Shown: positions 1 to 64,000 of the stretch, in pieces
Position numbering within the stretch: position 1 is the first letter of the stretch
Layout of the letters: the number at the start of each line of letters is the position of its first letter
Source of the DNA: Candidatus Heimdallarchaeota archaeon
Lineage (GTDB): Archaea > Asgardarchaeota > Heimdallarchaeia > Heimdallarchaeales > Kariarchaeaceae
DNA length: 64,000 nucleotides
Assembly (NCBI GenBank): GCA_026702845.1
Contig: JADCLS010000003.1
Location: 1 to 64,000 of the forward strand
Direction of reading: 5' to 3'
Translations under genes and position numbers: made by a program
The notes under the pieces: generated by a model
The model's input: only the letters and a program-made list of their open reading frames with translations
Told to the model about the DNA's origin: nothing
Databases searched by the model: none

Positions 1-2
1 TG

Positions 3-128
3 TTTGGAGAAGTGACCTTGTATCATGTAATCCCAAGAGATTACAAGATGGACAACAAGCTCAAGACCTTGTTGTCCATGTTTTTGTGGTATAACCATGA
101 AAGACTTGTTAAGGAGGTGAGATCATGA
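3..128 (+). CDS. C-terminal fragment of an unidentified gene entering from the left edge
   Basis: Reading frame 3 is open from the window edge to a TGA at 126-128 and gives about 41 residues ending LVKEVRS. The composition (FLWYNHERLVKE) looks like real protein and recalls the ends of DDE transposases, where an NHER-type motif is common, but this is too short to identify. A perfect 12-bp inverted repeat (48-59 with 68-79) lies inside it. It could equally be a decayed remnant at the island boundary. Confidence 0.4.
   Translation, partial: FGEVTLYHVIPRDYKMDNKLKTLLSMFLWYNHERLVKEVRS
48..79. repeat. Perfect 12-bp inverted repeat (hairpin) at island left edge
   Basis: ATGGACAACAAG at 48-59 is the exact reverse complement of 68-79, with an 8-base loop, followed by a T-rich stretch at 80-85. 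It could be a terminator or a mobile-element end. It lies within the open frame that ends at 128. Confidence 0.6.
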
Positions 129-395
129 AAATTTAATTTTCGGATTTCCTTTATTATGTTTATCATAAATGATTTATTAATGAATATAATTCATCTTCCT
201 ATAATATATAGGATTAATCTTATTCTTTGAAATTTATTCAGCTGAAAAAAATCAAAATTAATTTTCAAGCTAAATACGAAATACATCACTTTTATTACAT
301 CTATTCTGAATAATTAATGAGGTTTTACTTCTATTTTGCTCACCCCAATTAGTTAATAAGTTGAATTTACAAGTAAATTTAGGAGGGTATATTTT
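129..395. other. AT-rich intergenic leader of the defence island
   Basis: No open frame of note was seen. A strong AAGGAGGTGAG motif at 111-121 precedes a four-codon mini-frame (ATGAAAATTTAA, 125-136). The remainder is very AT-rich with several TATA-like stretches, so the promoter of the plus-strand island genes cannot be placed precisely. Confidence 0.4.
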
Positions 396-1163
396 ATTAA
401 ATATCAAAAGATTTCTTTCAGATTTTACACATATTTTCCTGGTTATCCTTTCGTATTAAGAAATATCAACCAAAATAAAATACAAGCGGAACATGAAATT
501 ATTGATATTGGAGTTCATGATCTATTAAAATATCCATATTATCATAGTAATGAAAAAATCCAAAAATTTCATTCTGAAGAAACTGAGGGATGGAAGGTAG
601 TTCCTGATTGTCCTGATTTAAATGGTGAATTCAATTTGAAAAGTGATATAGATAATGTGGAATATTCTAAAGAATTGTTACTAAAAAATTACCATGAGGA
701 AGACCGTCATCATTTACCAGTTATTCAAGGATATTATGATGATGTAGCTTCTTTTAAGAATTACTTGGATTGGTTTTTGAAAGAATTCAATAATCCTTCT
801 AAATTAGCACTTGGTACAATGTGTAAATCTAGCAATAAAAAATTTGTTCAAGATGTTGTTTCTCATATTAGAAGAAAACTTCCAAATACATGGATTCATG
901 CTTTTGGTCTAAGAATGTATCATTTACCTAATATTTGGGGATTAATTAATTCTTGGGATTCTATGTCATGGACATTCCCAAGGACTTCTGGTAGGAGTTC
1001 ATGCAAAAATCTAGAAGAAAGAAATCAATTTTTCAAGGATTATTTATATACGATCAGGAGAAATACACAGGGTAATCATAAAATATCATTTGAAAATAAT
1101 AAGTTCAAATATTCATGGAATGAAGTTAATTTACTTCATTTCCTAGACCAGGAAAAAAGTTAA
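396..1163 (+). CDS. TGT-like TIM-barrel protein (DpdA/TGT family, subunit 1)
   Basis: About 255 residues. The only ATG/GTG/TTG start, a TTG at 636, would lose 80 coding-looking residues, because the same frame is open back to an ATT at 396. This ATT sits 8 bases after an AGGAGGG ribosome site (381-387), so I choose it. The region HLPVIQGYYDD, then LALGTMC, then IHAFGL and NSWDSMSW follows the order of tRNA-guanine transglycosylase barrels (VQG, GG, LHVFG, DS.AW). No CxCxxC zinc site is present, so it resembles a non-catalytic or shortened partner. It is followed by a full TGT-like protein (next gene), suggesting a heteromeric base-exchange enzyme by analogy with QTRT1/QTRT2. Family call is from motif order only; function on DNA rather than tRNA is inferred from the defence-type neighbours. 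Confidence 0.6.
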   Translation: MKYQKISFRFYTYFPGYPFVLRNINQNKIQAEHEIIDIGVHDLLKYPYYHSNEKIQKFHSEETEGWKVVPDCPDLNGEFNLKSDIDNVEYSKELLLKNYHEEDRHHLPVIQGYYDDVASFKNYLDWFLKEFNNPSKLALGTMCKSSNKKFVQDVVSHIRRKLPNTWIHAFGLRMYHLPNIWGLINSWDSMSWTFPRTSGRSSCKNLEERNQFFKDYLYTIRRNTQGNHKISFENNKFKYSWNEVNLLHFLDQEKS

Positions 1164-1252
1164 AATAACAAATTATGAAAAATTGATTCATCTAATTTCA
1201 ATAAGTAAATTAAAATACCTGGCCTTTATTATATATTTGGAGGTAATTAAAA

Positions 1253-2644
1253 ATTTCAACAAGTAAATTCCTTATTGATGTTGAAGCAAATAAGGATTTA
1301 CAAGTAAATGGGTCAATAATGAAATTCCCCTTTGTATGGTTTTCAATCTCAAATCGAGAAGAAGCAGAATTTCAAAAACAAGTTTTAGATATTGCAAAAC
1401 CGGAAGGGATTTTGTCAAGTATATCTGAATTAGGACAAGGAAAAGCAAAAGAACAAAGATCAAACTTAATAAAAAACGCATCAAGTAATAATATATTATT
1501 AAAAATGGATAGCGGAGGTTTTTCTTTTTATAGAGAAAATATATCTCCCGATCCTGTAGATGTGATAAAAGAACAGTTAAAATACAACCCAAATGTAGTC
1601 ATTCAACTAGATCGTCCTATTCATGCAAATTTATCTCCACAAAGTAGGATTGAAAATATTGAATATACAATTAACAATATTGATAAAGTCTCTGCATATA
1701 TTGATGAGAAGAAATATCGGTTTGTACCTACAATTCACGGATTTTCACAAGAGGAACTAAAGTTATCAATTTCGGGAATTAAAAAAAGTGGATTTGATCC
1801 CAAAATTATTTCCATTGGATCATTAGTACCTATGTTAACAAGCAGATATGGTGGAGGTGGTTTTAGGAATAGAGCATTTGAAATTATAAAAACAGTTCGT
1901 CAAAACTTTCCAGAGATCCCAATTCATGTATTAGGAGCAGGGGGAGCATTAACTCCAATATTAATGGGCCTTGGAGTAAATTCAATTGATTCTACAGGTT
2001 GGATTAAAAAGGCAGCTTTTGGTTGTATTAATTTTAAAGGTACTTCAGACCGATTTTTCTATACGGATGGTTTTAAAAAACATGCTTATCGAACAGGCAT
2101 TTTTGATGACCCAGATTCTAGGAAAAAATGGCAAGAATGTTCATGTAATATGTGTAACCATACCAAACAAATCTATCATTGGGATACTGTTACTAGATTT
2201 CATATGTATAGCCGAAAAAATCTAACTTCTCAAGAAAATAAAGATGCAAGAAGATTAAGAGCTACTCACAATATGAGTATTCAGTTAATGGATATAATTG
2301 ATGCACGAAATGCTATAATAAATAATAAATTTGAAGAATATCTTCAAAAACGACTAGAGAATTCAATTTATCGGAAACTAGCAGAGAGTTTATTTGAAAT
2401 TATAATTCCAAGAGCTAAATCAATAAATCAGTTTAAATCGGGCCAAAGATATCAAGAAAATGAGATTTTAAAACTACAAGAAGAATTGCATATAGGTAAA
2501 AAGTTGGCAAAATTCTTATATTTTTATGGAATAAATAAATCGAATTATGATTTTTACATTGAAAATTATTATGATACACTTCAAAAATTTGCAAATCAAA
2601 CAGAAAAAAATGCATTATCAAGACTAATAAAACAATTTCGATAA
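1253..2644 (+). CDS. TGT-like nucleobase transglycosylase (DpdA-type)
   Basis: About 463 residues from an ATT start at 1253, 8 bases after GGAGGT (1239-1244); the first ATG is at 1319. It carries the TGT hallmarks: DSGGF (about residue 86, base-binding aspartate), HVLGAGG followed by SIDSTGW (about 246, nucleophilic aspartate position), and a zinc site CSCNMC (296-301) with the later RATHN histidine. TGT enzymes exchange guanine for a 7-deazaguanine in tRNA; the DpdA branch does so in DNA. Lying beside PglZ, BrxC-like, BrxD-like and helicase genes argues for DNA as substrate, but I cannot separate DpdA from an archaeal tRNA enzyme by eye. The zinc histidine is 38 residues after the last cysteine, longer than usual. 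After the TAA the same frame remains open for 45 further codons. Confidence 0.75.
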   Translation: MSTSKFLIDVEANKDLQVNGSIMKFPFVWFSISNREEAEFQKQVLDIAKPEGILSSISELGQGKAKEQRSNLIKNASSNNILLKMDSGGFSFYRENISPDPVDVIKEQLKYNPNVVIQLDRPIHANLSPQSRIENIEYTINNIDKVSAYIDEKKYRFVPTIHGFSQEELKLSISGIKKSGFDPKIISIGSLVPMLTSRYGGGGFRNRAFEIIKTVRQNFPEIPIHVLGAGGALTPILMGLGVNSIDSTGWIKKAAFGCINFKGTSDRFFYTDGFKKHAYRTGIFDDPDSRKKWQECSCNMCNHTKQIYHWDTVTRFHMYSRKNLTSQENKDARRLRATHNMSIQLMDIIDARNAIINNKFEEYLQKRLENSIYRKLAESLFEIIIPRAKSINQFKSGQRYQENEILKLQEELHIGKKLAKFLYFYGINKSNYDFYIENYYDTLQKFANQTEKNALSRLIKQFR

Positions 2645-2782
2645 ATTTTCTGTTGTGCAGATTATAAATTAATCCCTAGTCTTATTGATGGTAAATATAT
2701 TGACAATTATTATATTAAGACTCAAGCAATCAATATTTCAATTTTGAATGATTTATCTCATCATTATAATCAAAATAATTAA
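2645..2782 (+). other. 45-codon in-frame open extension behind the TGT-like gene
   Basis: Directly after the TAA at 2642-2644 the same frame stays open to a TAA at 2780-2782 and reads like protein (ADYKLIPSLIDGKYIDNYY and onward). It has no good start codon or ribosome site. It may be a gene remnant, an extension cut off by a nonsense mutation, or chance in AT-rich DNA. Confidence 0.25.
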
Positions 2783-2819
2783 TTAGACAAAAAATATCAA
2801 CAATATGGGGATTTTTTAT

Positions 2820-4031
2820 ATGAAAGATTTGGATAGAAAACTAGCTAGGGGAATTATGAAGGATTTGAGCTTAGGAATCCCTCCATCAAAAGGAATAAAG
2901 TATTATAGTAGCAAAAATGTTTTGAATTTTGTTAAACAAGTATGTGAAGATCTTTCTTATGACTTAGAAGATAGATCAACAATAAAATTTGTGTATGGAC
3001 AATATGGCTCAGGAAAATCTCATCTGTTAAAATTGTTTCGGGAAATTTTGCTTGAGGAAAATTATGTAGTATGTCTTATCGAAGTAAAGAATGAAGACCC
3101 TACATTCAGCAGTCATGAAAACTTAGCTAGAAATGTTTTAACACTTTCTGAAATAAAAGATAATCCAATTTTAGGATTTCCTTCAATTATTCGGTTAGTA
3201 GATCCTGATGGAGAAAAAACTATTAACTTTTCTTCAAAATTCCTATATGAAAATATTAACCATGATTTTGTCTCATTTGCGCAAGCTTGTGTGAAATCTG
3301 ATTCAAAAGACACTGTAGAAGCAATTAACCGATGGATGCATGGAAATGGAAAATTAAATGATTTGAAGGAAGTATTGGGGGTAAATAATATTATAACCAA
3401 AAAAAATGGAGCATCAATAATTACAACTTATGCAACATGGTTACAAGAAATTGGAAATGCTGGTCTCGTAATATTAATTGATGAAGCAGAAAAATTATCT
3501 TCAAGTTTCACTAAGAAGAAGGCAATAGATGCGTATGGTAATTTAAAATCAATTATAAATTCATTAGATAGATTTCCAGGAATTTTCTTTTTATTTGCAA
3601 CCACTCCTGATTTCTTTGGTGAATCTGAGAATTTGGACAAAGTTGTACATAGTGTTCAGATAGATAAGGCACTTGCCACAAGAATTGGTAAAATTCCACT
3701 AACTAAACCAATCATAAGACAACCGGTATGGAATATTGAAAAAATGATCTTAGAGGAAGATTCAGAAAAACAGGTTTTTGAGAATATAATTGAAATTTAT
3801 GAAATTTCATATCGAGTTGAGATAGAGAATAAGAAATTTATATTAGATGAGGTTTATAATAAAAAGAAGAATAATAGTTCATTTAGAGAAAAAATTAAAT
3901 TTTTGATAGAATTGATGGATAAACAAATTGATCCAAATTATGATTCTAATACTGATTCTGATGATACGCTTGATTTAAAGAATGAGACAAATATATCACT
4001 CGATGACCTTAAGAAAAAATATGGTAATTAA
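2820..4031 (+). CDS. BrxD-like P-loop ATPase (DUF2791 type)
   Basis: Start chosen at ATG 2820, 9 bases after GGGG (2807-2810); an ATG at 2805 lacks a ribosome site. About 403 residues. The N-terminal LGIPP segment followed by Walker A GQYGSGKSH and Walker B VILIDEAEKL matches the ATPase of BREX systems called BrxD. In BREX this ATPase is needed for defence, with unknown mechanical role. The C-terminal 30 residues are acidic and low in complexity. It is the last gene of the plus-strand group and overlaps the end of the opposing operon by 4 bases at 4028-4031, so the two gene groups converge tail to tail. Confidence 0.7.
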   Translation: MKDLDRKLARGIMKDLSLGIPPSKGIKYYSSKNVLNFVKQVCEDLSYDLEDRSTIKFVYGQYGSGKSHLLKLFREILLEENYVVCLIEVKNEDPTFSSHENLARNVLTLSEIKDNPILGFPSIIRLVDPDGEKTINFSSKFLYENINHDFVSFAQACVKSDSKDTVEAINRWMHGNGKLNDLKEVLGVNNIITKKNGASIITTYATWLQEIGNAGLVILIDEAEKLSSSFTKKKAIDAYGNLKSIINSLDRFPGIFFLFATTPDFFGESENLDKVVHSVQIDKALATRIGKIPLTKPIIRQPVWNIEKMILEEDSEKQVFENIIEIYEISYRVEIENKKFILDEVYNKKKNNSSFREKIKFLIELMDKQIDPNYDSNTDSDDTLDLKNETNISLDDLKKKYGN

Positions 4032-4552
4032 TTAAAATTTTTAATAATAATTGATTTATCAATATATTTCTGATATCGCTTGAAAATCGATTGCCTTAAG
4101 GGGAAACAATTGCCACAGTATTTTTCGCATGAGCATGAAATTAATTGATTAATCATCTCAAGTCTAATTGGACCAATATTTTGTAGTACATCTTTTAATG
4201 TGAACATATTTGATTCAGAAATATTGAATGTAAATATTTCAGCATTTTGAGTTAAAAAACAGGTCTTCCATTTTGTTTCAGGATATTTTTTAATTAGAAT
4301 TCTGAATAATGCCAATCCGACGTTAATTGCTAGAATTATGTCAAATTGATATTTCTTTTTGGTAGATATTTTTAATATACTACTTTCAATTGAAACTCCA
4401 GCAACACGACCCTTTTTGATAGATCCCATTGTATTATCAATGTATAGATTTTCTATTTTTCTCTTATTAGCATAAAAATACCCATAAGGTACCGTTTTAT
4501 ATACATCTTGAATAGAATGAGAAATTTCAAGTAAATTGAATTCTTTTTTCAT
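4028..4552 (-). CDS. Small C4 zinc-cluster protein, DUF1998-like tail
   Basis: 174 residues, overlapping the helicase stop by the ATGA motif, so translationally coupled to it. The C-terminal ISCSCEKYCGNCF element has four cysteines spaced as in the C-termini of DUF1998/DrmB-type proteins. In DISARM and related systems a DUF1998 domain is on the helicase or on its partner. The simplest reading is a separate partner of the DEAH helicase immediately upstream. No catalytic motif is visible. It is the last gene of the minus-strand operon. Function unknown. Confidence 0.45.
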   Translation of the reverse strand: MKKEFNLLEISHSIQDVYKTVPYGYFYANKRKIENLYIDNTMGSIKKGRVAGVSIESSILKISTKKKYQFDIILAINVGLALFRILIKKYPETKWKTCFLTQNAEIFTFNISESNMFTLKDVLQNIGPIRLEMINQLISCSCEKYCGNCFPLRQSIFKRYQKYIDKSIIIKNFN

Positions 4553-7500
4553 AAGTAGACCAAATCCTTCTTTGTTGCCTGTGACAAACCTGTCGTTTTC
4601 ATTATACTACCTATGTAGTTATTAACCTCAATTAAATCAGTTGGATTTAAACATAAATCACAATAAGTATTTTGAGCATAATTAGGAACATTGAATAATA
4701 AACATGAGTCACATTGGCAAAGGGAATAATTAACAATATTTTTACTACCGCACATAGCATTAAGAGTTTCAAAAGAAGCACCCATATAATAATCTGTTGA
4801 TCCTATATAATTTTCAGATACAGCATCCACTAGTGATTTAGATTGAAATAATTTAATTTGTAGCTCATCTTCTTTTACTTTAATACGTGAAATGATTGCA
4901 CTATCTCCTATATTGCGATAATTACAAAACCAACCAAAGGAATTTAGTATGCTTAGCATTGATATATCCTTAATACTATTTTTTACTATCCCTTCTAATG
5001 CTTTCTCAGAAAGTTGTGTTGTTGCGAATGATGTTTCAAGTATATCAAAAATAGCCATCAACTTATCAATAAAATTCATTTCGAGGGTTTTGCTCATCAA
5101 ATCTTTTTTGAAATTATTAATTAAATCAACTGGAAAAATAATTTTTAACAACTCGGTTTCAATTTCAATTAAACTTATAATTGTATTTACAAATTCACTA
5201 ATAAATTTCTTTATTTTTTCCTTATATTCCCCCCTCTCTAATCTTATGTCAATTAACGAATTTACAGATAATATTGATTTGAATTTTTTCCTATTCTTGA
5301 TCTTCAAGGCGAACAATAACTCACTTAATATTTGCCCATATCCATATTGTTGAGTAAATAATTCTTTATTAGATATATTTTCCCAAAAATATTTTCCCTT
5401 AGAAAATAATTCATGTGTATATATTCCTGATAATGAATCAAATGGTACCATATTTATTATTAAATTTCTTTTTATATCACTTCGACCAATTCTTCCGACT
5501 CTCTGAACATAACTTGAAAAATATACAGGATAATCATATTGGATCATATTTGATAAATCACCAATATCAATACCCATCTCTAAAGTTGATGTAGTAGATA
5601 CTACATTGATTTTTGGGTTATTTGTTTTTAATGATTTCTCAATTATATTCCTTGTTTCTGCTAATATACCTCCTTTATGGATAGCAATTCTATTAGGTTC
5701 TAAATTAAATTGCTTACCATTCATTATCATTTCCCTATTTATAAGCCGAGATCCACATTTTAAACAATAATCTCCAAATTGAGAATTTACATAATCTTGA
5801 CAATTGGTACAATGTATTAATTCTCCCTCAATCTTTGACAATTTAATTCTAAATGGATCAAGCAAATATTTATTCGTATCGACAAAATTCAATACATTAT
5901 GTTGAATCAATATATTAGTAAAATATTCAATGGTCTCAATATCAATATCATAATTTTGAATTAAAAAAGGGAAATCTTTTCCAAATCTATTTAATATTTT
6001 CTTGTCACTAATTTCATATACATTTCCATTTAGATTTGGATCATATTTTGAGTATTTTAAAATATATAAAATGAAAAGGTGAAGGAAGAAATCATTCATA
6101 ATTTCATCTTCCTCCTCAAAAGAATCGGAATTTCCTAAAAAAATTCTTGCTCCTGAAATAATATTATTGAAATGTGTGGATGAAAATGAAATAATTTTGT
6201 AAAATATTGTATAATAACCTGATAACATTGTACTGTCTCTGGAGTTTTTAAATGGGATCTCTATGAATTGTTTTATAAGATATGCTATGACCTTATCCTT
6301 GAAAATTGCGAGATTGATATTTCCATGGATGATTTTGTCAGTAAAATTCACAACTGCATATTGAATTGCATAATATTCAAAAAACTTATTCCCTAAATAT
6401 TCCGCATTAAATCTAGAATTTGAGAATACAAGTATTTTATCTTTATTTTTAGAGTATAGTCCTGTAAGATATAATGCTAAGTACAGAATTAATTCATATT
6501 TATCAATTTCTAGTTCAGTGATATTTCTATGATTATAACAGCTATCAAAAATTGGTTTATTGGAAATTGAATTTTGGAAGTATAACCTATAACAATCAGG
6601 ACAATACAACATATTTCCTAAATCATGGGAGCTATTGTGCTCAGCTTCCTCAAATATATACTCTTTACAGTCCATACAATATAAATTGTCAAAATTAATT
6701 ATCATTGATATATGGGTTTTTATTTTTCCATAATTATTTTTAAGAAATTCACTAGCGAATTTTTCAAATTCAATTCCTGTTAATTCCTCAAAATCACTGG
6801 CAGGGATTAAATAATTATAGTTAGATGCCTTTATTAAAGCTATGTATTCTTCAATTTCTGGATCGAATTTTCTTCTGTAATATTCTATTATATTGAAAGA
6901 ATTATTCCCCATCATTTGACTGATAAAATCATTTAAATTTTTTTTATCCTTACCTAATGTAGCAGATGAAATTAGAAATTTCGGTTTGGATCGTAATTTA
7001 ATTCTTTTAATCAATAAACTGATAGGAAACAAACCAATTCCTTTCCAAACATGTGCTTCATCTAGAATTACATAATCTAATTGTTCAGAGATTCGAAAAT
7101 TTCCACTGCTACTTACTAATCGATACTCCAACGCTTCTGGATTTGTAATTAATATTGAAGGATCTGTTTTCTTTATTTCTCTCCTGGTCAGTCGAATATT
7201 TTCAAAATTGATTTCATGATGATTTAAGCAAGAAAGCTTGAGTTCTTCATTTATTTCTAAACTTTTATTACATTTTGGACATTTAAGTCCTCTGGGGTTA
7301 GTTTGAACGTGTTTTTTAGTAAATTGTGATGGTGTATCACCATCCCAAATTCCTATATCGATATTAATCCCCTTTTCATTTAAAAAGAATACATATTTTA
7401 CAAATCTATTAAGCTGATCTGCCTCTAATGCCTTCATAGGATAGAAAAAAATCGCTGAAGTACCTTCTTGCCCTTTTTTAAGCCTTTTTACAATTTTATC

Positions 7501-7866
7501 AAGCACAGGAAATAGAAAGGCTTCAGTTTTCCCTGTTGCAGTTGGGACAGAAAGAACATGAGCCTCAATTTCTGTGTTAAATAGAACATCTTCAATAAAA
7601 TTAGCTTGATGATAATAAAGAGATAAATTAGAATCAGAAAACAATATCTGTTTGAATGCTTCTAAAACATAATCATCAAGAGTAAAAGAAGCACCCATTT
7701 CTTCAAGATTTTCATACCATGATTTAGGATTAATGAATATTTCAATCATTTCATTTATTCGAAATATTTTGATAATATCTTTATTTGAGAAATTATCTCC
7801 AAATCCATATTTTTTATAGTTAAAAAAACTCTTCAGAATATTGGCAATAAACTCAATCTCAGTCAT
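4549..7866 (-). CDS. Large DEAH-box helicase with several zinc clusters
   Basis: About 1105 residues from ATG 7866, which has GGAG (7877-7880) about 10 bases upstream; the longer frame to 7905 runs inside the previous gene. Superfamily 2 motifs are clear: Walker A PTATGKTEAF (about residue 110), DEAH in VILDEAHVW (about 268), SAT, and QRVGRIGR (about 785). Zinc-type CxxC pairs occur between the helicase lobes (CPKCNK, CMDCKEY, CPDCYR), after lobe 1 (CTNCQDY, CLKCGS) and at the C-terminus (CQCDSC, CDLCLNP). This layout resembles DrmA, DpdJ and MrfA-type helicases with a DUF1998-like end. It overlaps its neighbours by 8 and 4 bases. Likely role is DNA translocation or processing in the defence system. 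Confidence 0.75.
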   Translation of the reverse strand: MTEIEFIANILKSFFNYKKYGFGDNFSNKDIIKIFRINEMIEIFINPKSWYENLEEMGASFTLDDYVLEAFKQILFSDSNLSLYYHQANFIEDVLFNTEIEAHVLSVPTATGKTEAFLFPVLDKIVKRLKKGQEGTSAIFFYPMKALEADQLNRFVKYVFFLNEKGINIDIGIWDGDTPSQFTKKHVQTNPRGLKCPKCNKSLEINEELKLSCLNHHEINFENIRLTRREIKKTDPSILITNPEALEYRLVSSSGNFRISEQLDYVILDEAHVWKGIGLFPISLLIKRIKLRSKPKFLISSATLGKDKKNLNDFISQMMGNNSFNIIEYYRRKFDPEIEEYIALIKASNYNYLIPASDFEELTGIEFEKFASEFLKNNYGKIKTHISMIINFDNLYCMDCKEYIFEEAEHNSSHDLGNMLYCPDCYRLYFQNSISNKPIFDSCYNHRNITELEIDKYELILYLALYLTGLYSKNKDKILVFSNSRFNAEYLGNKFFEYYAIQYAVVNFTDKIIHGNINLAIFKDKVIAYLIKQFIEIPFKNSRDSTMLSGYYTIFYKIISFSSTHFNNIISGARIFLGNSDSFEEEDEIMNDFFLHLFILYILKYSKYDPNLNGNVYEISDKKILNRFGKDFPFLIQNYDIDIETIEYFTNILIQHNVLNFVDTNKYLLDPFRIKLSKIEGELIHCTNCQDYVNSQFGDYCLKCGSRLINREMIMNGKQFNLEPNRIAIHKGGILAETRNIIEKSLKTNNPKINVVSTTSTLEMGIDIGDLSNMIQYDYPVYFSSYVQRVGRIGRSDIKRNLIINMVPFDSLSGIYTHELFSKGKYFWENISNKELFTQQYGYGQILSELLFALKIKNRKKFKSILSVNSLIDIRLERGEYKEKIKKFISEFVNTIISLIEIETELLKIIFPVDLINNFKKDLMSKTLEMNFIDKLMAIFDILETSFATTQLSEKALEGIVKNSIKDISMLSILNSFGWFCNYRNIGDSAIISRIKVKEDELQIKLFQSKSLVDAVSENYIGSTDYYMGASFETLNAMCGSKNIVNYSLCQCDSCLLFNVPNYAQNTYCDLCLNPTDLIEVNNYIGSIMKTTGLSQATKKDLVYL

Positions 7867-8689
7867 TTGTATTGTACTCCAAAAGCAATTCAACCTTTTC
7901 TTCAACTTCTGTTTGCAATTTGATTATCTTTTTTTCTATCTCTTTCTTTTTTGTTTGAAATCCACCTAAATCATTTCTAATTTGATTAATTGTAGTTTTT
8001 AGAGAATTAACTTTTGCATTAAGATCTTCTAATAATGCTGAAATCTTTGCATCTGAATTAACTTGGTCTAGGTCAATAATACTATTTCTTTTAATTTCAT
8101 ATATCCCCTTTTCAGTATGCTCCAATACAGTTTTTGTTTCACAGATGTACTGATCGAAAATTGGACATTGTCTTTTATTGAATAGCAATACTGCTCTTGA
8201 TAATTCTATTAGAATTTCAATTGTTTGTTCATTTAATTTTAATTCTTCTTCAGATAATGATAGTTTTTCAATTAAGAAATCAATTTTTTCATTAATTGAT
8301 TTTAATTCATTTTGATTTTCTTTAATAGAAATAAGATTCATGTTATATTTTTCTAAATGATTTTTAATATCTGATATAATAGGTATCATAGATATTATTT
8401 CATCATTTAATAAATCCGTAGATTTATTTATCGAATTAGAATATTTTTCTAATAACAGTTTTGACTTATGTCTGATTTCATCACTTGCATTCTCATCTAA
8501 AGAAGTATATAAAGAATAAATGTCAGAAAAAATATTACTATATTCAATTGCTTCATCAATCCTTTGAAGATTACCAAGAAGAGTACTGATAGTATTAATA
8601 TCATCATTAATTGAATCTGCTTTTTTGATTAAATTATCTTCCTTTATCTTTTTAGGGGCTTTTTTTGGCTTTCCTAATTTTTTACTCAT
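7859..8689 (-). CDS. Coiled-coil protein of the defence operon
   Basis: 276 residues, starting with a lysine-rich segment (MSKKLGKPKKAPKKIKED). From about residue 120 to the end it is almost continuous heptad-like helix with Leu/Ile/Lys/Glu, so a coiled coil. No enzyme motif. It overlaps the BrxC-like gene upstream by 4 bases and the helicase gene downstream by 8, so it is made together with them. It may bridge ATPase and helicase; this is inference from position only. Confidence 0.5.
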   Translation of the reverse strand: MSKKLGKPKKAPKKIKEDNLIKKADSINDDINTISTLLGNLQRIDEAIEYSNIFSDIYSLYTSLDENASDEIRHKSKLLLEKYSNSINKSTDLLNDEIISMIPIISDIKNHLEKYNMNLISIKENQNELKSINEKIDFLIEKLSLSEEELKLNEQTIEILIELSRAVLLFNKRQCPIFDQYICETKTVLEHTEKGIYEIKRNSIIDLDQVNSDAKISALLEDLNAKVNSLKTTINQIRNDLGGFQTKKKEIEKKIIKLQTEVEEKVELLLEYNTND

Positions 8690-11604
8690 TTATTTTCCTC
8701 CAAAGATTTTTTAATGCTACATATTTTATTGAATGAATTCTCTAGACCTTGAATAGTACTTTGGATTGCATTGGTTTGAATTTGAATTTTATTCTCCAAA
8801 TTTCTTATATAATCGTTAGCCTCGTTAAAATTTTTTGTAATTATACCTAAATCACTTTTATTGAGATCCATCAATACATTGTCTCTGCCTTTAATTTCGT
8901 CTGAAAAATTCTTAATAATAAGATCTGGAATTGATTTGATATTATCTGCCAATTTAGATGCTACAAGTTCAAATTCATTTAATTTTTCCTTTAAAACATT
9001 ATACTCTTCTTCCTTTATATTACCAAAATCTGGCATTTTAGCATCCACTACCTTCAAATTATCTTTTCTTAAATTTGAAATAAAGGTATTTTTTTGGTTT
9101 ATCAAAACCACACCAAAATTGACAAGGTACTCTAGTTCAGATTTTCTGTTTTGTAATTCAATTTCTAAATCTTCTTTTAAATATTTTTTAGAATTCACTC
9201 TAAAACATTCAGCGACATTAGAATCTATAAGACTTAACATATATGATTGTGGAATGGGTAAAAATGATTTTAATTGATATTCAACTATTTTTCTAGATTT
9301 ATTATCCATTTTATTTGATTTGTGTTTTGATTTTTCAATAAATTGAAGAGGGTTTTCGATCCCTAAAGGTGATGCGCAAGGAAAAATATAACTAATTTTA
9401 CTCTGATTTTTTTCGATTTCAATTTTATTTACCAAATTTTTACTGATTAAAATTTCAATAATTTCATTATTCATATTTTTCCTACTACCTGCATCTTTTA
9501 CATTCATTATTTTAATTCCATTTTTTTTATAAAAATCTAAAAATGCTTTCAAATTCTCTGCATTAGGAAGATTTAACGTCGTGAAAATTTTAATAGCATG
9601 TGAGTATATTATAGCGTTTAAATCATTATATATCTTATCGATTTTCTCTAGTAATCGATAACCATTCCGGCTATTATTAATAAAACTGATTTTTGTAGAA
9701 TTCTCTCCATAAGATAGGAATTTTTGGATAAAAAGTAGATCTAAAATGCTTATATTATAATCTTCTAAAGGAATTATCTTGATTATATCACTATGTAATA
9801 TTTTCGTACTAGGTAAAATACTATGGATTTTTATTGGTTCATCTTTTAAAATATCAATTATATTTATATTTTTGATACAAACTATAATTTCAATATCCGG
9901 TCCAAAATTGAATGTGTAATACTGCTGATAAATCTCTTTTATTCTAGAATTTAGATCTAAATCCCTAATATTATCAATGAAATGGAATCTTATTTTAAAA
10001 TTATAGTCACTTAATAATCCACTTTTTATGGTAATAATTGGATTTGTAGCTCCTGATTCCTCTATCGCTAATATTCGTTCATTTTTAATTTGAATATTGG
10101 ACTCATTGATTGTAAATGGAGTATAATCGGATATATTTTGGTTATTTTTGATCCCTAAGTTAATTACTTCAAGCATTGCATTTTTGAATGTTGCAGGTAT
10201 TAATTCTTTTTTATTTGATAGTAGTTCTGCTACATCAGTATAACACTGCTCAGGTGAATTTTTTGGAGTAATTTGCTCAATTGAAATTGGAGTTGAACTT
10301 TTTGATTCAAGTAAATACGCAGAACCAACTTTACCGTTTTCAATTATTTTTGATTTGGTAAGAATATCTATATTTACATCATCAATTTGATTTAAATCAA
10401 TAGCTTCAACAATTAAAGCTTTAACTATAGGATGTAAATTCCTTGGTAACCCTTTATTATTTTCTAAATTTGTTCTCGCTGCCTTGTACCTGTTATCTTT
10501 AGAGAGACTATTATAAACCTCTCTACCAAACTTTATTTTGAAATCGAGCTCATTTATTTCAACTGAGTATGATTCTTCTTCAAACCAATCTAGTGTATTG
10601 CTTATAGAGGTCTTTAATATTTCGACTTTGTTTCCTAGTAAAATAGTATTTGAAGGAATATTATCTATTAAATAAAGAGTATCTTCTGGAAATAAAAATT
10701 CATCCTCAATATTAACAATTTTCAAAATATTCTTAAAGAATCGAGATACTTTTATCTCAAGATATTTATTTAAATTTGGAATGTAAAAATTGTTTTTGAT
10801 ATCAATATATTTATCCTCTCCAGGAAGATTGAAATGCACTTTAGATTTAATATTAGCATGTCTTCTTCGAATTTGATCATAAAATTCAAATTGGAAATTA
10901 TCCTTATTTTGATAGTTTTTCCATTTATCTTGATTTAGAAAAATAACAAAATTAAAATTATTTTTTACTAATCCTACATCTCTGACAAACCAGTCTAAGT
11001 CTTTGGTTACAACTCTATCATCAATTAAATAAAGTATTTTCCATTTATGTACAGATATAAAATCAGCAATATTTCCCATTGTACCATTCCAATCTGTTTT
11101 ATAACCTTGAAGTTCTAATTCCTTCCTAATTTCATCACTTGAAAGGTGATCTAACATTGATTTGATTATATCAAATGGTATACTCAAATTTTCAGATTCT
11201 TTCATAATTTCATCAAATTCACCCAATTCTATTTTTCTATTTGTAATTACTAACCATTCTTTAATATCATTTATAGACCTTTCAATAAAATCGATTTTTC
11301 GAATATGTGCTGATGCAATAAATACGGGAATAACAGTTGAATCTATTTTAGACAAAGATAATTTAATTGATTTTAAATTTTCTGTCTTACCAGAAGCATG
11401 CGTTCCTGTAAATAGTAAACATAGCCCTGCATCATTATGAAGCCTATTACTAAAAAATTGCACAATGTTTTTTTCTAATTGAGTAGTAACATGAGTTTCA
11501 ACAATAGTTTCATAATCATTTGCATCAAACCTAATTGAACCATCTGTAATGCTTAGATTGTCAAATTTGTCTTTGTCGAAACCAGCAATTAAATCAATTT
11601 TCAT
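8686..11604 (-). CDS. Large BrxC-like P-loop ATPase
   Basis: 972 residues. Walker A is FTGTHASGKTEN at about residues 64-75 and a Walker B-like LYLIDD lies near 190. The middle is mixed alpha/beta, and the last 100 residues are coiled coil. Size, order and company (PglZ, two BrxD-like ATPases) fit the BrxC/PglY or DpdH class of very large defence ATPases, but the sequence is divergent and the match is by architecture. A good AGGAGAAGAGG ribosome site precedes ATG 11604. It overlaps the genes on both sides by 4 bases, which indicates tight co-translation. Confidence 0.6.
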   Translation of the reverse strand: MKIDLIAGFDKDKFDNLSITDGSIRFDANDYETIVETHVTTQLEKNIVQFFSNRLHNDAGLCLLFTGTHASGKTENLKSIKLSLSKIDSTVIPVFIASAHIRKIDFIERSINDIKEWLVITNRKIELGEFDEIMKESENLSIPFDIIKSMLDHLSSDEIRKELELQGYKTDWNGTMGNIADFISVHKWKILYLIDDRVVTKDLDWFVRDVGLVKNNFNFVIFLNQDKWKNYQNKDNFQFEFYDQIRRRHANIKSKVHFNLPGEDKYIDIKNNFYIPNLNKYLEIKVSRFFKNILKIVNIEDEFLFPEDTLYLIDNIPSNTILLGNKVEILKTSISNTLDWFEEESYSVEINELDFKIKFGREVYNSLSKDNRYKAARTNLENNKGLPRNLHPIVKALIVEAIDLNQIDDVNIDILTKSKIIENGKVGSAYLLESKSSTPISIEQITPKNSPEQCYTDVAELLSNKKELIPATFKNAMLEVINLGIKNNQNISDYTPFTINESNIQIKNERILAIEESGATNPIITIKSGLLSDYNFKIRFHFIDNIRDLDLNSRIKEIYQQYYTFNFGPDIEIIVCIKNINIIDILKDEPIKIHSILPSTKILHSDIIKIIPLEDYNISILDLLFIQKFLSYGENSTKISFINNSRNGYRLLEKIDKIYNDLNAIIYSHAIKIFTTLNLPNAENLKAFLDFYKKNGIKIMNVKDAGSRKNMNNEIIEILISKNLVNKIEIEKNQSKISYIFPCASPLGIENPLQFIEKSKHKSNKMDNKSRKIVEYQLKSFLPIPQSYMLSLIDSNVAECFRVNSKKYLKEDLEIELQNRKSELEYLVNFGVVLINQKNTFISNLRKDNLKVVDAKMPDFGNIKEEEYNVLKEKLNEFELVASKLADNIKSIPDLIIKNFSDEIKGRDNVLMDLNKSDLGIITKNFNEANDYIRNLENKIQIQTNAIQSTIQGLENSFNKICSIKKSLEENK

Positions 11605-12608
11605 AATTCCTCTTCTCCTACCAACAATAATCTTGTTTCAGCAATTATATCCCTTACAAAATTTCCTTCTGCTTGCAAAAATTCTGGTTTATTAATTTTA
11701 ATTTTATGATGAAGAAGGAATTTATCAGTAAGCGGTAGGCCATCAAAACTTCCAGATTTTTCTGAAGCTTCTCTTAATCTAAGTAAGAATTTTTCTGCAA
11801 AAACTTTTTTAGGCACATAAACTCTTTCACAAAGGTAATCATATATTTCTTCAATCTCTGAAAAATCATTAACAGATAAATTATCCAAAATATAAAATCC
11901 AATAAAGATTTGAAATATTGATCTTGGAAAGATCGGAATTGCAACATTTTTATTTTCAATCTTATCTTTTTGGATAATCCCTAGTTCTTGCCATCGATTC
12001 ATCATATAATCTATTGTATTTTTATTCCATACTTTTGGGTCGAAATGATTTTCAAGTTTTGAAATTTCCAATAAAAACTTTTGATGTGTAGAATTTTTAT
12101 TCCAAAGCAAGGTATATAGTTCCATTGATTTCATTTCTTTGTTATTTCTAGTTACTCTTGATAGTCCCATTTTCTCAAGAATAAATGCAGCAATAATATT
12201 ATTTCTTAGATCTTCATCGATGTCTTTTACTGTTAAATAGTAATAGAGAAATGTAGCATTTCGTTCCTTAGTCAGACCTTGACTGGTCCCCCCATTTATA
12301 AAATATTTGTTTTTTGACTTATTAAATCTCTCTAAAACATCAAATACCCACTGTAATTCAGCAAAATGAGTTGCGGTGTTATCTCTATCAACAGTTCTAT
12401 TTGTTGTATGTACTTTCAATAATCCCTGAGAATAAATAATCTCACCTTTGTTTGATTCTTGAATCTTAGGTTTAATCTGGTACTTTTCAAACATTTTTTC
12501 TGCAATCTCTTTATCAGATGCCCCTTTATCTCCATTAGATTTATTTATTTCAAAAATAACTTTGAATTGATTCAACAATATTGAATAATTAGGCTTGTGG
12601 TAGTACAC
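11601..12608 (-). CDS. Unknown defence-operon protein, helical, possible winged helices
   Basis: The frame is open to 12644, but GGAGG at 12617-12621 points to a GTG start at 12608 (8-base spacing), three bases past the PglZ-type stop. This gives about 335 residues. Segments such as GASDKEIAEKMFEKY look like helix-turn-helix and winged-helix pieces; the C-terminal half is mainly helical. No catalytic motif. Position between the PglZ and BrxC-like genes matches small accessory genes such as BrxB or DpdG in known systems, but I see no sequence signature that identifies it. Confidence 0.5.
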   Translation of the reverse strand: MYYHKPNYSILLNQFKVIFEINKSNGDKGASDKEIAEKMFEKYQIKPKIQESNKGEIIYSQGLLKVHTTNRTVDRDNTATHFAELQWVFDVLERFNKSKNKYFINGGTSQGLTKERNATFLYYYLTVKDIDEDLRNNIIAAFILEKMGLSRVTRNNKEMKSMELYTLLWNKNSTHQKFLLEISKLENHFDPKVWNKNTIDYMMNRWQELGIIQKDKIENKNVAIPIFPRSIFQIFIGFYILDNLSVNDFSEIEEIYDYLCERVYVPKKVFAEKFLLRLREASEKSGSFDGLPLTDKFLLHHKIKINKPEFLQAEGNFVRDIIAETRLLLVGEEEL

Positions 12609-12610
12609 TA

Positions 12611-14419
12611 TCAATACCTCCATATGATTAGTGGAACTAGACATTCATATAATGAAATACCACCATGCCAAGATCTGAAATGATCATTTTTATGACCTAA
12701 TCCTATTCTTTCAATTGGCGTTATCCATTTTTCTGATTCCCTATTCCCAACAATTAATTCATTATGATCTATAAATAAAAACTTATCAGCGTCAAATTGA
12801 ATTTCCTCATTGAAAATATTTCTAGAAATTACATATCTATGATGTGCACCTCCAGATTCCTTTATAAAATAATTTTGATTAAATGAAATAATATTTTCAG
12901 TTTCAATTAAACCATGATCTGCTGTTATAACAACATCAAATATCCCTTCTAAACTATGTGATTCAATTTTCCTAATTAATTTTATACAATCGTCAATCAA
13001 ATTTTCAGCTTGATTAGATAATGATGAACCTTTGGACCTACCTATTCTATCTAGCATAGTATCATAAATTGTATAAAATTTTTTGGTCGATAATGCGAAA
13101 TCTCTAATTTTCTTAAAATCATTGCCAAGAAATGAAGATATATTTGTTATTCCATCGGTTCCTCTTTCTATATCACAATTGTTGAAAAAATGTTTAGTTA
13201 TTGTCGGTAAATTTGAATATGCAAATTCAATTTCAAATTTACTTTCATCAAACAAGTTTTGTTCTAAGAATTGAAAATAGGAATATCCATCAATTATAAT
13301 AAATAATGTTTTTCTATTACTTTTGATGATGGCATTAAGTTTTGATGTAATTAACTGATCTTCACTTATATTTTTGTAGAGGTTAAGTAAATTTGTTGAG
13401 AAACTGTAGTTTTTATAATTTTCAAAAATATACTTTAGTGTAGGACCGTCCAATTTGCCTTGATTAATCATTTCTTTGCATTTTTGAAAATTAATATTGA
13501 AATCATCTTCAAGAATTAAGTTTGATTTAATAAAATTCTCATCATTAATAACTGGAATGAAGTTATGAAGTAAGCAAATATAATTATCAGAAATATTCTG
13601 AAAATTTTCTATCATAAAATCACAGGTTAATAGTTTATTCCATATTTCCTTTCCTAAATAGTGATTAACAATATTGTAATCGGGATACTCTTTGTGAATT
13701 AATTTATATATTTCTTTTTTTAGGTCCTCAGGTCCTATCATACCAACAATATCTGCTATTAGATAATGTATTTTCAAATTTATTATCTTAAAAAGGAAAT
13801 TAAATTTCTGTAAGAAATTACTATCAACTGATTTTAATGCATTTGTATTATCAAAACATGAATTGATAATATTAGCTAATTCTATTTTACCTTGAATTAT
13901 TGAATAATAGTTCTCAAAATAATCCAATAGTGGAAGAGAAATATTAGAACAATATATTTCTAATAATAGGACTTGCTTAAAATGGTGATTAATTAAGTTG
14001 TTCCATCTTTCTTCAATTTGATTAGAAACTCTCCAATTGAAAAACTCTAAATGACTTAAAGCTCTCTCATCTTTGCTATATAATTCAAATAAAGTAAAGT
14101 CATTTAATATAATATATTTGTTCTGTAATTCAAATCCATATAATTTTGATCTAATATAGTTTGATTGATCACTAAAAATATATTCATTAATAGTATCCAA
14201 ATCAAGAATATCAAAATCATCAATACTTAAAGAAAGTTGAAATTCTTCCAAATGTCCTTTTAATTGATAGAAATCTTTTATATACTTATAATTTTTTTGT
14301 CCTAAAATATTGTAATAAGGCTCCAGGCCAAAAGGTATTAAAATGATTGTGGATAATTTATCATTATTTTGAACTTTGGCCTTCCTTGTGACAATGTCTA
14401 AAAATTTCTTTACCTTCAT
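12611..14419 (-). CDS. PglZ-type alkaline-phosphatase-fold protein
   Basis: 602 residues. The C-terminal 250 residues carry the PglZ/alkaline phosphatase pattern: a metal aspartate in LFIIIDGYSYF (about 370), later VVITADHGLIE (about 497) and GGAHHRYVISR. PglZ is the signature protein of BREX and related systems and is a metal-dependent phosphatase/nuclease fold of uncertain substrate. The N-terminal 350 residues are helical with no recognised domain. The ATG at 14419 lacks a clear ribosome site upstream, so the start may lie slightly elsewhere. It is the strongest single marker that the island is a BREX-like defence system. Confidence 0.75.
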   Translation of the reverse strand: MKVKKFLDIVTRKAKVQNNDKLSTIILIPFGLEPYYNILGQKNYKYIKDFYQLKGHLEEFQLSLSIDDFDILDLDTINEYIFSDQSNYIRSKLYGFELQNKYIILNDFTLFELYSKDERALSHLEFFNWRVSNQIEERWNNLINHHFKQVLLLEIYCSNISLPLLDYFENYYSIIQGKIELANIINSCFDNTNALKSVDSNFLQKFNFLFKIINLKIHYLIADIVGMIGPEDLKKEIYKLIHKEYPDYNIVNHYLGKEIWNKLLTCDFMIENFQNISDNYICLLHNFIPVINDENFIKSNLILEDDFNINFQKCKEMINQGKLDGPTLKYIFENYKNYSFSTNLLNLYKNISEDQLITSKLNAIIKSNRKTLFIIIDGYSYFQFLEQNLFDESKFEIEFAYSNLPTITKHFFNNCDIERGTDGITNISSFLGNDFKKIRDFALSTKKFYTIYDTMLDRIGRSKGSSLSNQAENLIDDCIKLIRKIESHSLEGIFDVVITADHGLIETENIISFNQNYFIKESGGAHHRYVISRNIFNEEIQFDADKFLFIDHNELIVGNRESEKWITPIERIGLGHKNDHFRSWHGGISLYECLVPLIIWRY

Positions 14420-14487
14420 TAATAAAAAAATATATTTTCAGCATTAATAGCTTTTCTAACATATATTTAGGTTCTTCACATATATTT

Positions 14488-15987
14488 TCAATAAATATGA
14501 TTTTTTGCATTTATTTCATCAGCTAATAAAATAATATTTTTTACAAAGTCTCTAATTGTTTGATTAACAAAGCAATATTCATCAATTGTATCAAGAATTA
14601 AATCTCTCTCACCAATCAATTCAGTTGCATCAGCCAACATTAATAATTCAAATATTTTTAAACCTAATTTTTGTCTTTTTCTTGGAGTAATATCATCTAT
14701 TTTTAGGCTAATTTGGTTAAAAGTTTCTTGACTAAGCCAAATGTCCTCGGCATCATCAATCATATGATCTAATTTTTTGGACAAATAGTCCATTGTTTTC
14801 TGATAAAAATTGCTGGTAATAACAAAATATGCATATGTATCAATTGTGGTGTCAATGAATTGAAAAAAAGTAGATAAATTATCTATTGCCTTATTAAAAT
14901 AACTAACATTGTTCAAATTAAGTATATCTTCAAATTCTTCAAAAACAAAAACAATAGGACTATCAATTAAATCATGGACTAAAATTGTTAAACTTTTGAT
15001 AAAGTTCCATGCATTTCGATAATTATTATTCCTTACATTAAATGGAGAGTTTGCATAATATTTTGACTTATATGATCTTCCGAGTTTTAAATTTTTAATT
15101 AAATCATGATATAAATTTGATGGATAAGTTGGTTCTAATAAATCAACTTTTTCTTTACATTTGTTATTAAAAATATTTGAAGTCAAAAAGAATATCCTTT
15201 CTAATGCTTTTTGTCTATCGAATCCTTTAGGAAAGTAGGAATTAGGAAAGGATGAATAGAATAGCCAAACAAATAATAGTTTTCTCAAGTACTCACTATG
15301 GATATTTCCCAAGATCTCTTTAATTTTGGATTTTTCAATCCCTCTCTCTGAAATTACTTGTTGACGAAATATCTCAAATAAATAAGGAAATTTGTATAAT
15401 CTACCATGATATTGAAATTGTAAATTATTTAGTATCTCTTGAGCAATTTGATCAAATCTATTGAAACGAATACCAGAATTAGAGCTAAGTTCTATTTTAG
15501 CAATTGAGTATCCTTTAATTAGTAATTCGTTTATCGTATTATTAATAAAATGACTTTTTCCCATTCCTGGAGGTGCATAGACAAAATAAGAATCACCTAT
15601 TAGATTATTATTGATTAAATCATTTAAATGACTATCTAATTTGTCAGACAAGTTAACATTAAGATGATGAATCTTATCTAGAGATGGTGGTACACCGACT
15701 CTCAAATTATTAAGGATCGTTTTAGCTACTTTTCTGTTTAATATACTCTTTTGAGGAATTTCTTCTCCCTTTTTCAAATAATCAAAGAATTTAAGATTCA
15801 CATTAGCAGGCGTTATTATATCTAGATTACTAATTTGTATACTTTCTTTTTTTACAGGAGGGTTCCAATCAAGATATATTCTCTTTTGTGTTTTAATTTC
15901 ATATGTAGCACAGCAATCAGCACAACACCAATAATATTTTTCCCCAATTCTTTTTTCATCACAAATTGAATCGCATTCGCAAAACAT
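14488..15987 (-). CDS. BrxD-like ATPase with N-terminal zinc cluster
   Basis: 499 residues from ATG 15987, with GGGAG seven bases upstream. Residues 1-30 hold eight cysteines (CECDSIC, then CCADCC), a zinc-binding module. Then comes LRVGVPPSLDKIHHL, the BrxD-type lead-in, Walker A YAPPGMGKSHF and Walker B FVFEEFEDIL. It is therefore a second BrxD-class ATPase, paralogous to the one at 2820-4031, with an added zinc domain at the front. It heads the minus-strand operon. Having two such ATPases in one island is unusual. Confidence 0.65.
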   Translation of the reverse strand: MFCECDSICDEKRIGEKYYWCCADCCATYEIKTQKRIYLDWNPPVKKESIQISNLDIITPANVNLKFFDYLKKGEEIPQKSILNRKVAKTILNNLRVGVPPSLDKIHHLNVNLSDKLDSHLNDLINNNLIGDSYFVYAPPGMGKSHFINNTINELLIKGYSIAKIELSSNSGIRFNRFDQIAQEILNNLQFQYHGRLYKFPYLFEIFRQQVISERGIEKSKIKEILGNIHSEYLRKLLFVWLFYSSFPNSYFPKGFDRQKALERIFFLTSNIFNNKCKEKVDLLEPTYPSNLYHDLIKNLKLGRSYKSKYYANSPFNVRNNNYRNAWNFIKSLTILVHDLIDSPIVFVFEEFEDILNLNNVSYFNKAIDNLSTFFQFIDTTIDTYAYFVITSNFYQKTMDYLSKKLDHMIDDAEDIWLSQETFNQISLKIDDITPRKRQKLGLKIFELLMLADATELIGERDLILDTIDEYCFVNQTIRDFVKNIILLADEINAKNHIY

Positions 15988-16236
15988 TTTATTCTCCCAT
16001 ATTAATTTTATTGCTTTCTGTTTTTAATCTTCCTTTCATTTTTTAGAAGACTGCAAAATATTATATTATAAATATAATTTTAGAGGTTTTAATAAAAAAT
16101 TAAAAGGGAATGTAACTAAGATTTGAAAATTATAATATCGAAACTATATAAATAACAAATTTAGATTATAAATAATTCTGAAATTGCAAAATATTATTCA
16201 TAATTAAAAAATTTTCAAATTTAGTAGTTCCTATCA
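15988..16236. other. AT-rich promoter region between operon and DUF6884 gene
   Basis: About 250 bases with no frame. Both flanking genes run on the minus strand, so this should hold the promoter of the large defence operon (first ATG 15987) and the end of the DUF6884 transcript. Many TATA-like AT stretches make exact placement impossible by eye. Confidence 0.35.
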
Positions 16237-16917
16237 TTAAGAATTAATAATATCTAACCAATATTCAAAAGAAATGTTATCTTTTTGATTAATATACGCG
16301 AAATTGTACAGAATAGACCCTTTATTGCTGATACTATTCCCTAGTGGGATTATTAATTTTGAACGATCTATTGCGTTAATCATCTCTGTTGTTATATTTA
16401 CATACTTTTCCGTAAGGCCTTTATCATGGCCAAAAATCACCACTTTATTACCAATATTTTCAATAATATCCAACTCTAATGTCCAAAGGTATTTTATTCC
16501 CATAATTAAAAAAATTTGATCATATTTTTCATTTATTTGTCCAAGTTTTTCATTTATTCCTAGTTGATCAGCTCTAGCTAGTATTTTAGATTTTGAATCT
16601 CCATTAAATGAACAATCGTACGGTGGGAGCATATCATCCTCATGAACAAGGCCAAAACCGGCAGATAAAATATAGTAATCAACATGGTGATTTTTTCTAA
16701 GAAGATCAATCGATTCTGAGATAAGGGTCGCTTGTCTGCCAGTGTATAAATATCGAGCAGGAGTAAGTTTTTCTTCAAATATCTTAATTGCATTAACTCG
16801 TTGTCTTTTAGTTCTAAGATTATTGCACGTAGGTTCTGAAGAGTCAGATACTTTTTTCTTTTTGCCACAAGAGCCAATTATCAAGATTTTCAACAATAGG
16901 GGGAGAATATTTGACAT
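16237..16917 (-). CDS. DUF6884/YaaA-like protein
   Basis: 226 residues, or about 219 if the TTG before KILIIGSCGKKK is used. The N-terminal GSCGKKK, then ARYLYTGRQ and ILSAGFGLVHEDD with PPYD, are characteristic of the DUF6884/YaaA-like group. These proteins frequently occur near nucleobase-modifying enzymes; I recall an association with deazaguanine systems but cannot confirm it here. In this window the gene sits at the head of the island carrying two TGT-like proteins, which suggests a shared role in making or recognising a modified base. No ribosome site is evident; a leaderless transcript is possible. Confidence 0.6.
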   Translation of the reverse strand: MSNILPLLLKILIIGSCGKKKKVSDSSEPTCNNLRTKRQRVNAIKIFEEKLTPARYLYTGRQATLISESIDLLRKNHHVDYYILSAGFGLVHEDDMLPPYDCSFNGDSKSKILARADQLGINEKLGQINEKYDQIFLIMGIKYLWTLELDIIENIGNKVVIFGHDKGLTEKYVNITTEMINAIDRSKLIIPLGNSISNKGSILYNFAYINQKDNISFEYWLDIINS

Positions 16918-17031
16918 ATTAAATAATAATTATTCATTCCAGGAATTGAACCTAATTTCATTATTAATGCACAACACTATATTTAAATAGCATTTTACAC
17001 ATTTTTAAAATAATATTTCAATTATTAATGA

Positions 17032-17539
17032 CTAGTCAATCCAACCACATGCTCCCATTTCCGTTTCGGATACTTCCCAGTCAATTTCATGAAAATGCAT
17101 GTATCCCATGACCAAATCCAGGTTTATCGAAAAACATGAATGGGCAATACCCCGGAATAACAGCAATCCCATGTTGCTCACACAGATCAATAACATCCGC
17201 ATCTACAGAATCCTGTCCACCACCACGTTAAAACCAGATACTCTTGACACTACTTTTGACTTCTTTGTTATTACACTCCTCAACAACTCCCTTACTTCTT
17301 GAAGAGGCTGTGATGATCAGTACATGATCCGCAGTGGTCTGTGAAACAGAGCTGAGTACAGCAACCCCGTCTATCTCTCCAGCATGTGGATTGACAAGCT
17401 CCATTTCATACCCCCTGCTGACAAACTCCTTCAGTAGCACACGACTAAAATGGTTGGGATTGGATGATACACCGACCATGGAAATGCTTTTTGAATTTAG
17501 AAAGTTATCTATATTGACCCTGATTTGACTGAGATCCAT
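17032..17539 (-). pseudogene. Broken CoA-binding-domain protein
   Basis: The 5' part (17539 to 17228) encodes a CoA-binding Rossmann protein: SKSISMVGVSSNPNHFSRVL with a later NPHAGEIDG. At 17228-17230 a TAA falls where family members have a glutamine (IWF-stop-RGGGQDS), a single CAA to TAA change. The frame then continues with DSVDADVIDLCEQHGIAVIPG and CPFMFF, and a second lesion near 17090, an extra T in a T-run, shifts HGIHAF out of frame with HEIDWEVSETEMGACGWID, which ends at TAG 17032-17034. Two separate lesions make sequencing error unlikely and support a true pseudogene. Confidence 0.8.
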
Positions 17540-17738
17540 AGAAATACCAAATGTGATTACTATCTAACCCATAGTTTTCCATACTATTCTAAATTTCAGT
17601 TTCATTTGCAAATGAAGCTGAAAACCATGCATTTCTCGATATTTGATTGATTACATTTGATTTTAATCTTATCTTGAATACTTTCGCTCCCCTCCGTGGT
17701 GCTTCCAACTTTTTAAGATGGAATTGGTAGATAATCCC

Positions 17739-17879
17739 ATGATCAATTATCTAAAATTCATCAATAGATCGTTTACAATCAAAATATTCGTGCTTCTACT
17801 ACCACTTTTCCTGGGAATTGTTTTCGGTTCTGCAGAAAACTGTGAAACACCCGATGGAAGGACATTAATTGATTGCTAA
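17739..17879 (+). CDS. Tiny membrane peptide, copy 1
   Basis: 46 residues from ATG 17739; an in-frame ATG at 17718 is less like the paralogues. It has a short basic N-terminus with NRS, a hydrophobic segment (FVLLLPLFLGIVFGS) and an outer tail CETPDGRTLIDC with two cysteines. The same pattern recurs at 19152-19295 and at 26681-26812, so selection on the peptide is likely. The end lies eight bases from the stop of the TPR-like gene on the other strand. Function unknown; either a secreted peptide with uncleaved signal or a small membrane regulator. Confidence 0.6.
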   Translation: MINYLKFINRSFTIKIFVLLLPLFLGIVFGSAENCETPDGRTLIDC

Positions 17880-17887
17880 AGGAATTT

Positions 17888-19027
17888 CTACTCCTTCTTC
17901 TTAACCGAAATATTATCCAATTTTATTTGTTCATTACACCTCTCTATTTTCGCCAAAGCCATTTCTAAATCTCCTTTCTTATCAAATTTCTCTGCTAATT
18001 TAATACATTTTTCAGCAAATTTTATAGCATTTGCAAATTCTCCATCACTAATATGGAGATCTACCATTATTAGATAATTTTTAATTAAATCAATCTCCAT
18101 TCCATTATCTAAAATAAAATCATTAGATTGTTGTAATAACGATAATGCATTATGAGAATCATCTAATATTGAATAAACCTGTGTTAAATTACCGAATGTT
18201 GCAATTTTATCAAGATAATGAGAACGTTTCTCGCGATAATACAAACTCTCCTCGAAATTAATTCGTGCATTCTCATTATCAGAATTGAACAAATAAGAAA
18301 TAGCAAGATAATGATACACCGTGGCTATATCAAAAATCTGCCAACTCAGGTCATTCTCTTTCTCTTCCCTGAATTCCTCCCTTGCATGATCCATTGCTCT
18401 CATCTTCTGGGGCATATTAAGTGAAATGGCGATGAAATTATTTAGAAATTCCTTCAGCTTTCCATCTTTCCTCAGCTTCACACTCTCATTGGCCCGTAAT
18501 TGTATCAATAGCATCTCAAAATATTCATTTGGATCCTGTTGTGCAAAAAATTCTTTCAAATATTGGTACAGCCCCATTCTCTCCTCTAATGGTACAGGAC
18601 TACATTCCTCCACTTTTTTCCAAGGCCAATCAACCACAAATTCATCCCGGTCATCCCAGGTTTGCAATGACCAGCACTTCATGAAATACTCATCTGCAAT
18701 TCCGTAATTCTCATCTAATGGTTCATTTGCTTGAAGAAGATAGAAAACCCCTCTCATCATAAGCAGTTCAATGATATGATCAGATTGTCCTAACAATGTA
18801 CCTAGAGTAATTGCCTGGTCAAAATACAATTCATCAGTAAGTTCATTCCACTTAAATTGGGCTTTTATTACAGAAAAAAGTAATCTAAATTTCAAATCAT
18901 CATCAGTAATTGAATCTACTGATTTCAGATATGATATTAATTCTTCTCTCTTCTCCCTTTCCAGTATATAATTATTTGATTTGATATAATTACATAATTC
19001 AACAGGATCTGAAAATAGAGAACCCAT
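17888..19027 (-). CDS. TPR-like helical repeat protein, intact copy
   Basis: 379 residues. The C-terminal 180 residues contain tetratricopeptide-like helix pairs (YHYLAISYLFNSDNENARINFEES, then GNLTQVYSILDD and further repeats). The N-terminal half is helical, with several conserved tryptophan and acidic motifs shared with the broken copy at 19297-20443. It is presumably a scaffold for protein contacts. It belongs to a duplicated unit in which each TPR-like gene faces a tiny membrane peptide gene, so the two may act together; this is inference from linkage. Confidence 0.6.
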   Translation of the reverse strand: MGSLFSDPVELCNYIKSNNYILEREKREELISYLKSVDSITDDDLKFRLLFSVIKAQFKWNELTDELYFDQAITLGTLLGQSDHIIELLMMRGVFYLLQANEPLDENYGIADEYFMKCWSLQTWDDRDEFVVDWPWKKVEECSPVPLEERMGLYQYLKEFFAQQDPNEYFEMLLIQLRANESVKLRKDGKLKEFLNNFIAISLNMPQKMRAMDHAREEFREEKENDLSWQIFDIATVYHYLAISYLFNSDNENARINFEESLYYREKRSHYLDKIATFGNLTQVYSILDDSHNALSLLQQSNDFILDNGMEIDLIKNYLIMVDLHISDGEFANAIKFAEKCIKLAEKFDKKGDLEMALAKIERCNEQIKLDNISVKKKE

Positions 19028-19151
19028 AAAATCAAATTCTTTCTACAGAATTTAAATATCAACATTCAAGTTCATTTCTTTGCCAATACTTTCACTCAAC
19101 TCTCTCCTTGTGATGTTTCCAAGTTTTTATGTTAAACAATTAATTCATTCC

Positions 19152-19295
19152 ATGATAAAGTATCTAAAACTTTTGAACCGATCTTTTGCAATTAAAGCCT
19201 TTGTGCTTATACTACCACTCCTTTTGGGTATTGTTTTGGGTTCCGCGGGTAACTGTGAGATGCCTGACGGAAGCACTGCTTTTGATTGTGAATAA
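19152..19295 (+). CDS. Tiny membrane peptide, copy 2
   Basis: 47 residues, paralogous to the peptide at 17739-17879: MIKYLKLLNRSF, hydrophobic core FVLILPLLLGIVLGSAG, tail CEMPDGSTAFDCE. The frame is open further upstream to 19080, but the paralogues agree from ATG 19152. It ends one base before the stop of the broken TPR-like gene on the opposite strand. No clear ribosome site, so perhaps leaderless. Confidence 0.6.
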   Translation: MIKYLKLLNRSFAIKAFVLILPLLLGIVLGSAGNCEMPDGSTAFDCE

Positions 19296-19296
19296 T

Positions 19297-20443
19297 TCAT
19301 TCGTCAATTTTCTTATGGGATAAACTTACAACATTCATTTGTGTATTACACCGTTCAATCTTTACTTTGGCCATATTTAATTCATTGATCATATTATATC
19401 GATTTGCCAACTCTATGCATTTTTCAGCCATTATAATTGCATTTTTATAATTTTTATCGATAATATAAAGATCACACATTAGTAAGTAATTATTAATTAA
19501 ATCAACCTCCTCTCCTTTATTCAATATCAATTCATTAAGAAGATTTAATAATAATAATATAGCATTATGAGAATCATCTAATTTTGAATAAATAGCTGAT
19601 AAATTACCATATGTTGAAAATTTATCAAGATAATGAGAATAATTATCTCGATAATATTTACTCTCTTCGAAATTGATCCGTGCATTCTCATAATCTTGAT
19701 TGGACCAATATGCCAATGCTAAATGATGATAGATAGTTGTAATATCAAATAATTGAAATTTCAGATCCTTCTTCTTCTCTTCCCTGAATATCTCTCTAGC
19801 ATGATTCATATTTCGCATGCCTTGGGGCATATTAAGTGATATAGCTATGAAATTATTTAGAAATTCCTTCAATTTTCCTTCTTTTCTCAACTTCACACTC
19901 TCATTTGACCGAAGTTGTATCAACAGCATTTCAAAAAAATCTCTGGGATCATTTTGCTCTAAATACTGCCTCAGATAGTGATACAACCCCAATCATTCCT
20001 CAAGTGGAACTGTACTGCTTTCTTCATGTGTCTTCCAGGGCCATTCAACAATAAACTCATCCCGATTTTCCCACGATTGTAGGGGCCAGCATTTCATGAA
20101 ATACTCATCAGCAATCCCGTAATTCTCATCAAATGGTTCTTCTGCATGGAGTAGATAGGTTACTCCCCGCATCATGTATAATTCAATTAGTTGAGCGTTC
20201 TGACCCAAATCATAGGCAAGCCAGATTGCCTCGTCAAAATATGCTTCATCCGCAAGTTCATTCCATTTGAATTGAGTTTTTAATACGGAAAACAGTAATC
20301 TAAATCTCTGAAACTTATCAGTAATTGATTGTGATTTATCCAGTATGTGACAGAACCTCATTCTTGTTCTCAAAAGCCAGCTCAAAATTATTTGATTCAA
20401 TATATTCACATAGAGCAGTAGAATCAGAGAATGGAGAACCCAT
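19297..20443 (-). pseudogene. Broken TPR-like protein, duplicate of 17888-19027
   Basis: Alignment by eye with the intact copy shows the start ATG at 20443 (MGSPFSDS against MGSLFSDP), a frameshift near 20355 that moves the frame before SQSITDK, and an in-frame TGA between PLEE and LGLY (around 19993) where the intact copy has arginine. The two remaining long open pieces are 20409-19993 and 19992-19297. The pieces still read well, so decay is recent. The TGA could in principle be decoded, but the frameshift argues against a working gene. Confidence 0.8.
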
Positions 20444-20565
20444 ACAATGGATGTTCATGCTAGGATTTTAAACAGCAAGATTATATGTCAATCAAATGTC
20501 TAAAAATGTGATATTATTTCCTCCTTGCAGTCAAAAACATTCCAATAATTCTACGAGCTAGAACA

Positions 20566-20579
20566 ATTATAAAAAAGAT
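20566..20579 (+). promoter_or_regulatory. TATA-like promoter for the SDR gene
   Basis: AATTATAAAAAAGA lies about 20-30 bases before ATG 20598, the spacing expected for a leaderless archaeal transcript; no ribosome site is seen. Confidence 0.4.
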
Positions 20580-20597
20580 TAATCAACACCATCATCT

Positions 20598-21311
20598 ATG
20601 AATATTTTAATCACTGGAGCCAGTTCAGGAATTGGGGCCGCACTGGCTAAGCGATTGGTCACCATCTCCACACTGCTTGATGATGGACACAATATCTATC
20701 TCACCGGAAGATCAGAGAAGAAATTACAGGCACTTGCGGATGATCTGAGGGCTCATGGATCACTGGTCTATTTCCAGAAGGGAGAGGTTGGCAATACAGA
20801 GGATGCCAAGAGGATCTGCAACGATGTTCTGGAAAAAATGAAACATGTGGATATTCTGATACTGAATGCAGGTACTGGAGAATTTGGCAATATTGAGGAT
20901 ATGACTGATGAGCAGTATGATAAGATGTTTGATACGAATGTAAAGGGAGTTTTCCTCTACATCAGGGGAATCCTACCCTCCATGCTTGAGCGAAATGCTG
21001 GTCAGATCATCGTCACCTCCTCCAATTTGGGGTTGAATACTGCTGCACGAGGTGCAGTGTACTCCGCATCCAAACATGCCGTGCAGGGGATGATTGGCTC
21101 CTTGAGAAAACAGCTCAAGGGTACGTTTGTCAAGGCTGCAACGATAAATCCAGGGAGTGTGGACACGGAGTGGTTCAAGGATCATGATCAGAAGAAACCC
21201 AAGCCCCATAGAATAGATGTGGATGAGGTGGTGGATGCCTTCATGCTTATCATCAACCAGGGTGCACGATCTAATATCGAGCATATATTGTTGCAACCCA
21301 CCTATGAGTAA
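20598..21311 (+). CDS. Short-chain dehydrogenase/reductase
   Basis: 237 residues. Classic SDR features: N-terminal cofactor site ITGASSGIGAAL, LNAG in the middle (ILNAGTG), catalytic serine in VTSSNLG and the YSASK catalytic pair (Tyr and Lys) near residue 155, then NPGSVDT. An NAD(P)-dependent oxidoreductase of cytosol; the substrate cannot be told from sequence. GC content is clearly higher than in the island to the left. A TATA-like stretch just upstream suggests its own promoter. Confidence 0.9.
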   Translation: MNILITGASSGIGAALAKRLVTISTLLDDGHNIYLTGRSEKKLQALADDLRAHGSLVYFQKGEVGNTEDAKRICNDVLEKMKHVDILILNAGTGEFGNIEDMTDEQYDKMFDTNVKGVFLYIRGILPSMLERNAGQIIVTSSNLGLNTAARGAVYSASKHAVQGMIGSLRKQLKGTFVKAATINPGSVDTEWFKDHDQKKPKPHRIDVDEVVDAFMLIINQGARSNIEHILLQPTYE

Positions 21312-21371
21312 CTATTTAGTAATGTGGAGCTAGGGAATATTTATATTGACGTTTATGGAGAATACCATATC

Positions 21372-21462
21372 AAGTACTATCGTAGTGTGATTACATCAAC
21401 TGTCATTTGAATCAATCATCATACTGCATTTCTTGTCTTGAATTAGAAGGATCACTAACGAT
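21372..21462 (+). repeat. Upstream flank shared by both tRNA-like RNAs, copy 1
   Basis: From AAGTACTA through GATTACATCA to the leader of the first tRNA-like RNA, about 90 bases resemble the flank at 21819-21915 (common blocks AAGTACTA, GATTACATCA, TCAATC, CTTGTCTT). A TATA-like TTTATATT lies upstream at about 21340-21347. It is either a duplicated promoter or a conserved 5' part of the RNA. Confidence 0.5.
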
Positions 21463-21574
21463 TGGAGAATACATCGGCTCATAACCGGGAGGATGTGGGT
21501 TCGATTCCCACCAGCCCAACCATTGCAAACAGATGGGCTGTAGCTCAACAGGTAGAGCACCTATAGTTTCTTCA
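21463..21574 (+). ncRNA. Permuted tRNA-like RNA 1 (Y RNA-like; anticodon CAU)
   Basis: The 3' half comes first: 21475-21522 holds anticodon loop CTCATAA, the CCGGG stem strand, T-arm GTGGG/CCCAC around TTCGATT, acceptor strand CAGCCCA and an encoded ACCA. After 11 bases the 5' half follows at 21534-21561: acceptor TGGGCTG, TA, D-stem GCTC/GAGC, A, CC. Joined at position 28/29 all stems pair perfectly, the acceptor with seven of seven. Leader TGGAGAA (21463-21469) can pair with trailer TTCTTCA (21568-21574), extending the anticodon side. I could not draw a canonical bulge-helix-bulge. Either a permuted tRNA-Met/Ile2 gene or a tRNA-mimicking Y RNA; the Ro60 gene 500 bases downstream favours the second. 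Confidence 0.65.
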
Positions 21575-21818
21575 TCACCTCCTTGTGTCCTTCATTTTAT
21601 TTAACCTAAAATGATAATATAACACAATATAGACCCATACGAATCATATTTTCGATCTCTTTGCCATTGAAATTTTCAGCATTACCATTGATAAGAATCC
21701 ATCCTCTTGTGGATTAATATCCATAAATTTAGTATTGAGGCCTACACTTGGTCATTGAATCGATTAAGGTATGTGTAGTTCAGTTATTTTTATTAGCTAT
21801 GATTATGAGTATGGTGTA

Positions 21819-21915
21819 TTAAGTACTACATCAGAGCGATTACATCAGTTATTTACAGATATTTCGGTCAATCGTTCTGAGACTACCTTGTCTTAATACA
21901 CCTTTGGAATACTAC
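21819..21915 (+). repeat. Upstream flank shared by both tRNA-like RNAs, copy 2
   Basis: This stretch matches the flank at 21372-21462 in block order: AAGTACTA, GATTACATCA, TCAATCG, CTTGTCTTAA, then ACTGAT before the leader helix. The similarity extends into the shared TACATCG after the leader helix. It shows that the two RNA genes arose by duplication or share promoter and leader elements. Confidence 0.5.
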
Positions 21916-22020
21916 TGATAGAGAGTACATCGATTAACCAGAAGGCCATGGGTTCAAATCCCATCACCTGGAACTCCTGGTGTGGCTCAGTAGACTAGAG
22001 CGTCTGGGTCCTCTTCATCA
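21916..22020 (+). ncRNA. Permuted tRNA-like RNA 2, probable Y RNA of the Ro60 gene
   Basis: T-arm half first: CCAGA (21938-21942), AGGCC, T-arm ATGGG/CCCAT around TTCAAAT, acceptor CACCTGG (21965-21971). A four-base loop AACT follows, then the D-arm half: CCTGGTG (21976-21982), TG, GCTC/GAGC, G, TCTGG (22003-22007). Acceptor pairs six of seven (one T-T), anticodon stem five of five. Leader TGATAGAGAG (21916-21925) pairs with trailer CTCTTCATCA (22011-22020), nine of ten, across an asymmetric internal loop. The acceptor is closed, so there is no free CCA end, and the termini sit on the anticodon side. This is the topology described for bacterial YrlA Y RNAs. It ends 48 bases before the Ro60 start. 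Confidence 0.7.
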
Positions 22021-22068
22021 ACTACTCGTTTCCACAAGACAAGTGTACGAGCAATAGGGGTGAGTAAC

Positions 22069-23562
22069 ATGAAATTCAACACCAAAACACCAAGAATCAA
22101 AAATGTAATGACATACGAGGGAGCTGAGGCCTACTCCTATCAGGATCCCAGAAACGAGCTTGTCGCAGCAGTGGCCACCACATTTCTTGAGGATAAATAC
22201 TATGAATCCTCTGCTGAGCGCATGGATCGTGTGAAGAATCTGGTGTATCAAGTACTTGAGAGGGGGCAATTCACCTTTCTCTTCAACCTGTTATACATCA
22301 CCAGACATGAGTGGCATCTCAGATCTATCAGCCATTTGCTTGCAGGGATTCTGGTAGGTGCCACCAAGTACAGGAAAGAATATCCAGATGATGCAGCCGA
22401 GATGCTATCCTCAACCTGGATTCGACCGGATGATATGTCCCACACTGTGGCATACTGGGTGAAACATATCAATGGAGGGCTGAACACCAAGCAGGGAGGA
22501 AAGGAAGGTTTTCCCTACCTGTTGTCAAGGGCCATCAATCATCGATTCAATACCATGAGTATGTTTCAAGCTGCCAAGTATCATCAGCTGGGCACACAGT
22601 TCTCCCTGTACAACCTGCTACGTATCAGTAGACCAACTGCTGTGAATCAGGAGCAGAATGCTGTGTTTCAGGCTATCATCGGACACTACAAACAGCAGAA
22701 AAAAGGTGAAATCAGTGAGGTCACCCTACCCACGGATGAGAACTGGAGAGCATATCTTGACAAGCTCATTGGTCAGGGAGTGGATCACAAGCTGGCATTT
22801 GAAGCAGTTATGGATAAGATGGGCCTCTTCGCCCTGATCAACAACCTCAACACCTTTGATAGACACGGTGTGGAAGATAGAAAAGTGATATCTCGGTTCA
22901 CCAGAGAGGCGGTGATCAGATCAAAACTACTACCATTCAGATTCATGACTGCCATGGAACAGGTCACTTATACGCCATACAGGGGAGTTCTGAAGCAAGC
23001 ACTTGAGGATTCCTTTGTCAACCTCGTCCTTCCTGCCAACAGGAAATACCTGGTGGCCGTGGATACCTCAGGATCTATGCATGGAAGACCAGTGGACATT
23101 GCCTCCACCTTCGGTGCCATCCTTGCCAGAAAGGCTGAGGATGATCCATCCAACACCGTGCATCTGGTGGCATTTGCCACTGATTTACAGAGGGTGGATA
23201 CCTTTGACATGGGTGTGTTTGCACTCAAGGAGAAGATCATTAGAACAGAGGTGGGACATGGTACCAATGGACACCTGGTGTACAGATATGCCAAGAGAGA
23301 AGATACACCGGCATTTGATTATGTCATCGTATTGACTGATATACAGTATCACTACATGTTCAATGAGCAACCTCCACATGATATGATTGTGGTCAATGCC
23401 AACTTGCAGGGTTACAGGAACACCCAGACACCATTCAGCAGGCAGGCAAATGTTGTCGAGGTGGCCAATATCTCTGAGAAGATCTTTGATTACCTGGAGA
23501 TCATCACCGATCCTGAGGGGATGATCAGCTACATAGAGAGCTACAGGCCATCACTACAATAA
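22069..23562 (+). CDS. Ro60/TROVE domain RNA-binding protein
   Basis: About 497 residues from ATG 22069 (GGGGTGA five bases upstream). The N-terminal 310 residues form the TROVE HEAT-repeat ring (FTFLFNLLYITRHEWHLRS, HLLAGILVGATKY). The C-terminal von Willebrand A domain has an intact MIDAS start, VAVDTSGSM (about residue 330), followed by the T and VLTD positions. Ro60 and bacterial Rsr bind misfolded RNAs and Y RNAs and guide RNA quality control with exonucleases. The two tRNA-like RNAs directly upstream on the same strand are the natural candidates for its Y RNA partners. TROVE genes are uncommon in archaea. Confidence 0.92.
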   Translation: MKFNTKTPRIKNVMTYEGAEAYSYQDPRNELVAAVATTFLEDKYYESSAERMDRVKNLVYQVLERGQFTFLFNLLYITRHEWHLRSISHLLAGILVGATKYRKEYPDDAAEMLSSTWIRPDDMSHTVAYWVKHINGGLNTKQGGKEGFPYLLSRAINHRFNTMSMFQAAKYHQLGTQFSLYNLLRISRPTAVNQEQNAVFQAIIGHYKQQKKGEISEVTLPTDENWRAYLDKLIGQGVDHKLAFEAVMDKMGLFALINNLNTFDRHGVEDRKVISRFTREAVIRSKLLPFRFMTAMEQVTYTPYRGVLKQALEDSFVNLVLPANRKYLVAVDTSGSMHGRPVDIASTFGAILARKAEDDPSNTVHLVAFATDLQRVDTFDMGVFALKEKIIRTEVGHGTNGHLVYRYAKREDTPAFDYVIVLTDIQYHYMFNEQPPHDMIVVNANLQGYRNTQTPFSRQANVVEVANISEKIFDYLEIITDPEGMISYIESYRPSLQ

Positions 23563-23609
23563 TCATACCAACCTAACATATAATCTATATTTTTCAACTA
23601 GTATACTAT

Positions 23610-24611
23610 CTATAGACATTCCTCATGGATCTCAGGTTCAAATCCCTCGGGATAGCCAGTAATGGGCTTAATTGCAAATTTACAGGTTTTACCCCCAGTG
23701 ACCACTGATTCAAGTAGTGTTACTTCAACTGGATGATCAAGCACATATTCCCAGAAATTCTTGTAATATCCTCCCGACGCATGACAGATGGCAACTGGTA
23801 TCTGCTTGCCCTGTTTGATGGCCTCTCTAACCCAGGGATTATGACAGAAATAATATTGCTTCTCAATGTCTGATACAGCATGTAAGAACTCTTTGGTCAT
23901 GTAGGGTATCTTGGCCAACTCCAGCCGTTCCCCGTCTCTTACTCCCGATTCAATGTAGGGATTATTATTTACATACTCCAACACCTCATCATCAATAACC
24001 TGGGTGAAGAAAAGTGTGCCCTCATCCCTGTGCTTGCGTAATAGCTTGATGAATTTCTCTCGCTTGAATAGCAGGTAAGCATCAATATTGTCACTATCCA
24101 GGTATTCCTGCCGGGGATTTTTATAACTCTCCACATATTTATCTCGCAATCCCAACTCCATGAACTGGTTGGCACATTCCTCACCAACCTCCTTGATGAA
24201 TTTATGTAGTGCATTGAGCATCAATTCTGATTTTCTTTCAGGATGCAATCCAAGGGGGAACTGTGTCTGGTCAAATACCTTGCCAACCATCTCCAAACCA
24301 AATTTTTCCTCCACCCTCCGAACAAAGTTGGGCATAATCTCATAGCCGTCTATTAGTTCCATAGAAGCCAGGATCATCTCATGGTTGTTGAGATAATATG
24401 CCATCCAGATGATATAGATAAAATTATCAAAGGAATTCTTCTTCTCATCAATGAGTTTGCCAGCAAAATGATGTACTTCATCATAGCTACATTGCTTGAG
24501 ATCCTTTCCAAGATACTCCTCAAAAGCCATTAATAATTGAATTGCCTCATCTATCTTTTCTGTAGGAATGCCCTTTTCCTTGCGATTTTCTCTGAATCCA
24601 TCTAAATCCAT
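23610..24611 (-). CDS. Unknown protein, helical N-terminus
   Basis: 333 residues, not confidently recognised. Residues 1-45 resemble a SAM-like helical bundle (ENRKEKGIPTEKIDEAIQLL). The C-terminal part has CHASGGYYKNFWE and TGGKTCKFAIK, reminiscent of small-molecule-binding domains with a C/H pair such as ATC hydrolase or V4R-type folds, but this is a weak impression. Codon use and GC match its neighbours. It is followed on the same strand by the GNAT gene end at 24689, so not obviously co-transcribed. Confidence 0.45.
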   Translation of the reverse strand: MDLDGFRENRKEKGIPTEKIDEAIQLLMAFEEYLGKDLKQCSYDEVHHFAGKLIDEKKNSFDNFIYIIWMAYYLNNHEMILASMELIDGYEIMPNFVRRVEEKFGLEMVGKVFDQTQFPLGLHPERKSELMLNALHKFIKEVGEECANQFMELGLRDKYVESYKNPRQEYLDSDNIDAYLLFKREKFIKLLRKHRDEGTLFFTQVIDDEVLEYVNNNPYIESGVRDGERLELAKIPYMTKEFLHAVSDIEKQYYFCHNPWVREAIKQGKQIPVAICHASGGYYKNFWEYVLDHPVEVTLLESVVTGGKTCKFAIKPITGYPEGFEPEIHEECL

Positions 24612-24688
24612 GGGAATAGATGTGAATAACTTGTATTTAAGGATTGATTACTCAGCTACTTGATTTTGTACATTCCTGTGTCAGAATA

Positions 24689-25720
24689 TTAATGCTTATC
24701 CAGATGAATATTATAATCAAATCTCTGAAATACACGTTTAAATCCCATGCGGTGGTTGATTGAGAGCATGGGTTGGTTGGTGCTAGCATTCCCTGCCCTA
24801 ACAAATTTGATATCTGGGTAGAGTTTGCTTACATGTAAAAGCAGTGCTGCTTTCAGCCATTTGCCTAATCCCTGACCCTCGAATTCCGTTAGTACACCGG
24901 TTAATCCCTGTGAAATGTAATAATTCTCCTTGAGATCATAAAATAATTCGGTGAGGCCCACAATAGAATCATCTTGAAAAGCAACAGCATTATGAATTAC
25001 CTTGTCATTCTGTTTGAATTGTGCTTCGTATTTTCTCTGCAAATCTGGTGTCAGAATAAATTTCTCCTCTAACTCTCCTGATGGCTCCCTGTCTAGTGTT
25101 GTGTTGTAAACAGCACAGAACTCATCTATTATCTCATCTGGAATGATCTCATAGATCTTAATCTCCCGGTCATCCCTAACCTGTATCCAAGACCTCATCA
25201 GGTCCCAATCTATATTATGTACGTATACCCGGTTCTCATCTCCAGTTTTTGCAGGTTCAGCATCCAATATTTCCCTTACAAAATCCACAGCTGATTGTAG
25301 GTATACATCCCCTTGCAAAACAGTTTTATCCAAATTTCGGCAAATTGTGATAAAATATTTGAGAATAGCCTTTCCAATGCCATGTCTTCTGAATTCTGAA
25401 TAAATACGAATGTTACACTGGACGATGTGTTTGTTCTCTTTGAAATTGGGACTCGTCTGATTAGTATAGTTTAGTCGGCCATAACCAAGAAAAGTATTGT
25501 CTCGCGTAGCTAGGAAATATCTCACATCATAAGTATCTATACTGGTGAGTTTGGCTTTCTTTATCTTCTCACCTCCTGGTATGGGATCCTCCACAGGATA
25601 TGTCTCCCTGAATACCTGCTGATCAAGAGCTATAATTGATTCCCATTCAGCCTCAGAAAAGTCACTTGCAGACTTTTCAACTAGGATAAAGGGATTGTTG
25701 TACTTATCTATGAGTTCCAT
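24689..25720 (-). CDS. Tandem GNAT-family acetyltransferase
   Basis: 343 residues with two GNAT domains. The first carries acetyl-CoA motif A as FRRHGIGKAILKYF (about residue 115) and the second as FEGQGLGKWLKAALLLHV (about 285), each with the Q/RxxGxG pattern. Two-domain GNATs usually have one active and one structural half. The substrate is unknown; the closing KRVFQRFDYNIH is typical of the group. Same strand as the transporter upstream (76 bases away). Confidence 0.8.
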   Translation of the reverse strand: MELIDKYNNPFILVEKSASDFSEAEWESIIALDQQVFRETYPVEDPIPGGEKIKKAKLTSIDTYDVRYFLATRDNTFLGYGRLNYTNQTSPNFKENKHIVQCNIRIYSEFRRHGIGKAILKYFITICRNLDKTVLQGDVYLQSAVDFVREILDAEPAKTGDENRVYVHNIDWDLMRSWIQVRDDREIKIYEIIPDEIIDEFCAVYNTTLDREPSGELEEKFILTPDLQRKYEAQFKQNDKVIHNAVAFQDDSIVGLTELFYDLKENYYISQGLTGVLTEFEGQGLGKWLKAALLLHVSKLYPDIKFVRAGNASTNQPMLSINHRMGFKRVFQRFDYNIHLDKH

Positions 25721-25796
25721 TATGAACGCTTTTCTGTTTATTATGTAAGTGTTATTGATAAGAGCATAATTCTCAATCAGGATTTAACTAGATACG

Positions 25797-26528
25797 CTAG
25801 GCTACTAGCTTCTTGATAATAGGGTTCTCAGTTGTCAATATCCACCGGTTGAGGTAGATATAAGGAGTATCAAGTGTACCAAAAAGCCATTTGGTGATGA
25901 CCTGGCCAGTCATGACTGCAATAATTGTTGGTAGATCAAAAATACCATAAAATGCCAGTGGGATGAAGATCAAGGAATCAACAAAAAGACCCACAAGATC
26001 TGACACCACATTTCTCAACCAGAGCAACCTACCCTCGAATTTCTTCCTGAACCAATCAAATATGAATGCATCAACATTCTCACTAATGAAGAAGGTGATC
26101 CAGCTGGCAAGAATGATCCTTCCTGAGCCCAGAAATATGGTATTGTAAGAGTTGGCATCAAAATTATCATTCACCTGTGGCTGTTGAGTCACCAACCAGA
26201 GCATGAAGGCAATAAAAACTTGAGTCAGTAGAGCAATGATGATCATTTTCTGTACTTCTTTTCGACCGTACTTCTCGTTGATCTGATCCGTCATCTGGAA
26301 AGTAAAGGCGAAGAAGTACGTACCTATTGGTGATACAAATTCCAAAGCAGGTGGACCAAAATCAAATATGGTCAGACGATTGGTGATGACCTGGATGATG
26401 GCAATCATTGAGACATAAAAGGCTATCGTCAGGTTGGGGTTGTCGTACTTGCGGATGTACAATGCGGTTAGAAAGGTCAGGATGAATAGAGCAATCATCA
26501 CTAACAATACTGCTAAATATGTATTCAT
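25797..26528 (-). CDS. Queuosine-precursor transporter family (YhhQ/Vut_1)
   Basis: 243 residues with about six membrane segments. Motifs SPIGTYFFAFTFQMTDQINEKYG and FFISENVDAFIFDWFRKK followed by RNVVSDLVGLFVDSLIF are typical of the YhhQ family, which imports 7-deazaguanine precursors such as preQ0 and preQ1. In archaea this would feed archaeosine in tRNA. In this genome it could also feed the two TGT-like proteins of the island at 396-2644. The link is inferred from pathway logic, not from linkage. Confidence 0.85.
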   Translation of the reverse strand: MNTYLAVLLVMIALFILTFLTALYIRKYDNPNLTIAFYVSMIAIIQVITNRLTIFDFGPPALEFVSPIGTYFFAFTFQMTDQINEKYGRKEVQKMIIIALLTQVFIAFMLWLVTQQPQVNDNFDANSYNTIFLGSGRIILASWITFFISENVDAFIFDWFRKKFEGRLLWLRNVVSDLVGLFVDSLIFIPLAFYGIFDLPTIIAVMTGQVITKWLFGTLDTPYIYLNRWILTTENPIIKKLVA

Positions 26529-26680
26529 TTCAGAAAACCTACGTCAACAGGTAATGGAAATGATAAGGATCACCTTGTTGACAAATTTTCTTGGAAATTG
26601 AGTATTTAATAAACTTATGAAATAGTTTGACAGATTGGTTGGATATACTTATAATCAGGAGCAAATATATTGCGATTATC

Positions 26681-26812
26681 TTAAGGACATACCGGTCCCG
26701 TTGATCCATCAGGCATTATGCATGCTGATCCTGTTGTTAACCCTAGAAATAGTGGTATTAATAAAACGAACCCCCGGAGGAGTAATGATCTATTGATTGC
26801 TAGTTTAAGCAT
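26681..26812 (-). CDS. Tiny membrane peptide, copy 3
   Basis: 43 residues from ATG 26812 to TAA 26681-26683. NRS near the start, hydrophobic core FVLLIPLFLGLTTGSA, then CIMPDGSTGPVCP. It is clearly related to the peptides at 17739 and 19152 (shared NRS, FVL.PL.LG, GSA, C, PDG.T and a terminal C) but lies alone between the transporter and Nudix genes, with no TPR-like gene beside it. Confidence 0.6.
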   Translation of the reverse strand: MLKLAINRSLLLRGFVLLIPLFLGLTTGSACIMPDGSTGPVCP

Positions 26813-26874
26813 ATAATCTATTGGAAATTATGTATATAAGCTTAGAAATACGATTGAGAGACAGGTGAATGTAA

Positions 26875-27264
26875 TTATTGGATCTGTGCTATAATGGGGA
26901 TATCAAGAATAGCCCATTCATACTGTGATAGATTGGTCTTATGCTCCCACTTGTACTGGTTTCCATCCTTAAGAATGATCGAATCAGAAGATGAAGAACA
27001 GCAGTATACTAACATAACCGCATGTAGATCATTGCTGAGCATGCCAGAACTCACTGCAAAAAGCTTGTCAATCTGGATCTCAAGATTTAGCTCTTCCATG
27101 ATCTCTCGTTTCAGTGCATCTTCAGGTGATTCAGCAAACTCCACTTTACCCCCTGGAAATTCCCATTTTCCAGCCTCCAGTGATGATTCCAGTGATCGCT
27201 GCACGATCAGCAGTGTATCGTTGTAAGCAATCATGCCTGCTACAACAATGATTTGATTTTGCAT
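26875..27264 (-). CDS. Nudix hydrolase, MutT-like
   Basis: 129 residues. The Nudix box is complete: GGKVEFAESPEDALKREIMEEL fits Gx5Ex7REUxEExGU except for the last glycine position, which is N. MutT-type enzymes remove pyrophosphate from oxidised or surplus nucleoside triphosphates. Short, single-domain, cytosolic. It stands next to the TnpB insertion; no operon partner is clear. Confidence 0.85.
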   Translation of the reverse strand: MQNQIIVVAGMIAYNDTLLIVQRSLESSLEAGKWEFPGGKVEFAESPEDALKREIMEELNLEIQIDKLFAVSSGMLSNDLHAVMLVYCCSSSSDSIILKDGNQYKWEHKTNLSQYEWAILDIPIIAQIQ

Positions 27265-27316
27265 TATTTCTTGATTCTTGGATCATTCCTTAAATCCTAC
27301 GAAATGAGGACAAATA

Positions 27317-27355
27317 TTAATGATGATGAGAATGACCCTGATGATCATCATGATG
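27317..27355 (-). pseudogene. Severed His-rich tail of the NifX-like gene
   Basis: Read on the minus strand this gives HHDDHQGHSHHH followed by TAA (27317-27319). The NifX-like gene at 28705-29070 now ends in CSHHHQ at the far side of the TnpB element. The two His-rich pieces are therefore the halves of one original C-terminal tail, split by the insertion. Confidence 0.75.
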
Positions 27356-27390
27356 TATAATTAGTACTCATACTTTAGAATACATAAAGT

Positions 27391-27406
27391 GTCCATTTAA
27401 ATGGAC
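27391..27406 (+). repeat. Left-end subterminal hairpin of the TnpB element
   Basis: GTCCATTTAAATGGAC is a perfect 16-base palindrome 23 bases inside the left boundary, as expected for the hairpin recognised in IS200/IS605 transposition. Confidence 0.6.
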
Positions 27407-27468
27407 AGAAATTCAGTTTTAGACCACTCTGCGAAAAAGCTTAATATGATGAATACTCAAATTATATA

Positions 27469-28689
27469 ATGCGAGTACAGAAGAACCATTTACGGGAGAA
27501 TGTGGAAGGTTTCAATACCTTCAGGCAGCTCACGAGGTTGACAAAGAATCTGTACAATGATGCTCTCTATATTCTGAGGCAGGAGTATTTCAGCAATAAT
27601 CGCGTAATCTCAGAATCTGCCCTGTTTCATCAGGTCAAGATTCTTCCCTCCTATCAATCATTATCATCAGATAATGCACAACTCACTCTGAGAATATTGA
27701 GACGTAATTTTTCATCATTTCTGGCATTATTGAGGAAGAAAAAACAGGGATTATACAAGGAAAAGGTGCATATTCCCCATTACTTGAAGTTCAATGGGCA
27801 TTTTCAGGCAGAGTTCATAACTCGTCAGCTGAAGTTGGAGGGAGATAGGATCAGAATTTCTCTTGGTAGAAGGGGAGCTGTGAGTATGGGAAAACGATAC
27901 ATCTATGTACCCGTACCCAGAAATATCAGAGATGAAAAAATCATCAATATAAGAATTATACCCAGGTTTCAAGGAAGCTATTACGAGATAGAGTATATTT
28001 ATGAGCCAATATTATCAAATCCAATTTTGGATCCATCAAAATTTTTGAGTATTGATCTGGGATTGAATAATTTTGCCACTGCAGTGAGCACAGAGGAGAC
28101 TGCCTTCATTCTTGAGGGACGTGGAATAAAAGCTTACAATCAGCTGTGGAACAAGCAGAAAGCAAAATTGCAATCGATCTATGACAAACAAGGAGTGAAA
28201 TTGGGAAGAAAGATGAGTAGACATCATATCAAACGATACAATGTGATGCGGAATTTCATGGCTCATCAGGTAAATTACATTATCCAACATTGCCTGAAGC
28301 ATGATATTGGAAACATAGTAGTGGGAGATTGGGAGGATATGAAACGTGGGTTGCGAATGAGAAGAAAAGTGACCCAGATGCTCCAGCAGATCCCATACAA
28401 GCTATTCAAGGATAAACTCAGAAGCAAATGCGAGGATTATGGAATAATCTATAAGGAAATTGACGAGAGCTATAGCTCTCAAACCTGCAGTAATTGTGGA
28501 GTGGTAAGAAAAGCCAACAGGATACACCGGGGATTATACCGTTGTAACAGCTGTGGAAGACAGAGAAATGCGGATATTAATGGAGCAATTAATATCATGA
28601 GAAAAGTAGCCCCAAAGATGCATAATCAATGGAGTAGTGGTGACATCATCTCACCGAATCGGGTGAAATTGGTAAATTTCACTGCTTGA
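27469..28689 (+). CDS. tnpB: TnpB RNA-guided nuclease
   Basis: 406 residues, full length for the family. RuvC motif I is LSIDLGLNNFAT, motif II lies in NIVVGDWEDMKRG, then the zinc ribbon CSNCGVVRKANR with CNSCGRQRNAD, where the last aspartate is RuvC motif III (DINGAINI). All catalytic acids are present, so it looks active. TnpB enzymes use an omega RNA from the right end of the element to cut DNA at the donor site. No tnpA accompanies it. A TATA-like AAGCTTAATATG (27437-27448) precedes the ATG. Confidence 0.92.
   Translation: MRVQKNHLRENVEGFNTFRQLTRLTKNLYNDALYILRQEYFSNNRVISESALFHQVKILPSYQSLSSDNAQLTLRILRRNFSSFLALLRKKKQGLYKEKVHIPHYLKFNGHFQAEFITRQLKLEGDRIRISLGRRGAVSMGKRYIYVPVPRNIRDEKIINIRIIPRFQGSYYEIEYIYEPILSNPILDPSKFLSIDLGLNNFATAVSTEETAFILEGRGIKAYNQLWNKQKAKLQSIYDKQGVKLGRKMSRHHIKRYNVMRNFMAHQVNYIIQHCLKHDIGNIVVGDWEDMKRGLRMRRKVTQMLQQIPYKLFKDKLRSKCEDYGIIYKEIDESYSSQTCSNCGVVRKANRIHRGLYRCNSCGRQRNADINGAINIMRKVAPKMHNQWSSGDIISPNRVKLVNFTA
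28651..28682 (+). ncRNA. Probable omega-RNA hairpins at the TnpB 3' end
   Basis: Two overlapping inverted repeats lie at the end of tnpB: TCACC/GGTGA (28651-28666) and GTGAAATT/AATTTCAC around GGTA (28663-28682). Omega RNAs of TnpB elements overlap the tnpB end and stop at the right element end, so this is the expected place. The RNA borders are not determinable by eye; the guide would begin at about 28690-28709. Confidence 0.45.
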
Positions 28690-28704
28690 AATAATTAGTA
28701 CTAA

Positions 28705-29070
28705 TTATTGATGATGATGTGAGCATCCCTCTGTCATCTCTGTGAGTTCCTGGTTTCTGTATTTCTCAAGCACTATGGAGATGGGTTCATCATCGATCTG
28801 ATACACTGCAATATTATGGGACTGGAATTTCGCTATGGCTTTCATACCCATCCCTATAGTGCAGATAGCATCGATACTCACTGTTTCCTTGAGAAAATCG
28901 GGTGGAGATAATGTTCCGCCAAAATGATCGCTCTCATTTGCGATAATCTCATCCTTGGAGGGATCATTAATGTCTTTAACAACATAGAATGATTTAGCCT
29001 TGCCGAAGTGGCCATATGCCTTGTCATCTCTCGAGTTTGCATTACTTATGGGAAATGCGATAGTGGTCAT
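28705..29070 (-). CDS. NifX/NafY-type iron-molybdenum cofactor-binding protein
   Basis: 121 residues, dinitrogenase iron-molybdenum cofactor biosynthesis family: IAFPISNANSRDDKAYGHFGKAKSFYVV and CTIGMGMKAIAKF. Such small proteins bind metal-sulphur clusters. The C-terminus CSHHHQ stops inside the right end of the TnpB element; the rest of the His-rich tail is at 27317-27355. The core domain is intact, so the truncated protein may still work, with fewer metal-binding histidines. Confidence 0.85.
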   Translation of the reverse strand: MTTIAFPISNANSRDDKAYGHFGKAKSFYVVKDINDPSKDEIIANESDHFGGTLSPPDFLKETVSIDAICTIGMGMKAIAKFQSHNIAVYQIDDEPISIVLEKYRNQELTEMTEGCSHHHQ

Positions 29071-29206
29071 GAGTAAGTCTTTTCCAGATTAAATAAAAGG
29101 ATATGCACTTAGGTTACCAATTTGGAAAATAGAAAAGTAATTCGCTAGTTAGAATTCATCTAGATAAGAAATACACTATAGTTTATTTATTAAAGCAAAA
29201 AACTTC

Positions 29207-30988
29207 CTACTCCAGAGGAACACCCTGTCTATTGCACCCGCGTTTCTCATAGTAGATATCAAGTGCTTCCTGTAGATCCTCTTCTGAAACAAAGGCATTG
29301 AGCCCTTTTGCCACACCTGAGGGTAGACGGTCCTCCTGTAACCTGGGAGGTAGCCGGTCTGTCGGTCTAGGTGGACCGAGTGCAGCCACATTGAACTGCC
29401 GGCAGCTTATCCAGATACGTTGGGCAATCACACGCATCTCTTCTATGGTAACCTCTCGATTGACAAATGCTGAGAAAATGCGAGCTGTATCCTCAAGATC
29501 AAGTGCAGGTTTGATTGAGTGCGTAAAATGACACATCACCAGACTATCCTTGATAATCTTGATATCCTGTTCCTCAATTAATCCGTCGATAATGGGTAGC
29601 ATACTCCTATCAGGAATATCAGTTGTTCTAGGCCAACCGCGGAGATGGCTTCCCCCCACATTTGAGGTGATGTAACTCAGACCCATCCCGAGTTTACCAC
29701 GGGGATCCCACGCAGGTAACTCTAGTCCCCGCACATTGACAGCAAATCGAGAAGTGTTGTTACCAAAAAGTTCAGCTGCCTTGCGTGTTCCCTCTGCAAG
29801 AATCTTACCTACTCCCTGTCGTAATGAAATCTTACTGATAAGATCAAGGATCTTCTCATACTCCCCGAAAGCAAGACATTCTTTATTATACGCCTCTGGA
29901 ACTAAACCTCGTTCACAGATCTCAATGAACCAGGAGATTGTTCCCCCTGTTGAGATTGAATCCAGGCCCAGCTCATTACACCTGTGATTGAGATGCAGCA
30001 GCTCATCAAGGTCATATATACCCAGATTAGATCCAAGCAGACCAAGGCTCTCGTACTCAGGATGCTGAATAGGTCTACCATTGGCCCAATGGTAATCATT
30101 TTCCAGTACATATGAACAGGCAAGTGAGCACCTGTAACATGGTTTTCGTTTTATTCTTCCCTCAAATTTCTTCTCCAGTGCAGTATGATTTATCTTCTCA
30201 GCATGCTCAAACTCAGCCGAGGAGTAGTTCCTTGTTGGTAACTGATCCCGTGCATTGGCGATGTCAAGTAACCATGATGTGCCAACTTTAGGTAGTAAAT
30301 GTCCAGAATCCCTAGATGCTTTTGCTCTCGTGTTAATCTCCTTTTCTATCTCTCTAATACTCTTATCTTTATCCAGCTTTTTGCTTCCTCTGATGATTAT
30401 TGCTTTGAGATTTTTGGATCCCATTAGCATACCTAAGCCCCCACGAGCTGCGGTACGATAGCCATCACTACAGATACTAGCAAATCTCACCTCATGTTCG
30501 CCTGCAGGCCCAATACTCATTACCTTTGCATCCACAAATCGTTCCTTCAATTTCTCCTCAGTATCAAGTGTGCTAAGTCCCCAGAGATCTGAGGCATCGT
30601 TGATACTCACAGAATCATCATCAATAAGTAGAAATGACGGTGATACACATCTGCCCTTGATAATAAGCAGATCATAACCCGCAAATTTCAATTCAGGACC
30701 TATATAGCCACCTACATGTGAATCAATGAACATATTTGATAGGGGTGATTTAGATACCATTACATGTCTACCAGCAATCGGTAAAGTCCCCTGTGCAGGT
30801 CCTGTGGATAGAATCAGTACGTTCTCACTTGAGAGAGGATCAACCTTAGGATCAACTTCCTGCATGAGATAATAGACACCCAGCCCTTTCCCGCCGATAT
30901 AACTCTCTAGGATATTACGGGGAATACGTTCCTGTGATATCTCCTCGGAGCTCAAATTTACTCGTAATAATTGTTCAGTCCATACCAC
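29207..30988 (-). CDS. aor: Tungsten-containing aldehyde:ferredoxin oxidoreductase
   Basis: 593 residues, standard AOR length. The N-terminal domain has GGKGLGVYYL and VSKSPLSNMFIDSHVGGYIGPELK; the tungstopterin-binding part has RGGLGMLMGSKNLKA. The [4Fe-4S] ligands are CYRCSLAC (about residue 285) with a fourth cysteine in LVMCHF. AOR oxidises aldehydes to acids with ferredoxin as acceptor. Reduced ferredoxin could feed the group 4 hydrogenase encoded just downstream on the other strand. No small subunit is adjacent. Confidence 0.92.
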   Translation of the reverse strand: MVWTEQLLRVNLSSEEISQERIPRNILESYIGGKGLGVYYLMQEVDPKVDPLSSENVLILSTGPAQGTLPIAGRHVMVSKSPLSNMFIDSHVGGYIGPELKFAGYDLLIIKGRCVSPSFLLIDDDSVSINDASDLWGLSTLDTEEKLKERFVDAKVMSIGPAGEHEVRFASICSDGYRTAARGGLGMLMGSKNLKAIIIRGSKKLDKDKSIREIEKEINTRAKASRDSGHLLPKVGTSWLLDIANARDQLPTRNYSSAEFEHAEKINHTALEKKFEGRIKRKPCYRCSLACSYVLENDYHWANGRPIQHPEYESLGLLGSNLGIYDLDELLHLNHRCNELGLDSISTGGTISWFIEICERGLVPEAYNKECLAFGEYEKILDLISKISLRQGVGKILAEGTRKAAELFGNNTSRFAVNVRGLELPAWDPRGKLGMGLSYITSNVGGSHLRGWPRTTDIPDRSMLPIIDGLIEEQDIKIIKDSLVMCHFTHSIKPALDLEDTARIFSAFVNREVTIEEMRVIAQRIWISCRQFNVAALGPPRPTDRLPPRLQEDRLPSGVAKGLNAFVSEEDLQEALDIYYEKRGCNRQGVPLE

Positions 30989-31500
30989 AGCTAGATGTAG
31001 ATCAAGGGGTATATTGCTGTTTCATTATAATTGTGAATAATTACTCAATCCTGAGAATATTATCTACGAATGATTTCTGTTTAGGTAACAAGGAACTAAT
31101 AGATCAAGACTGAGCAATTTGAATAATACATTCAGAACGCAGTCTGAGGCGATTCCCTAATTATTGTACTAATAGTAAAGCAAAGGGCTACGAAATCAAT
31201 ATTTCGCTGCTATGAAATTTTCGATAAAAAATATTAATGTACGAAATTCACAAATGTCCGAATGTATATATAAATAGCAAATTTTATTAACATCATATTG
31301 GCATAATATTTAACTATTTTGCATAATTCATATCAACGAATAAATAAATTATCTAAAATTATCAAGTTGTGTCTAGAAATTATTAACAATTCATGTTTAG
31401 TATACTATCTATACAATACTTCTAATATAAGGTGGGGGAAAAATAAAAGCAAATCCATGAGATGTACTAGCCTCATTGGTACATTTCGGAGGTATGAACT
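30989..31500. promoter_or_regulatory. 512-base leader and promoter region of the hydrogenase operon
   Basis: A clear TATA-type motif TGTATATATAAATAGC lies at 31263-31277, predicting transcription from about 31295 and a 5' leader near 200 bases. A short frame at 31319-31537 inside it looks spurious. The left part should also contain the AOR promoter, on the minus strand. No riboswitch was recognised. Confidence 0.55.
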
Positions 31501-31845
31501 ATTCAATTCGTTGACGGAGTTAAATATGCTCTTTTAGCCATAATCACTGTGCTCCTCTTATTCAAAGCCATAGAGAAATTTCTATCCCTATACACTGGAA
31601 TCAAGACGGAGAGGGTATCAGAAGGATACCAAGGAGGTGAACGTATGCCGGTAACCGAGAGCCGGTATGCCACAACCATCTTCCCCATCTCCATGCTGTA
31701 CTTGGTACTGCATGTTCTGGGGTTCATTGCAGCCACTATCTATGTGTTAGTTGCTGCCAATGTCAGTCCACTTAACTGGACAACATTGTTTTTTGGTATA
31801 CTCATGCTGTATACCATCATCCTAATCAGGAGAGGTATGAAGTAA
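31501..31845 (+). CDS. Complex I-like subunit A, ATT start
   Basis: About 114 residues, three membrane segments, NuoA/NDH-3 type with the conserved loop GYQGGERMPVTESRYATTIFPISML. A GTG at 31549 would remove the first transmembrane helix (QFVDGVKYALLAIITVLLL). The frame is open back to ATT 31501, seven bases after GGAGGT (31488-31493), and a TGA at 31495 blocks extension further. So ATT is the best start. It stops at TAATG, coupled to the next gene. First subunit of a membrane-bound hydrogenase complex. Confidence 0.85.
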   Translation: MQFVDGVKYALLAIITVLLLFKAIEKFLSLYTGIKTERVSEGYQGGERMPVTESRYATTIFPISMLYLVLHVLGFIAATIYVLVAANVSPLNWTTLFFGILMLYTIILIRRGMK

Positions 31846-32294
31846 TGACATTACAGGAACTTAGTGCCAAAGTATTTGTTGCTGCCTTGACTCGCTCACC
31901 ATGGGTTAGTCACATGAACGCGGGTAGCTGCAATGGCTGTGATATAGAAATAGTCGCTGCATTAACACCACGGTACGATCTAGAACGTTTTGGAATCACC
32001 TTGCAGGGGAGTCCAAGACATGCTGATGTGTTGCTCTGTACTGGATCAGTAACACGATCCATGGCACCACGACTGAGACAGATTTATGATCAGATGGCCA
32101 ATCCAAAGGTGGTTGTTGCCATTGGAGGCTGTGCCATTGATGGTGGAGTATTTCATAACTGTTACAACACCATGGGTGGAATTGATAAGGTTATTCCTGT
32201 TGATCTCTATATCCCCGGTTGTCCACCTCGTCCAGAGGCTATTGCTTTTGGAGTCTATAAATTACTGCAGAAATTGCGGGGGAACGATATTTAG
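31845..32294 (+). CDS. Hydrogenase small subunit / NuoB-like
   Basis: 149 residues. The proximal [4Fe-4S] ligands are GSCNGCDIEI (CxxC as in Mbh and Ech small subunits, rather than the CC of respiratory NuoB), a later cysteine in GGCAIDGG and PGCPPRP. It passes electrons between Fe-S clusters and the NiFe site of the following large subunit. Start overlaps the previous stop (TAATG). Confidence 0.92.
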   Translation: MTLQELSAKVFVAALTRSPWVSHMNAGSCNGCDIEIVAALTPRYDLERFGITLQGSPRHADVLLCTGSVTRSMAPRLRQIYDQMANPKVVVAIGGCAIDGGVFHNCYNTMGGIDKVIPVDLYIPGCPPRPEAIAFGVYKLLQKLRGNDI

Positions 32295-32307
32295 GAGGAT
32301 GTGAAAC

Positions 32308-34005
32308 ATGGTACTAGAATTACCCAATTTATCAAATTATCAGCAACAGGTGATGAATGATGGATCCAAAATATTCATCAGCAACCCAGATCAGTTACTC
32401 GAATTAGTAGAGATGCTCTACAATTCAGGACATACTCATCTGAGCACCATAATAGGATTTGAGGCCAATGATAAACTCTATGTAGATTATCCCATCAGTG
32501 CACCAAATGTAGGCGCAAATTCAACCAATTTTGTTAGGGTTGAACTTCCCAAGGACAATCCTGAGGTGAATAGCATTAATTCCTTCTTCCCTGGAGGAAT
32601 AGTCTATGAACAGGAGATCACTGACTTTTTAGGCATTAAATTCAAGTCTGATAAACCTCGAAATAGGTTACTACTCCCGGATACTTTTCCAGAAAACCTA
32701 TATCCACTGCGTAAGGAGTACACTTCAGCAGATATCAGGAAAACCCTAATTGATTTAGGTGTTGGGCAAGAGAAGACAACGAAATTAAAACCTCATCTTG
32801 GTCCAAATGACTACAGTATTTCTGTTGGGCCTCAGCACCCCACGCACAAAGAACCTATCCGATTTCAGTTTTATGTTGAGGGAGAGACTATTCAGGATGT
32901 GGACCTTCGTATTGGATTCAACCATCGAGGTATCGAGAAGGCCCTGGAGGATGGAAGTTGGACGCAGAATCTCTATCTGATTGAGAGGATTTGTGGAATC
33001 TGCTCTGCAGCACATCAACTGGCCTATACAGTAACTGCCGAGAAGATAGCAGGAATCATTGATGAGATCCCTGATCGTGCCCAGTGGCTTAGAGTATTGA
33101 TCTCTGAGTTGGAACGTATTCACAGTCATATACTCTGGTACGGCGTACTTGCACATGATGGTGGATATGATTATATGTTTCATGTAACCTGGCGTGATAG
33201 GGAGCTTGTCATGGATATCCTGGAAAAACTGACAGGAAACCGGGTAAACTATTCCATCGAGACCATAGGTGGTGTACGGCGAGATATTGATGAGGATACC
33301 AGAAAAAAGACATTGGAGCAGCTGAAAAAGCTTCGGGTTATGATCATTGACCATTACAATGTGTTACAAAAAGAGAAATCCTTCCTAAAGAGGATAGAGA
33401 ATATCGGGGTACTCAGTTATCAGGATGCAATCAAGATGAATGCAGTAGGACCTACAGCTCGTTCCTCTGGTGTTGATTTTGATCTCCGTAGGGATTTTCC
33501 CTATGCTGCCTACAAGGATATTCCACTTGAAGTATTCACTCGCAAAGAGGGTGATGTCATGGCAAGTATGATGGTACGATTAGATGAAACTATCGATAGT
33601 GTAGATCAGTGCATCTATATCCTGGAGAATCTACCTGCTGGAGACATCAATATCAAGGTGAAAAAGAGGCTCCCCGAAGGTACGGCCCACACACGGGTGG
33701 AGGCACCTCGAGGAGAGGATATACATTACATTAGATCTACTGGTGGAACGGGACCTGATAGACATAAGGTTCGAGCACCAACTCTAGCAAATATCACTTC
33801 ACTCCTGCATAGGTTCAAAGGAATGGAAGTCGCAGATATACCCATGATTATTAGATTAATAGATCCATGTATCGGTTGCATGGAGAGAGTGACGTTTACC
33901 GATCTACGTACAGAGAAATCCGTTGACGTAACTGGTGATATGCTTATTAGCAAAGCAAATCGAAAATACCGATTGAATAGCCCGGTGAGATTATTTGAGG
34001 TGTGA
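32308..34005 (+). CDS. Fused NuoC-NuoD-type [NiFe] hydrogenase large subunit
   Basis: 565 residues. The first 150 are NuoC-like (30 kDa subunit); the rest is the large subunit with SVGPQHPTHKEP. NiFe ligand pairs are complete: RICGIC at about 226-231 and DPCIGCMER at about 519. True complex I lacks these cysteines, so this is a real hydrogenase of group 4. The tail after DPCIGC is 40 residues, and a maturation protease closes the operon, so C-terminal processing is likely. AGGAGG precedes the ATG. Confidence 0.92.
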   Translation: MVLELPNLSNYQQQVMNDGSKIFISNPDQLLELVEMLYNSGHTHLSTIIGFEANDKLYVDYPISAPNVGANSTNFVRVELPKDNPEVNSINSFFPGGIVYEQEITDFLGIKFKSDKPRNRLLLPDTFPENLYPLRKEYTSADIRKTLIDLGVGQEKTTKLKPHLGPNDYSISVGPQHPTHKEPIRFQFYVEGETIQDVDLRIGFNHRGIEKALEDGSWTQNLYLIERICGICSAAHQLAYTVTAEKIAGIIDEIPDRAQWLRVLISELERIHSHILWYGVLAHDGGYDYMFHVTWRDRELVMDILEKLTGNRVNYSIETIGGVRRDIDEDTRKKTLEQLKKLRVMIIDHYNVLQKEKSFLKRIENIGVLSYQDAIKMNAVGPTARSSGVDFDLRRDFPYAAYKDIPLEVFTRKEGDVMASMMVRLDETIDSVDQCIYILENLPAGDINIKVKKRLPEGTAHTRVEAPRGEDIHYIRSTGGTGPDRHKVRAPTLANITSLLHRFKGMEVADIPMIIRLIDPCIGCMERVTFTDLRTEKSVDVTGDMLISKANRKYRLNSPVRLFEV

Positions 34006-35003
34006 TCAAAATGTTGTATGAATTAAGTCAATTTATTCTATTTCCCGGGGCATTATTCCTTGTAGTTATCTCAGTGATTACCATGTGGTGGGTACGGCGA
34101 GTCACAGCTCGTATGGAGGACAGAATTGGGCCTCCCTTTCTGCAACCCCTCTATGATTTTGCCAAGTTGCTTGCCAAGGAACGAGTATATCCAGATGGAG
34201 GTTCCAGATTAATCCAGCACTGGTTCCCAGTAGTACAGTTTATTGTGGCCATGCTGATGGGATTTTTCCTGCCTATTTTTTCAGATGAGGGGTTGATCTC
34301 ATTTGAGGGAGATATTTTCTTCTTCATCTTCCTGTTAGGGATTCATGGTTCAGCTGTGTTTTTCATAGGTTGGGTATCAAGAAATCCCTATGCCCAGTCA
34401 GGTGCAGGGAGAGCAGTGATGATTGAAATGTCTCTGGAGATCCCATTATCATTATCTATTGCAGGGATAGCAATCATGACTAAAACTATGCGGATTGCAG
34501 ATATGACCAAAGCGATGTCCTATGAACTCATCACTATAGAAAACGGAGCTAGTCTGATCCTGCTAATACCATGGGTCCTACTATTCCTGAATACAATAGT
34601 TGCATCCATGGGTGCCCTTGAGCTCAATCCCTTCTCAGCAGGACATGCTGAGACTGAGATTGTAGCTGGATGGATGACAGAGTTAACAGGACCTGATCTT
34701 GCTCTTGTTAAATTATCTGAATTCATCAATTTGTTCAATCTCTCAGCACTTATTGTCTGCATTTTCTTGGGTGGTCCTACCGTCTTGGATTTAGAAAATA
34801 CTTTTTTGGTAGGGTTGATTGCATTTATTCTATTCCTAGTAAAATTGCTGGTTATAGTCTTTATCATCGCATTCATCAAGACACTGAGTAGCAGATTGCG
34901 GGTGGATCAGACTACATCTGCATTATGGAAGTACCTATTACCTGTAAGTATGATAGGTGTACTCTTGGTCCTACTAATTGATGAGTATGGAGGTGTGATG
35001 TGA
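34002..35003 (+). CDS. Complex I-like subunit H
   Basis: 333 residues, about eight membrane helices, NuoH/NDH-1 type with MEDRIGPPFLQPLYDFAKLL, SGAGRAVMIEMSLEIPL and LNPFSAGHAETEIVAGW. It links the peripheral arm to the ion-pumping membrane arm at the quinone-type channel site. Overlaps the previous gene by 4 bases and the next start by one base. Confidence 0.93.
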   Translation: MIKMLYELSQFILFPGALFLVVISVITMWWVRRVTARMEDRIGPPFLQPLYDFAKLLAKERVYPDGGSRLIQHWFPVVQFIVAMLMGFFLPIFSDEGLISFEGDIFFFIFLLGIHGSAVFFIGWVSRNPYAQSGAGRAVMIEMSLEIPLSLSIAGIAIMTKTMRIADMTKAMSYELITIENGASLILLIPWVLLFLNTIVASMGALELNPFSAGHAETEIVAGWMTELTGPDLALVKLSEFINLFNLSALIVCIFLGGPTVLDLENTFLVGLIAFILFLVKLLVIVFIIAFIKTLSSRLRVDQTTSALWKYLLPVSMIGVLLVLLIDEYGGVM

Positions 35004-35389
35004 TGGCTCTGCGTAATTATTTAAAAGCTACTCGTTCAGCAGTAGGTAATCTATTAACGAAACCAAATACCGTCAAGTTCCCACTTGAGAGTGTAGAAAC
35101 CCCTGAAGGATACAGGGGAACTCCAGTTATGAATCCAGAAAATTGTACCCTATGTAAGAAATGTGAACGAGTATGCCCAACATTGGCCATTGCAATTGAG
35201 CAGATCGAGGGAGATTCGTACTCATTTACCATTGATCTGGGTAGGTGTTGCTATTGTGGTGAATGTGAGGCAGAATGCAACTTCGATTCCATCCATCTTC
35301 ATCCAACATGGATGACCTCAGAGATGGATAGGGAAAAACTCAAACGGATTGAGACTGTGGAGAAGAAACGGAGGGCAAGGAGTGATTGA
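35003..35389 (+). CDS. Complex I-like subunit I, two [4Fe-4S] ferredoxin
   Basis: 128 residues from ATG 35003, eight bases after GGAGGT (34989-34994). Two clusters: CTLCKKCERVCP and CCYCGECEAEC. NuoI type, carries electrons to the small subunit. Basic C-terminal tail. Confidence 0.93.
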   Translation: MALRNYLKATRSAVGNLLTKPNTVKFPLESVETPEGYRGTPVMNPENCTLCKKCERVCPTLAIAIEQIEGDSYSFTIDLGRCCYCGECEAECNFDSIHLHPTWMTSEMDREKLKRIETVEKKRRARSD

Positions 35390-35390
35390 T

Positions 35391-35645
35391 ATGGATCTGA
35401 TTATTTTTGTCCTTATGATTCTAGCAATTACCTCGGCATTTTTTGCCTTGGAGTTTGATAAACGTATCTATGCAATTATCAGTCTTGAGGTTTCCACGAT
35501 CAGTATCGGCTTGATATTGATGTATATCAATGCCATATATGCGGGGTTATTTCACCTGTTAATCTATACAGGTGTACTCACGGTACTCTTTGCAGCTAGT
35601 GCGAATTTTCTGGAGTATAAAGAGGAGGCGGTACTAGATGGATAA
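35391..35645 (+). CDS. Complex I-like subunit J, N-terminal part
   Basis: 84 residues from ATG 35391 (AGGAG eight bases upstream); the longer frame from 35349 overlaps subunit I. Two to three helices, with YAGLFHLLIYTGVLTVLF, the NuoJ signature containing the pi-bulge tyrosine. NuoJ is split into two genes here, as in Mbh-type hydrogenases. Overlaps the following gene by 8 bases. Confidence 0.85.
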   Translation: MDLIIFVLMILAITSAFFALEFDKRIYAIISLEVSTISIGLILMYINAIYAGLFHLLIYTGVLTVLFAASANFLEYKEEAVLDG

Positions 35646-35913
35646 CACGGTTGCCAAACTAGCCCAGCTGTTCACCTTCTTTGTAATCTTGGGGTTGACA
35701 ACGGCATTAATCTCTCAGAATACTGATGATGTGATCATCCCTGAAGAAGCTGCAAATGAGACGGCTGCACTACATGCATTATGGGACGATACCATTATTC
35801 ATGGTACAACGGTGAATTTCCAAATTGGAACTGCAATACTTGCAGTCATCCTGTTTATAACCATCTTCTCATCAATAATATACACACAGGAGGTTAATAA
35901 AGATGAACATTGA
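35638..35913 (+). CDS. Complex I-like subunit J, C-terminal part
   Basis: 91 residues with two membrane helices separated by an acidic outer loop. Its position between split J and K and the two-helix layout match the second half of NuoJ or MbhE-type subunits. Sequence alone is weakly conserved. Confidence 0.7.
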   Translation: MDNTVAKLAQLFTFFVILGLTTALISQNTDDVIIPEEAANETAALHALWDDTIIHGTTVNFQIGTAILAVILFITIFSSIIYTQEVNKDEH

Positions 35914-36214
35914 TCTTGCATTCTGGTTGGCATCCTCTTTTCTACTGTTTATTGTAGGACTGTATGGACTGATTACTAAGAGAGATGCCCTTAGAATTAT
36001 CATCGGTATCGAGATCATGGTGATAGCTGCCAATCTTGTATTCATAGGAATTGCATATAATGGTGATGTAACGAATCCATTAGCGCAGACCTATGCTATT
36101 CTCTCACTGGGTATTGGAGGTTCTATCATCGGAATAGCTCTTGCTTTCCTTGTTAAAATCTACGAAAAGCATGGAAGTGTCTTCATTGGTGAATTAAAGG
36201 AGTTGAAATGGTGA
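35903..36214 (+). CDS. Complex I-like subunit K
   Basis: 103 residues, three helices, with the NuoK/MrpC features GLYGLITKRDALRIIIGIEIMVIAANL (conserved Glu in helix 2) and a second region near ILSLGIGGSIIGIAL. Part of the proton or sodium path. Overlaps both neighbours. Confidence 0.9.
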   Translation: MNIDLAFWLASSFLLFIVGLYGLITKRDALRIIIGIEIMVIAANLVFIGIAYNGDVTNPLAQTYAILSLGIGGSIIGIALAFLVKIYEKHGSVFIGELKELKW

Positions 36215-38076
36215 GCGATATTATTTTTGGTTTGATTTTTACCCCTGTTGTGGGGATTATACTTAGTATACTTCTGCTTCCTTTGTTAAAGGAAAAAATC
36301 AAGTGGATTGGATTACTTGGAATTACTGTTTCTGGGCTAGTATCAGCATATATATTTGTAATGCAGATGTTGGGTTCCTGGGAAGAGATAACATGGAGTT
36401 CCAAGGACCTGATACCACTGGGAGGTTCAAATATACTTGAGGTTGTAATTAACGGTGATCCACTTGGTATTTTCATGAGTTTTATTGCATCATTCTTAGG
36501 TATGTTAATTGCAATATTCTCAGCCTCATACATGAACAGTGATACTCATGAGGCCAAATATTGGATATTTCTCCAATTATTCATTGTGGGAATGGATCTG
36601 CTGGTGCTTGCTGGAGACTTTGTTCTTCTATTTGTGGGCTGGGAAACGGTGGGGCTCTGTTCATTTGCACTCATTTCACATTACTACTATAAACCAGGTC
36701 CAGATGGTAGAAAAGCTGCAGCTGCTGGTATAAAGGCATTTGTCTTCACGCATCTTGCCGATGCGGGTTTCCTAGTGGCTCTGGTTCTTATATACAATCA
36801 TATCGGTTCCCTGGTTTATAATGAGGTGATGGCTGCTACCGGCATGCTGGATGATACGCTGCTCTTCATCATCGGAATATCATTATTTATTTCTGCAATT
36901 GGAAAATCTGCACTCTTCCCCTTCACACCTTGGTTGAGTAGCCCTGAACATGTGGATATTGATGCCATGCAGGGCCCCACCACTGTTTCAGCACTTATTC
37001 ATGCGGCAACTATGGTGAAGGCTGGAGTATACATGGTTTCACGATTGTTCCTGATATTCCCATTACACAGAATTGAATTGTTAACATGGATCATCATCAT
37101 AATTCCTGCTCTCACTGCAGTTATCACAGCCATGTCAGCAGTAGTAAGTGTAGATTTGAAGAGAATCCTTGCCTATTCCACCGTCTCACAGCTTTCTTAT
37201 ATGTTCATGGCAGTAGGTCTATCCATCATCCTATCCGATGAGGAGGTGGCGATGACTGCATTTTTATCTGGGCAATTTCACCTCGTATCACATGCATTCT
37301 TCAAATCATTGCTATTTCTGACTGCAGGTTATCTCATTCATGGTTGGCACAGCAGAAGCATTCTCGAGTTGAAAGGCGTGGCTTCTTGGGGAGTGGATAA
37401 GGTGGCATTCATTGGTATCTTGTTTGGTTCGCTCTCCCTGTCAGGCATAGTTCCTTTTATTGGCTTCTTTAGTAAGGAGACAATAATTGGTGTTAGCTAT
37501 GAGGCTGCTGTTCATCTACATTCTGATCTAGCCATGATTGTACTAGTAGCATCTGTTTTAACAGCATTTATTACCGCAATTTATTGTGGTAAGATGATTT
37601 ACTATCTAATCCTGGCTCCTATTGGAGGCAAAGGAGATAACCATGGATCAATACTCATGCAGAGTGTCATTGTCATTCTATCTTTAATCTGCTTAACTGG
37701 TGGGGTGTTGATGCTTTGGATCCCTGATTACTTTGCTGACTATGGTCATGGAGTGCTGGGCTTTGGAACTGGAGATGAGTTAATAATGAGTATCAGCATA
37801 TCAGTTGTAGTTATCATAGTATTACTTGTCTCAATAAGTACTTACAGGAATGAGAAAAGATATGAAAAACTATCTTCCAATCTACTAGTGACAATGGTGG
37901 CAGAAATTAGTAAGCAGGGATTCTGGATTGATTGGTTGTGGAGTTCTGTTTGGTACCAGATTAAACGGCTATCATACGGACTTAGGAGGATACATTCCGG
38001 TGATCTGAATATTACCATGTTCATGGTGGCGATGATGTCTTTCAGCATGACATTAATCATAGTGGGGGTGGCATAG
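36208..38076 (+). CDS. Complex I-like subunit L, antiporter type
   Basis: 622 residues, about 15 helices. Motifs GWETVGLCSFALI, HLADAGFL, then LSSPEHVDIDAMQGPTTVSALIHAATMVKAG and the broken-helix lysine region. The C-terminal extension is long enough for the lateral helix of NuoL. Pumps H+ or Na+. Confidence 0.93.
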   Translation: MVSDIIFGLIFTPVVGIILSILLLPLLKEKIKWIGLLGITVSGLVSAYIFVMQMLGSWEEITWSSKDLIPLGGSNILEVVINGDPLGIFMSFIASFLGMLIAIFSASYMNSDTHEAKYWIFLQLFIVGMDLLVLAGDFVLLFVGWETVGLCSFALISHYYYKPGPDGRKAAAAGIKAFVFTHLADAGFLVALVLIYNHIGSLVYNEVMAATGMLDDTLLFIIGISLFISAIGKSALFPFTPWLSSPEHVDIDAMQGPTTVSALIHAATMVKAGVYMVSRLFLIFPLHRIELLTWIIIIIPALTAVITAMSAVVSVDLKRILAYSTVSQLSYMFMAVGLSIILSDEEVAMTAFLSGQFHLVSHAFFKSLLFLTAGYLIHGWHSRSILELKGVASWGVDKVAFIGILFGSLSLSGIVPFIGFFSKETIIGVSYEAAVHLHSDLAMIVLVASVLTAFITAIYCGKMIYYLILAPIGGKGDNHGSILMQSVIVILSLICLTGGVLMLWIPDYFADYGHGVLGFGTGDELIMSISISVVVIIVLLVSISTYRNEKRYEKLSSNLLVTMVAEISKQGFWIDWLWSSVWYQIKRLSYGLRRIHSGDLNITMFMVAMMSFSMTLIIVGVA

Positions 38077-39549
38077 ATGGAGTATGCAGATATGATTTCA
38101 CTGGGATTCCTAGTCCTTCCTATCATAGGATTTATTCTTAGTTCTATGCGAATACTCATCACCTCTAAGGTGTATGAGAAACTTTTCATTCCCATCTTGA
38201 GTATATCAGTTGTTGCTGCTGAATTTGTACTGGCATTGCTTATCAATATTGAGGTGAATATCAACGGGAAACTGTACTTCAGCATCGATAATCTAGCTGT
38301 GGATAGTCTCAGTGCTATATTATTGATAATTGTCCAGGGGCTGTACTTGGTTATTGCTTTGTTCAGCCTCTATTATTTCTCACCTGAGAAATATGGCAAC
38401 TATTTCACTCTGTTCTTTGTGCTCGATCTTGGGTTGATACTCAGCCTGTGTTCAGATAATCTCTTTGTTTTGTTCATCAGTTGGGAGTTGATGGTCCTCA
38501 CCGGATATATCCTAGTTGTTTTCTCACAGACAAAGAAAGCATACGAGGCAGGTATCAAGTATCTGGTAATTAGCAGTTTTGGCTCACTTGAGATATTATT
38601 TGGGCTTGGGTTACTCACCGCATCAGTCAGTAGTCTTGATTATGATGATCTCTTGGTTCATGGAGGAATTATGGATACATTCCTAGGAAAATTTGCCTTT
38701 GCTTTTATTATCATGGGTTTTGGTGTAACAGCAGGTATGATTTTTCTAAACCAATGGCTTCCAGACGCACATCCAGAGGCACCATCACCTGTTAGTGCCA
38801 TACTCTCAGGGATTGTAGTGAAGATTGGGATATATGCCCTTTATCGCTGTTTCATGCTTCTAGCACCTGATAGTCTCTTCAGTAGTAGTGCATCCCAGTT
38901 AATGATCATAATTGCCATTCTTACTATGAGTGAGGGTAATATTATGGTCTTTGCGCAATTCATGAGGAATGATATTACTGATTTCAAGCGTATTCTAGCC
39001 TACTCTACTACGGTGCACCTGGGCTTCTTATTATTGGTAGTACCAATTCAGTCTGAATTCACAAAGTATGCACTATTGTTTCATATAGCAAACCATGGGC
39101 TGGCTAAGGTGATGTTGTTCCTACTCTCAGGTTATATTATCACCAGGTATGGAACAAGAGATCTCAAGAAACTACGAGGAATAGGTTCCAAAGATAAATT
39201 ACTTGGTTTAAGTTTATTTATCGGCCTCATGTCTCTTGGTGGGCTCCCTGGAACAGGGGGTTTCGTCTCAAAACTAATGATCATCCTAAGTTTTTACCAA
39301 AGACATGAATTTATGGGGCCACTCTCCACCACATTCAATATATCGCTTATTTTGATCTTGTTGAATAGTGTACTTGCATTTATAGGTTACCTGTGGATGA
39401 TCAAGTATCTGATATTTGATAAGACCAATGAGAATCAAGTGATAAATGATGAATCAAAGTTGACATGGTTGGCCAGAATTGTACTGATAGCACTAATTCT
39501 AGCCATACTTATACTTGGATTTATGCCGGGCATTTCCTGGCAGCTATAG
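38077..39549 (+). CDS. Complex I-like subunit M, antiporter type
   Basis: 490 residues, about 14 helices. SWELMVLTGYIL, LNQWLPDAHPEAPSPVSAILSG and KRILAYSTTVHLGFL are typical of NuoM/MrpD. Begins directly after the subunit L stop. No third antiporter subunit (NuoN) is encoded in the operon, so the complex has two large antiporter-like subunits. Confidence 0.92.
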   Translation: MEYADMISLGFLVLPIIGFILSSMRILITSKVYEKLFIPILSISVVAAEFVLALLINIEVNINGKLYFSIDNLAVDSLSAILLIIVQGLYLVIALFSLYYFSPEKYGNYFTLFFVLDLGLILSLCSDNLFVLFISWELMVLTGYILVVFSQTKKAYEAGIKYLVISSFGSLEILFGLGLLTASVSSLDYDDLLVHGGIMDTFLGKFAFAFIIMGFGVTAGMIFLNQWLPDAHPEAPSPVSAILSGIVVKIGIYALYRCFMLLAPDSLFSSSASQLMIIIAILTMSEGNIMVFAQFMRNDITDFKRILAYSTTVHLGFLLLVVPIQSEFTKYALLFHIANHGLAKVMLFLLSGYIITRYGTRDLKKLRGIGSKDKLLGLSLFIGLMSLGGLPGTGGFVSKLMIILSFYQRHEFMGPLSTTFNISLILILLNSVLAFIGYLWMIKYLIFDKTNENQVINDESKLTWLARIVLIALILAILILGFMPGISWQL

Positions 39550-39558
39550 GTGATCAAT

Positions 39559-40050
39559 ATGGAAGATATTGCTGCATTGCAAGTAGCTTTGAGTGATATC
39601 TTCCAACAGGATTATCTTATCCTTTGTCTTGGTCATTCCCTACGAGGAGATGATGCTTTTGGAATTATACTAGGTGAACGTATCAGATCACTAGTTGATT
39701 CAGATAGAATTATCATTGCAGAAAATAGTCCAGTAAATTTTATTGGAAAAATTGCAGCATTGGATCCTGATGTCATCCTAATAATTGACGCAATTGATCT
39801 TGGGGTAAGTATCGGAACTGTCTCCCTATCGGATGATCAAGTGGTTCCTCATACAAATTCCACAACAACACATTATCAAGAATTAGCTGATCTGAAGAAA
39901 TTTCTCTATATGGAAACTGGCAGGAATAGACAATATCAGATACTTGGTGTTCAGATAGGAAATACTGCTCTTTTTACCCAAATGCATGAAAAAATTACTA
40001 CTGTAATCAATCAGTTAACATCAATCTTTAATGAACTATTTGTGTCTTGA
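39559..40050 (+). CDS. [NiFe] hydrogenase maturation protease (HycI/HyaD family)
   Basis: 163 residues from ATG 39559, six bases after AGGTGA. GHSLRGDDAFGIILGERI matches the family glycine/aspartate motif and DAIDLG contains the second nickel-binding acid. Such proteases clip the C-terminus of the large subunit after Ni insertion. Its place at the operon end matches the intact NiFe ligands in the large subunit. Confidence 0.88.
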   Translation: MEDIAALQVALSDIFQQDYLILCLGHSLRGDDAFGIILGERIRSLVDSDRIIIAENSPVNFIGKIAALDPDVILIIDAIDLGVSIGTVSLSDDQVVPHTNSTTTHYQELADLKKFLYMETGRNRQYQILGVQIGNTALFTQMHEKITTVINQLTSIFNELFVS

Positions 40051-40097
40051 TAATGTAATTATTGAATTAATCAAGAAATAGATAAACCTAATTTGAT

Positions 40098-43010
40098 TTA
40101 AAGAATATTTATTAATCCTGGTTTTAATCCAAGAGATATTTTAATCACTCTCCCTATCAAGGATAATTCATTGAGAGACGGTTTGGTATTGATTTTCCAT
40201 GACATAAATTTTTGAAGGTCTAGATACTGATTCTGACAAATCAAATTGAGATCAAATGCTAGACCAATATACTCCTCAAGAGTAAGATGAGAGGAATCAT
40301 TTTGATTGAAAATCATAAAATGGAATTGTCTGGGTAAATTTTCAAATAAGTATTCTACAGCAAAAATAAGATCTTGATAGGAATAATACTCACCTGTTGA
40401 TAACCTGTTCATGATCATCTCGATTTTACTGATCGAATTCTCATATATCATGGGAACTAAATGAGACGTAAGATCAAGAAATATCCTTAATTGAGAGTTG
40501 ATTATTTCAAATCTCTGCTTGAAGAACTTAGTATGATCATAATGGTTGATAAATTGTGAGATATTTCTAATAAGAACTTGCTCATATACTAACAACAAAA
40601 ATTGGAATGGATCTGAAAGAATTGTATTATCAAGAACGCGTTTTTCTGTAAATAATTTGAATTTGTTGTAAATGATATTTGGTATTAGAGTGTATTGTCT
40701 ATTCTCAACGTGTATTGAATTAGATATAATATTCACAAAATTACAAATATCAATTTGCAATTGGTTTATAGCAGAATGGGTTAATACAATATGTGGGTGA
40801 AAACAGGAACGAATAGTTGCAAGTAATAATTCATGTTTATTTAGATTAAATGGCATTAGGTATCTATCATCTGAATTTTGAACCATTTCAGATGATAAGC
40901 CTTTGACACCTTTGAATTCTTCAGTACTTATTCTTCTTGGTAGTGAACCTAGGCTTTTAATCTTCATAATAGCGTTATATGGTAGAAGTTTTGGAATTTC
41001 ATGAGAATCAATTTTATTATCAATCGCTAATGCTCTTTGCAGAGCTATTGATTCTGATCTATACTGAGCAATAAAACTAGTATCGAGTAAAATTGAGGAT
41101 ATTAAATCAGCACTGATACCTGTGGCAATAACAGATATCCCCTTGTATCTCAAGGTAGATACTATTTCTTCTAGTCTAGTCAAGGTATTTCCTGTATTAC
41201 GGGGGAGTAATATTTGGGATTCATCCAAAAATATTGTAGTATGCAATTTACTTTCAGCATTATTTCGAAATACTCCCATAATTTTCGTACAAATAAGATC
41301 AATTATAAATCTAAGCTGGTGGTGACTGGCTAATATAGAAATATAAGATAAATCAAAAAATAATGACTTGTTTTCGTAGTCATCCTCGCTCAAACTGGAT
41401 GTCTCTGTCCAGAAAATTGATTTCAATATTGATTTCATCCAGTCAAAACGAGTAAGAACTGCATGGGAGGTTGTTTCTTGATTGTTGTCAATAATTTCTC
41501 GATCAAGATAACTTAGCATCAATATATTTTCAAAAAAATGTCTAGAATTGCCTTCATTTTGAATTGTTAACTCACATGATTTCCTTATTATAGTTTTTTG
41601 AGGTGGAGTTAAATCACCCTCTGGTTGAAGTTCTATTAGAGAACGAGAAATCAAATCAGCATATTCTGTTTTTGTGTAATTTGATGGGCATGCAAAAGGG
41701 TTAATTGTATAGTTTTTTCCCAGCACCAATACCTTCCCTTTGGATGCAAAGTAGGAATATTTTGGAGCATCTCCTTTGATATCAAAATCAATTACCCGGA
41801 TATTATTATCTAGTAAATATTTCATAATATGCAGTCTCAACGTGGTTTTACCAGTTCCTATCCCTCCAACGATGATACCACCCTCTGAAAAATCATTGAT
41901 CTGCATTTTGTTGTGTAAAAGTGATGAGAATGAATATGATTTATCAATAGATGGATGGATTTTTTCGTTATATTCTACTGATTCTCTACTTTGAAAGGAA
42001 GATGTTTTTTTGTAGAGTTTCCAAATATCCTTGATATCTAGAAGATAAGAGGTTTTTTTAGTTGATAAATTCAATAATAATCCCTTGATATTACTAGCTA
42101 GCTTTTTTGATTCATTGGATTTTATCAAAATTGAACAGTTAAAACCAGATACATTTAATGCTGAAGTCTCAAGAGTTTGCTTAATTCTTGATACAGATTC
42201 ATTTTCATCAATTTTATCTGATGATGAATTTAATTGATCAAGAATATAATTGTAGAGAAACTTATTATTCAAGGATTTGGACTGTAACAGAGACAATATC
42301 TTATTGGTTTTGCTATCGAGCTTAGATCCATAATAATGAACTTTTTTATAAGGAGTAGTATCATTCAATAAATGAGTAAATGAAGTATAATTTTGAGTTT
42401 TCATAACAAATTTCTGCATAGATTGAAATGAATTTAGATGATAAGGACACATAATAAGTTGTAACTGAGTATGACCAGAGAATATCTCAATCTTAGATAT
42501 TATTGACTTGATTGAGGGAATATAGGACTCCCATTTAATATACATTGTTTTTCTCATATCTTTCATTAAGTATATTGGCAATTCTGTCAATCGCTTTTCC
42601 AATAGGAGAGCTACCTCTTCCAATATAACATTCATATCAGGTGGAATTAATCTTGATTGTTTCTCGAAAGTGATAACATGATTTGAATGTCCATCATTTA
42701 TTATGGAATTAAAAATTATAGTAATTGAAGATTGAGAGCAATAATTAATCAGATCATTTAATTCATAATCAGAAAAATGATTTTCAATTGAGATTTGATT
42801 CTTCCAGGCCAAGATCATTGGTTTAAAGGATAATCCTTGCTTGAAGTTGATTTCAATTGATATGGCTACTTTAATTAAACTGAATAAAATCACAACCAAT
42901 ATCCCAAATTTTAGGACTAATTTATTGTTAGTGATTAGGAAATTAATCGAAAGAATTATGATTATAATCAATACTCCTTTGAATTCCTTGTGGATGTGAT
43001 CAAATACCAT
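40098..43010 (-). CDS. Membrane-anchored HerA/VirB4-like ATPase
   Basis: 970 residues. Two N-terminal membrane helices (VLIIIIILSINFLI and LKFGILVVILFSLI), then a poorly conserved region to about 380. The FtsK/HerA ATPase core has Walker A GGIGTGKTTLRLH (about 395), DFDIKGDAPKY, Walker B TIFLDESQIL (about 600) and the sensor stretch VIATGISADLISS. The architecture recalls VirB4/TraC/TrwB-type pumps for DNA or protein. The C-terminal 250 residues are helical and unknown. No conjugation or pilus genes are adjacent. Confidence 0.7.
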   Translation of the reverse strand: MVFDHIHKEFKGVLIIIIILSINFLITNNKLVLKFGILVVILFSLIKVAISIEINFKQGLSFKPMILAWKNQISIENHFSDYELNDLINYCSQSSITIIFNSIINDGHSNHVITFEKQSRLIPPDMNVILEEVALLLEKRLTELPIYLMKDMRKTMYIKWESYIPSIKSIISKIEIFSGHTQLQLIMCPYHLNSFQSMQKFVMKTQNYTSFTHLLNDTTPYKKVHYYGSKLDSKTNKILSLLQSKSLNNKFLYNYILDQLNSSSDKIDENESVSRIKQTLETSALNVSGFNCSILIKSNESKKLASNIKGLLLNLSTKKTSYLLDIKDIWKLYKKTSSFQSRESVEYNEKIHPSIDKSYSFSSLLHNKMQINDFSEGGIIVGGIGTGKTTLRLHIMKYLLDNNIRVIDFDIKGDAPKYSYFASKGKVLVLGKNYTINPFACPSNYTKTEYADLISRSLIELQPEGDLTPPQKTIIRKSCELTIQNEGNSRHFFENILMLSYLDREIIDNNQETTSHAVLTRFDWMKSILKSIFWTETSSLSEDDYENKSLFFDLSYISILASHHQLRFIIDLICTKIMGVFRNNAESKLHTTIFLDESQILLPRNTGNTLTRLEEIVSTLRYKGISVIATGISADLISSILLDTSFIAQYRSESIALQRALAIDNKIDSHEIPKLLPYNAIMKIKSLGSLPRRISTEEFKGVKGLSSEMVQNSDDRYLMPFNLNKHELLLATIRSCFHPHIVLTHSAINQLQIDICNFVNIISNSIHVENRQYTLIPNIIYNKFKLFTEKRVLDNTILSDPFQFLLLVYEQVLIRNISQFINHYDHTKFFKQRFEIINSQLRIFLDLTSHLVPMIYENSISKIEMIMNRLSTGEYYSYQDLIFAVEYLFENLPRQFHFMIFNQNDSSHLTLEEYIGLAFDLNLICQNQYLDLQKFMSWKINTKPSLNELSLIGRVIKISLGLKPGLINIL

Positions 43011-43086
43011 GCCAACTATTATAAGAAGAAGAATAATAATTACTGAAAATTGATTTTTGGATTATTTTTGGAATTACATCAAAAAT

Positions 43087-43096
43087 TATTAAATAA
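43087..43096 (+). promoter_or_regulatory. TATA-like promoter of the 85-residue gene
   Basis: TTATTAAATA lies 30-39 bases before ATG 43126, the normal distance for a transcript with almost no leader. Confidence 0.4.
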
Positions 43097-43125
43097 GAAG
43101 AAATTACGGATCAATTTGAGAACAT

Positions 43126-43383
43126 ATGACTATAGAAGATAATGAAGATCAATTATCACTAGACGAATTAGAAGAAATCATGAAGAGAAAATATAAAATG
43201 GTTTACTCAGAAAGGCTAGGGAGAAAGGTATATGTTCTGAAGAAATGGGTTGATAAACCAGTATTCAAAAGACATAAAAAACTATTTGGCTATACTGATA
43301 TTGGGTGGACGGTTAAACACCCAAAACAGTTGATTCGGGTGCTCTTAATTGAAGGAATCTGGGATAAAACAGATACTGAATGA
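43126..43383 (+). CDS. Small conserved-looking protein, unknown
   Basis: 85 residues, acidic first 20 then strongly basic (KRKYKMVYSERLGRKVYVLKKW). No recognised domain; aromatic and basic pattern suggests nucleic acid or acidic partner binding. Divergent from the ATPase gene, with a TATA-like motif placed just upstream. Confidence 0.55.
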   Translation: MTIEDNEDQLSLDELEEIMKRKYKMVYSERLGRKVYVLKKWVDKPVFKRHKKLFGYTDIGWTVKHPKQLIRVLLIEGIWDKTDTE

Positions 43384-43553
43384 TTCAAAACCTCAGTTAC
43401 CATATGATTTTTTTATCATCTATATCAATCAATTCAGAACCCAATAAAACTAGAGATATGCTCAGAAAATGCAGAACCTTATAATTAAAACTCCAAAATA
43501 GTGCATGAATTGTCCTACTCACTGCTTCTTTAATGCAGATACTACTAATGAGA

Positions 43554-44897
43554 TTATAAATCCATGTCTGATAGATCTATAACATCATCAGGTTCTGAAC
43601 TGGAATTTTGATTATTATCTATCTGTACAACCACTTCTTTAGGTTTCAGTACTGGTTCTGCCTTCTTAGGTGGTGCTTTGATGATAGGTTTCATGTCAAT
43701 TTTGGGTTTATCTATTTTTAATTGAGGTTTTTGCTCCTTCTTAACCTGCTTTTTATTCTTCGGGATTGGTTCTCGAATTTTCATTTTCTTCTGAATAACT
43801 GGTTTCTCTTCCTGAGGACCTGATCGTCGCTTCGAGTACCATGGAGGAGGCAATCGATTACTCCATTCTTGTACTTTGGCAAGAAAGAGCAATAAATTAT
43901 CCTTCTTAATAGTTAACCGATATGCTCCTTTTGATCCACCAGAATTCTTAGTTTTAGATAATTGTCCTAAAATTTCTAAATCAAGTTTGTGATTATAGGA
44001 ATTACGTATTGTAACAGCGTATGAATCTGATTCTGAAACTGATCGAGTAATCAATAATATTGCAGCACCCCATTCACCAGCAAGTCTCCCCGCAATTGTT
44101 CCCCTAGCCTTTCCAAAATCATTTCTATCTAAAACCATTACTGCTAAGATTCTTGGAGTTTCAGAGATAGTCAAAACACTAGCTTTCTTGAATACATGAC
44201 GTAATAAATTATCCCTATGGTTGTTTGCCTTAATGGCGAACTCCAAAATATCCCTATCGCTTTCTAGATCTAAATCAGGATTTCTCATCAATTTCATGGT
44301 GATTTTTTCCAAGAATTGAGTATCTTTATACGCACCCCATGCAACTGCAGCCTGTAATGCACGTAATCCCTGTTTCTCATTTTTATATTTATTTGTTAAT
44401 TTGATCTCTCTATCACTTAATGCCCCTAAAAGTCTTAATTTCTGAGTTTCCTCGGTTCCCATATACTTTTGTATAATGCTAGCTGCTGCTGAGCCAATTT
44501 TACCATCATAAACAAATACATTTGCTCTTTTTAGATTGATGAGCAGGGTTTTACCATCATACTTATTTGAATGAGAATCGAAATAATAGACTCTTGTACC
44601 TTTCCGCACAAGAAATGTTACACTATTCTCAATGCTTTGAATATTTGCCTTGTTTATTCCAACATCAACAATGAATACATCTATATCATATGATAAGTTA
44701 TTCTCTTCAATTTCAGAAACTGTTATTTTTAGTTTATCTCCCAAAGTACGGGCATTAACAAATATCAAATCACAACTTGAATATCTTCTTCCAACTATTG
44801 CTGCAGAACAAATTCCATCAACATCTTCATCTGCAAAAATAATTGCCTTGGATCTTGGAATCCAAGAATTTGCATTTGCTAATAAATCATTATTCAT
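43554..44897 (-). CDS. DHH-family phosphoesterase, RecJ-like
   Basis: About 447 residues from ATG 44897; the frame opens at 44909 with TTG. DHH motifs: FADEDVDGICSAAI (I), FIVDVGI (II), YFDSHS (III, DSH in place of DHH) and GGSKGAYRL as the DHHA1 glycine motif. Archaeal relatives are RecJ-like nucleases or GAN-like proteins that process DNA or short RNA. The C-terminal 90 residues are Pro/Lys rich, disordered, ending in DDVIDLSDMDL, which may bind a partner such as a replication protein. Confidence 0.75.
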   Translation of the reverse strand: MNNDLLANANSWIPRSKAIIFADEDVDGICSAAIVGRRYSSCDLIFVNARTLGDKLKITVSEIEENNLSYDIDVFIVDVGINKANIQSIENSVTFLVRKGTRVYYFDSHSNKYDGKTLLINLKRANVFVYDGKIGSAAASIIQKYMGTEETQKLRLLGALSDREIKLTNKYKNEKQGLRALQAAVAWGAYKDTQFLEKITMKLMRNPDLDLESDRDILEFAIKANNHRDNLLRHVFKKASVLTISETPRILAVMVLDRNDFGKARGTIAGRLAGEWGAAILLITRSVSESDSYAVTIRNSYNHKLDLEILGQLSKTKNSGGSKGAYRLTIKKDNLLLFLAKVQEWSNRLPPPWYSKRRSGPQEEKPVIQKKMKIREPIPKNKKQVKKEQKPQLKIDKPKIDMKPIIKAPPKKAEPVLKPKEVVVQIDNNQNSSSEPDDVIDLSDMDL

Positions 44898-44999
44898 AAT
44901 AATCGCCAACTGCGATATCTATCACTAAATACATAACATGAATCAACATCGAAAAATATAACGTTTCTGCTATGATAAAAATCGAGAAAAATATGTGAA

Positions 45000-45338
45000 T
45001 TATTCCGATAAAATATCGATAAAACTTTCCACTGATTTTGATTTTCCTTTAACAAAAATAGACCACTTGCCTAATGTATTAAATGCAATTTCAATATCTA
45101 GTTCAAAGGGTTCGATTCTCTGTATTGCAATCCCTCCCTTTGATTTACCAGTAATTAAAATCTCCATGGATTTCAATTCGGAATTTTCAGTATAATCAAT
45201 TTTATTAATTGACCATGAAGGATTAGGCCAACTACCATAAATGTGAATAGTAATATTCTGCCCCAGAGAGGCACTTTCTGGATGTTTCACTCCTTTGATA
45301 AATGGTGTGGTATCTATGATTTTTCTCATTATCTGCAT
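45000..45338 (-). CDS. Unknown small beta-rich protein
   Basis: 112 residues with alternating hydrophobic strands (ITIHIYGSWPNPSWSINKI, MEILITGKSKGGIAIQRI), resembling an Ig-like or C2-like sandwich. AAGGAC lies just before ATG 45338. Not recognised; cytosolic, with no signal peptide. Confidence 0.5.
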   Translation of the reverse strand: MQIMRKIIDTTPFIKGVKHPESASLGQNITIHIYGSWPNPSWSINKIDYTENSELKSMEILITGKSKGGIAIQRIEPFELDIEIAFNTLGKWSIFVKGKSKSVESFIDILSE

Positions 45339-45414
45339 TGTCCTTCATCTGATTAATATTTCTATTTTCTACGATATGAATCTAAGAGATAAATAATAGG
45401 TAAAATGGTAATCA

Positions 45415-48400
45415 CTAGAGATTATTAGAATCAATTAGTCCAATTACATTAGCATAATTTTGTTTTAATAGATCAATTCCATCAAAAATATCATTTGATA
45501 AAGAATCATATATTTCTTGAAAAATTTTTCGAAGCTCAGAATTTAATCCAGTAATTGTGAAAATCACTCGAACTGTTTTCAAAATCATATCCAAAAACTC
45601 GTTATATTGTCTTGAATCCTCAAATAAACTGAGTAACTGCAGTATTTCAGCGGATTTGAATATAATGAGCAACAACCTCGCTTCAGGAAGTTTATTAGAA
45701 ATAATTGATTTTTTTATAACCACAAAGCTATTATCAGCAATATTCAGCAACTTTGAAAAATTATTTAATTTAATGAAAATTGGAGTTAAATCCTGAATAA
45801 AATCCATGATCACCATTTCATCAAATGATTTTTCTATATGAGTTAGCTGATTATCTATTAATTTTCTAAAATTTACAATCTCCACTATTGAATGATCAAG
45901 AGACTTCACCTTATTCAACTGCCACCCTATTTCCTTAAGAAATAGTATATTCCTAATTAGAAACTGGGAATTTCGATCTGATTGAAATTGAGTGAAATTC
46001 TCGTTTAGCAGTCGAGAATAATATTTTACTAGAGATGGAAAGGAATCTAATATGAATATAGATGATAACTCTCTGATGATATAGATGATTTCATTATAAG
46101 CTGGGATTTTATTGTTACCATATAATTCATATAATTGCTCAAGACTCTCATCAAGGGGTCTAAAAAAATCGTGCAGATTGGAAAAATCATGCTCATGACC
46201 AAATCGTATGGCACGTAATAGAAATGTATGGAGTTCATGGGAGCTTCCCTTTGATAGAATTTCAGAGATTCCATTTCGGTAAGAATCCATGATATCAGAA
46301 AAACTCGCGATTTCTGGATTCAATTGTGCTAAGGATATCATTCTCTCTCGTTTTTTAGAAATTTCATCAATTTTCACAATATCGAGTTCTATTTCAGCCA
46401 GCTCAAGTTGTTTTGCAAGCAATTCATATTCTTCTTCTGGTTTCAATTCAGCTCCCAATGCAGTATCAAATAATTGTCTTGCAGATGATATTTCTCCTGC
46501 AGTAACCAAATTCAATGCAGATTCTAGCAGTGAATCCACCCATGGCAACTTTGATAAACGGTTAAGATTTAACTCTAGTGTGGAATAAATGGTATATCTC
46601 TTATAATCTCTAACCTTGATAGATAATTCTTTTGCCAGGGGAAGAAAGGTAAATGAATATTTTATGTAATTTTTGTTATTTGAAATAAGTCTGATTGTTT
46701 CATCAAATATTTTCAAACCAATATCATTCTTTTTGACTTTATCAGCATCTAGTTTTAATCTAGATTTACCTGCATTAATAAAAATCTGTACTACCGCTTC
46801 AGTATAATACATATCATCTTTGAGGAGGAGCTTAAATCTATGCAAGGAATCCTGAATTAGATCCCAATTGGAAAAAAAGGCTGCAGATAAAATTATTGAT
46901 TGAGTGATAATGGTGATCTTTTCTCTAAATCTCTCTGTTTTAGGATCAATATCATTATATATCGATTTCATGAGCTTTTCTGCTTGCTCTAAGAGAACTA
47001 GATCTGAATTCATCTCATATTGCTCAAGCAATTGATTAAATTGTAATAACTGTGTTTTCAAGAAGGGTTGTGATAATTCGGAGTTACCAGCAATATGAGT
47101 GTTTAGTATCTTGAAAGTATTCAACCTATCTTCAGTGCTTATCTCATTTGTGTTGAACTGAATCCAGTCTATAATTGCATTGAGCAGGGTGATTTTCTTA
47201 TTTGATGATAAATTTTGAATTACTTCATTGAAATAATACTCAAATAATTCACCAGTTGGCATATGTGATATTCCATAACCAAAATTGTGTATGAATATAT
47301 CCTTAAACTCATCCTCATCAAGTGCAAGAGTAGATATATCAGCAATTGCTTTGAATACATCCATTGCTTTGGACATGGGATCCTTATTTACAGAAATCGC
47401 TTGAAATCTCAAAATTGCAGCTTTATCTGGCATATTCAATGAATTATATAAGGAAAATAAAGTAAGTAGCCCATCCCAGTCATCATATAATTCCTCCTCT
47501 ACTATGGGGATGAGATCTAAAAGTAAATGTATTTCATCCAGATTTAGCATGGAAGAGACAAGTTCCAAATATGATATAATATAACTTATCCCCCAAATTG
47601 TTGATTTCTTCGCCAAATCAACAAGGTATTTCCGCTTTTCTACCTTTAAAGAAAATAAAATTTCAAGAATTGTACCATCAAGTAGCTTAATTAGATCCTC
47701 CAAGTTGAATGTATGCAAAAAATCAGAGAAATCAATTAGCAAATCCATTGAAAGGTTCTCTTTCACCTGATAGAGATTTAATATCAAAGAGCTGACAAAC
47801 TCCGCAAAATAATTTGAATCAATCTCCCACAAATAGGACCCATTTAAGAGAAGTAGATCTATATATTCATCTACAGAATGATCTTCAGTGATATTATGGA
47901 TAAAATCAAGATAAGAAACCAATTTCTCAATTCTCTTATTAGGATGTGTTTTTTCAATTACTAAAAGTGCCTTACTTAATAGTATACGAAATTGGCTCTC
48001 TGCAGTATCAATTATTTTCAAAAGATAATTCTGGTAATCATAAGATTGTATCCCCTCATTATTATGGAAAGTTAAGGTTATTTGTGTTTCATCGATTTTA
48101 CCATAATTCAATGAGTAGAATATCCAAGGAAATACTTGAAGAAAATATGCCAATTTAGAGATAAAGGAACCATCTCTCTGATAATGTAAATTGATTTGAC
48201 CTCCATTTAACGAGGTTTTGATCCAATCAAGGTCAAAAGTATAAGTAAAATCAGTTTCTTTAGCTTCTTTATTTACTAATATCCGTTCCATATCATCTTT
48301 ATTTATAGGAGGAGATAACTGTATCTCCCATATACTTGATGCAAATAAGGTACTCTCGAGTTTAAAACTTGTTTCTGAATATGTCAGGACAGTCACAAAA

Positions 48401-48609
48401 CCCATTTGGATCAGCTTATTCCAGTAAATATATATTAAAAATCCATCAAATGTGCATATTTCTTCCATTTGATCATTGATACGAGGTCTAATGTATTCAA
48501 TTAGATACTGTGAAATTCTTGAGCCTGGATGCGCAGAATCCCATTTGAAATTCAGTGACATTTCTGTATCAGGATCATTATTCTCCGTGACAATGGCTCT
48601 TGAATACAT
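45415..48609 (-). CDS. Giant helical-repeat protein, unknown
   Basis: 1064 residues. The first 140 are mixed strand and helix (ICTFDGFLIYIYWNKLIQMGFVTVL) and may be a longin- or roadblock-like domain; the remaining 900 residues are continuous amphipathic helices of TPR/HEAT-like solenoid type (ILRFQAISVNKD, ARQLFDTALGAEL and others). GGGAGG precedes the ATG. Its start overlaps the stop of the small coiled-coil gene by TAATG, so they form an operon. In an Asgard context such proteins could act with small GTPases, but this is only a suggestion. Confidence 0.55.
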   Translation of the reverse strand: MYSRAIVTENNDPDTEMSLNFKWDSAHPGSRISQYLIEYIRPRINDQMEEICTFDGFLIYIYWNKLIQMGFVTVLTYSETSFKLESTLFASSIWEIQLSPPINKDDMERILVNKEAKETDFTYTFDLDWIKTSLNGGQINLHYQRDGSFISKLAYFLQVFPWIFYSLNYGKIDETQITLTFHNNEGIQSYDYQNYLLKIIDTAESQFRILLSKALLVIEKTHPNKRIEKLVSYLDFIHNITEDHSVDEYIDLLLLNGSYLWEIDSNYFAEFVSSLILNLYQVKENLSMDLLIDFSDFLHTFNLEDLIKLLDGTILEILFSLKVEKRKYLVDLAKKSTIWGISYIISYLELVSSMLNLDEIHLLLDLIPIVEEELYDDWDGLLTLFSLYNSLNMPDKAAILRFQAISVNKDPMSKAMDVFKAIADISTLALDEDEFKDIFIHNFGYGISHMPTGELFEYYFNEVIQNLSSNKKITLLNAIIDWIQFNTNEISTEDRLNTFKILNTHIAGNSELSQPFLKTQLLQFNQLLEQYEMNSDLVLLEQAEKLMKSIYNDIDPKTERFREKITIITQSIILSAAFFSNWDLIQDSLHRFKLLLKDDMYYTEAVVQIFINAGKSRLKLDADKVKKNDIGLKIFDETIRLISNNKNYIKYSFTFLPLAKELSIKVRDYKRYTIYSTLELNLNRLSKLPWVDSLLESALNLVTAGEISSARQLFDTALGAELKPEEEYELLAKQLELAEIELDIVKIDEISKKRERMISLAQLNPEIASFSDIMDSYRNGISEILSKGSSHELHTFLLRAIRFGHEHDFSNLHDFFRPLDESLEQLYELYGNNKIPAYNEIIYIIRELSSIFILDSFPSLVKYYSRLLNENFTQFQSDRNSQFLIRNILFLKEIGWQLNKVKSLDHSIVEIVNFRKLIDNQLTHIEKSFDEMVIMDFIQDLTPIFIKLNNFSKLLNIADNSFVVIKKSIISNKLPEARLLLIIFKSAEILQLLSLFEDSRQYNEFLDMILKTVRVIFTITGLNSELRKIFQEIYDSLSNDIFDGIDLLKQNYANVIGLIDSNNL

Positions 48610-49028
48610 TAGTTAGCCTCCCTGATAGCAGTTTGCAAATATACTTTGATCTTTTCATTCAGATATTTCATTTGATTGTTTATGAGTATAGCATAATCTG
48701 TTGATACTAACAAACTTGTCATCATATTCCTGATGCGTTGTTCACTATTCGCCATTAAGTTCAATTCCATGAACTCAGTAATTTCCTTTCTGAGTAAATA
48801 ACCTATTTCTTTACTCTCTGCATGTATTTTGTCGCTTGATATAGCATTATCTAGATCGATGGATAAGCTTTGTAGTTCTTCACCGTATTTTCTCAAGTAT
48901 AGCTCCACCTTTTTTCTAGGTTCAAGAATAATCGGTTTATTTTTGCCCAATATTTTTTTGAATCTGATTTTCAGAATATTGGCCCAAAGCTTAAGGTTGA
49001 CCACAAATATTTTGATAGTGTTAATCAT
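48609..49028 (-). CDS. Small helical partner of the giant repeat protein
   Basis: 139 residues. A hydrophobic/basic N-terminus (IKIFVVNLKLWANILKIRFKKILG) is followed by coiled-coil-like helices. Translationally coupled to the 1064-residue gene. The charge pattern KVELYLRKYGEELQSLSIDLDNAI is loosely like ESCRT-III or CHMP-type helices, but this is too weak to name it. Confidence 0.45.
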   Translation of the reverse strand: MINTIKIFVVNLKLWANILKIRFKKILGKNKPIILEPRKKVELYLRKYGEELQSLSIDLDNAISSDKIHAESKEIGYLLRKEITEFMELNLMANSEQRIRNMMTSLLVSTDYAILINNQMKYLNEKIKVYLQTAIREAN

Positions 49029-49147
49029 TTAAATTTACCATCTTTCGAAAGGAAAATCAAACAAAATTATGATGAAATCATTCGTTCAATACAGAGTTAA
49101 ATTGGTTTGAACTAAATGAATAAGAGCAAGGATAGAATAATACGAGT

Positions 49148-49837
49148 ATGTCAGAAGAAACACGAACAGTTGTCGCTCTTTTTGCTCATCCAGATGATGA
49201 GCTTGGAGCAATAGGAACCTTAACCAATCATGCCTTGAGAGGAGATCAAGTAATACTTCTCTGGACAACGTATGGTGAATTGACTACCATGTTTCCTGGA
49301 TTTACTCAAGAGGAGATAAAAAGGGAAAGGAGAATTCATGGTGAGGAAATTGCCAAAATTGTTGGTGGAGAGGCTGCATTTCTAGATTTAGGGGATTCTT
49401 TTGTTGATATAAGTAGAGAGCATCGTGTGAAAGTTGCACAATCATATATTAAATATCGTCCTGATGCAGTAATTACCTGGGGTATGACAAATATGCACCC
49501 AGATCACCGAAATACAGCTCAACTGGCTATCGATGCGGTAAAATTTGCACGGATAAATCGAATTATAGATAACGACAATCCACATAGGAAAAATGTGAAG
49601 GTTATGCAGTATTTTGAACAGGGGTGTAGAAATCCTATAAAATACGTGGACGTTGGAGAGACTATACAACAAGTAAAAGATGCTGTGAATTTTTATGCAG
49701 ATATATACTCTTGGAAAAATGCAGAGAAATGGTCTATTGATAGAAGAAAAGCAAATGGTCTCGAATCGAATTGTGAATTTGCTGAAAAGTATAATGTTAG
49801 GTTTGAATTCAATAAACCGGATCGATTTATTTGCTAG
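49148..49837 (+). CDS. PIG-L/LmbE family deacetylase
   Basis: 229 residues. Zinc motif AHPDDE near the start, then TWGMTNMHPDHRNT with the second metal histidine pair. These enzymes remove N-acetyl groups from GlcNAc-type sugars in glycolipid or thiol synthesis. No partner glycosyltransferase nearby. End overlaps the opposing gene by 11 bases. Confidence 0.9.
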   Translation: MSEETRTVVALFAHPDDELGAIGTLTNHALRGDQVILLWTTYGELTTMFPGFTQEEIKRERRIHGEEIAKIVGGEAAFLDLGDSFVDISREHRVKVAQSYIKYRPDAVITWGMTNMHPDHRNTAQLAIDAVKFARINRIIDNDNPHRKNVKVMQYFEQGCRNPIKYVDVGETIQQVKDAVNFYADIYSWKNAEKWSIDRRKANGLESNCEFAEKYNVRFEFNKPDRFIC

Positions 49838-50414
49838 GATCAGTTAAATATTGATAAAATACCAGCATTTTCATAGGTAATTGATCAACAGAAAATGTTG
49901 TGGTTGCTACAGATTTTTGATTAACCAATCCGAATTTCAGATGGTTCTCACGCAAGGGCAAATGTGCCACTATGCTAATACGATAGCTCAACCTGAAATG
50001 TAGGTGCACATTATCATCAATGAAGACATCTCTTCCTTGAAATAACATATCTGATGAAAAACCTGCTAGTTTAGATGAGATGAAAATGAACTGCTTCAAT
50101 CTCTGGGAGATGATTGACACCATCAACAGTATATTGATTGTAAGGGTGATTAGAAAGGCAGATGATATGGAAAGTAGGTAGTTGTTCAGAATAATTGGTG
50201 AATCAGTTATGTCAGCTGCTTCCTGCCTCTCTACCATCATATTGTCATATTCTATGGATTCATCATAAACTGTATCTGTGGGTTCAGTCGTTGTAATCCC
50301 CACTACTTCATTCGGTTCATAAGTATCATTAGATCCTGGAATTATAAGAAAAGAAAGGGTAAAACTAAATACAAAGATTATGAGCAGATATTTCTTCTCT
50401 AGACCCCTCATCAA
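49827..50414 (-). CDS. Membrane protein with two TM helices
   Basis: 195 residues: helix 1 at 10-26 (LLIIFVFSFTLSFLIIP), an acidic threonine-rich outer loop, helix 2 at about 82-103, then a cytosolic beta-rich part. Start overlaps the stop of the wHTH gene by 4 bases, so the two are co-translated and may form a membrane sensor with its regulator. Confidence 0.55.
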   Translation of the reverse strand: MMRGLEKKYLLIIFVFSFTLSFLIIPGSNDTYEPNEVVGITTTEPTDTVYDESIEYDNMMVERQEAADITDSPIILNNYLLSISSAFLITLTINILLMVSIISQRLKQFIFISSKLAGFSSDMLFQGRDVFIDDNVHLHFRLSYRISIVAHLPLRENHLKFGLVNQKSVATTTFSVDQLPMKMLVFYQYLTDPSK

Positions 50415-50797
50415 ATCATCTCCATCATATCAAGTAGGTTATCAGTATAGGTTTCTCCAAAATCAAAACATAACTCTACCAATTCTTTCATAAGAGGATG
50501 ATTGAGATTTATTTGAATTGAAAACTTCTTCTTACTGATTCGTTCAATATCAATAAATTGTTCCTCCTCAAGTTCCTCTAAAACCCCACGATAAATAATT
50601 CTTGATTTTTTGGAGTATCCTAGAAGAGCGGTTAATTGTGTAGCAGATACTCTGGTTGGAGAAAGATGAGAAAGAAGAAGTAAAATCCTGATTTTCAGTG
50701 GAGTTAAACTACCTAATACCAAAATCAACTGATAATAAATTTTCGATTCTGGCTGCATTATTGCTAATTGCACAGGTATATTATTGAATGTACTCAC
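50411..50797 (-). CDS. Winged-helix transcription regulator
   Basis: 128 residues. The core RILLLLSHLSPTRVSATQLTALLGYSKKSRIIYRGVLEELEEEQFIDIER is an ArsR/MarR-like wHTH, followed by a helical end. Co-translated with the membrane protein downstream. Confidence 0.7.
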   Translation of the reverse strand: MSTFNNIPVQLAIMQPESKIYYQLILVLGSLTPLKIRILLLLSHLSPTRVSATQLTALLGYSKKSRIIYRGVLEELEEEQFIDIERISKKKFSIQINLNHPLMKELVELCFDFGETYTDNLLDMMEMI

Positions 50798-50971
50798 AGT
50801 CTCTCACATAAACTATGGTTTTCCACATTAAAAATAGTATTTGTGCGAGTTAAGCACATATTTTCTAGGATTAACATGAATCCCTCAATATTGCAAAAAA
50901 ATAATGATAAACATATCAATCAAAACAAAAAGAGCTAAAATAAATGAAATGAAATATGCTATTAGGTTAGG

Positions 50972-51502
50972 TTGAGTTATAAGGCTACTTTCAAAATCCT
51001 TCTTCTCGGCGATGGAGCTGTAGGAAAGACTGCTGTTGTCCAAAGGTTTGTTCATGGCAAATTTCAGGCAAACTATCAGATGACAATAGGTATGGAACCA
51101 TATAGCCGTTATGAGGCAATTGATGGTGTAAAAGTTGTCTACTCCCTATGGGATATTGCAGGGCAAGATAAATTCAAAGCCATGCGACAGATATTCTTCC
51201 AAGGTGCAAAAGGAACCATTATTGTTTTTGATCTGACCAGAAGAGAAACCTTTGAACATGTAAAAAGTTGGACTGAAGAAAGCAAGGCTGAGGCTGATGA
51301 TCAGTTGTTATTGCTAATTGGTAATAAACATGATCTTGAGGATGAACGTGAAGTTTCCTTTTCTCAGGCCAAAGAGCTTTCTGAGCAGCTAGGTTTTATC
51401 GATTACATAGAGACATCTGCTAAAACTGGCGTCAATGTTGAGGAGGCATTCAGGCAACTAGGAAAAGAGTTACTTAGAAAACATGCACCAAAAAACAGGT
51501 AA
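50972..51502 (+). CDS. Rab/Ras-like small GTPase
   Basis: 176 residues from TTG 50972. All G motifs present: GDGAVGKTAVV (G1), T in switch I (QMTIGMEP), WDIAGQDKF (G3), GNKHDLEDE (G4, NKxD) and ETSAKTG (G5). It resembles Rab/Arf-like Ras-family GTPases abundant in Asgard archaea. The C-terminus ends in KHAPKNR without cysteines, so prenylation like that of eukaryotic Rabs is not possible. Alone in its transcription unit. Confidence 0.95.
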   Translation: MSYKATFKILLLGDGAVGKTAVVQRFVHGKFQANYQMTIGMEPYSRYEAIDGVKVVYSLWDIAGQDKFKAMRQIFFQGAKGTIIVFDLTRRETFEHVKSWTEESKAEADDQLLLLIGNKHDLEDEREVSFSQAKELSEQLGFIDYIETSAKTGVNVEEAFRQLGKELLRKHAPKNR

Positions 51503-51503
51503 T

Positions 51504-52391
51504 CTATTCTTTCTTTCCATCACCTATCACTACCACTAGCATTGCAAAGGTGATAAGGATCACACCAACCCATGTCCAGATTTTATATCGTAATCCTAGA
51601 ATGTATTCTACAGAAAAAGGTACAAGTATTTGAAATAGGAGTAGAACTGATGCAGTATTAGCAGAAATTCCCTTAAGAGCTTCAAAATAGCAGATAAACG
51701 CAAGCAATGTGGAAAAAACGACTAATAACCCCAACCAGAGCCATACAGATCTGTTGGGAATAACAATACCATCGAGAGAAACCATAGTAGTGAAACTGAC
51801 AAGATTGATGATGACCAATACAACATAAAACTGGATAAAAGGATTGATGGATGGATTTTCTCGAGTATTGTATCTAGAAGTGGTGACTATATAGACCGCA
51901 TAACTGAACGCTGATAGTAAAAGTAGGAAGATCCCAAGAATTGAACCGCTGAACAGGGTTGCTATCTCACCTTGAGTAGCAATAAAGAACACACCAACTA
52001 TTCCCAAGAAGATTGCTATGATATGAAATTTGGTAACTCTATCATCAAGAACCAATGGAGAAAGGAATGGTACTATAATCAGGAAAATCAAGGAGAGTAA
52101 TGCAGATAATGCAGCTGATATCTCCATATTCTGCCCTAAATACTGAAACAACAACCCTGCAGATTCAGAAATTCCAATTATCCATATCCATCGATTTTTC
52201 AGTAATTTTATTATTTCACCTATATTCTTTACCATGAATGGTGACATCAGGAGAAATGCAATGAAAAACCTGTAGAATAGAAAAGAGAATGGTGAAAGAT
52301 GTTCAAGTCCAAATTCAATGAAAATGGTAGACATTCCCCATCCAAGGATAGCTAAACTCATGAAGAAGTAATATCGAATGCTATTAGGCAC
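51504..52391 (-). CDS. EamA/DMT-family transporter
   Basis: 295 residues, ten membrane helices in two EamA repeats (GWGMSTIFIEFGLEHLSPFSFLFYR and FSYAVYIVTTSRYN). Exports or imports small metabolites; the substrate is unknown. It converges on the GTPase gene with one base between the ends. Confidence 0.9.
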   Translation of the reverse strand: MPNSIRYYFFMSLAILGWGMSTIFIEFGLEHLSPFSFLFYRFFIAFLLMSPFMVKNIGEIIKLLKNRWIWIIGISESAGLLFQYLGQNMEISAALSALLSLIFLIIVPFLSPLVLDDRVTKFHIIAIFLGIVGVFFIATQGEIATLFSGSILGIFLLLLSAFSYAVYIVTTSRYNTRENPSINPFIQFYVVLVIINLVSFTTMVSLDGIVIPNRSVWLWLGLLVVFSTLLAFICYFEALKGISANTASVLLLFQILVPFSVEYILGLRYKIWTWVGVILITFAMLVVVIGDGKKE

Positions 52392-52479
52392 TGAACCAAA
52401 TATGCTTATGCAGATATTGAAACTTTTAGATTACACTCGAAGATAAAATCTATAATTCCATGCTTGAGTTGAAGTGCTG

Positions 52480-52896
52480 ATGGCAATTATAATAGATGTA
52501 GAAGGACATCCAGACTTACTGGGTACACATAAATCAACTTGGCAGATTACAAAAGATAAGTACCTAACATCAAAAGGTGATTGTATCATCGGCATAAAAT
52601 CAAGTCATGGGGCCTCAGACCTCCCAAATTCACTAAAAAATCATCTAAAACAGAATGGGCAGATACTAGTATCCATTATTCAAGATAAGAAACTAATTAT
52701 ATCTGGTAAGTATCTAGGGAATTTGAATATGTCATGTACACACGATCATGATATAGTATTTAGACGAAGTGGATTCATCGATGATAGAACAGTTGGTATT
52801 CTGGGAAGCTTAACAGCTAAAGATTTTCCACGGGACTTTATATTGAGAAATAAGACCGAAATACGACGTTTTCAAGTACTAATTGAGATGATTTGA
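52480..52896 (+). CDS. DUF371 archaeal protein
   Basis: 138 residues from ATG 52480 (frame also opens at GTG 52474). VEGHPDLLGTHKSTWQITKD and CTHDHDIVFRRSGF are typical of DUF371, an archaeal family of unknown function. Its members commonly end in a region like EIRRFQVLIEM. Confidence 0.85.
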   Translation: MAIIIDVEGHPDLLGTHKSTWQITKDKYLTSKGDCIIGIKSSHGASDLPNSLKNHLKQNGQILVSIIQDKKLIISGKYLGNLNMSCTHDHDIVFRRSGFIDDRTVGILGSLTAKDFPRDFILRNKTEIRRFQVLIEMI

Positions 52897-52953
52897 GGAT
52901 ACGACACATGATTGCCTAAACTTTTAATAAGTGACTAAAGATAAGTTATTCGT

Positions 52954-53739
52954 ATGATATATTTAGGGATTTCAGGTTGGGATTATCAACATCTAACTAG
53001 ATATTTCCCCGAAAATTCCAATCTATTACATCATTACTCAAGTAAGCTAAAAATCATAGAGATTGAACGATCATTTTTTGAAACTCCTTCAAAGAAACTA
53101 ATTGAGGATTGGTATAACTCAACACCTGATTCCTTCACATTTATTGCACGAATGCATAAGGATATAACTTTTAATCCAAATAATTACGATTCGGAGAAAT
53201 TAAAAAACCACATCGAGACCTTGGTTCTCCTCAAAGAGAAAGTTCAACATATCGTGTTCAACTTTAGCAGGAAATTTCAAAAATCTGAGAAAAATGTTGA
53301 AGCAATTTTGACATTGCTAAATGAAACAAAGAAAATGTTTCCTGGAAATCTCCTTCTTGATCTTCCCAACCATTCTTGGAATAAAGAGGATAAAGAATTC
53401 AAACACAAACTCCAGGCGTTATCGGCTAGTTTGATTAATACAGAAAAACAGATTTTACATCATTCAATGAGAGATGAGGATCTATTCTATTTACGTCTAT
53501 GTGGTGATCGAATCCTTGTGTCCGCCAAAGAGTTCGGTTCGACTGTAATTGACAGAAGTAGAGATATTAGATACTGGACAACCTTCATCAAATCACTAAA
53601 TAAAAAGCACCGATTTATTTACATTATCATTGATCATCATTTTTCAGGTGATGCTCTCGAAGATGTGAGATTATTTGCTCAGAGCTTGAAACTTAAAAAC
53701 CTTATGAACATATTCGAGGATACCCTCACCTCAAAATAA
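52954..53739 (+). CDS. DUF72 (YecE-like) TIM-barrel protein
   Basis: 261 residues starting YLGISGWDYQHL, the DUF72 opening. EIERSFFETPS and FTFIARMHKDIT follow the family order. Function unknown. TATA-like CTTTTAATAAGT at 52920-52931 suggests a leaderless transcript. End overlaps the opposing TPR gene by 9 bases. Confidence 0.88.
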   Translation: MIYLGISGWDYQHLTRYFPENSNLLHHYSSKLKIIEIERSFFETPSKKLIEDWYNSTPDSFTFIARMHKDITFNPNNYDSEKLKNHIETLVLLKEKVQHIVFNFSRKFQKSEKNVEAILTLLNETKKMFPGNLLLDLPNHSWNKEDKEFKHKLQALSASLINTEKQILHHSMRDEDLFYLRLCGDRILVSAKEFGSTVIDRSRDIRYWTTFIKSLNKKHRFIYIIIDHHFSGDALEDVRLFAQSLKLKNLMNIFEDTLTSK

Positions 53740-55509
53740 TTCCTCAATATATGGCAAAATTAACTCAGAAATACGTTTTGGCCGAATGAGCTTTTTGTGT
53801 AATAATGACCAGATTTGCTCATCGGTTTTAATTTTATCTAAGAAAGCAGTTAATCTTTTGATTGCTTGATGAGAAGGTCCAACAAACGCATAACAACAGG
53901 TGATATCTTGAAATTTCTGAAAAATCAGGTTATATTTCCCATATTTGATGGACTCAATTGATCCATCTGTTCCTTTTATTGCTGAGGAAATACCTAAATC
54001 TGATGCCATAAGAAATCCACCTATAAGATTTTTATTGATAATAACATTATTGTTAAAATTCTTGGTATAAAGTGATACTCCATCTATGTTCAACAAGAGA
54101 ACAAATACAGGGTCGTCCACAGATAATAGCTGCTCAGAATCCACAATTCTGCGTTTTTTCAGAAGATCGAGGGTTTCTTTCAAGTTTTCCTGTTCAATAG
54201 TCTCAATTAGGCCAGTATTACTCTCAACAAGAATATTATATCTCTCAAGTTTGTTCAGAAATACTTTCTGTTCATTACTGATAAACTCCAATAATCGTTC
54301 TAAATTATGTTCCTTGGCAATTAACTCTGCTTGAGACAGCAGTGATTTTGCTCGTTCTAGATCTAGTTCAATTAATGAGACCCGGTAAAGAAGAAGATAC
54401 GTTTTTGAGAGTAATGAAAATGATTTCTGGTTTTTTGCAATTTGCTGTAGAGTATTTGTTATTTTTCTAATCTCCTTTAAGATAATTTCTTCAGGAATTA
54501 AGCGATATTCATAAAGTAGAAGCTCGCATAGACTTAGGAGGACAAATACAGTTAATTCATGATCAATTATATCCTCATATGCAATCTCCTCGAAGATCTT
54601 CTGTGCATTTGCTATAGCAATGATTCTATTGTTAGCTTTAATTATTGAGGCTTTAATGATTCTAGATCTCAAATCAATTATTCTTGAAGATGATGATGAG
54701 TTCAGATCATTCAATAATTTCTGATATTGAGTTGCTTTATCGATATTATTGAGTTCAATATATAAAATAATCAACTCATAGAGTGTTGCAGCATACAATT
54801 CAGTATTGGCAAGATTTTGACGAATATTGAGACTTCTAATCAAGAAACTCTCTGCCAATAAGAGATCACCTTTCATGGCATAAGTAATACCAATATCATG
54901 TAGACAGTATGCTATATATGAATCAGAATTTGGTGCTGTAGATTGCATAAAAATTTGCATTGCTTCCAGATTGTGCTCCAGTGCAAGACCTAATTCACCT
55001 TTTATTTTATATATAGTGCTAATATTGGCCAAACACTTAGCAATATCATTGGATTCATTTAATTCTCTACGAATATTGAGACTTTTTATGTAGTGTACAA
55101 GAGCTTCATCAACCTCTCCCTGATATCTTGCATATAGACCCTGTACATTGTACAAACTACCTTGATATCTTTTAAACTCCGCTGAGATCTCTTCCTGAGG
55201 AAAGGTATCTACTACTTCATTACATAAAAGGAGGATTTTTTCTGCATGAACATAGTCAAAAAGACGAACCAATGCAATAGCCTTGTTAATCAAAGCCCCT
55301 AAATATTCGACTAGATTATCTTGCTCGAAACTTTCCTCAATTACCTCATTTGCCAGATTTAAACATTTTTTGTACTCACCCATTAATTCATAGTTCATAC
55401 AGATAGTATTCAGATATCGATACTGTTCTGGACCAAGGACCTTACACAACTGAATAGCCATATCCAACTCTCCCTGTTGGATATATAATTCGATGGTCTC
55501 CACAGTCAT
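53731..55509 (-). CDS. TPR repeat protein
   Basis: 592 residues. Residues 1-260 contain regular TPRs (GLALEHNLEAMQIF, GDLLLAESFLIRSLNIRQNLANTELYAATLYEL); the middle is a longer helical solenoid, and the last 130 residues form a mixed domain (PVFVLLLNIDGVSLYTKNF) that looks like a roadblock/longin-type fold. A C-terminal fold of this kind on a TPR protein suggests a GTPase-linked scaffold; this is inference. Confidence 0.7.
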   Translation of the reverse strand: MTVETIELYIQQGELDMAIQLCKVLGPEQYRYLNTICMNYELMGEYKKCLNLANEVIEESFEQDNLVEYLGALINKAIALVRLFDYVHAEKILLLCNEVVDTFPQEEISAEFKRYQGSLYNVQGLYARYQGEVDEALVHYIKSLNIRRELNESNDIAKCLANISTIYKIKGELGLALEHNLEAMQIFMQSTAPNSDSYIAYCLHDIGITYAMKGDLLLAESFLIRSLNIRQNLANTELYAATLYELIILYIELNNIDKATQYQKLLNDLNSSSSSRIIDLRSRIIKASIIKANNRIIAIANAQKIFEEIAYEDIIDHELTVFVLLSLCELLLYEYRLIPEEIILKEIRKITNTLQQIAKNQKSFSLLSKTYLLLYRVSLIELDLERAKSLLSQAELIAKEHNLERLLEFISNEQKVFLNKLERYNILVESNTGLIETIEQENLKETLDLLKKRRIVDSEQLLSVDDPVFVLLLNIDGVSLYTKNFNNNVIINKNLIGGFLMASDLGISSAIKGTDGSIESIKYGKYNLIFQKFQDITCCYAFVGPSHQAIKRLTAFLDKIKTDEQIWSLLHKKLIRPKRISELILPYIEELF

Positions 55510-55580
55510 CTAGACAATACTCCTTTGATAATGACGAGGGAAATGAAAATATAAAAAAATAATTGGTTAGGAGAAGCAAA

Positions 55581-56558
55581 TTGCTTGTCATCGAAATAAT
55601 AATTAATAAAATTCAAGTGATCTGGTCATTTGTGCCTTTGGATACTACTATGCAATATTGGTTAGCAAGGCTAAAACCTAGAGGTACTGCTGAAACCGAA
55701 GAGCAACTGATCATCCGTGAGCAAATTAGAAAACAGCAAGAGAACCTTGAATTAATTCATAATTTAACTCTCGAGAAAAAAAACTGTGATCCAGAAGCAA
55801 TAATTACCAAAATAATTGAAGCATGGGAAGTGAAAAGGTATGGTTATAGTGTAATAAAACCTGAATATCTTTTCAAAGGCGCAAAATTACCTGAGCGAGA
55901 AAATATAGCCTTTGTTTTCGCCATTCCAATGTCCTATGATAACATGAAATCAGTACCATCATTAATTTCTGCTACGGAAATTTTGGATGCATATAGACGT
56001 GTAGGAGAAATTGTCGTTGAGATAACAAAAGAATTGAGGCTCTCAGGAATTCAGGCATCTGGTCATCATCCACTAGGTGATCTTCATGATTTTCATCACC
56101 TTCTTATGCCACCATTTGCAATGGAGGCAGGTCTTGGTGAGAAAGGACGAACGGGGTTGTTTATTGATCATGAACTAGGACCACTTGTTCGATTAGGAAT
56201 TGTAACATTGGAAGCAAATATTGAGACAAATGTCCCTATAACCAAGGGAATTACTGAATTCTGCAAACGTTGCATGTACTGTGTCTCTAGATGTCCATCC
56301 AAGGCTTTAGATGATACGAGCTATCAGAATTATCTGAAAAACAATGCGGAATTCTCATTCAAAATTCAAGGTGAAAAATGCATCAAGTACTTTGATAGAA
56401 ATTACGCATGTGGTAGGTGTGTTTTCCATTGTATTATTGCACAACCCACTACTGCTGAGATTAAGATGAAAATAGAACGGATTCAAGGTTGGTATGAGAA
56501 ATGGCTAGTTAGTGGAGAATACAAAAAAATGATGGATCAATTCATTATAACTGAATGA
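55581..56558 (+). CDS. QueG/reductive-dehalogenase-like Fe-S protein
   Basis: About 325 residues from TTG 55581 (AGGAG 55569-55573, 7-base spacing); the frame extends back to 55563. The middle matches QueG-type reductases (GHHPLGDLHDFHH, AGLGEKGRTGLFID, LGPLVRLGIV). Two Fe-S clusters: CKRCMYCVSRCP and, later, CIKYF and CGRCVFHC. Such proteins often bind cobalamin, but no clear motif proves this here. Substrate unknown; epoxyqueuosine is unlikely in an archaeon. Confidence 0.75.
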   Translation: MLVIEIIINKIQVIWSFVPLDTTMQYWLARLKPRGTAETEEQLIIREQIRKQQENLELIHNLTLEKKNCDPEAIITKIIEAWEVKRYGYSVIKPEYLFKGAKLPERENIAFVFAIPMSYDNMKSVPSLISATEILDAYRRVGEIVVEITKELRLSGIQASGHHPLGDLHDFHHLLMPPFAMEAGLGEKGRTGLFIDHELGPLVRLGIVTLEANIETNVPITKGITEFCKRCMYCVSRCPSKALDDTSYQNYLKNNAEFSFKIQGEKCIKYFDRNYACGRCVFHCIIAQPTTAEIKMKIERIQGWYEKWLVSGEYKKMMDQFIITE

Positions 56559-56982
56559 TAGGAATTTTAATAATTGCTGTTCTGTTCTTAAGGTCAATAC
56601 TGATATCATCAGAGATAGGTTTTTCAAAGATAATTTTGGTCTTGTACCTTATCGTTTCATTCTCAGCAACTACTTTCATAGTATTATCCTTAAGAGTGAA
56701 TATGATCTGATCTTTGCGACTAATTCCAGGTACCTCTAAAATGAGTTCATAATAATCCTTTTGGTCAAGTACATCATATAATAAATCCTCATCTTGTGGA
56801 TTAATAGATTCTGGATTGTATTGAGATATATGTGGTACACCATCTGGACCAATATTCACTACAAATCCCATATTTACAACATCCCTACTCATTTTATCTA
56901 ATATATCCCCATTTTGGATCATATTGATAAATTGGTTCACAAATTCTTTGAAATCTTTTGGAAGATCATCATTCTCATGCAT
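56545..56982 (-). CDS. HSP20-like small heat shock protein
   Basis: 145 residues. The alpha-crystallin domain is in the last 80 (YYELILEVPGISRKDQIIFTLKD, KIIFEKPISDDISIDLKNRTAIIKIP). The N-terminal half (MGFVVNIGPDGVPHISQYN) is typical of archaeal HSP20/GvpH-like proteins. No C-terminal IxI motif except IKIPII. Confidence 0.8.
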   Translation of the reverse strand: MHENDDLPKDFKEFVNQFINMIQNGDILDKMSRDVVNMGFVVNIGPDGVPHISQYNPESINPQDEDLLYDVLDQKDYYELILEVPGISRKDQIIFTLKDNTMKVVAENETIRYKTKIIFEKPISDDISIDLKNRTAIIKIPIIQL

Positions 56983-57053
56983 CTTATATCACATGTAGAA
57001 ATTTGTGCTTCAATTATTTAAATCTGTTGTATTAGTACTGTACCTAAAGTATA

Positions 57054-57314
57054 TTACCGACCATCATAACGCGATTGCATATCCTCAGGTTTTGAAGTCT
57101 CCTCTCTTAATTGTCTTGTAAATCTTCGTTTACTCTTAGCAATGGTGTAAAGTATGAACACGTAGACAAATGCTATGATCATTATCCCCATAAAGAGAGC
57201 TGGAGTGATGATATCCCAGGCCATGATCATAAGTACCATAACAAAACCAATGCTCAGTATCTGTATCAAATTGTACCTTATGAACAATGTAATCGAGAAG
57301 GATTCTTCCTGCAT
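57054..57314 (-). CDS. Small two-TM membrane protein
   Basis: 86 residues; hydrophobic helices at about 13-32 and 36-57, then a basic cytosolic tail (KSKRRFTRQLREE). Not recognised. Confidence 0.5.
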   Translation of the reverse strand: MQEESFSITLFIRYNLIQILSIGFVMVLMIMAWDIITPALFMGIMIIAFVYVFILYTIAKSKRRFTRQLREETSKPEDMQSRYDGR

Positions 57315-57458
57315 AAGGATCTCATTCTCACTCAGTATAGGTACATTGTGATGTCTCTACAGACAAATGAATAAGAAGTCATAAACCCAGTCATTTTTTC
57401 TCTCTATTTGATAAGGATTATACAATTTACGAATTAATCACCTAAGATGATCAAAAAA

Positions 57459-57533
57459 TGGGCCACGCCAGATTTGAACTGGCGACCTCACGGTTATCAG
57501 CCGTGCGCTCTAACCAAGCTGAGCTAGTAGCCC
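57459..57533 (-). tRNA. tRNA-Ile (GAT)
   Basis: Minus-strand cloverleaf: acceptor GGGCTAC pairs with GTGGCCC (one G-T), D-stem GCTC/GAGC, anticodon arm CACGG-CTGATAA-CCGTG with anticodon GAT, T-arm GCCAG/CTGGC around TTCAAAT, discriminator A. CCA is not encoded; no intron. Confidence 0.95.
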
Positions 57534-57662
57534 GAAAACAATCACAATTGATTGTCCTCTAAGCTAATCATTACATTAAAGTTTTTTAATGTAATGTTAC
57601 TGCTCGTTCAAAAATAAAAACTTGACTGGAATTTCTATTCCGAATATCCCAAACAACTAATT

Positions 57663-58730
57663 CTATAGAAATAGGTTGAAATTATCCTCAGTCAGCATAT
57701 AATAGCTAAAAAGAAGAATATATCTATCCTCAAGACTGAATGGTCGTTCATTCTCATCCACATCCGATAACTCTTCTAACCATAAGGTGGTGAGAAAATG
57801 TAGATCGAGGGTCAGGCCCGAGGGATACAACTCATCAAGCTGCGGTACCCCTAAAGAGAATAAAGCAGATTTATATCCATTCATAACCGCAGATAAATCT
57901 CGTAATACCTTTCGAATTTCATTGGTAGAGATGAATTCATCGAATGCTTGTCTACAAAATATCATCGCCAAATCAAACATGCGATCGCCCATCAGATTGA
58001 GAGAGAATTGTGGTTGAATAAAGATCGTGAAGATCTCACCTGCCTTTACTTTCTCAGAAGTAAATTCGCCTTGTTTTTTCACAAATACAAGAGACTCTTC
58101 CTGGACAGATACTACTGGTGCATATGCCCCAACTGACCCTTCTATTCTTGAGAAATGATTCTCAAGAAACTGAATAATGCCCTCTCGTTCCTCATCTGTA
58201 AATTTTGGTAGATGAGTGAGTAAGAAAATGATATACTCACGTATCACTCTCTCTTCAAGAGGAAAATGATCCCTACCTTGCATGGCAGCAATCACTCGAC
58301 CTAGCAAGAAAAATTTTGTTTCCTTCGGAATTTCTAAATCCTGTAGCCGATCACCTTCTATTTTGTCATAAATTAGTATTAACTCATCCGGGATACATGC
58401 AATGATTGGGACTGGTTCTAGATCAACAAAAGCATCACATCGTTCCTGTAGTTTATAATGGATAACCATTTCCTCTTCTAAAACCTCAAGCGAGGTGAAT
58501 TCTTTCAATATCACTCTCACTTCCACTTTTCCCTGATCAGATCCGAACTCAATATCAATACTTATTTCTTGTACATCACCCAGGAGCTCTGTAGTAAAAT
58601 AAAAATTATCCACATTGAGATATCTCACCGGATATCCTGAGCTAGTAGTTAATTTTTTCTTGTAATATGGCACCACCTGATCGATTTTTTCCATTAAAGA
58701 GTATCTGGAAGTAATCCGAAATGATGTCAT
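57663..58730 (-). CDS. Protein-kinase-like/APH-fold protein, divergent
   Basis: 355 residues. The N-terminal half is beta-rich; the second half has LLGRVIAAMQGR and LMGDRMFDLAMIF, which resemble the DxxxxN-to-DxxLAxxF region of aminoglycoside phosphotransferase-like kinases (GD..FDLA). The catalytic HxD loop is not clear, so it may be a pseudokinase. Identification is tentative. Confidence 0.45.
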   Translation of the reverse strand: MTSFRITSRYSLMEKIDQVVPYYKKKLTTSSGYPVRYLNVDNFYFTTELLGDVQEISIDIEFGSDQGKVEVRVILKEFTSLEVLEEEMVIHYKLQERCDAFVDLEPVPIIACIPDELILIYDKIEGDRLQDLEIPKETKFFLLGRVIAAMQGRDHFPLEERVIREYIIFLLTHLPKFTDEEREGIIQFLENHFSRIEGSVGAYAPVVSVQEESLVFVKKQGEFTSEKVKAGEIFTIFIQPQFSLNLMGDRMFDLAMIFCRQAFDEFISTNEIRKVLRDLSAVMNGYKSALFSLGVPQLDELYPSGLTLDLHFLTTLWLEELSDVDENERPFSLEDRYILLFSYYMLTEDNFNLFL

Positions 58731-58833
58731 TGTTCACCCCTTGGGATTCATCAGATTTAATATTTGTTCATCATAGATACGTGGATCATCCAAAAATAAA
58801 CAATTCTTCAGATACATACATAGTAATCACTAT

Positions 58834-59184
58834 TCAATGGTCATCTAACCAAGATAGTGATTGACGTGGATTGATTTCATGAAATAGAGTTTTTAAGATT
58901 GCCAATTCATCCTTATCCATGACCATATCCTCCAAGGCCTTCTCATAAGTATCACCCATCATCTTCTCCTCCAAATCTATCAATGAATTACGTTCATCTT
59001 GATCAATAATTCCATCCTCAAGAGCTGATTTCACCATGCGCTCAAATTCACCTATACTATCCTCTGCGGTTTTAATAAGAGATTCTTCCTCAGGAGTAAT
59101 CTTTCCATCTTCCTTTGCCTTCGCAATAATAAGCTCAATTGCATGTTTCATGCGAGTCAATTTCTCTTCAATATCTTCATTCAT
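58834..59184 (-). CDS. Small acidic protein with three EF-hand-like repeats
   Basis: 116 residues from ATG 59184. Three repeats of one pattern: AKEDGKITPEEESLI, ALEDGIIDQDERNSL and ALEDMVMDKDELAIL, each a helix, a short D/G turn and an acidic helix. This recalls EF-hand or TerB-like helical metal-binding units. The third lacks the glycine. Function unknown. Confidence 0.5.
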   Translation of the reverse strand: MNEDIEEKLTRMKHAIELIIAKAKEDGKITPEEESLIKTAEDSIGEFERMVKSALEDGIIDQDERNSLIDLEEKMMGDTYEKALEDMVMDKDELAILKTLFHEINPRQSLSWLDDH

Positions 59185-59295
59185 TATGGATAACAATGAA
59201 TTATCATTTTTTAAGTGATATGGAGAGAAATATATACAGAATCAATGAGATTTTGGTAATATCTATCAGCAATATTAATTAAATATCCTACAACC

Positions 59296-59547
59296 ATGGA
59301 ATTTATGCAACAAAATGATCTACAAGATCAGATTAAGGCATATTTCAATAAAAAAGAAAATATGCAGTTACTCTATCAAGCCTTTATCATCATCACTGGC
59401 ATAATCCTATTTTACTATATATCTGTTGATGGGTATTCCCTCCCCATTGATTTAGTGGCAATATTGATCTGGTTGATTCTCATTATCATGTTTCCCATTC
59501 CCAAGGCGATGGAAACCAAACATCACTCATTTACAGAATTATCTTGA
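59296..59547 (+). CDS. Small two-TM membrane protein upstream of E2
   Basis: 83 residues; helices at about 24-42 and 49-68, a charged N-terminus, and a short outer loop. Precedes the E2 gene by 68 bases on the same strand, so possibly co-transcribed with the ubiquitin-like cluster. No homology recognised. Confidence 0.5.
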   Translation: MEFMQQNDLQDQIKAYFNKKENMQLLYQAFIIITGIILFYYISVDGYSLPIDLVAILIWLILIIMFPIPKAMETKHHSFTELS

Positions 59548-59615
59548 GCACACTGAAGTCTATCAATCGATAACTTAAAACTCATCAAATACTGAACAAC
59601 CTATGAGGTATAGTA

Positions 59616-60077
59616 TTGCTTCCCGAAGAAGATTTCTATGCAAGGCTAGCTGTTGAAGCGGATGAGATGAAACGAGAGCAGCCAAGCTTTGAACCCGTCA
59701 ATGGAGATATTACACACTGGAAAGGGTTTATTATTGGAACAGGATTATATGAAGGTGGAGTATTTCAATTTGAAATACGTATACCACGAGAATATCCATT
59801 CAAGCCTCCAGAAGTCAGTGCTAAGACAAAAATTTGGCACCCGAATTTCTTTAATGAGAGAATTTGCATAGGTATTTTAGGTAAGGATTGGGCACCAGCG
59901 AATAATATTGTGGATGTGGTAGAATCACTAAGATTTTTATTATACAATCCCAATCCAGATGATCCCCTACATACTTCAGCTGCAAATATGATGAAGCAAG
60001 ATCCCGATCAATTCAAAGATAAAGTAATTGATTGGGTAGATCAGTATGCAACCTGGGAACAGCAGGGATTATTTTAA
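59616..60077 (+). CDS. E2 ubiquitin-conjugating enzyme
   Basis: 153 residues from TTG 59616 (GAGGT six bases upstream). UBC fold throughout: FQFEIRIPREYPFKPPEV, then HPNFF and the active cysteine in RICIGILGKDWAP, followed by VVESLRFLLYNPNPDDPLH. The HPN triad is intact. It would take the ubiquitin-like protein from the E1 encoded at 61022-62026. An isolated archaeal E2 of this full length is typical of Asgard genomes. Confidence 0.95.
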   Translation: MLPEEDFYARLAVEADEMKREQPSFEPVNGDITHWKGFIIGTGLYEGGVFQFEIRIPREYPFKPPEVSAKTKIWHPNFFNERICIGILGKDWAPANNIVDVVESLRFLLYNPNPDDPLHTSAANMMKQDPDQFKDKVIDWVDQYATWEQQGLF

Positions 60078-60179
60078 GCCATTTAACTAATCAATGACAT
60101 AAGCAGCGCGAGGAATTATCAGTAAAGAAGTACCTTTATAGATATTATAGAGATATGAAATGAGAAGGAGTAGATTGAA

Positions 60180-61025
60180 ATTTCAGAAGAGATGCAACAA
60201 TGCCCCAGTTGTGCAGAGTTAGTTCCTGTGGAATATGTGGTTTGTGTTTGGTGTGGATATGATCTTACAGGAGAGCATATTCGAAGAGCTGGAATTGTGA
60301 TTAATCGTAAAGAAGCTTTTATGAGGATGCGAGATATTGTCATTGATCCATTAAATGCAGCCAAGAAGATTACCCTCATTCCCGATTTGCATGGAGGTCG
60401 AATAATTTTCTATTTAATTGGGTTCATGATGACTCTGAATATGCTAGCTGTTTTTAGCAAGTTAGATGGAGCTGAATTTAATAATGCAACTGAATACCCA
60501 CTTATATCTGCTATACAATTAACCAGAACAATACTTCTTGAACCCACGTATACTATGAAATTTGTTGTAGGTGTGCTCTTTCTCATTGTTCAACCAATAG
60601 TGCTCTTCATAATCTTCAATTTAATCTGGAAATATGCAGCAAAAATAATTCTTGCTATTGCAAGATCTCTGGGTGGACATGGTGACCAAATGAAAATTCG
60701 ATCAGCACTAGGTTATTCTATGCTTCCAGTTCTAATCGGGTGGACTTTATCATGGTTGATGACCCTAATGGCATCCCCTGTAACCTTACCCGGTAGCATT
60801 GATTATACCAGTATTAGTGAGGCTGTTGTTGAGGTAACAAGATCGGGTATGGGCCTGGTTGGATTTATTTTTATCATCATTGGCTGGGTTTGGGCAATTG
60901 TTCTCTCAGTGATCACTATACGTCAAGCGGTCAAAGTATCAATCTTTGAGAGTATTATCATTGCAGGCATTCCATCGGCATTCTTTATGACTATTGTTGT
61001 ATTTGGAACTGAATTCCTATCTTAA
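60180..61025 (+). CDS. Zinc-ribbon plus Yip1-like membrane protein
   Basis: About 281 residues if ATT 60180 is used (GGAG at 60167-60170); the first ATG is 60192. A zinc ribbon CPSCAE with CVWCGYD occupies the first 30 residues; then Yip1-type architecture: LIPDLHGGRIIFYLIGF and five hydrophobic helices. Yip1 proteins bind Rab GTPases in eukaryotes. Its place between E2 and E1 suggests a membrane target or anchor for the conjugation system; the window also encodes a Rab-like GTPase. The link is inference. Confidence 0.75.
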   Translation: MSEEMQQCPSCAELVPVEYVVCVWCGYDLTGEHIRRAGIVINRKEAFMRMRDIVIDPLNAAKKITLIPDLHGGRIIFYLIGFMMTLNMLAVFSKLDGAEFNNATEYPLISAIQLTRTILLEPTYTMKFVVGVLFLIVQPIVLFIIFNLIWKYAAKIILAIARSLGGHGDQMKIRSALGYSMLPVLIGWTLSWLMTLMASPVTLPGSIDYTSISEAVVEVTRSGMGLVGFIFIIIGWVWAIVLSVITIRQAVKVSIFESIIIAGIPSAFFMTIVVFGTEFLS

Positions 61026-62026
61026 TCAGAGTGTAATTCGATTTTCAGCGATATTGGTGCAGCCAATCTTTCATCTCGGATATATACCACATCACCCTCA
61101 TGTACTGAAAAAATGTTTGTTTTATCAAGAAATCTACCCTTATACATAATCTCAGGATCTGCCATTCCAAAGGCAAGAGCAATCCTGTGTAGGAACTCTG
61201 CAACAGTTTCCCCATGAAAGGCAAGCACACTGGCTGATTTTAATTTATAATTCTCTCCACAGATAGGACAATTGGGGTTCTTGTTTAAAGGAAGCTCCGT
61301 AAATGAATTTGAAAGACCATCATAAAACATGAAATTTCGAACTGGAGTACCCACCTTCATGATGAGTTTTAGAATCTCTTGAGACATAAGACCAGATATT
61401 ATTGATGATAATGTAGCAACAGATGGTATTTTCATCTCTTTTTTATCTTCCTCCATACCCTTTCTTTGCTCTCCCAATGGCGTACATGCTTGAGAGAGCT
61501 TATCCTGGCCTATCAAGGGTTGACATTCAAAGCATGCGGTTTCATTGGGAATAATAGTTTGAATATCCCCCATAAAGGCATACATCCCACCATTAACCAT
61601 TGGTACATTTTCACGAAGAGAAAGTGAATTTGCCCATCTTCTCCCCAAGAATGTGTCCAAGCAACAAGCAATCACATCTAATCCGTCAGTAAATGACTTT
61701 GGAAGCTGTTCCATAGCCTTAGGGAAGGCATCAATTTTAATTCCAGGGTTAATCAGAGCTAATCGTTGTGCAGCGATCTCGGCTTTATTCTTACCAATAT
61801 CACCCTCGTGAAATAATAATTGGCGATTTAAGTTACTTTTTTCTATGGTATCAAAATCCACAAGAATAAGATGACCTATCCCACTAAGAGCAAGATTAAC
61901 AGACAGGAAACTACCAGTTGCACCTACACCTAAAACAAGCACTTTTGCTTTGGTTAATTCCTCTTGATTCCAGTTTGGTATGAGTGACTGTCTATGATAT
62001 CGATTTTCTGTATCCAAAATATTCAC
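61022..62026 (-). CDS. E1-like ubiquitin-activating enzyme with UFD-like tail
   Basis: 334 residues. ThiF/MoeB-type adenylation domain: VLGVGATGSFLSVNLALSG, DFDTIEKSNLNRQ, then the catalytic cysteine in QACTPLGEQRK, and zinc cysteines CFEC with CPIC. After about residue 255 there is a beta-grasp-like extension (SVLAFHGETVAEFLHRIALAFG) in the position of a ubiquitin-fold domain that recruits E2. It lies 30 bases after the ubiquitin-like gene on the same strand, so the two form an operon. Confidence 0.92.
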   Translation of the reverse strand: MNILDTENRYHRQSLIPNWNQEELTKAKVLVLGVGATGSFLSVNLALSGIGHLILVDFDTIEKSNLNRQLLFHEGDIGKNKAEIAAQRLALINPGIKIDAFPKAMEQLPKSFTDGLDVIACCLDTFLGRRWANSLSLRENVPMVNGGMYAFMGDIQTIIPNETACFECQPLIGQDKLSQACTPLGEQRKGMEEDKKEMKIPSVATLSSIISGLMSQEILKLIMKVGTPVRNFMFYDGLSNSFTELPLNKNPNCPICGENYKLKSASVLAFHGETVAEFLHRIALAFGMADPEIMYKGRFLDKTNIFSVHEGDVVYIRDERLAAPISLKIELHSD

Positions 62027-62056
62027 ATCGATGACTGATTTATTTTATAGGATTAA

Positions 62057-62299
62057 CTACCTTGTTCCGCCCTCAGTTCTAGTGATCAGATAGCATTTAT
62101 CACCATCAGTTATTCCAACAGATTTTAAAGAATGTGCATCATCTAGTTGTTGTCCTCTAAATACTACAATTACAGTATTTGCAGGAATTCTCCTTAATTC
62201 TGCAACTTTGCTCTTCATTTTTGCTACGGTGTCAAAGGGTTCCATTTCTAGAGTGATTGGAGCACCGCCTCCAATTGCTGCGACTATTTGTACTTGCAT
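62057..62299 (-). CDS. Ubiquitin-like modifier with GG-TR end
   Basis: 80 residues with beta-grasp pattern: VQIVAAIGGGAPITLEM, VAKMKSKVAELRRIP, VVFRGQQLDD and GITDGDKCYLI. The C-terminus is EGGTR, a diglycine followed by two residues, so it needs trimming by a JAMM/Rpn11-type protease before activation. No such protease is in this window. With the E1 and E2 genes it forms an almost complete conjugation system. Confidence 0.92.
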   Translation of the reverse strand: MQVQIVAAIGGGAPITLEMEPFDTVAKMKSKVAELRRIPANTVIVVFRGQQLDDAHSLKSVGITDGDKCYLITRTEGGTR

Positions 62300-62515
62300 A
62301 ATTCCTCAATGGATAATGGAAAATCTCATCTAAAAAGTAAACTGAATAACTAATAATATTTGTTACAAAATAGGTCAAAAATTATCGTGGATAAGTAAAA
62401 GAAGGGATGATGATTACAATCTCATAAAGGCGCCACCATATTTCATAGCAATAATTGATTTTTTTTTGAGGATATGGTGATAAGAGTAAAAAGTTCAGTG
62501 AGTATTAGGAGCTTG

Positions 62516-63202
62516 ATGAAGCTTGTTATTAAAATTGGTGGAAGTATACTGTTTAAGAAAAATTCACTGGATATTTCCCTCATTGAAAATTGGATCTCTG
62601 AAATCAATAATTTAATCGATGAGGGCCATCAGATTGGTATTGTGATTGGTGGGGGAAGACCTGCCAGGGAGTATATAGCCACTGCCAAAACACTTGGAGC
62701 AAATCAAGCCTATCAAGATTTTTTAGGGATTGAATCAGCAAGACAAAATGCCAGATTATTTATTTCTGCACTAGAAAATGCATATCCCATACCACCAAGA
62801 AATTTCGAAGAATTACTCATGGCCCTATCGTCTCACAATCTGGTGATTTGCGGAGGATTTCAACCAGGCCAATCCACCAATGCAGTGGCTGCTATCTTTG
62901 CGGAACAGATGCAGGCGAATTATCTATTTAACATGACCAAGGTTCACAAGGTGTTTGATAAGGATCCGAATATCCATGAAGATGCTAAATCATTTGATTT
63001 TTTGGACTATTCACAATTACAAACTATAATATCACAAAATGAACAGAAACCTGGAAAATATGATTTATTTGATTATCTGGGCATGGAGGTTGTGAAACGT
63101 TCACGAATTAAATTGGTGTTCCTTGATGGTACAAAACCTAACTATATTAGGGATACACTGCTCAATAATTGTAGAGGGACGATAGTTGGCCAGAAGGATT
63201 GA
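62516..63202 (+). CDS. Isopentenyl phosphate kinase
   Basis: 228 residues from ATG 62516 (AGGAG just upstream); the frame extends back to 62474, but LVIKIGGSIL is the normal beginning. Amino acid kinase fold with VIGGGRPARE and GGFQPGQSTNAVAA. IPK makes isopentenyl diphosphate in the archaeal mevalonate pathway. The final segment reads FLDGTKPNYIRDTLLNN, typical of the family. Confidence 0.85.
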   Translation: MKLVIKIGGSILFKKNSLDISLIENWISEINNLIDEGHQIGIVIGGGRPAREYIATAKTLGANQAYQDFLGIESARQNARLFISALENAYPIPPRNFEELLMALSSHNLVICGGFQPGQSTNAVAAIFAEQMQANYLFNMTKVHKVFDKDPNIHEDAKSFDFLDYSQLQTIISQNEQKPGKYDLFDYLGMEVVKRSRIKLVFLDGTKPNYIRDTLLNNCRGTIVGQKD

Positions 63203-63725
63203 GATTTTACGACTTGATCATCGGATTTTTCGAGATCAACGTATCACAAGCCATGTTGCCTTGACTTCTAGAACCTTCGGAGCAACAGGATTCATCTATG
63301 CAGGGGAGAAGGATGAAAATTTAGAGGAATCCATTTCTGATGTGGCAAAACGATGGGGAGGAGATTTTTTTGTACGATATACTGATAAAATCTCACCAGT
63401 GATAAAGGAATTTGAGGGTATTGTCATTCACCTAACCATGTATGGTGAGAGACATGATTTAACCGTGGCTACATTGAATCGATTTCCAGATGAGGATCTA
63501 CTGATAATTCTTGGTGGAGCAAAAGTACCACGATATGTTTATGATCTTGCGGATTTCAATACTGCAATAGGATGGCAACCTCATAGTGAAGTTGCAGCTA
63601 TTGCTCTATTTCTCCATGAATTGGGAGATAATTCTCTCCTCTATTCCAAACGAGAAGGGGCTTCTATAGAAATTAAAAAAAATAATTCTAAAGCAAGAAG
63701 AAGTGATAGATTCCAGAATATCTAA
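63186..63725 (+). CDS. tRNA (cytidine(56)-2'-O)-methyltransferase
   Basis: 179 residues, aTrm56 family (SPOUT type): LRLDHRIFRDQRITSHVALTSRTFGA, then VIHLTMYG and ILGGAKVPRYVYDLADFNTAIG with QPHSEVAA. Methylates C56 in the T-loop of archaeal tRNAs. TTG 63186 with GAGGG upstream is used here, but family members begin near EILRLDHR, so an ATT at 63198 or 63204, just after AGAAGGA, is also possible. Overlaps IPK by 17 bases. Confidence 0.92.
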   Translation: MARRIEILRLDHRIFRDQRITSHVALTSRTFGATGFIYAGEKDENLEESISDVAKRWGGDFFVRYTDKISPVIKEFEGIVIHLTMYGERHDLTVATLNRFPDEDLLIILGGAKVPRYVYDLADFNTAIGWQPHSEVAAIALFLHELGDNSLLYSKREGASIEIKKNNSKARRSDRFQNI

Positions 63726-64000
63726 TCGCGGTCATAGTCGTATTTTCGAATTACAGCTATATCACCCAGCGTTGTCGCCTTCTTCTTTTTCTTCTCTCCA
63801 TATTCTAGTTCTTGATCCATGCTTACAAAAAGTTCAATTCCCAATTCCCGCTCTATTCTTTTGGCATCTTTATCAGTGGGTCGCATTTTTCCGGCTTCAA
63901 AAGATTTGAGTGATGCCACGGAAATACCGGTCATAGATGATAGTTTCTCATGAGTAAGTTTCATCTTCTGACGTGATTGTCTGATCTCTGATGCGTAATC
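63722..64000 (-). CDS. MBF1-type HTH protein, partial at right edge
   Basis: The frame is open past the first ATG to the window edge (DYASEIRQSRQKMKLTHEKL), so the gene starts beyond 64000. The HTH (LSSMTGISVASLKSFEAGKMRPT) followed by a basic end with KKKKK and LGDIAVIRKYDYDRD is typical of archaeal multiprotein bridging factor 1, whose zinc ribbon would be in the missing N-terminus. End overlaps the aTrm56 stop by 4 bases. Confidence 0.85.
   Translation of the reverse strand, partial: DYASEIRQSRQKMKLTHEKLSSMTGISVASLKSFEAGKMRPTDKDAKRIERELGIELFVSMDQELEYGEKKKKKATTLGDIAVIRKYDYDRD

What the first reader, a model, noticed from the sequence alone, without database searches (positions are those of the whole stretch)
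21916..22068. A probable Y RNA with permuted tRNA fold directly upstream of Ro60
The RNA reads T-arm half, four-base loop, D-arm half. Acceptor strands pair six of seven, anticodon stem five of five, and leader pairs with trailer nine of ten across a lopsided internal loop. Thus the ends lie at the anticodon side and there is no free CCA end. Known bacterial YrlA Y RNAs mimic tRNA in exactly this way and partner with Ro60. Finding one 48 bases before an archaeal TROVE gene suggests an archaeal Ro60-Y RNA system, which I do not know to be described.
Basis: partly seen in the sequence, partly recalled or inferred. Interest (0 to 1): 0.95.

Follow-up and report, generated by a model that had tools for sequence, protein, structure and literature searches.

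The report
Archaeal Ro60 with duplicated Y RNAs
Just upstream of the Ro60 gene of a probable Asgard archaeon lie two duplicated pairs of predicted small RNAs, two of them shaped like a tRNA with its halves swapped, which likely bind Ro60 as the Y RNAs of bacteria and animals do.

Summary
A covariance model built from 17 Ro60-adjacent RNAs of other organisms, with no window sequence, hits the 64-kb window exactly twice at E <= 10, full length: 21456-21582 (64.6 bits, E 1.7e-12) and 21912-22025 (40.6 bits, E 5.6e-7). In 392 genomes, matches at E <= 1e-5 occur in 6, all among the 14 genomes with a TROVE (Ro60) gene; five of the six were training genomes. Both window RNAs carry, right after an inner helix, UACAUC, one base from UACUUC, which 12 of those 17 RNAs have there.

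New here: the locus is a tandem duplication. Each copy holds a short Y-like RNA without tRNA module (21370-21441; 21813-21902), then a tRNA-like one (21446-21593; 21905-22034); then comes Ro60. The copies align above all 1000 shuffles; of 34 paired sites compared, 8 changed on both sides and 1 broke.

The rival, a permuted tRNA gene, lacks its bulge-helix-bulge splice motif. Expression and Ro60 binding are untested. Literature searches listed no archaeal Y RNA. A new variant of a known kind.

The parts
21340..21347 (+). TATA-like box TTTATATT of cassette A, 30 nt before short RNA A
   Evidence: pattern; the promoter stretch alone is not significantly conserved between the copies (109 of 2000 shuffles reach it)
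21370..21441 (+). short Y-like RNA A: helix 1 TCAAG/CTTGA, helix 2 GTAGTGTGAT/ATCATACTGC, then UUACAUC; no tRNA module
   Evidence: scan; helix score 14.0, reached by 17 of 1500 random positions; alignment to copy B 56.5 vs shuffles 27.9 sd 4.6, 0 of 2000
21446..21593 (+). tRNA-like Y RNA A: helix 1 GAAGGA(T)/(G)TCCTTC, inner helix TGGAGAA/TTCTTCA, motif UACAUC (21470-21475)
   Evidence: model R1 64.6 bits, E 1.7e-12; Rfam YrlA 40.3 bits; helices
21495..21558 (+). tRNA-like module of RNA A: T-arm 21495-21511, acceptor-like strands 21512-21518 and 21534-21540 (7 of 7 pairs), 15-nt loop beginning ACCA, D-arm 21543-21558
   Evidence: descriptor
21789..21796 (+). TATA-like box TTTATTAG of cassette B, 24 nt before short RNA B
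   Evidence: pattern
21813..21902 (+). short Y-like RNA B: helix 1 GGTGTATTAAG/CTTAATACACC, helix 2 TCAGAGCGAT/ATCGTTCTGA, then UUACAUC; no tRNA module
   Evidence: top hit of the scan on either strand of the window; helix score 20.5, 0 of 1500 random positions reach 20
21905..22034 (+). tRNA-like Y RNA B (the finding): helix 1 TGGAA/TTCCA (21905-21909 / 22030-22034, by reading), inner helix GAGAG/CTCTT (21921-21925 / 22011-22015), motif UACAUC (21926-21931), anticodon-like stem CCAGA/TCTGG
   Evidence: model R1 40.6 bits, E 5.6e-7; Rfam YrlA 24.0 bits; sequence; inner helix
21948..22001 (+). tRNA-like module of RNA B: T-arm 21948-21964, acceptor-like strands 21965-21971 and 21976-21982 (6 of 7), loop AACT, D-arm 21985-22001
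   Evidence: descriptor
22069..23562 (+). Ro60 (TROVE + vWA), 497 aa; an in-frame GTG lies at 22060

Best explanation
This is a predicted Y RNA: its parts lie in the order of a circularly permuted tRNA, its acceptor-like stem is closed by a loop, and its two ends pair into a stem that likely binds the Ro60 protein encoded just downstream. Shown in sequence: the pairings, the sister RNA, the two short Y-like stems, the tandem duplication and the Ro60 gene. Inferred: each cassette is transcribed from its own TATA box as a short RNA plus a tRNA-like RNA. The stem (helix 1, an internal loop with ACUA on the 5' side and CUUGU or CUCGU on the 3' side, helix 2, then UACAUC) docks on the Ro60 ring. 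The tRNA-like module stays free to hold a tRNA-binding partner or to tether a nuclease, while the short RNAs would only gate the ring. By analogy with Deinococcus the particle would handle defective or structured RNA; as archaea generally lack PNPase (recalled), the exosome is the likeliest nuclease partner.
For: A model from 17 non-window RNAs finds only these two places in 64 kb at E <= 10, full length. Over 392 genomes (stricter filters), E <= 1e-5 occurs in 6, all six among the 14 TROVE-bearing genomes; the best match in the 378 others is 37.8 bits and partial. Five of those six were training genomes; G197 was held out. Other held-out Ro60 loci with full-length matches above 40 bits: L016, L064, L074, L059. 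UACUUC with at least 5 of 6 matches lies 22-30 nt before the T-arm in 17 of 17 training RNAs (12 exact) and, with 5 of 6, at 25 and 22 nt in the two window RNAs; an inner helix of 5-9 bp ends 0-1 nt before it in all 19 (the script allowed 0-2 nt). Copies A and B: 147.5 against shuffles 59.0 sd 7.7, 0 of 1000. 34 paired sites compared: 24 same, 8 double changes, 1 one-sided, 1 broken. Y-like stems (score >= 7) within 1 kb before Ro60 in 18 chosen loci: 39 in 18,270 nt, against 13 in 71,986 nt after the Ro60 start. Ro60 identity.
Against: Rfam YrlA gathering score 69 is reached by neither RNA (40.3, 24.0). Folding energy is not better than shuffles. Without mismatches the helix score of RNA B is only 8.5, and 614 of 1500 random positions reach 9; that of RNA A is 13.0 (57 of 1500; a stretch at 10210-10315 ties with it). 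The D-loop of RNA B lacks GG. The 34 compared sites were chosen by hand: outer helices and anticodon-like stems of the tRNA-like RNAs and most of their inner helices (where RNA B has an A.C mismatch) were left out. The training RNAs were picked by a descriptor that demands T, acceptor and D stems, so their covariation is partly built in; the motif search took the best of 15 offsets. The descriptor missed most Ro60 loci (hit near Ro60 in 15 of 49 non-window loci, plus L065 hidden by the mask), and 8 of 14 TROVE genomes give no R1 match at E <= 1e-5. The 18 loci are partly near-copies. No close relative of this locus could be fetched; no expression or binding data.
Confidence: 0.87

Rival explanations
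1. Both tRNA-like elements are circularly permuted tRNA genes, cut and joined in the anticodon arm to give working tRNAs; RNA A would give an elongator tRNA-Met(CAU).
For: Joining the halves of RNA A gives a 17-nt anticodon arm with CTCATAA in the loop (e.g. CCTGG CTCATAA CCGGG), and ARAGORN calls many joined forms tRNA-Met(cat). RNA A encodes ACCA after the acceptor-like strand, as the permuted tRNAs of Thermofilum pendens encode CCA (PMC3218864, passages seen).
Against: Of 16 joins tested per RNA, none with a 5-bp stem also forms the bulge-helix-bulge: in RNA A at most 3 of 4 central pairs and no helix on the exon side; in RNA B at most 2 of 4. RNA B lacks GG in the D-loop and has an acceptor mismatch. 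A tRNA role explains neither the UACAUC motif, nor the inner helix, nor the short sister RNAs, nor the place before Ro60. T. pendens joins at 59/60, not in the anticodon arm.
Confidence: 0.06
2. They are tRNA-derived leftovers, such as degenerate permuted tRNAs or attachment-site fragments, that lie before Ro60 by chance.
For: Ro60 genes often lie in tRNA clusters (a TROVE gene in 20 of 29 archaeal clusters, PMC6333295, one passage seen; tRNA arrays), and a tRNA 3'-end-like fragment lies after Ro60 at about 23622-23662 (by reading).
Against: 8 double compensatory changes against 1 broken pair between the copies; the same architecture beside Ro60 in several archaea, viruses and bacteria.
Confidence: 0.05
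3. The elements are parts of the 5' leader of the Ro60 mRNA that regulate Ro60 by its own binding, not free RNAs.
For: RNA B ends 34 nt before the Ro60 ATG, and the TATA pattern found nothing in 22000-22069.
Against: Cassette A ends 475 nt before the ATG and has its own TATA-like box; in the Methanoregulaceae locus a terminator-like hairpin with a T run stands between the RNA and Ro60 (by reading). The reading is compatible with also being a Y RNA.
Confidence: 0.08

Closest known systems
YrlA, bacterial Y RNA (Rfam RF02553)
   Same: Order T-arm, looped acceptor-like stem, D-arm; ends pair; lies beside Ro60; full-length alignment to the Rfam model.
   Different: Scores 40.3 and 24.0 against a gathering score of 69; probable archaeal host; AUACAU aligned with the Rfam consensus AUGCUU; 15-nt acceptor loop with ACCA in RNA A; paired with a short Y-like RNA and duplicated. 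Whether rtcB/rtcA are near was not searched.
Metazoan Y RNAs
   Same: Terminal stem with an internal loop as presumed Ro60 site; CUUG on the 3' side (metazoan motif recalled).
   Different: No tRNA-like module in metazoan Y RNAs (recalled); sequence similarity not tested.
Ro60 / Rsr proteins (Xenopus 1yvp, human 9nen, Deinococcus 2nvo, Thermus phage phiLo 9l5y)
   Different: 16-23% identity in the structural alignments; the closest solved sequences are 9l5y and 9kop (E 6.7e-40), 9l5y being titled Ro60 of Thermus phage phiLo.
Permuted tRNA genes of Thermofilum pendens
   Same: 3' half before 5' half; CCA encoded in RNA A.
   Different: No bulge-helix-bulge; break in the anticodon arm, not at 59/60.

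Membership tests
YrlA (Rfam RF02553) | Score at or above the gathering threshold of 69 bits | tested here: not met
   40.3 and 24.0 bits
YrlA (Rfam RF02553) | Permuted tRNA-like module with closed acceptor stem | tested here: met
Y RNA (broad sense: Ro60-bound small RNA) | Gene beside a Ro60/TROVE gene | tested here: met
Y RNA (broad sense: Ro60-bound small RNA) | Terminal stem with inner helix followed by the motif shared with other Ro60-adjacent RNAs | tested here: met
   UACAUC against UACUUC, 5 of 6, both RNAs; model R1
Y RNA (broad sense: Ro60-bound small RNA) | Expressed and bound by Ro60 | not testable with these tools
   no RNA or binding data
Permuted tRNA gene | Bulge-helix-bulge at the exon junction | tested here: not met
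   16 joins per RNA tested
Permuted tRNA gene | All tRNA core features once joined (RNA B) | tested here: not met
   T.T in the acceptor, no GG in the D-loop
Permuted tRNA gene | Sole source of that tRNA in the genome | not testable with these tools
   no whole genome is held for this window
Ro60 / TROVE protein | TROVE domain over the Pfam cut-off and Ro60 fold over most of the length | tested here: met

The most novel reading that the evidence does not exclude
Asgard archaea run a Ro60 particle loaded from duplicated two-RNA cassettes: each cassette makes one short gating Y RNA and one permuted-tRNA Y RNA, and across archaea the same RNA exists in circularly permuted forms (ends at the Ro60 stem here, ends at the acceptor in L069-L072). 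Y RNAs would thus arise repeatedly from tRNA genes opened at the anticodon, and Ro60-Y RNA particles span all three domains of life.
Probability: 0.4. Interest if true: 0.9.

Novelty: new variant of a known kind. Interest (0 to 1): 0.8.

Why it matters
Ro60-Y RNA particles are described for animals and bacteria (PMC4726728, passages). A well-supported archaeal version, in what looks like an Asgard archaeon, would make the particle a three-domain system. It would also let the origin of Y RNAs from tRNAs be tested on loci that look intermediate: a permuted RNA that still carries a tRNA-Met-like anticodon loop and an encoded CCA (RNA A), its more decayed copy (RNA B), and the opposite permutation in other archaea. 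The duplicated cassette provides compensatory changes inside one genome. The shared UACUUC motif is a concrete candidate element of the Ro60 site for mutagenesis.

Tried and rejected
Permuted tRNA gene: 16 splits of the 17-nt anticodon arm were joined for each RNA and checked for a bulge-helix-bulge; none fits. ARAGORN on joined halves calls tRNA-Met for many joins of RNA A, but the call scanned many arbitrary joins and says little for RNA B.

Single-sequence folding did not separate the RNAs from shuffles. Searching GTDB genome contigs with the window Ro60 alone found no relative; the profile of 13 relatives found 7 loci, one titled archaeal (Methanoregulaceae), none titled Asgard. No Asgard genome could be reached, so the closest Ro60 relatives (P0002-P0013, 35-52% identical) remain without genomic context.

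Tandem tRNA arrays imitate the descriptor (T-arm of one tRNA, D-arm of the next): hits in L001, L009, L011, L016, L024 and others vanish when tRNAs are masked. Of 49 non-window loci, 15 have a hit of score 18 or more within 1 kb of Ro60 on its strand; one more (L065) was hidden by the mask and was put back by hand. The training set A2 left out L023 (copy of L018), L014/L074 (score 17), L064 (opposite-strand and low hits only) and a minus-strand hit in L031.

Nine of ten haloarchaeal plasmid loci (L025-L029, L075-L078) gave no descriptor hit; the halovirus HGTV-1 (L030) and Thermus phage phiLo (L032) gave none either.

Promoter conservation between the cassettes taken alone is not significant (109 of 2000 shuffles). 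The stretch 23500-23750 with the tRNA-like fragment gives no Rfam match at E <= 1.

Literature: searches in the held library listed no paper whose title or abstract start tells of an archaeal Y RNA; several lists were cut (for example 20 of 292). The review and papers on bacterial Y RNAs that I asked for by id are not held.

Full report

The observation. The sister RNA at 21446-21593 is the better one: perfect T-arm, seven of seven acceptor-like pairs, D-loop with GG. Rfam's YrlA model aligns to both from end to end, 40.3 bits (E 7.8e-7) and 24.0 bits (E 0.04), below the gathering score of 69. Folding energies are not remarkable.

Relatives. I wrote a descriptor for T-arm, looped acceptor-like stem and D-arm and ran it on Ro60 loci from GTDB contigs, viral contigs, phages, plasmids and the 14 TROVE-bearing genomes out of 392 searched in the phylum of G001, the Methanoregulaceae MAG. 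With ordinary tRNAs masked it found such an RNA within 1 kb of Ro60, on its strand, in 15 of 49 non-window loci (L065 is a sixteenth, hidden by the mask). These include the Methanoregulaceae MAG (L073), the Haloarcula plasmid L024, genomes G112, G117 and G154, viral contigs L012, L015, L021 and L022, Arthrobacter phage Atuin (two RNAs) and a Deinococcus plasmid; 9 of 10 haloarchaeal plasmid loci gave none. From these I took 17 RNAs. In all 17 an inner helix is followed by UACUUC (12) or a one-base variant (5), 22-30 nt before the T-arm. Both window RNAs have UACAUC there, 25 and 22 nt before the T-arm, directly after inner helices TGGAGAA/TTCTTCA and GAGAG/CTCTT. Caveat: the script took the best of 15 offsets and placed the helix within 2 nt of the motif by design.

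Independent test. Model R1 was built from those 17 RNAs without window sequence. In the window it gives two matches at E <= 10 on either strand: 21456-21582, 64.6 bits, E 1.7e-12, and 21912-22025, 40.6 bits, E 5.6e-7, both over model positions 1-118. Among 49 sources it also finds Ro60 loci outside the training set, L016, L064, L074 and L059, with full-length matches of 68.9, 49.2, 43.8 and 43.5 bits. Below about 38 bits the list is mixed with ordinary tRNA arrays. Over 392 genomes (with stricter filters), 15 have a match at E <= 0.001, of which 7 are TROVE-positive and 8 are not. At E <= 1e-5 there are 6, all TROVE-positive (6 of 14 against 0 of 378). Five of the six were training genomes; G197 was not. 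The best score in a TROVE-negative genome is 37.8 bits and partial. Both window RNAs exceed that. The pair counts on A2 show strong covariation, but the set was chosen for pairing, so I lean on R1's performance outside it.

The locus is a duplication. A scan for helix 1, internal loop, helix 2 and NUACAUC ranks 21813-21902 and 21370-21441 first and second in the whole window, with 21446-21593 third, tied with a stretch at 10210-10315. The first two have no tRNA module. NUACAUC occurs 25 times on the + strand of 64 kb and TACATC five times in 21300-22100; four of the five follow a helix 2, the fifth (21827) lies in the internal loop of short RNA B. Stretch 21320-21610 aligns to 21770-22068 with score 147.5 against 59.0 (sd 7.7) for shuffles, 0 of 1000. 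The short-RNA part alone (56.5 against 27.9) and the tRNA-like part alone (82.0 against 30.1) are reached by 0 of 2000 shuffles; the promoter part alone by 109 of 2000. Of 34 homologous paired sites in six hand-chosen helix parts, 24 are the same, 8 changed on both sides, 1 on one side, 1 broke. Left out of that count: the outer helices and anticodon-like stems of the tRNA-like RNAs and most of their inner helices, where RNA B has an A.C mismatch. By reading, all four stems share ACUA in the 5' internal loop, and the 3' loop contains CUUGU (three) or CUCGU (RNA B). TATA-like boxes lie 30 and 24 nt before the two short RNAs.

Rivals. A permuted tRNA gene needs a bulge-helix-bulge at the joint; 16 joins per RNA gave none. 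RNA A can be read as a permuted elongator tRNA-Met with encoded CCA, which I take as ancestry, since other Y RNAs also carry tRNA-like 3' halves (by reading); it stays the main rival for RNA A. The Thermofilum permuted tRNAs join at 59/60 with a bulge-helix-bulge (PMC3218864, passages).

How it would work (inferred). The stem binds the Ro60 ring; the tRNA-like module faces away and recruits a tRNA-binding factor or tethers a nuclease; the short RNAs gate the ring. In Deinococcus, Rsr is tethered by Y RNA to PNPase (PMC7790460, passages). The archaeal nuclease partner is a guess (exosome).

Other archaea. In 18 chosen loci, window included, Y-like stems within 1 kb before Ro60 number 39 in 18,270 nt, against 13 in 71,986 nt after the Ro60 start; several of these loci are near-copies of each other and some single stems will be chance. 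Haloarchaeal loci such as L060, L064 and L065 hold four or five units, many without tRNA module. Four genomes carry the opposite permutation: an ordinary tRNA order CCCCCG...CGGGGG with the stem and GUUACUUCG inserted in the anticodon arm.

Known or new. YrlA-type Y RNAs are known in bacteria (PMC7790460, passages). A 2019 paper reports a TROVE gene in 20 of 29 archaeal tRNA clusters and has no occurrence of the term Y RNA (PMC6333295, one passage and term counts). Borg papers mention a TROVE protein (PMC11208441, PMC9605863, passages). In the held library, searches listed no paper on an archaeal Y RNA; lists were capped and the library lacks most subscription journals. Because the Rfam cut-off is not met and the cassette differs, I call it a new variant of a known kind.

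Noticed in passing
L069 2216-2338 (-), L070 2648-2767 (+), L071 3897-4016 (-), L072 4184-4307 (-): Before Ro60 in four genomes (G018, G136, G126, G038): a tRNA-like RNA in ordinary order with open acceptor ends and a Ro60-type stem plus GUUACUUCG inserted in the anticodon arm, i.e. the window RNA circularly permuted.
   Followed up: partly
L060, L064, L065 upstream of Ro60: Arrays of four to five Y-like stems (about GGUCGUCGAGnnGGAGCGUUCCUUCG ... CGCUCCnnCGAUUUUCCGACC), many without tRNA module.
   Followed up: partly
window 21476-21540: RNA A encodes ACCA right after its acceptor-like strand and keeps a tRNA-Met-like CTCATAA; looks like an intermediate between a permuted tRNA and a Y RNA.
   Followed up: partly
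window 23622-23662: tRNA 3'-end-like stretch (GGTTCAAATCC...GGGATAGCCA) that overlaps the C-terminus of the minus-strand ORF 23610-24611; no Rfam match in 23500-23750.
   Followed up: partly
window 1319-16917: Defence-like cluster: of 9 ORFs scanned, 5 match PADLOC models (DpdA/TGT-like, BrxD-like, a large helicase, PglZ-like, DpdC-like), reminiscent of BREX and Dpd systems.
   Followed up: partly
window 27469-28689: TnpB-like (OrfB_IS605, Cas12f1-like TNB) protein.
   Followed up: no
window 17888-20409: Adjacent related minus-strand ORFs (17888-19027, 19297-19992, 19993-20409); the second and third look like two pieces of one copy of the first (by reading).
   Followed up: no
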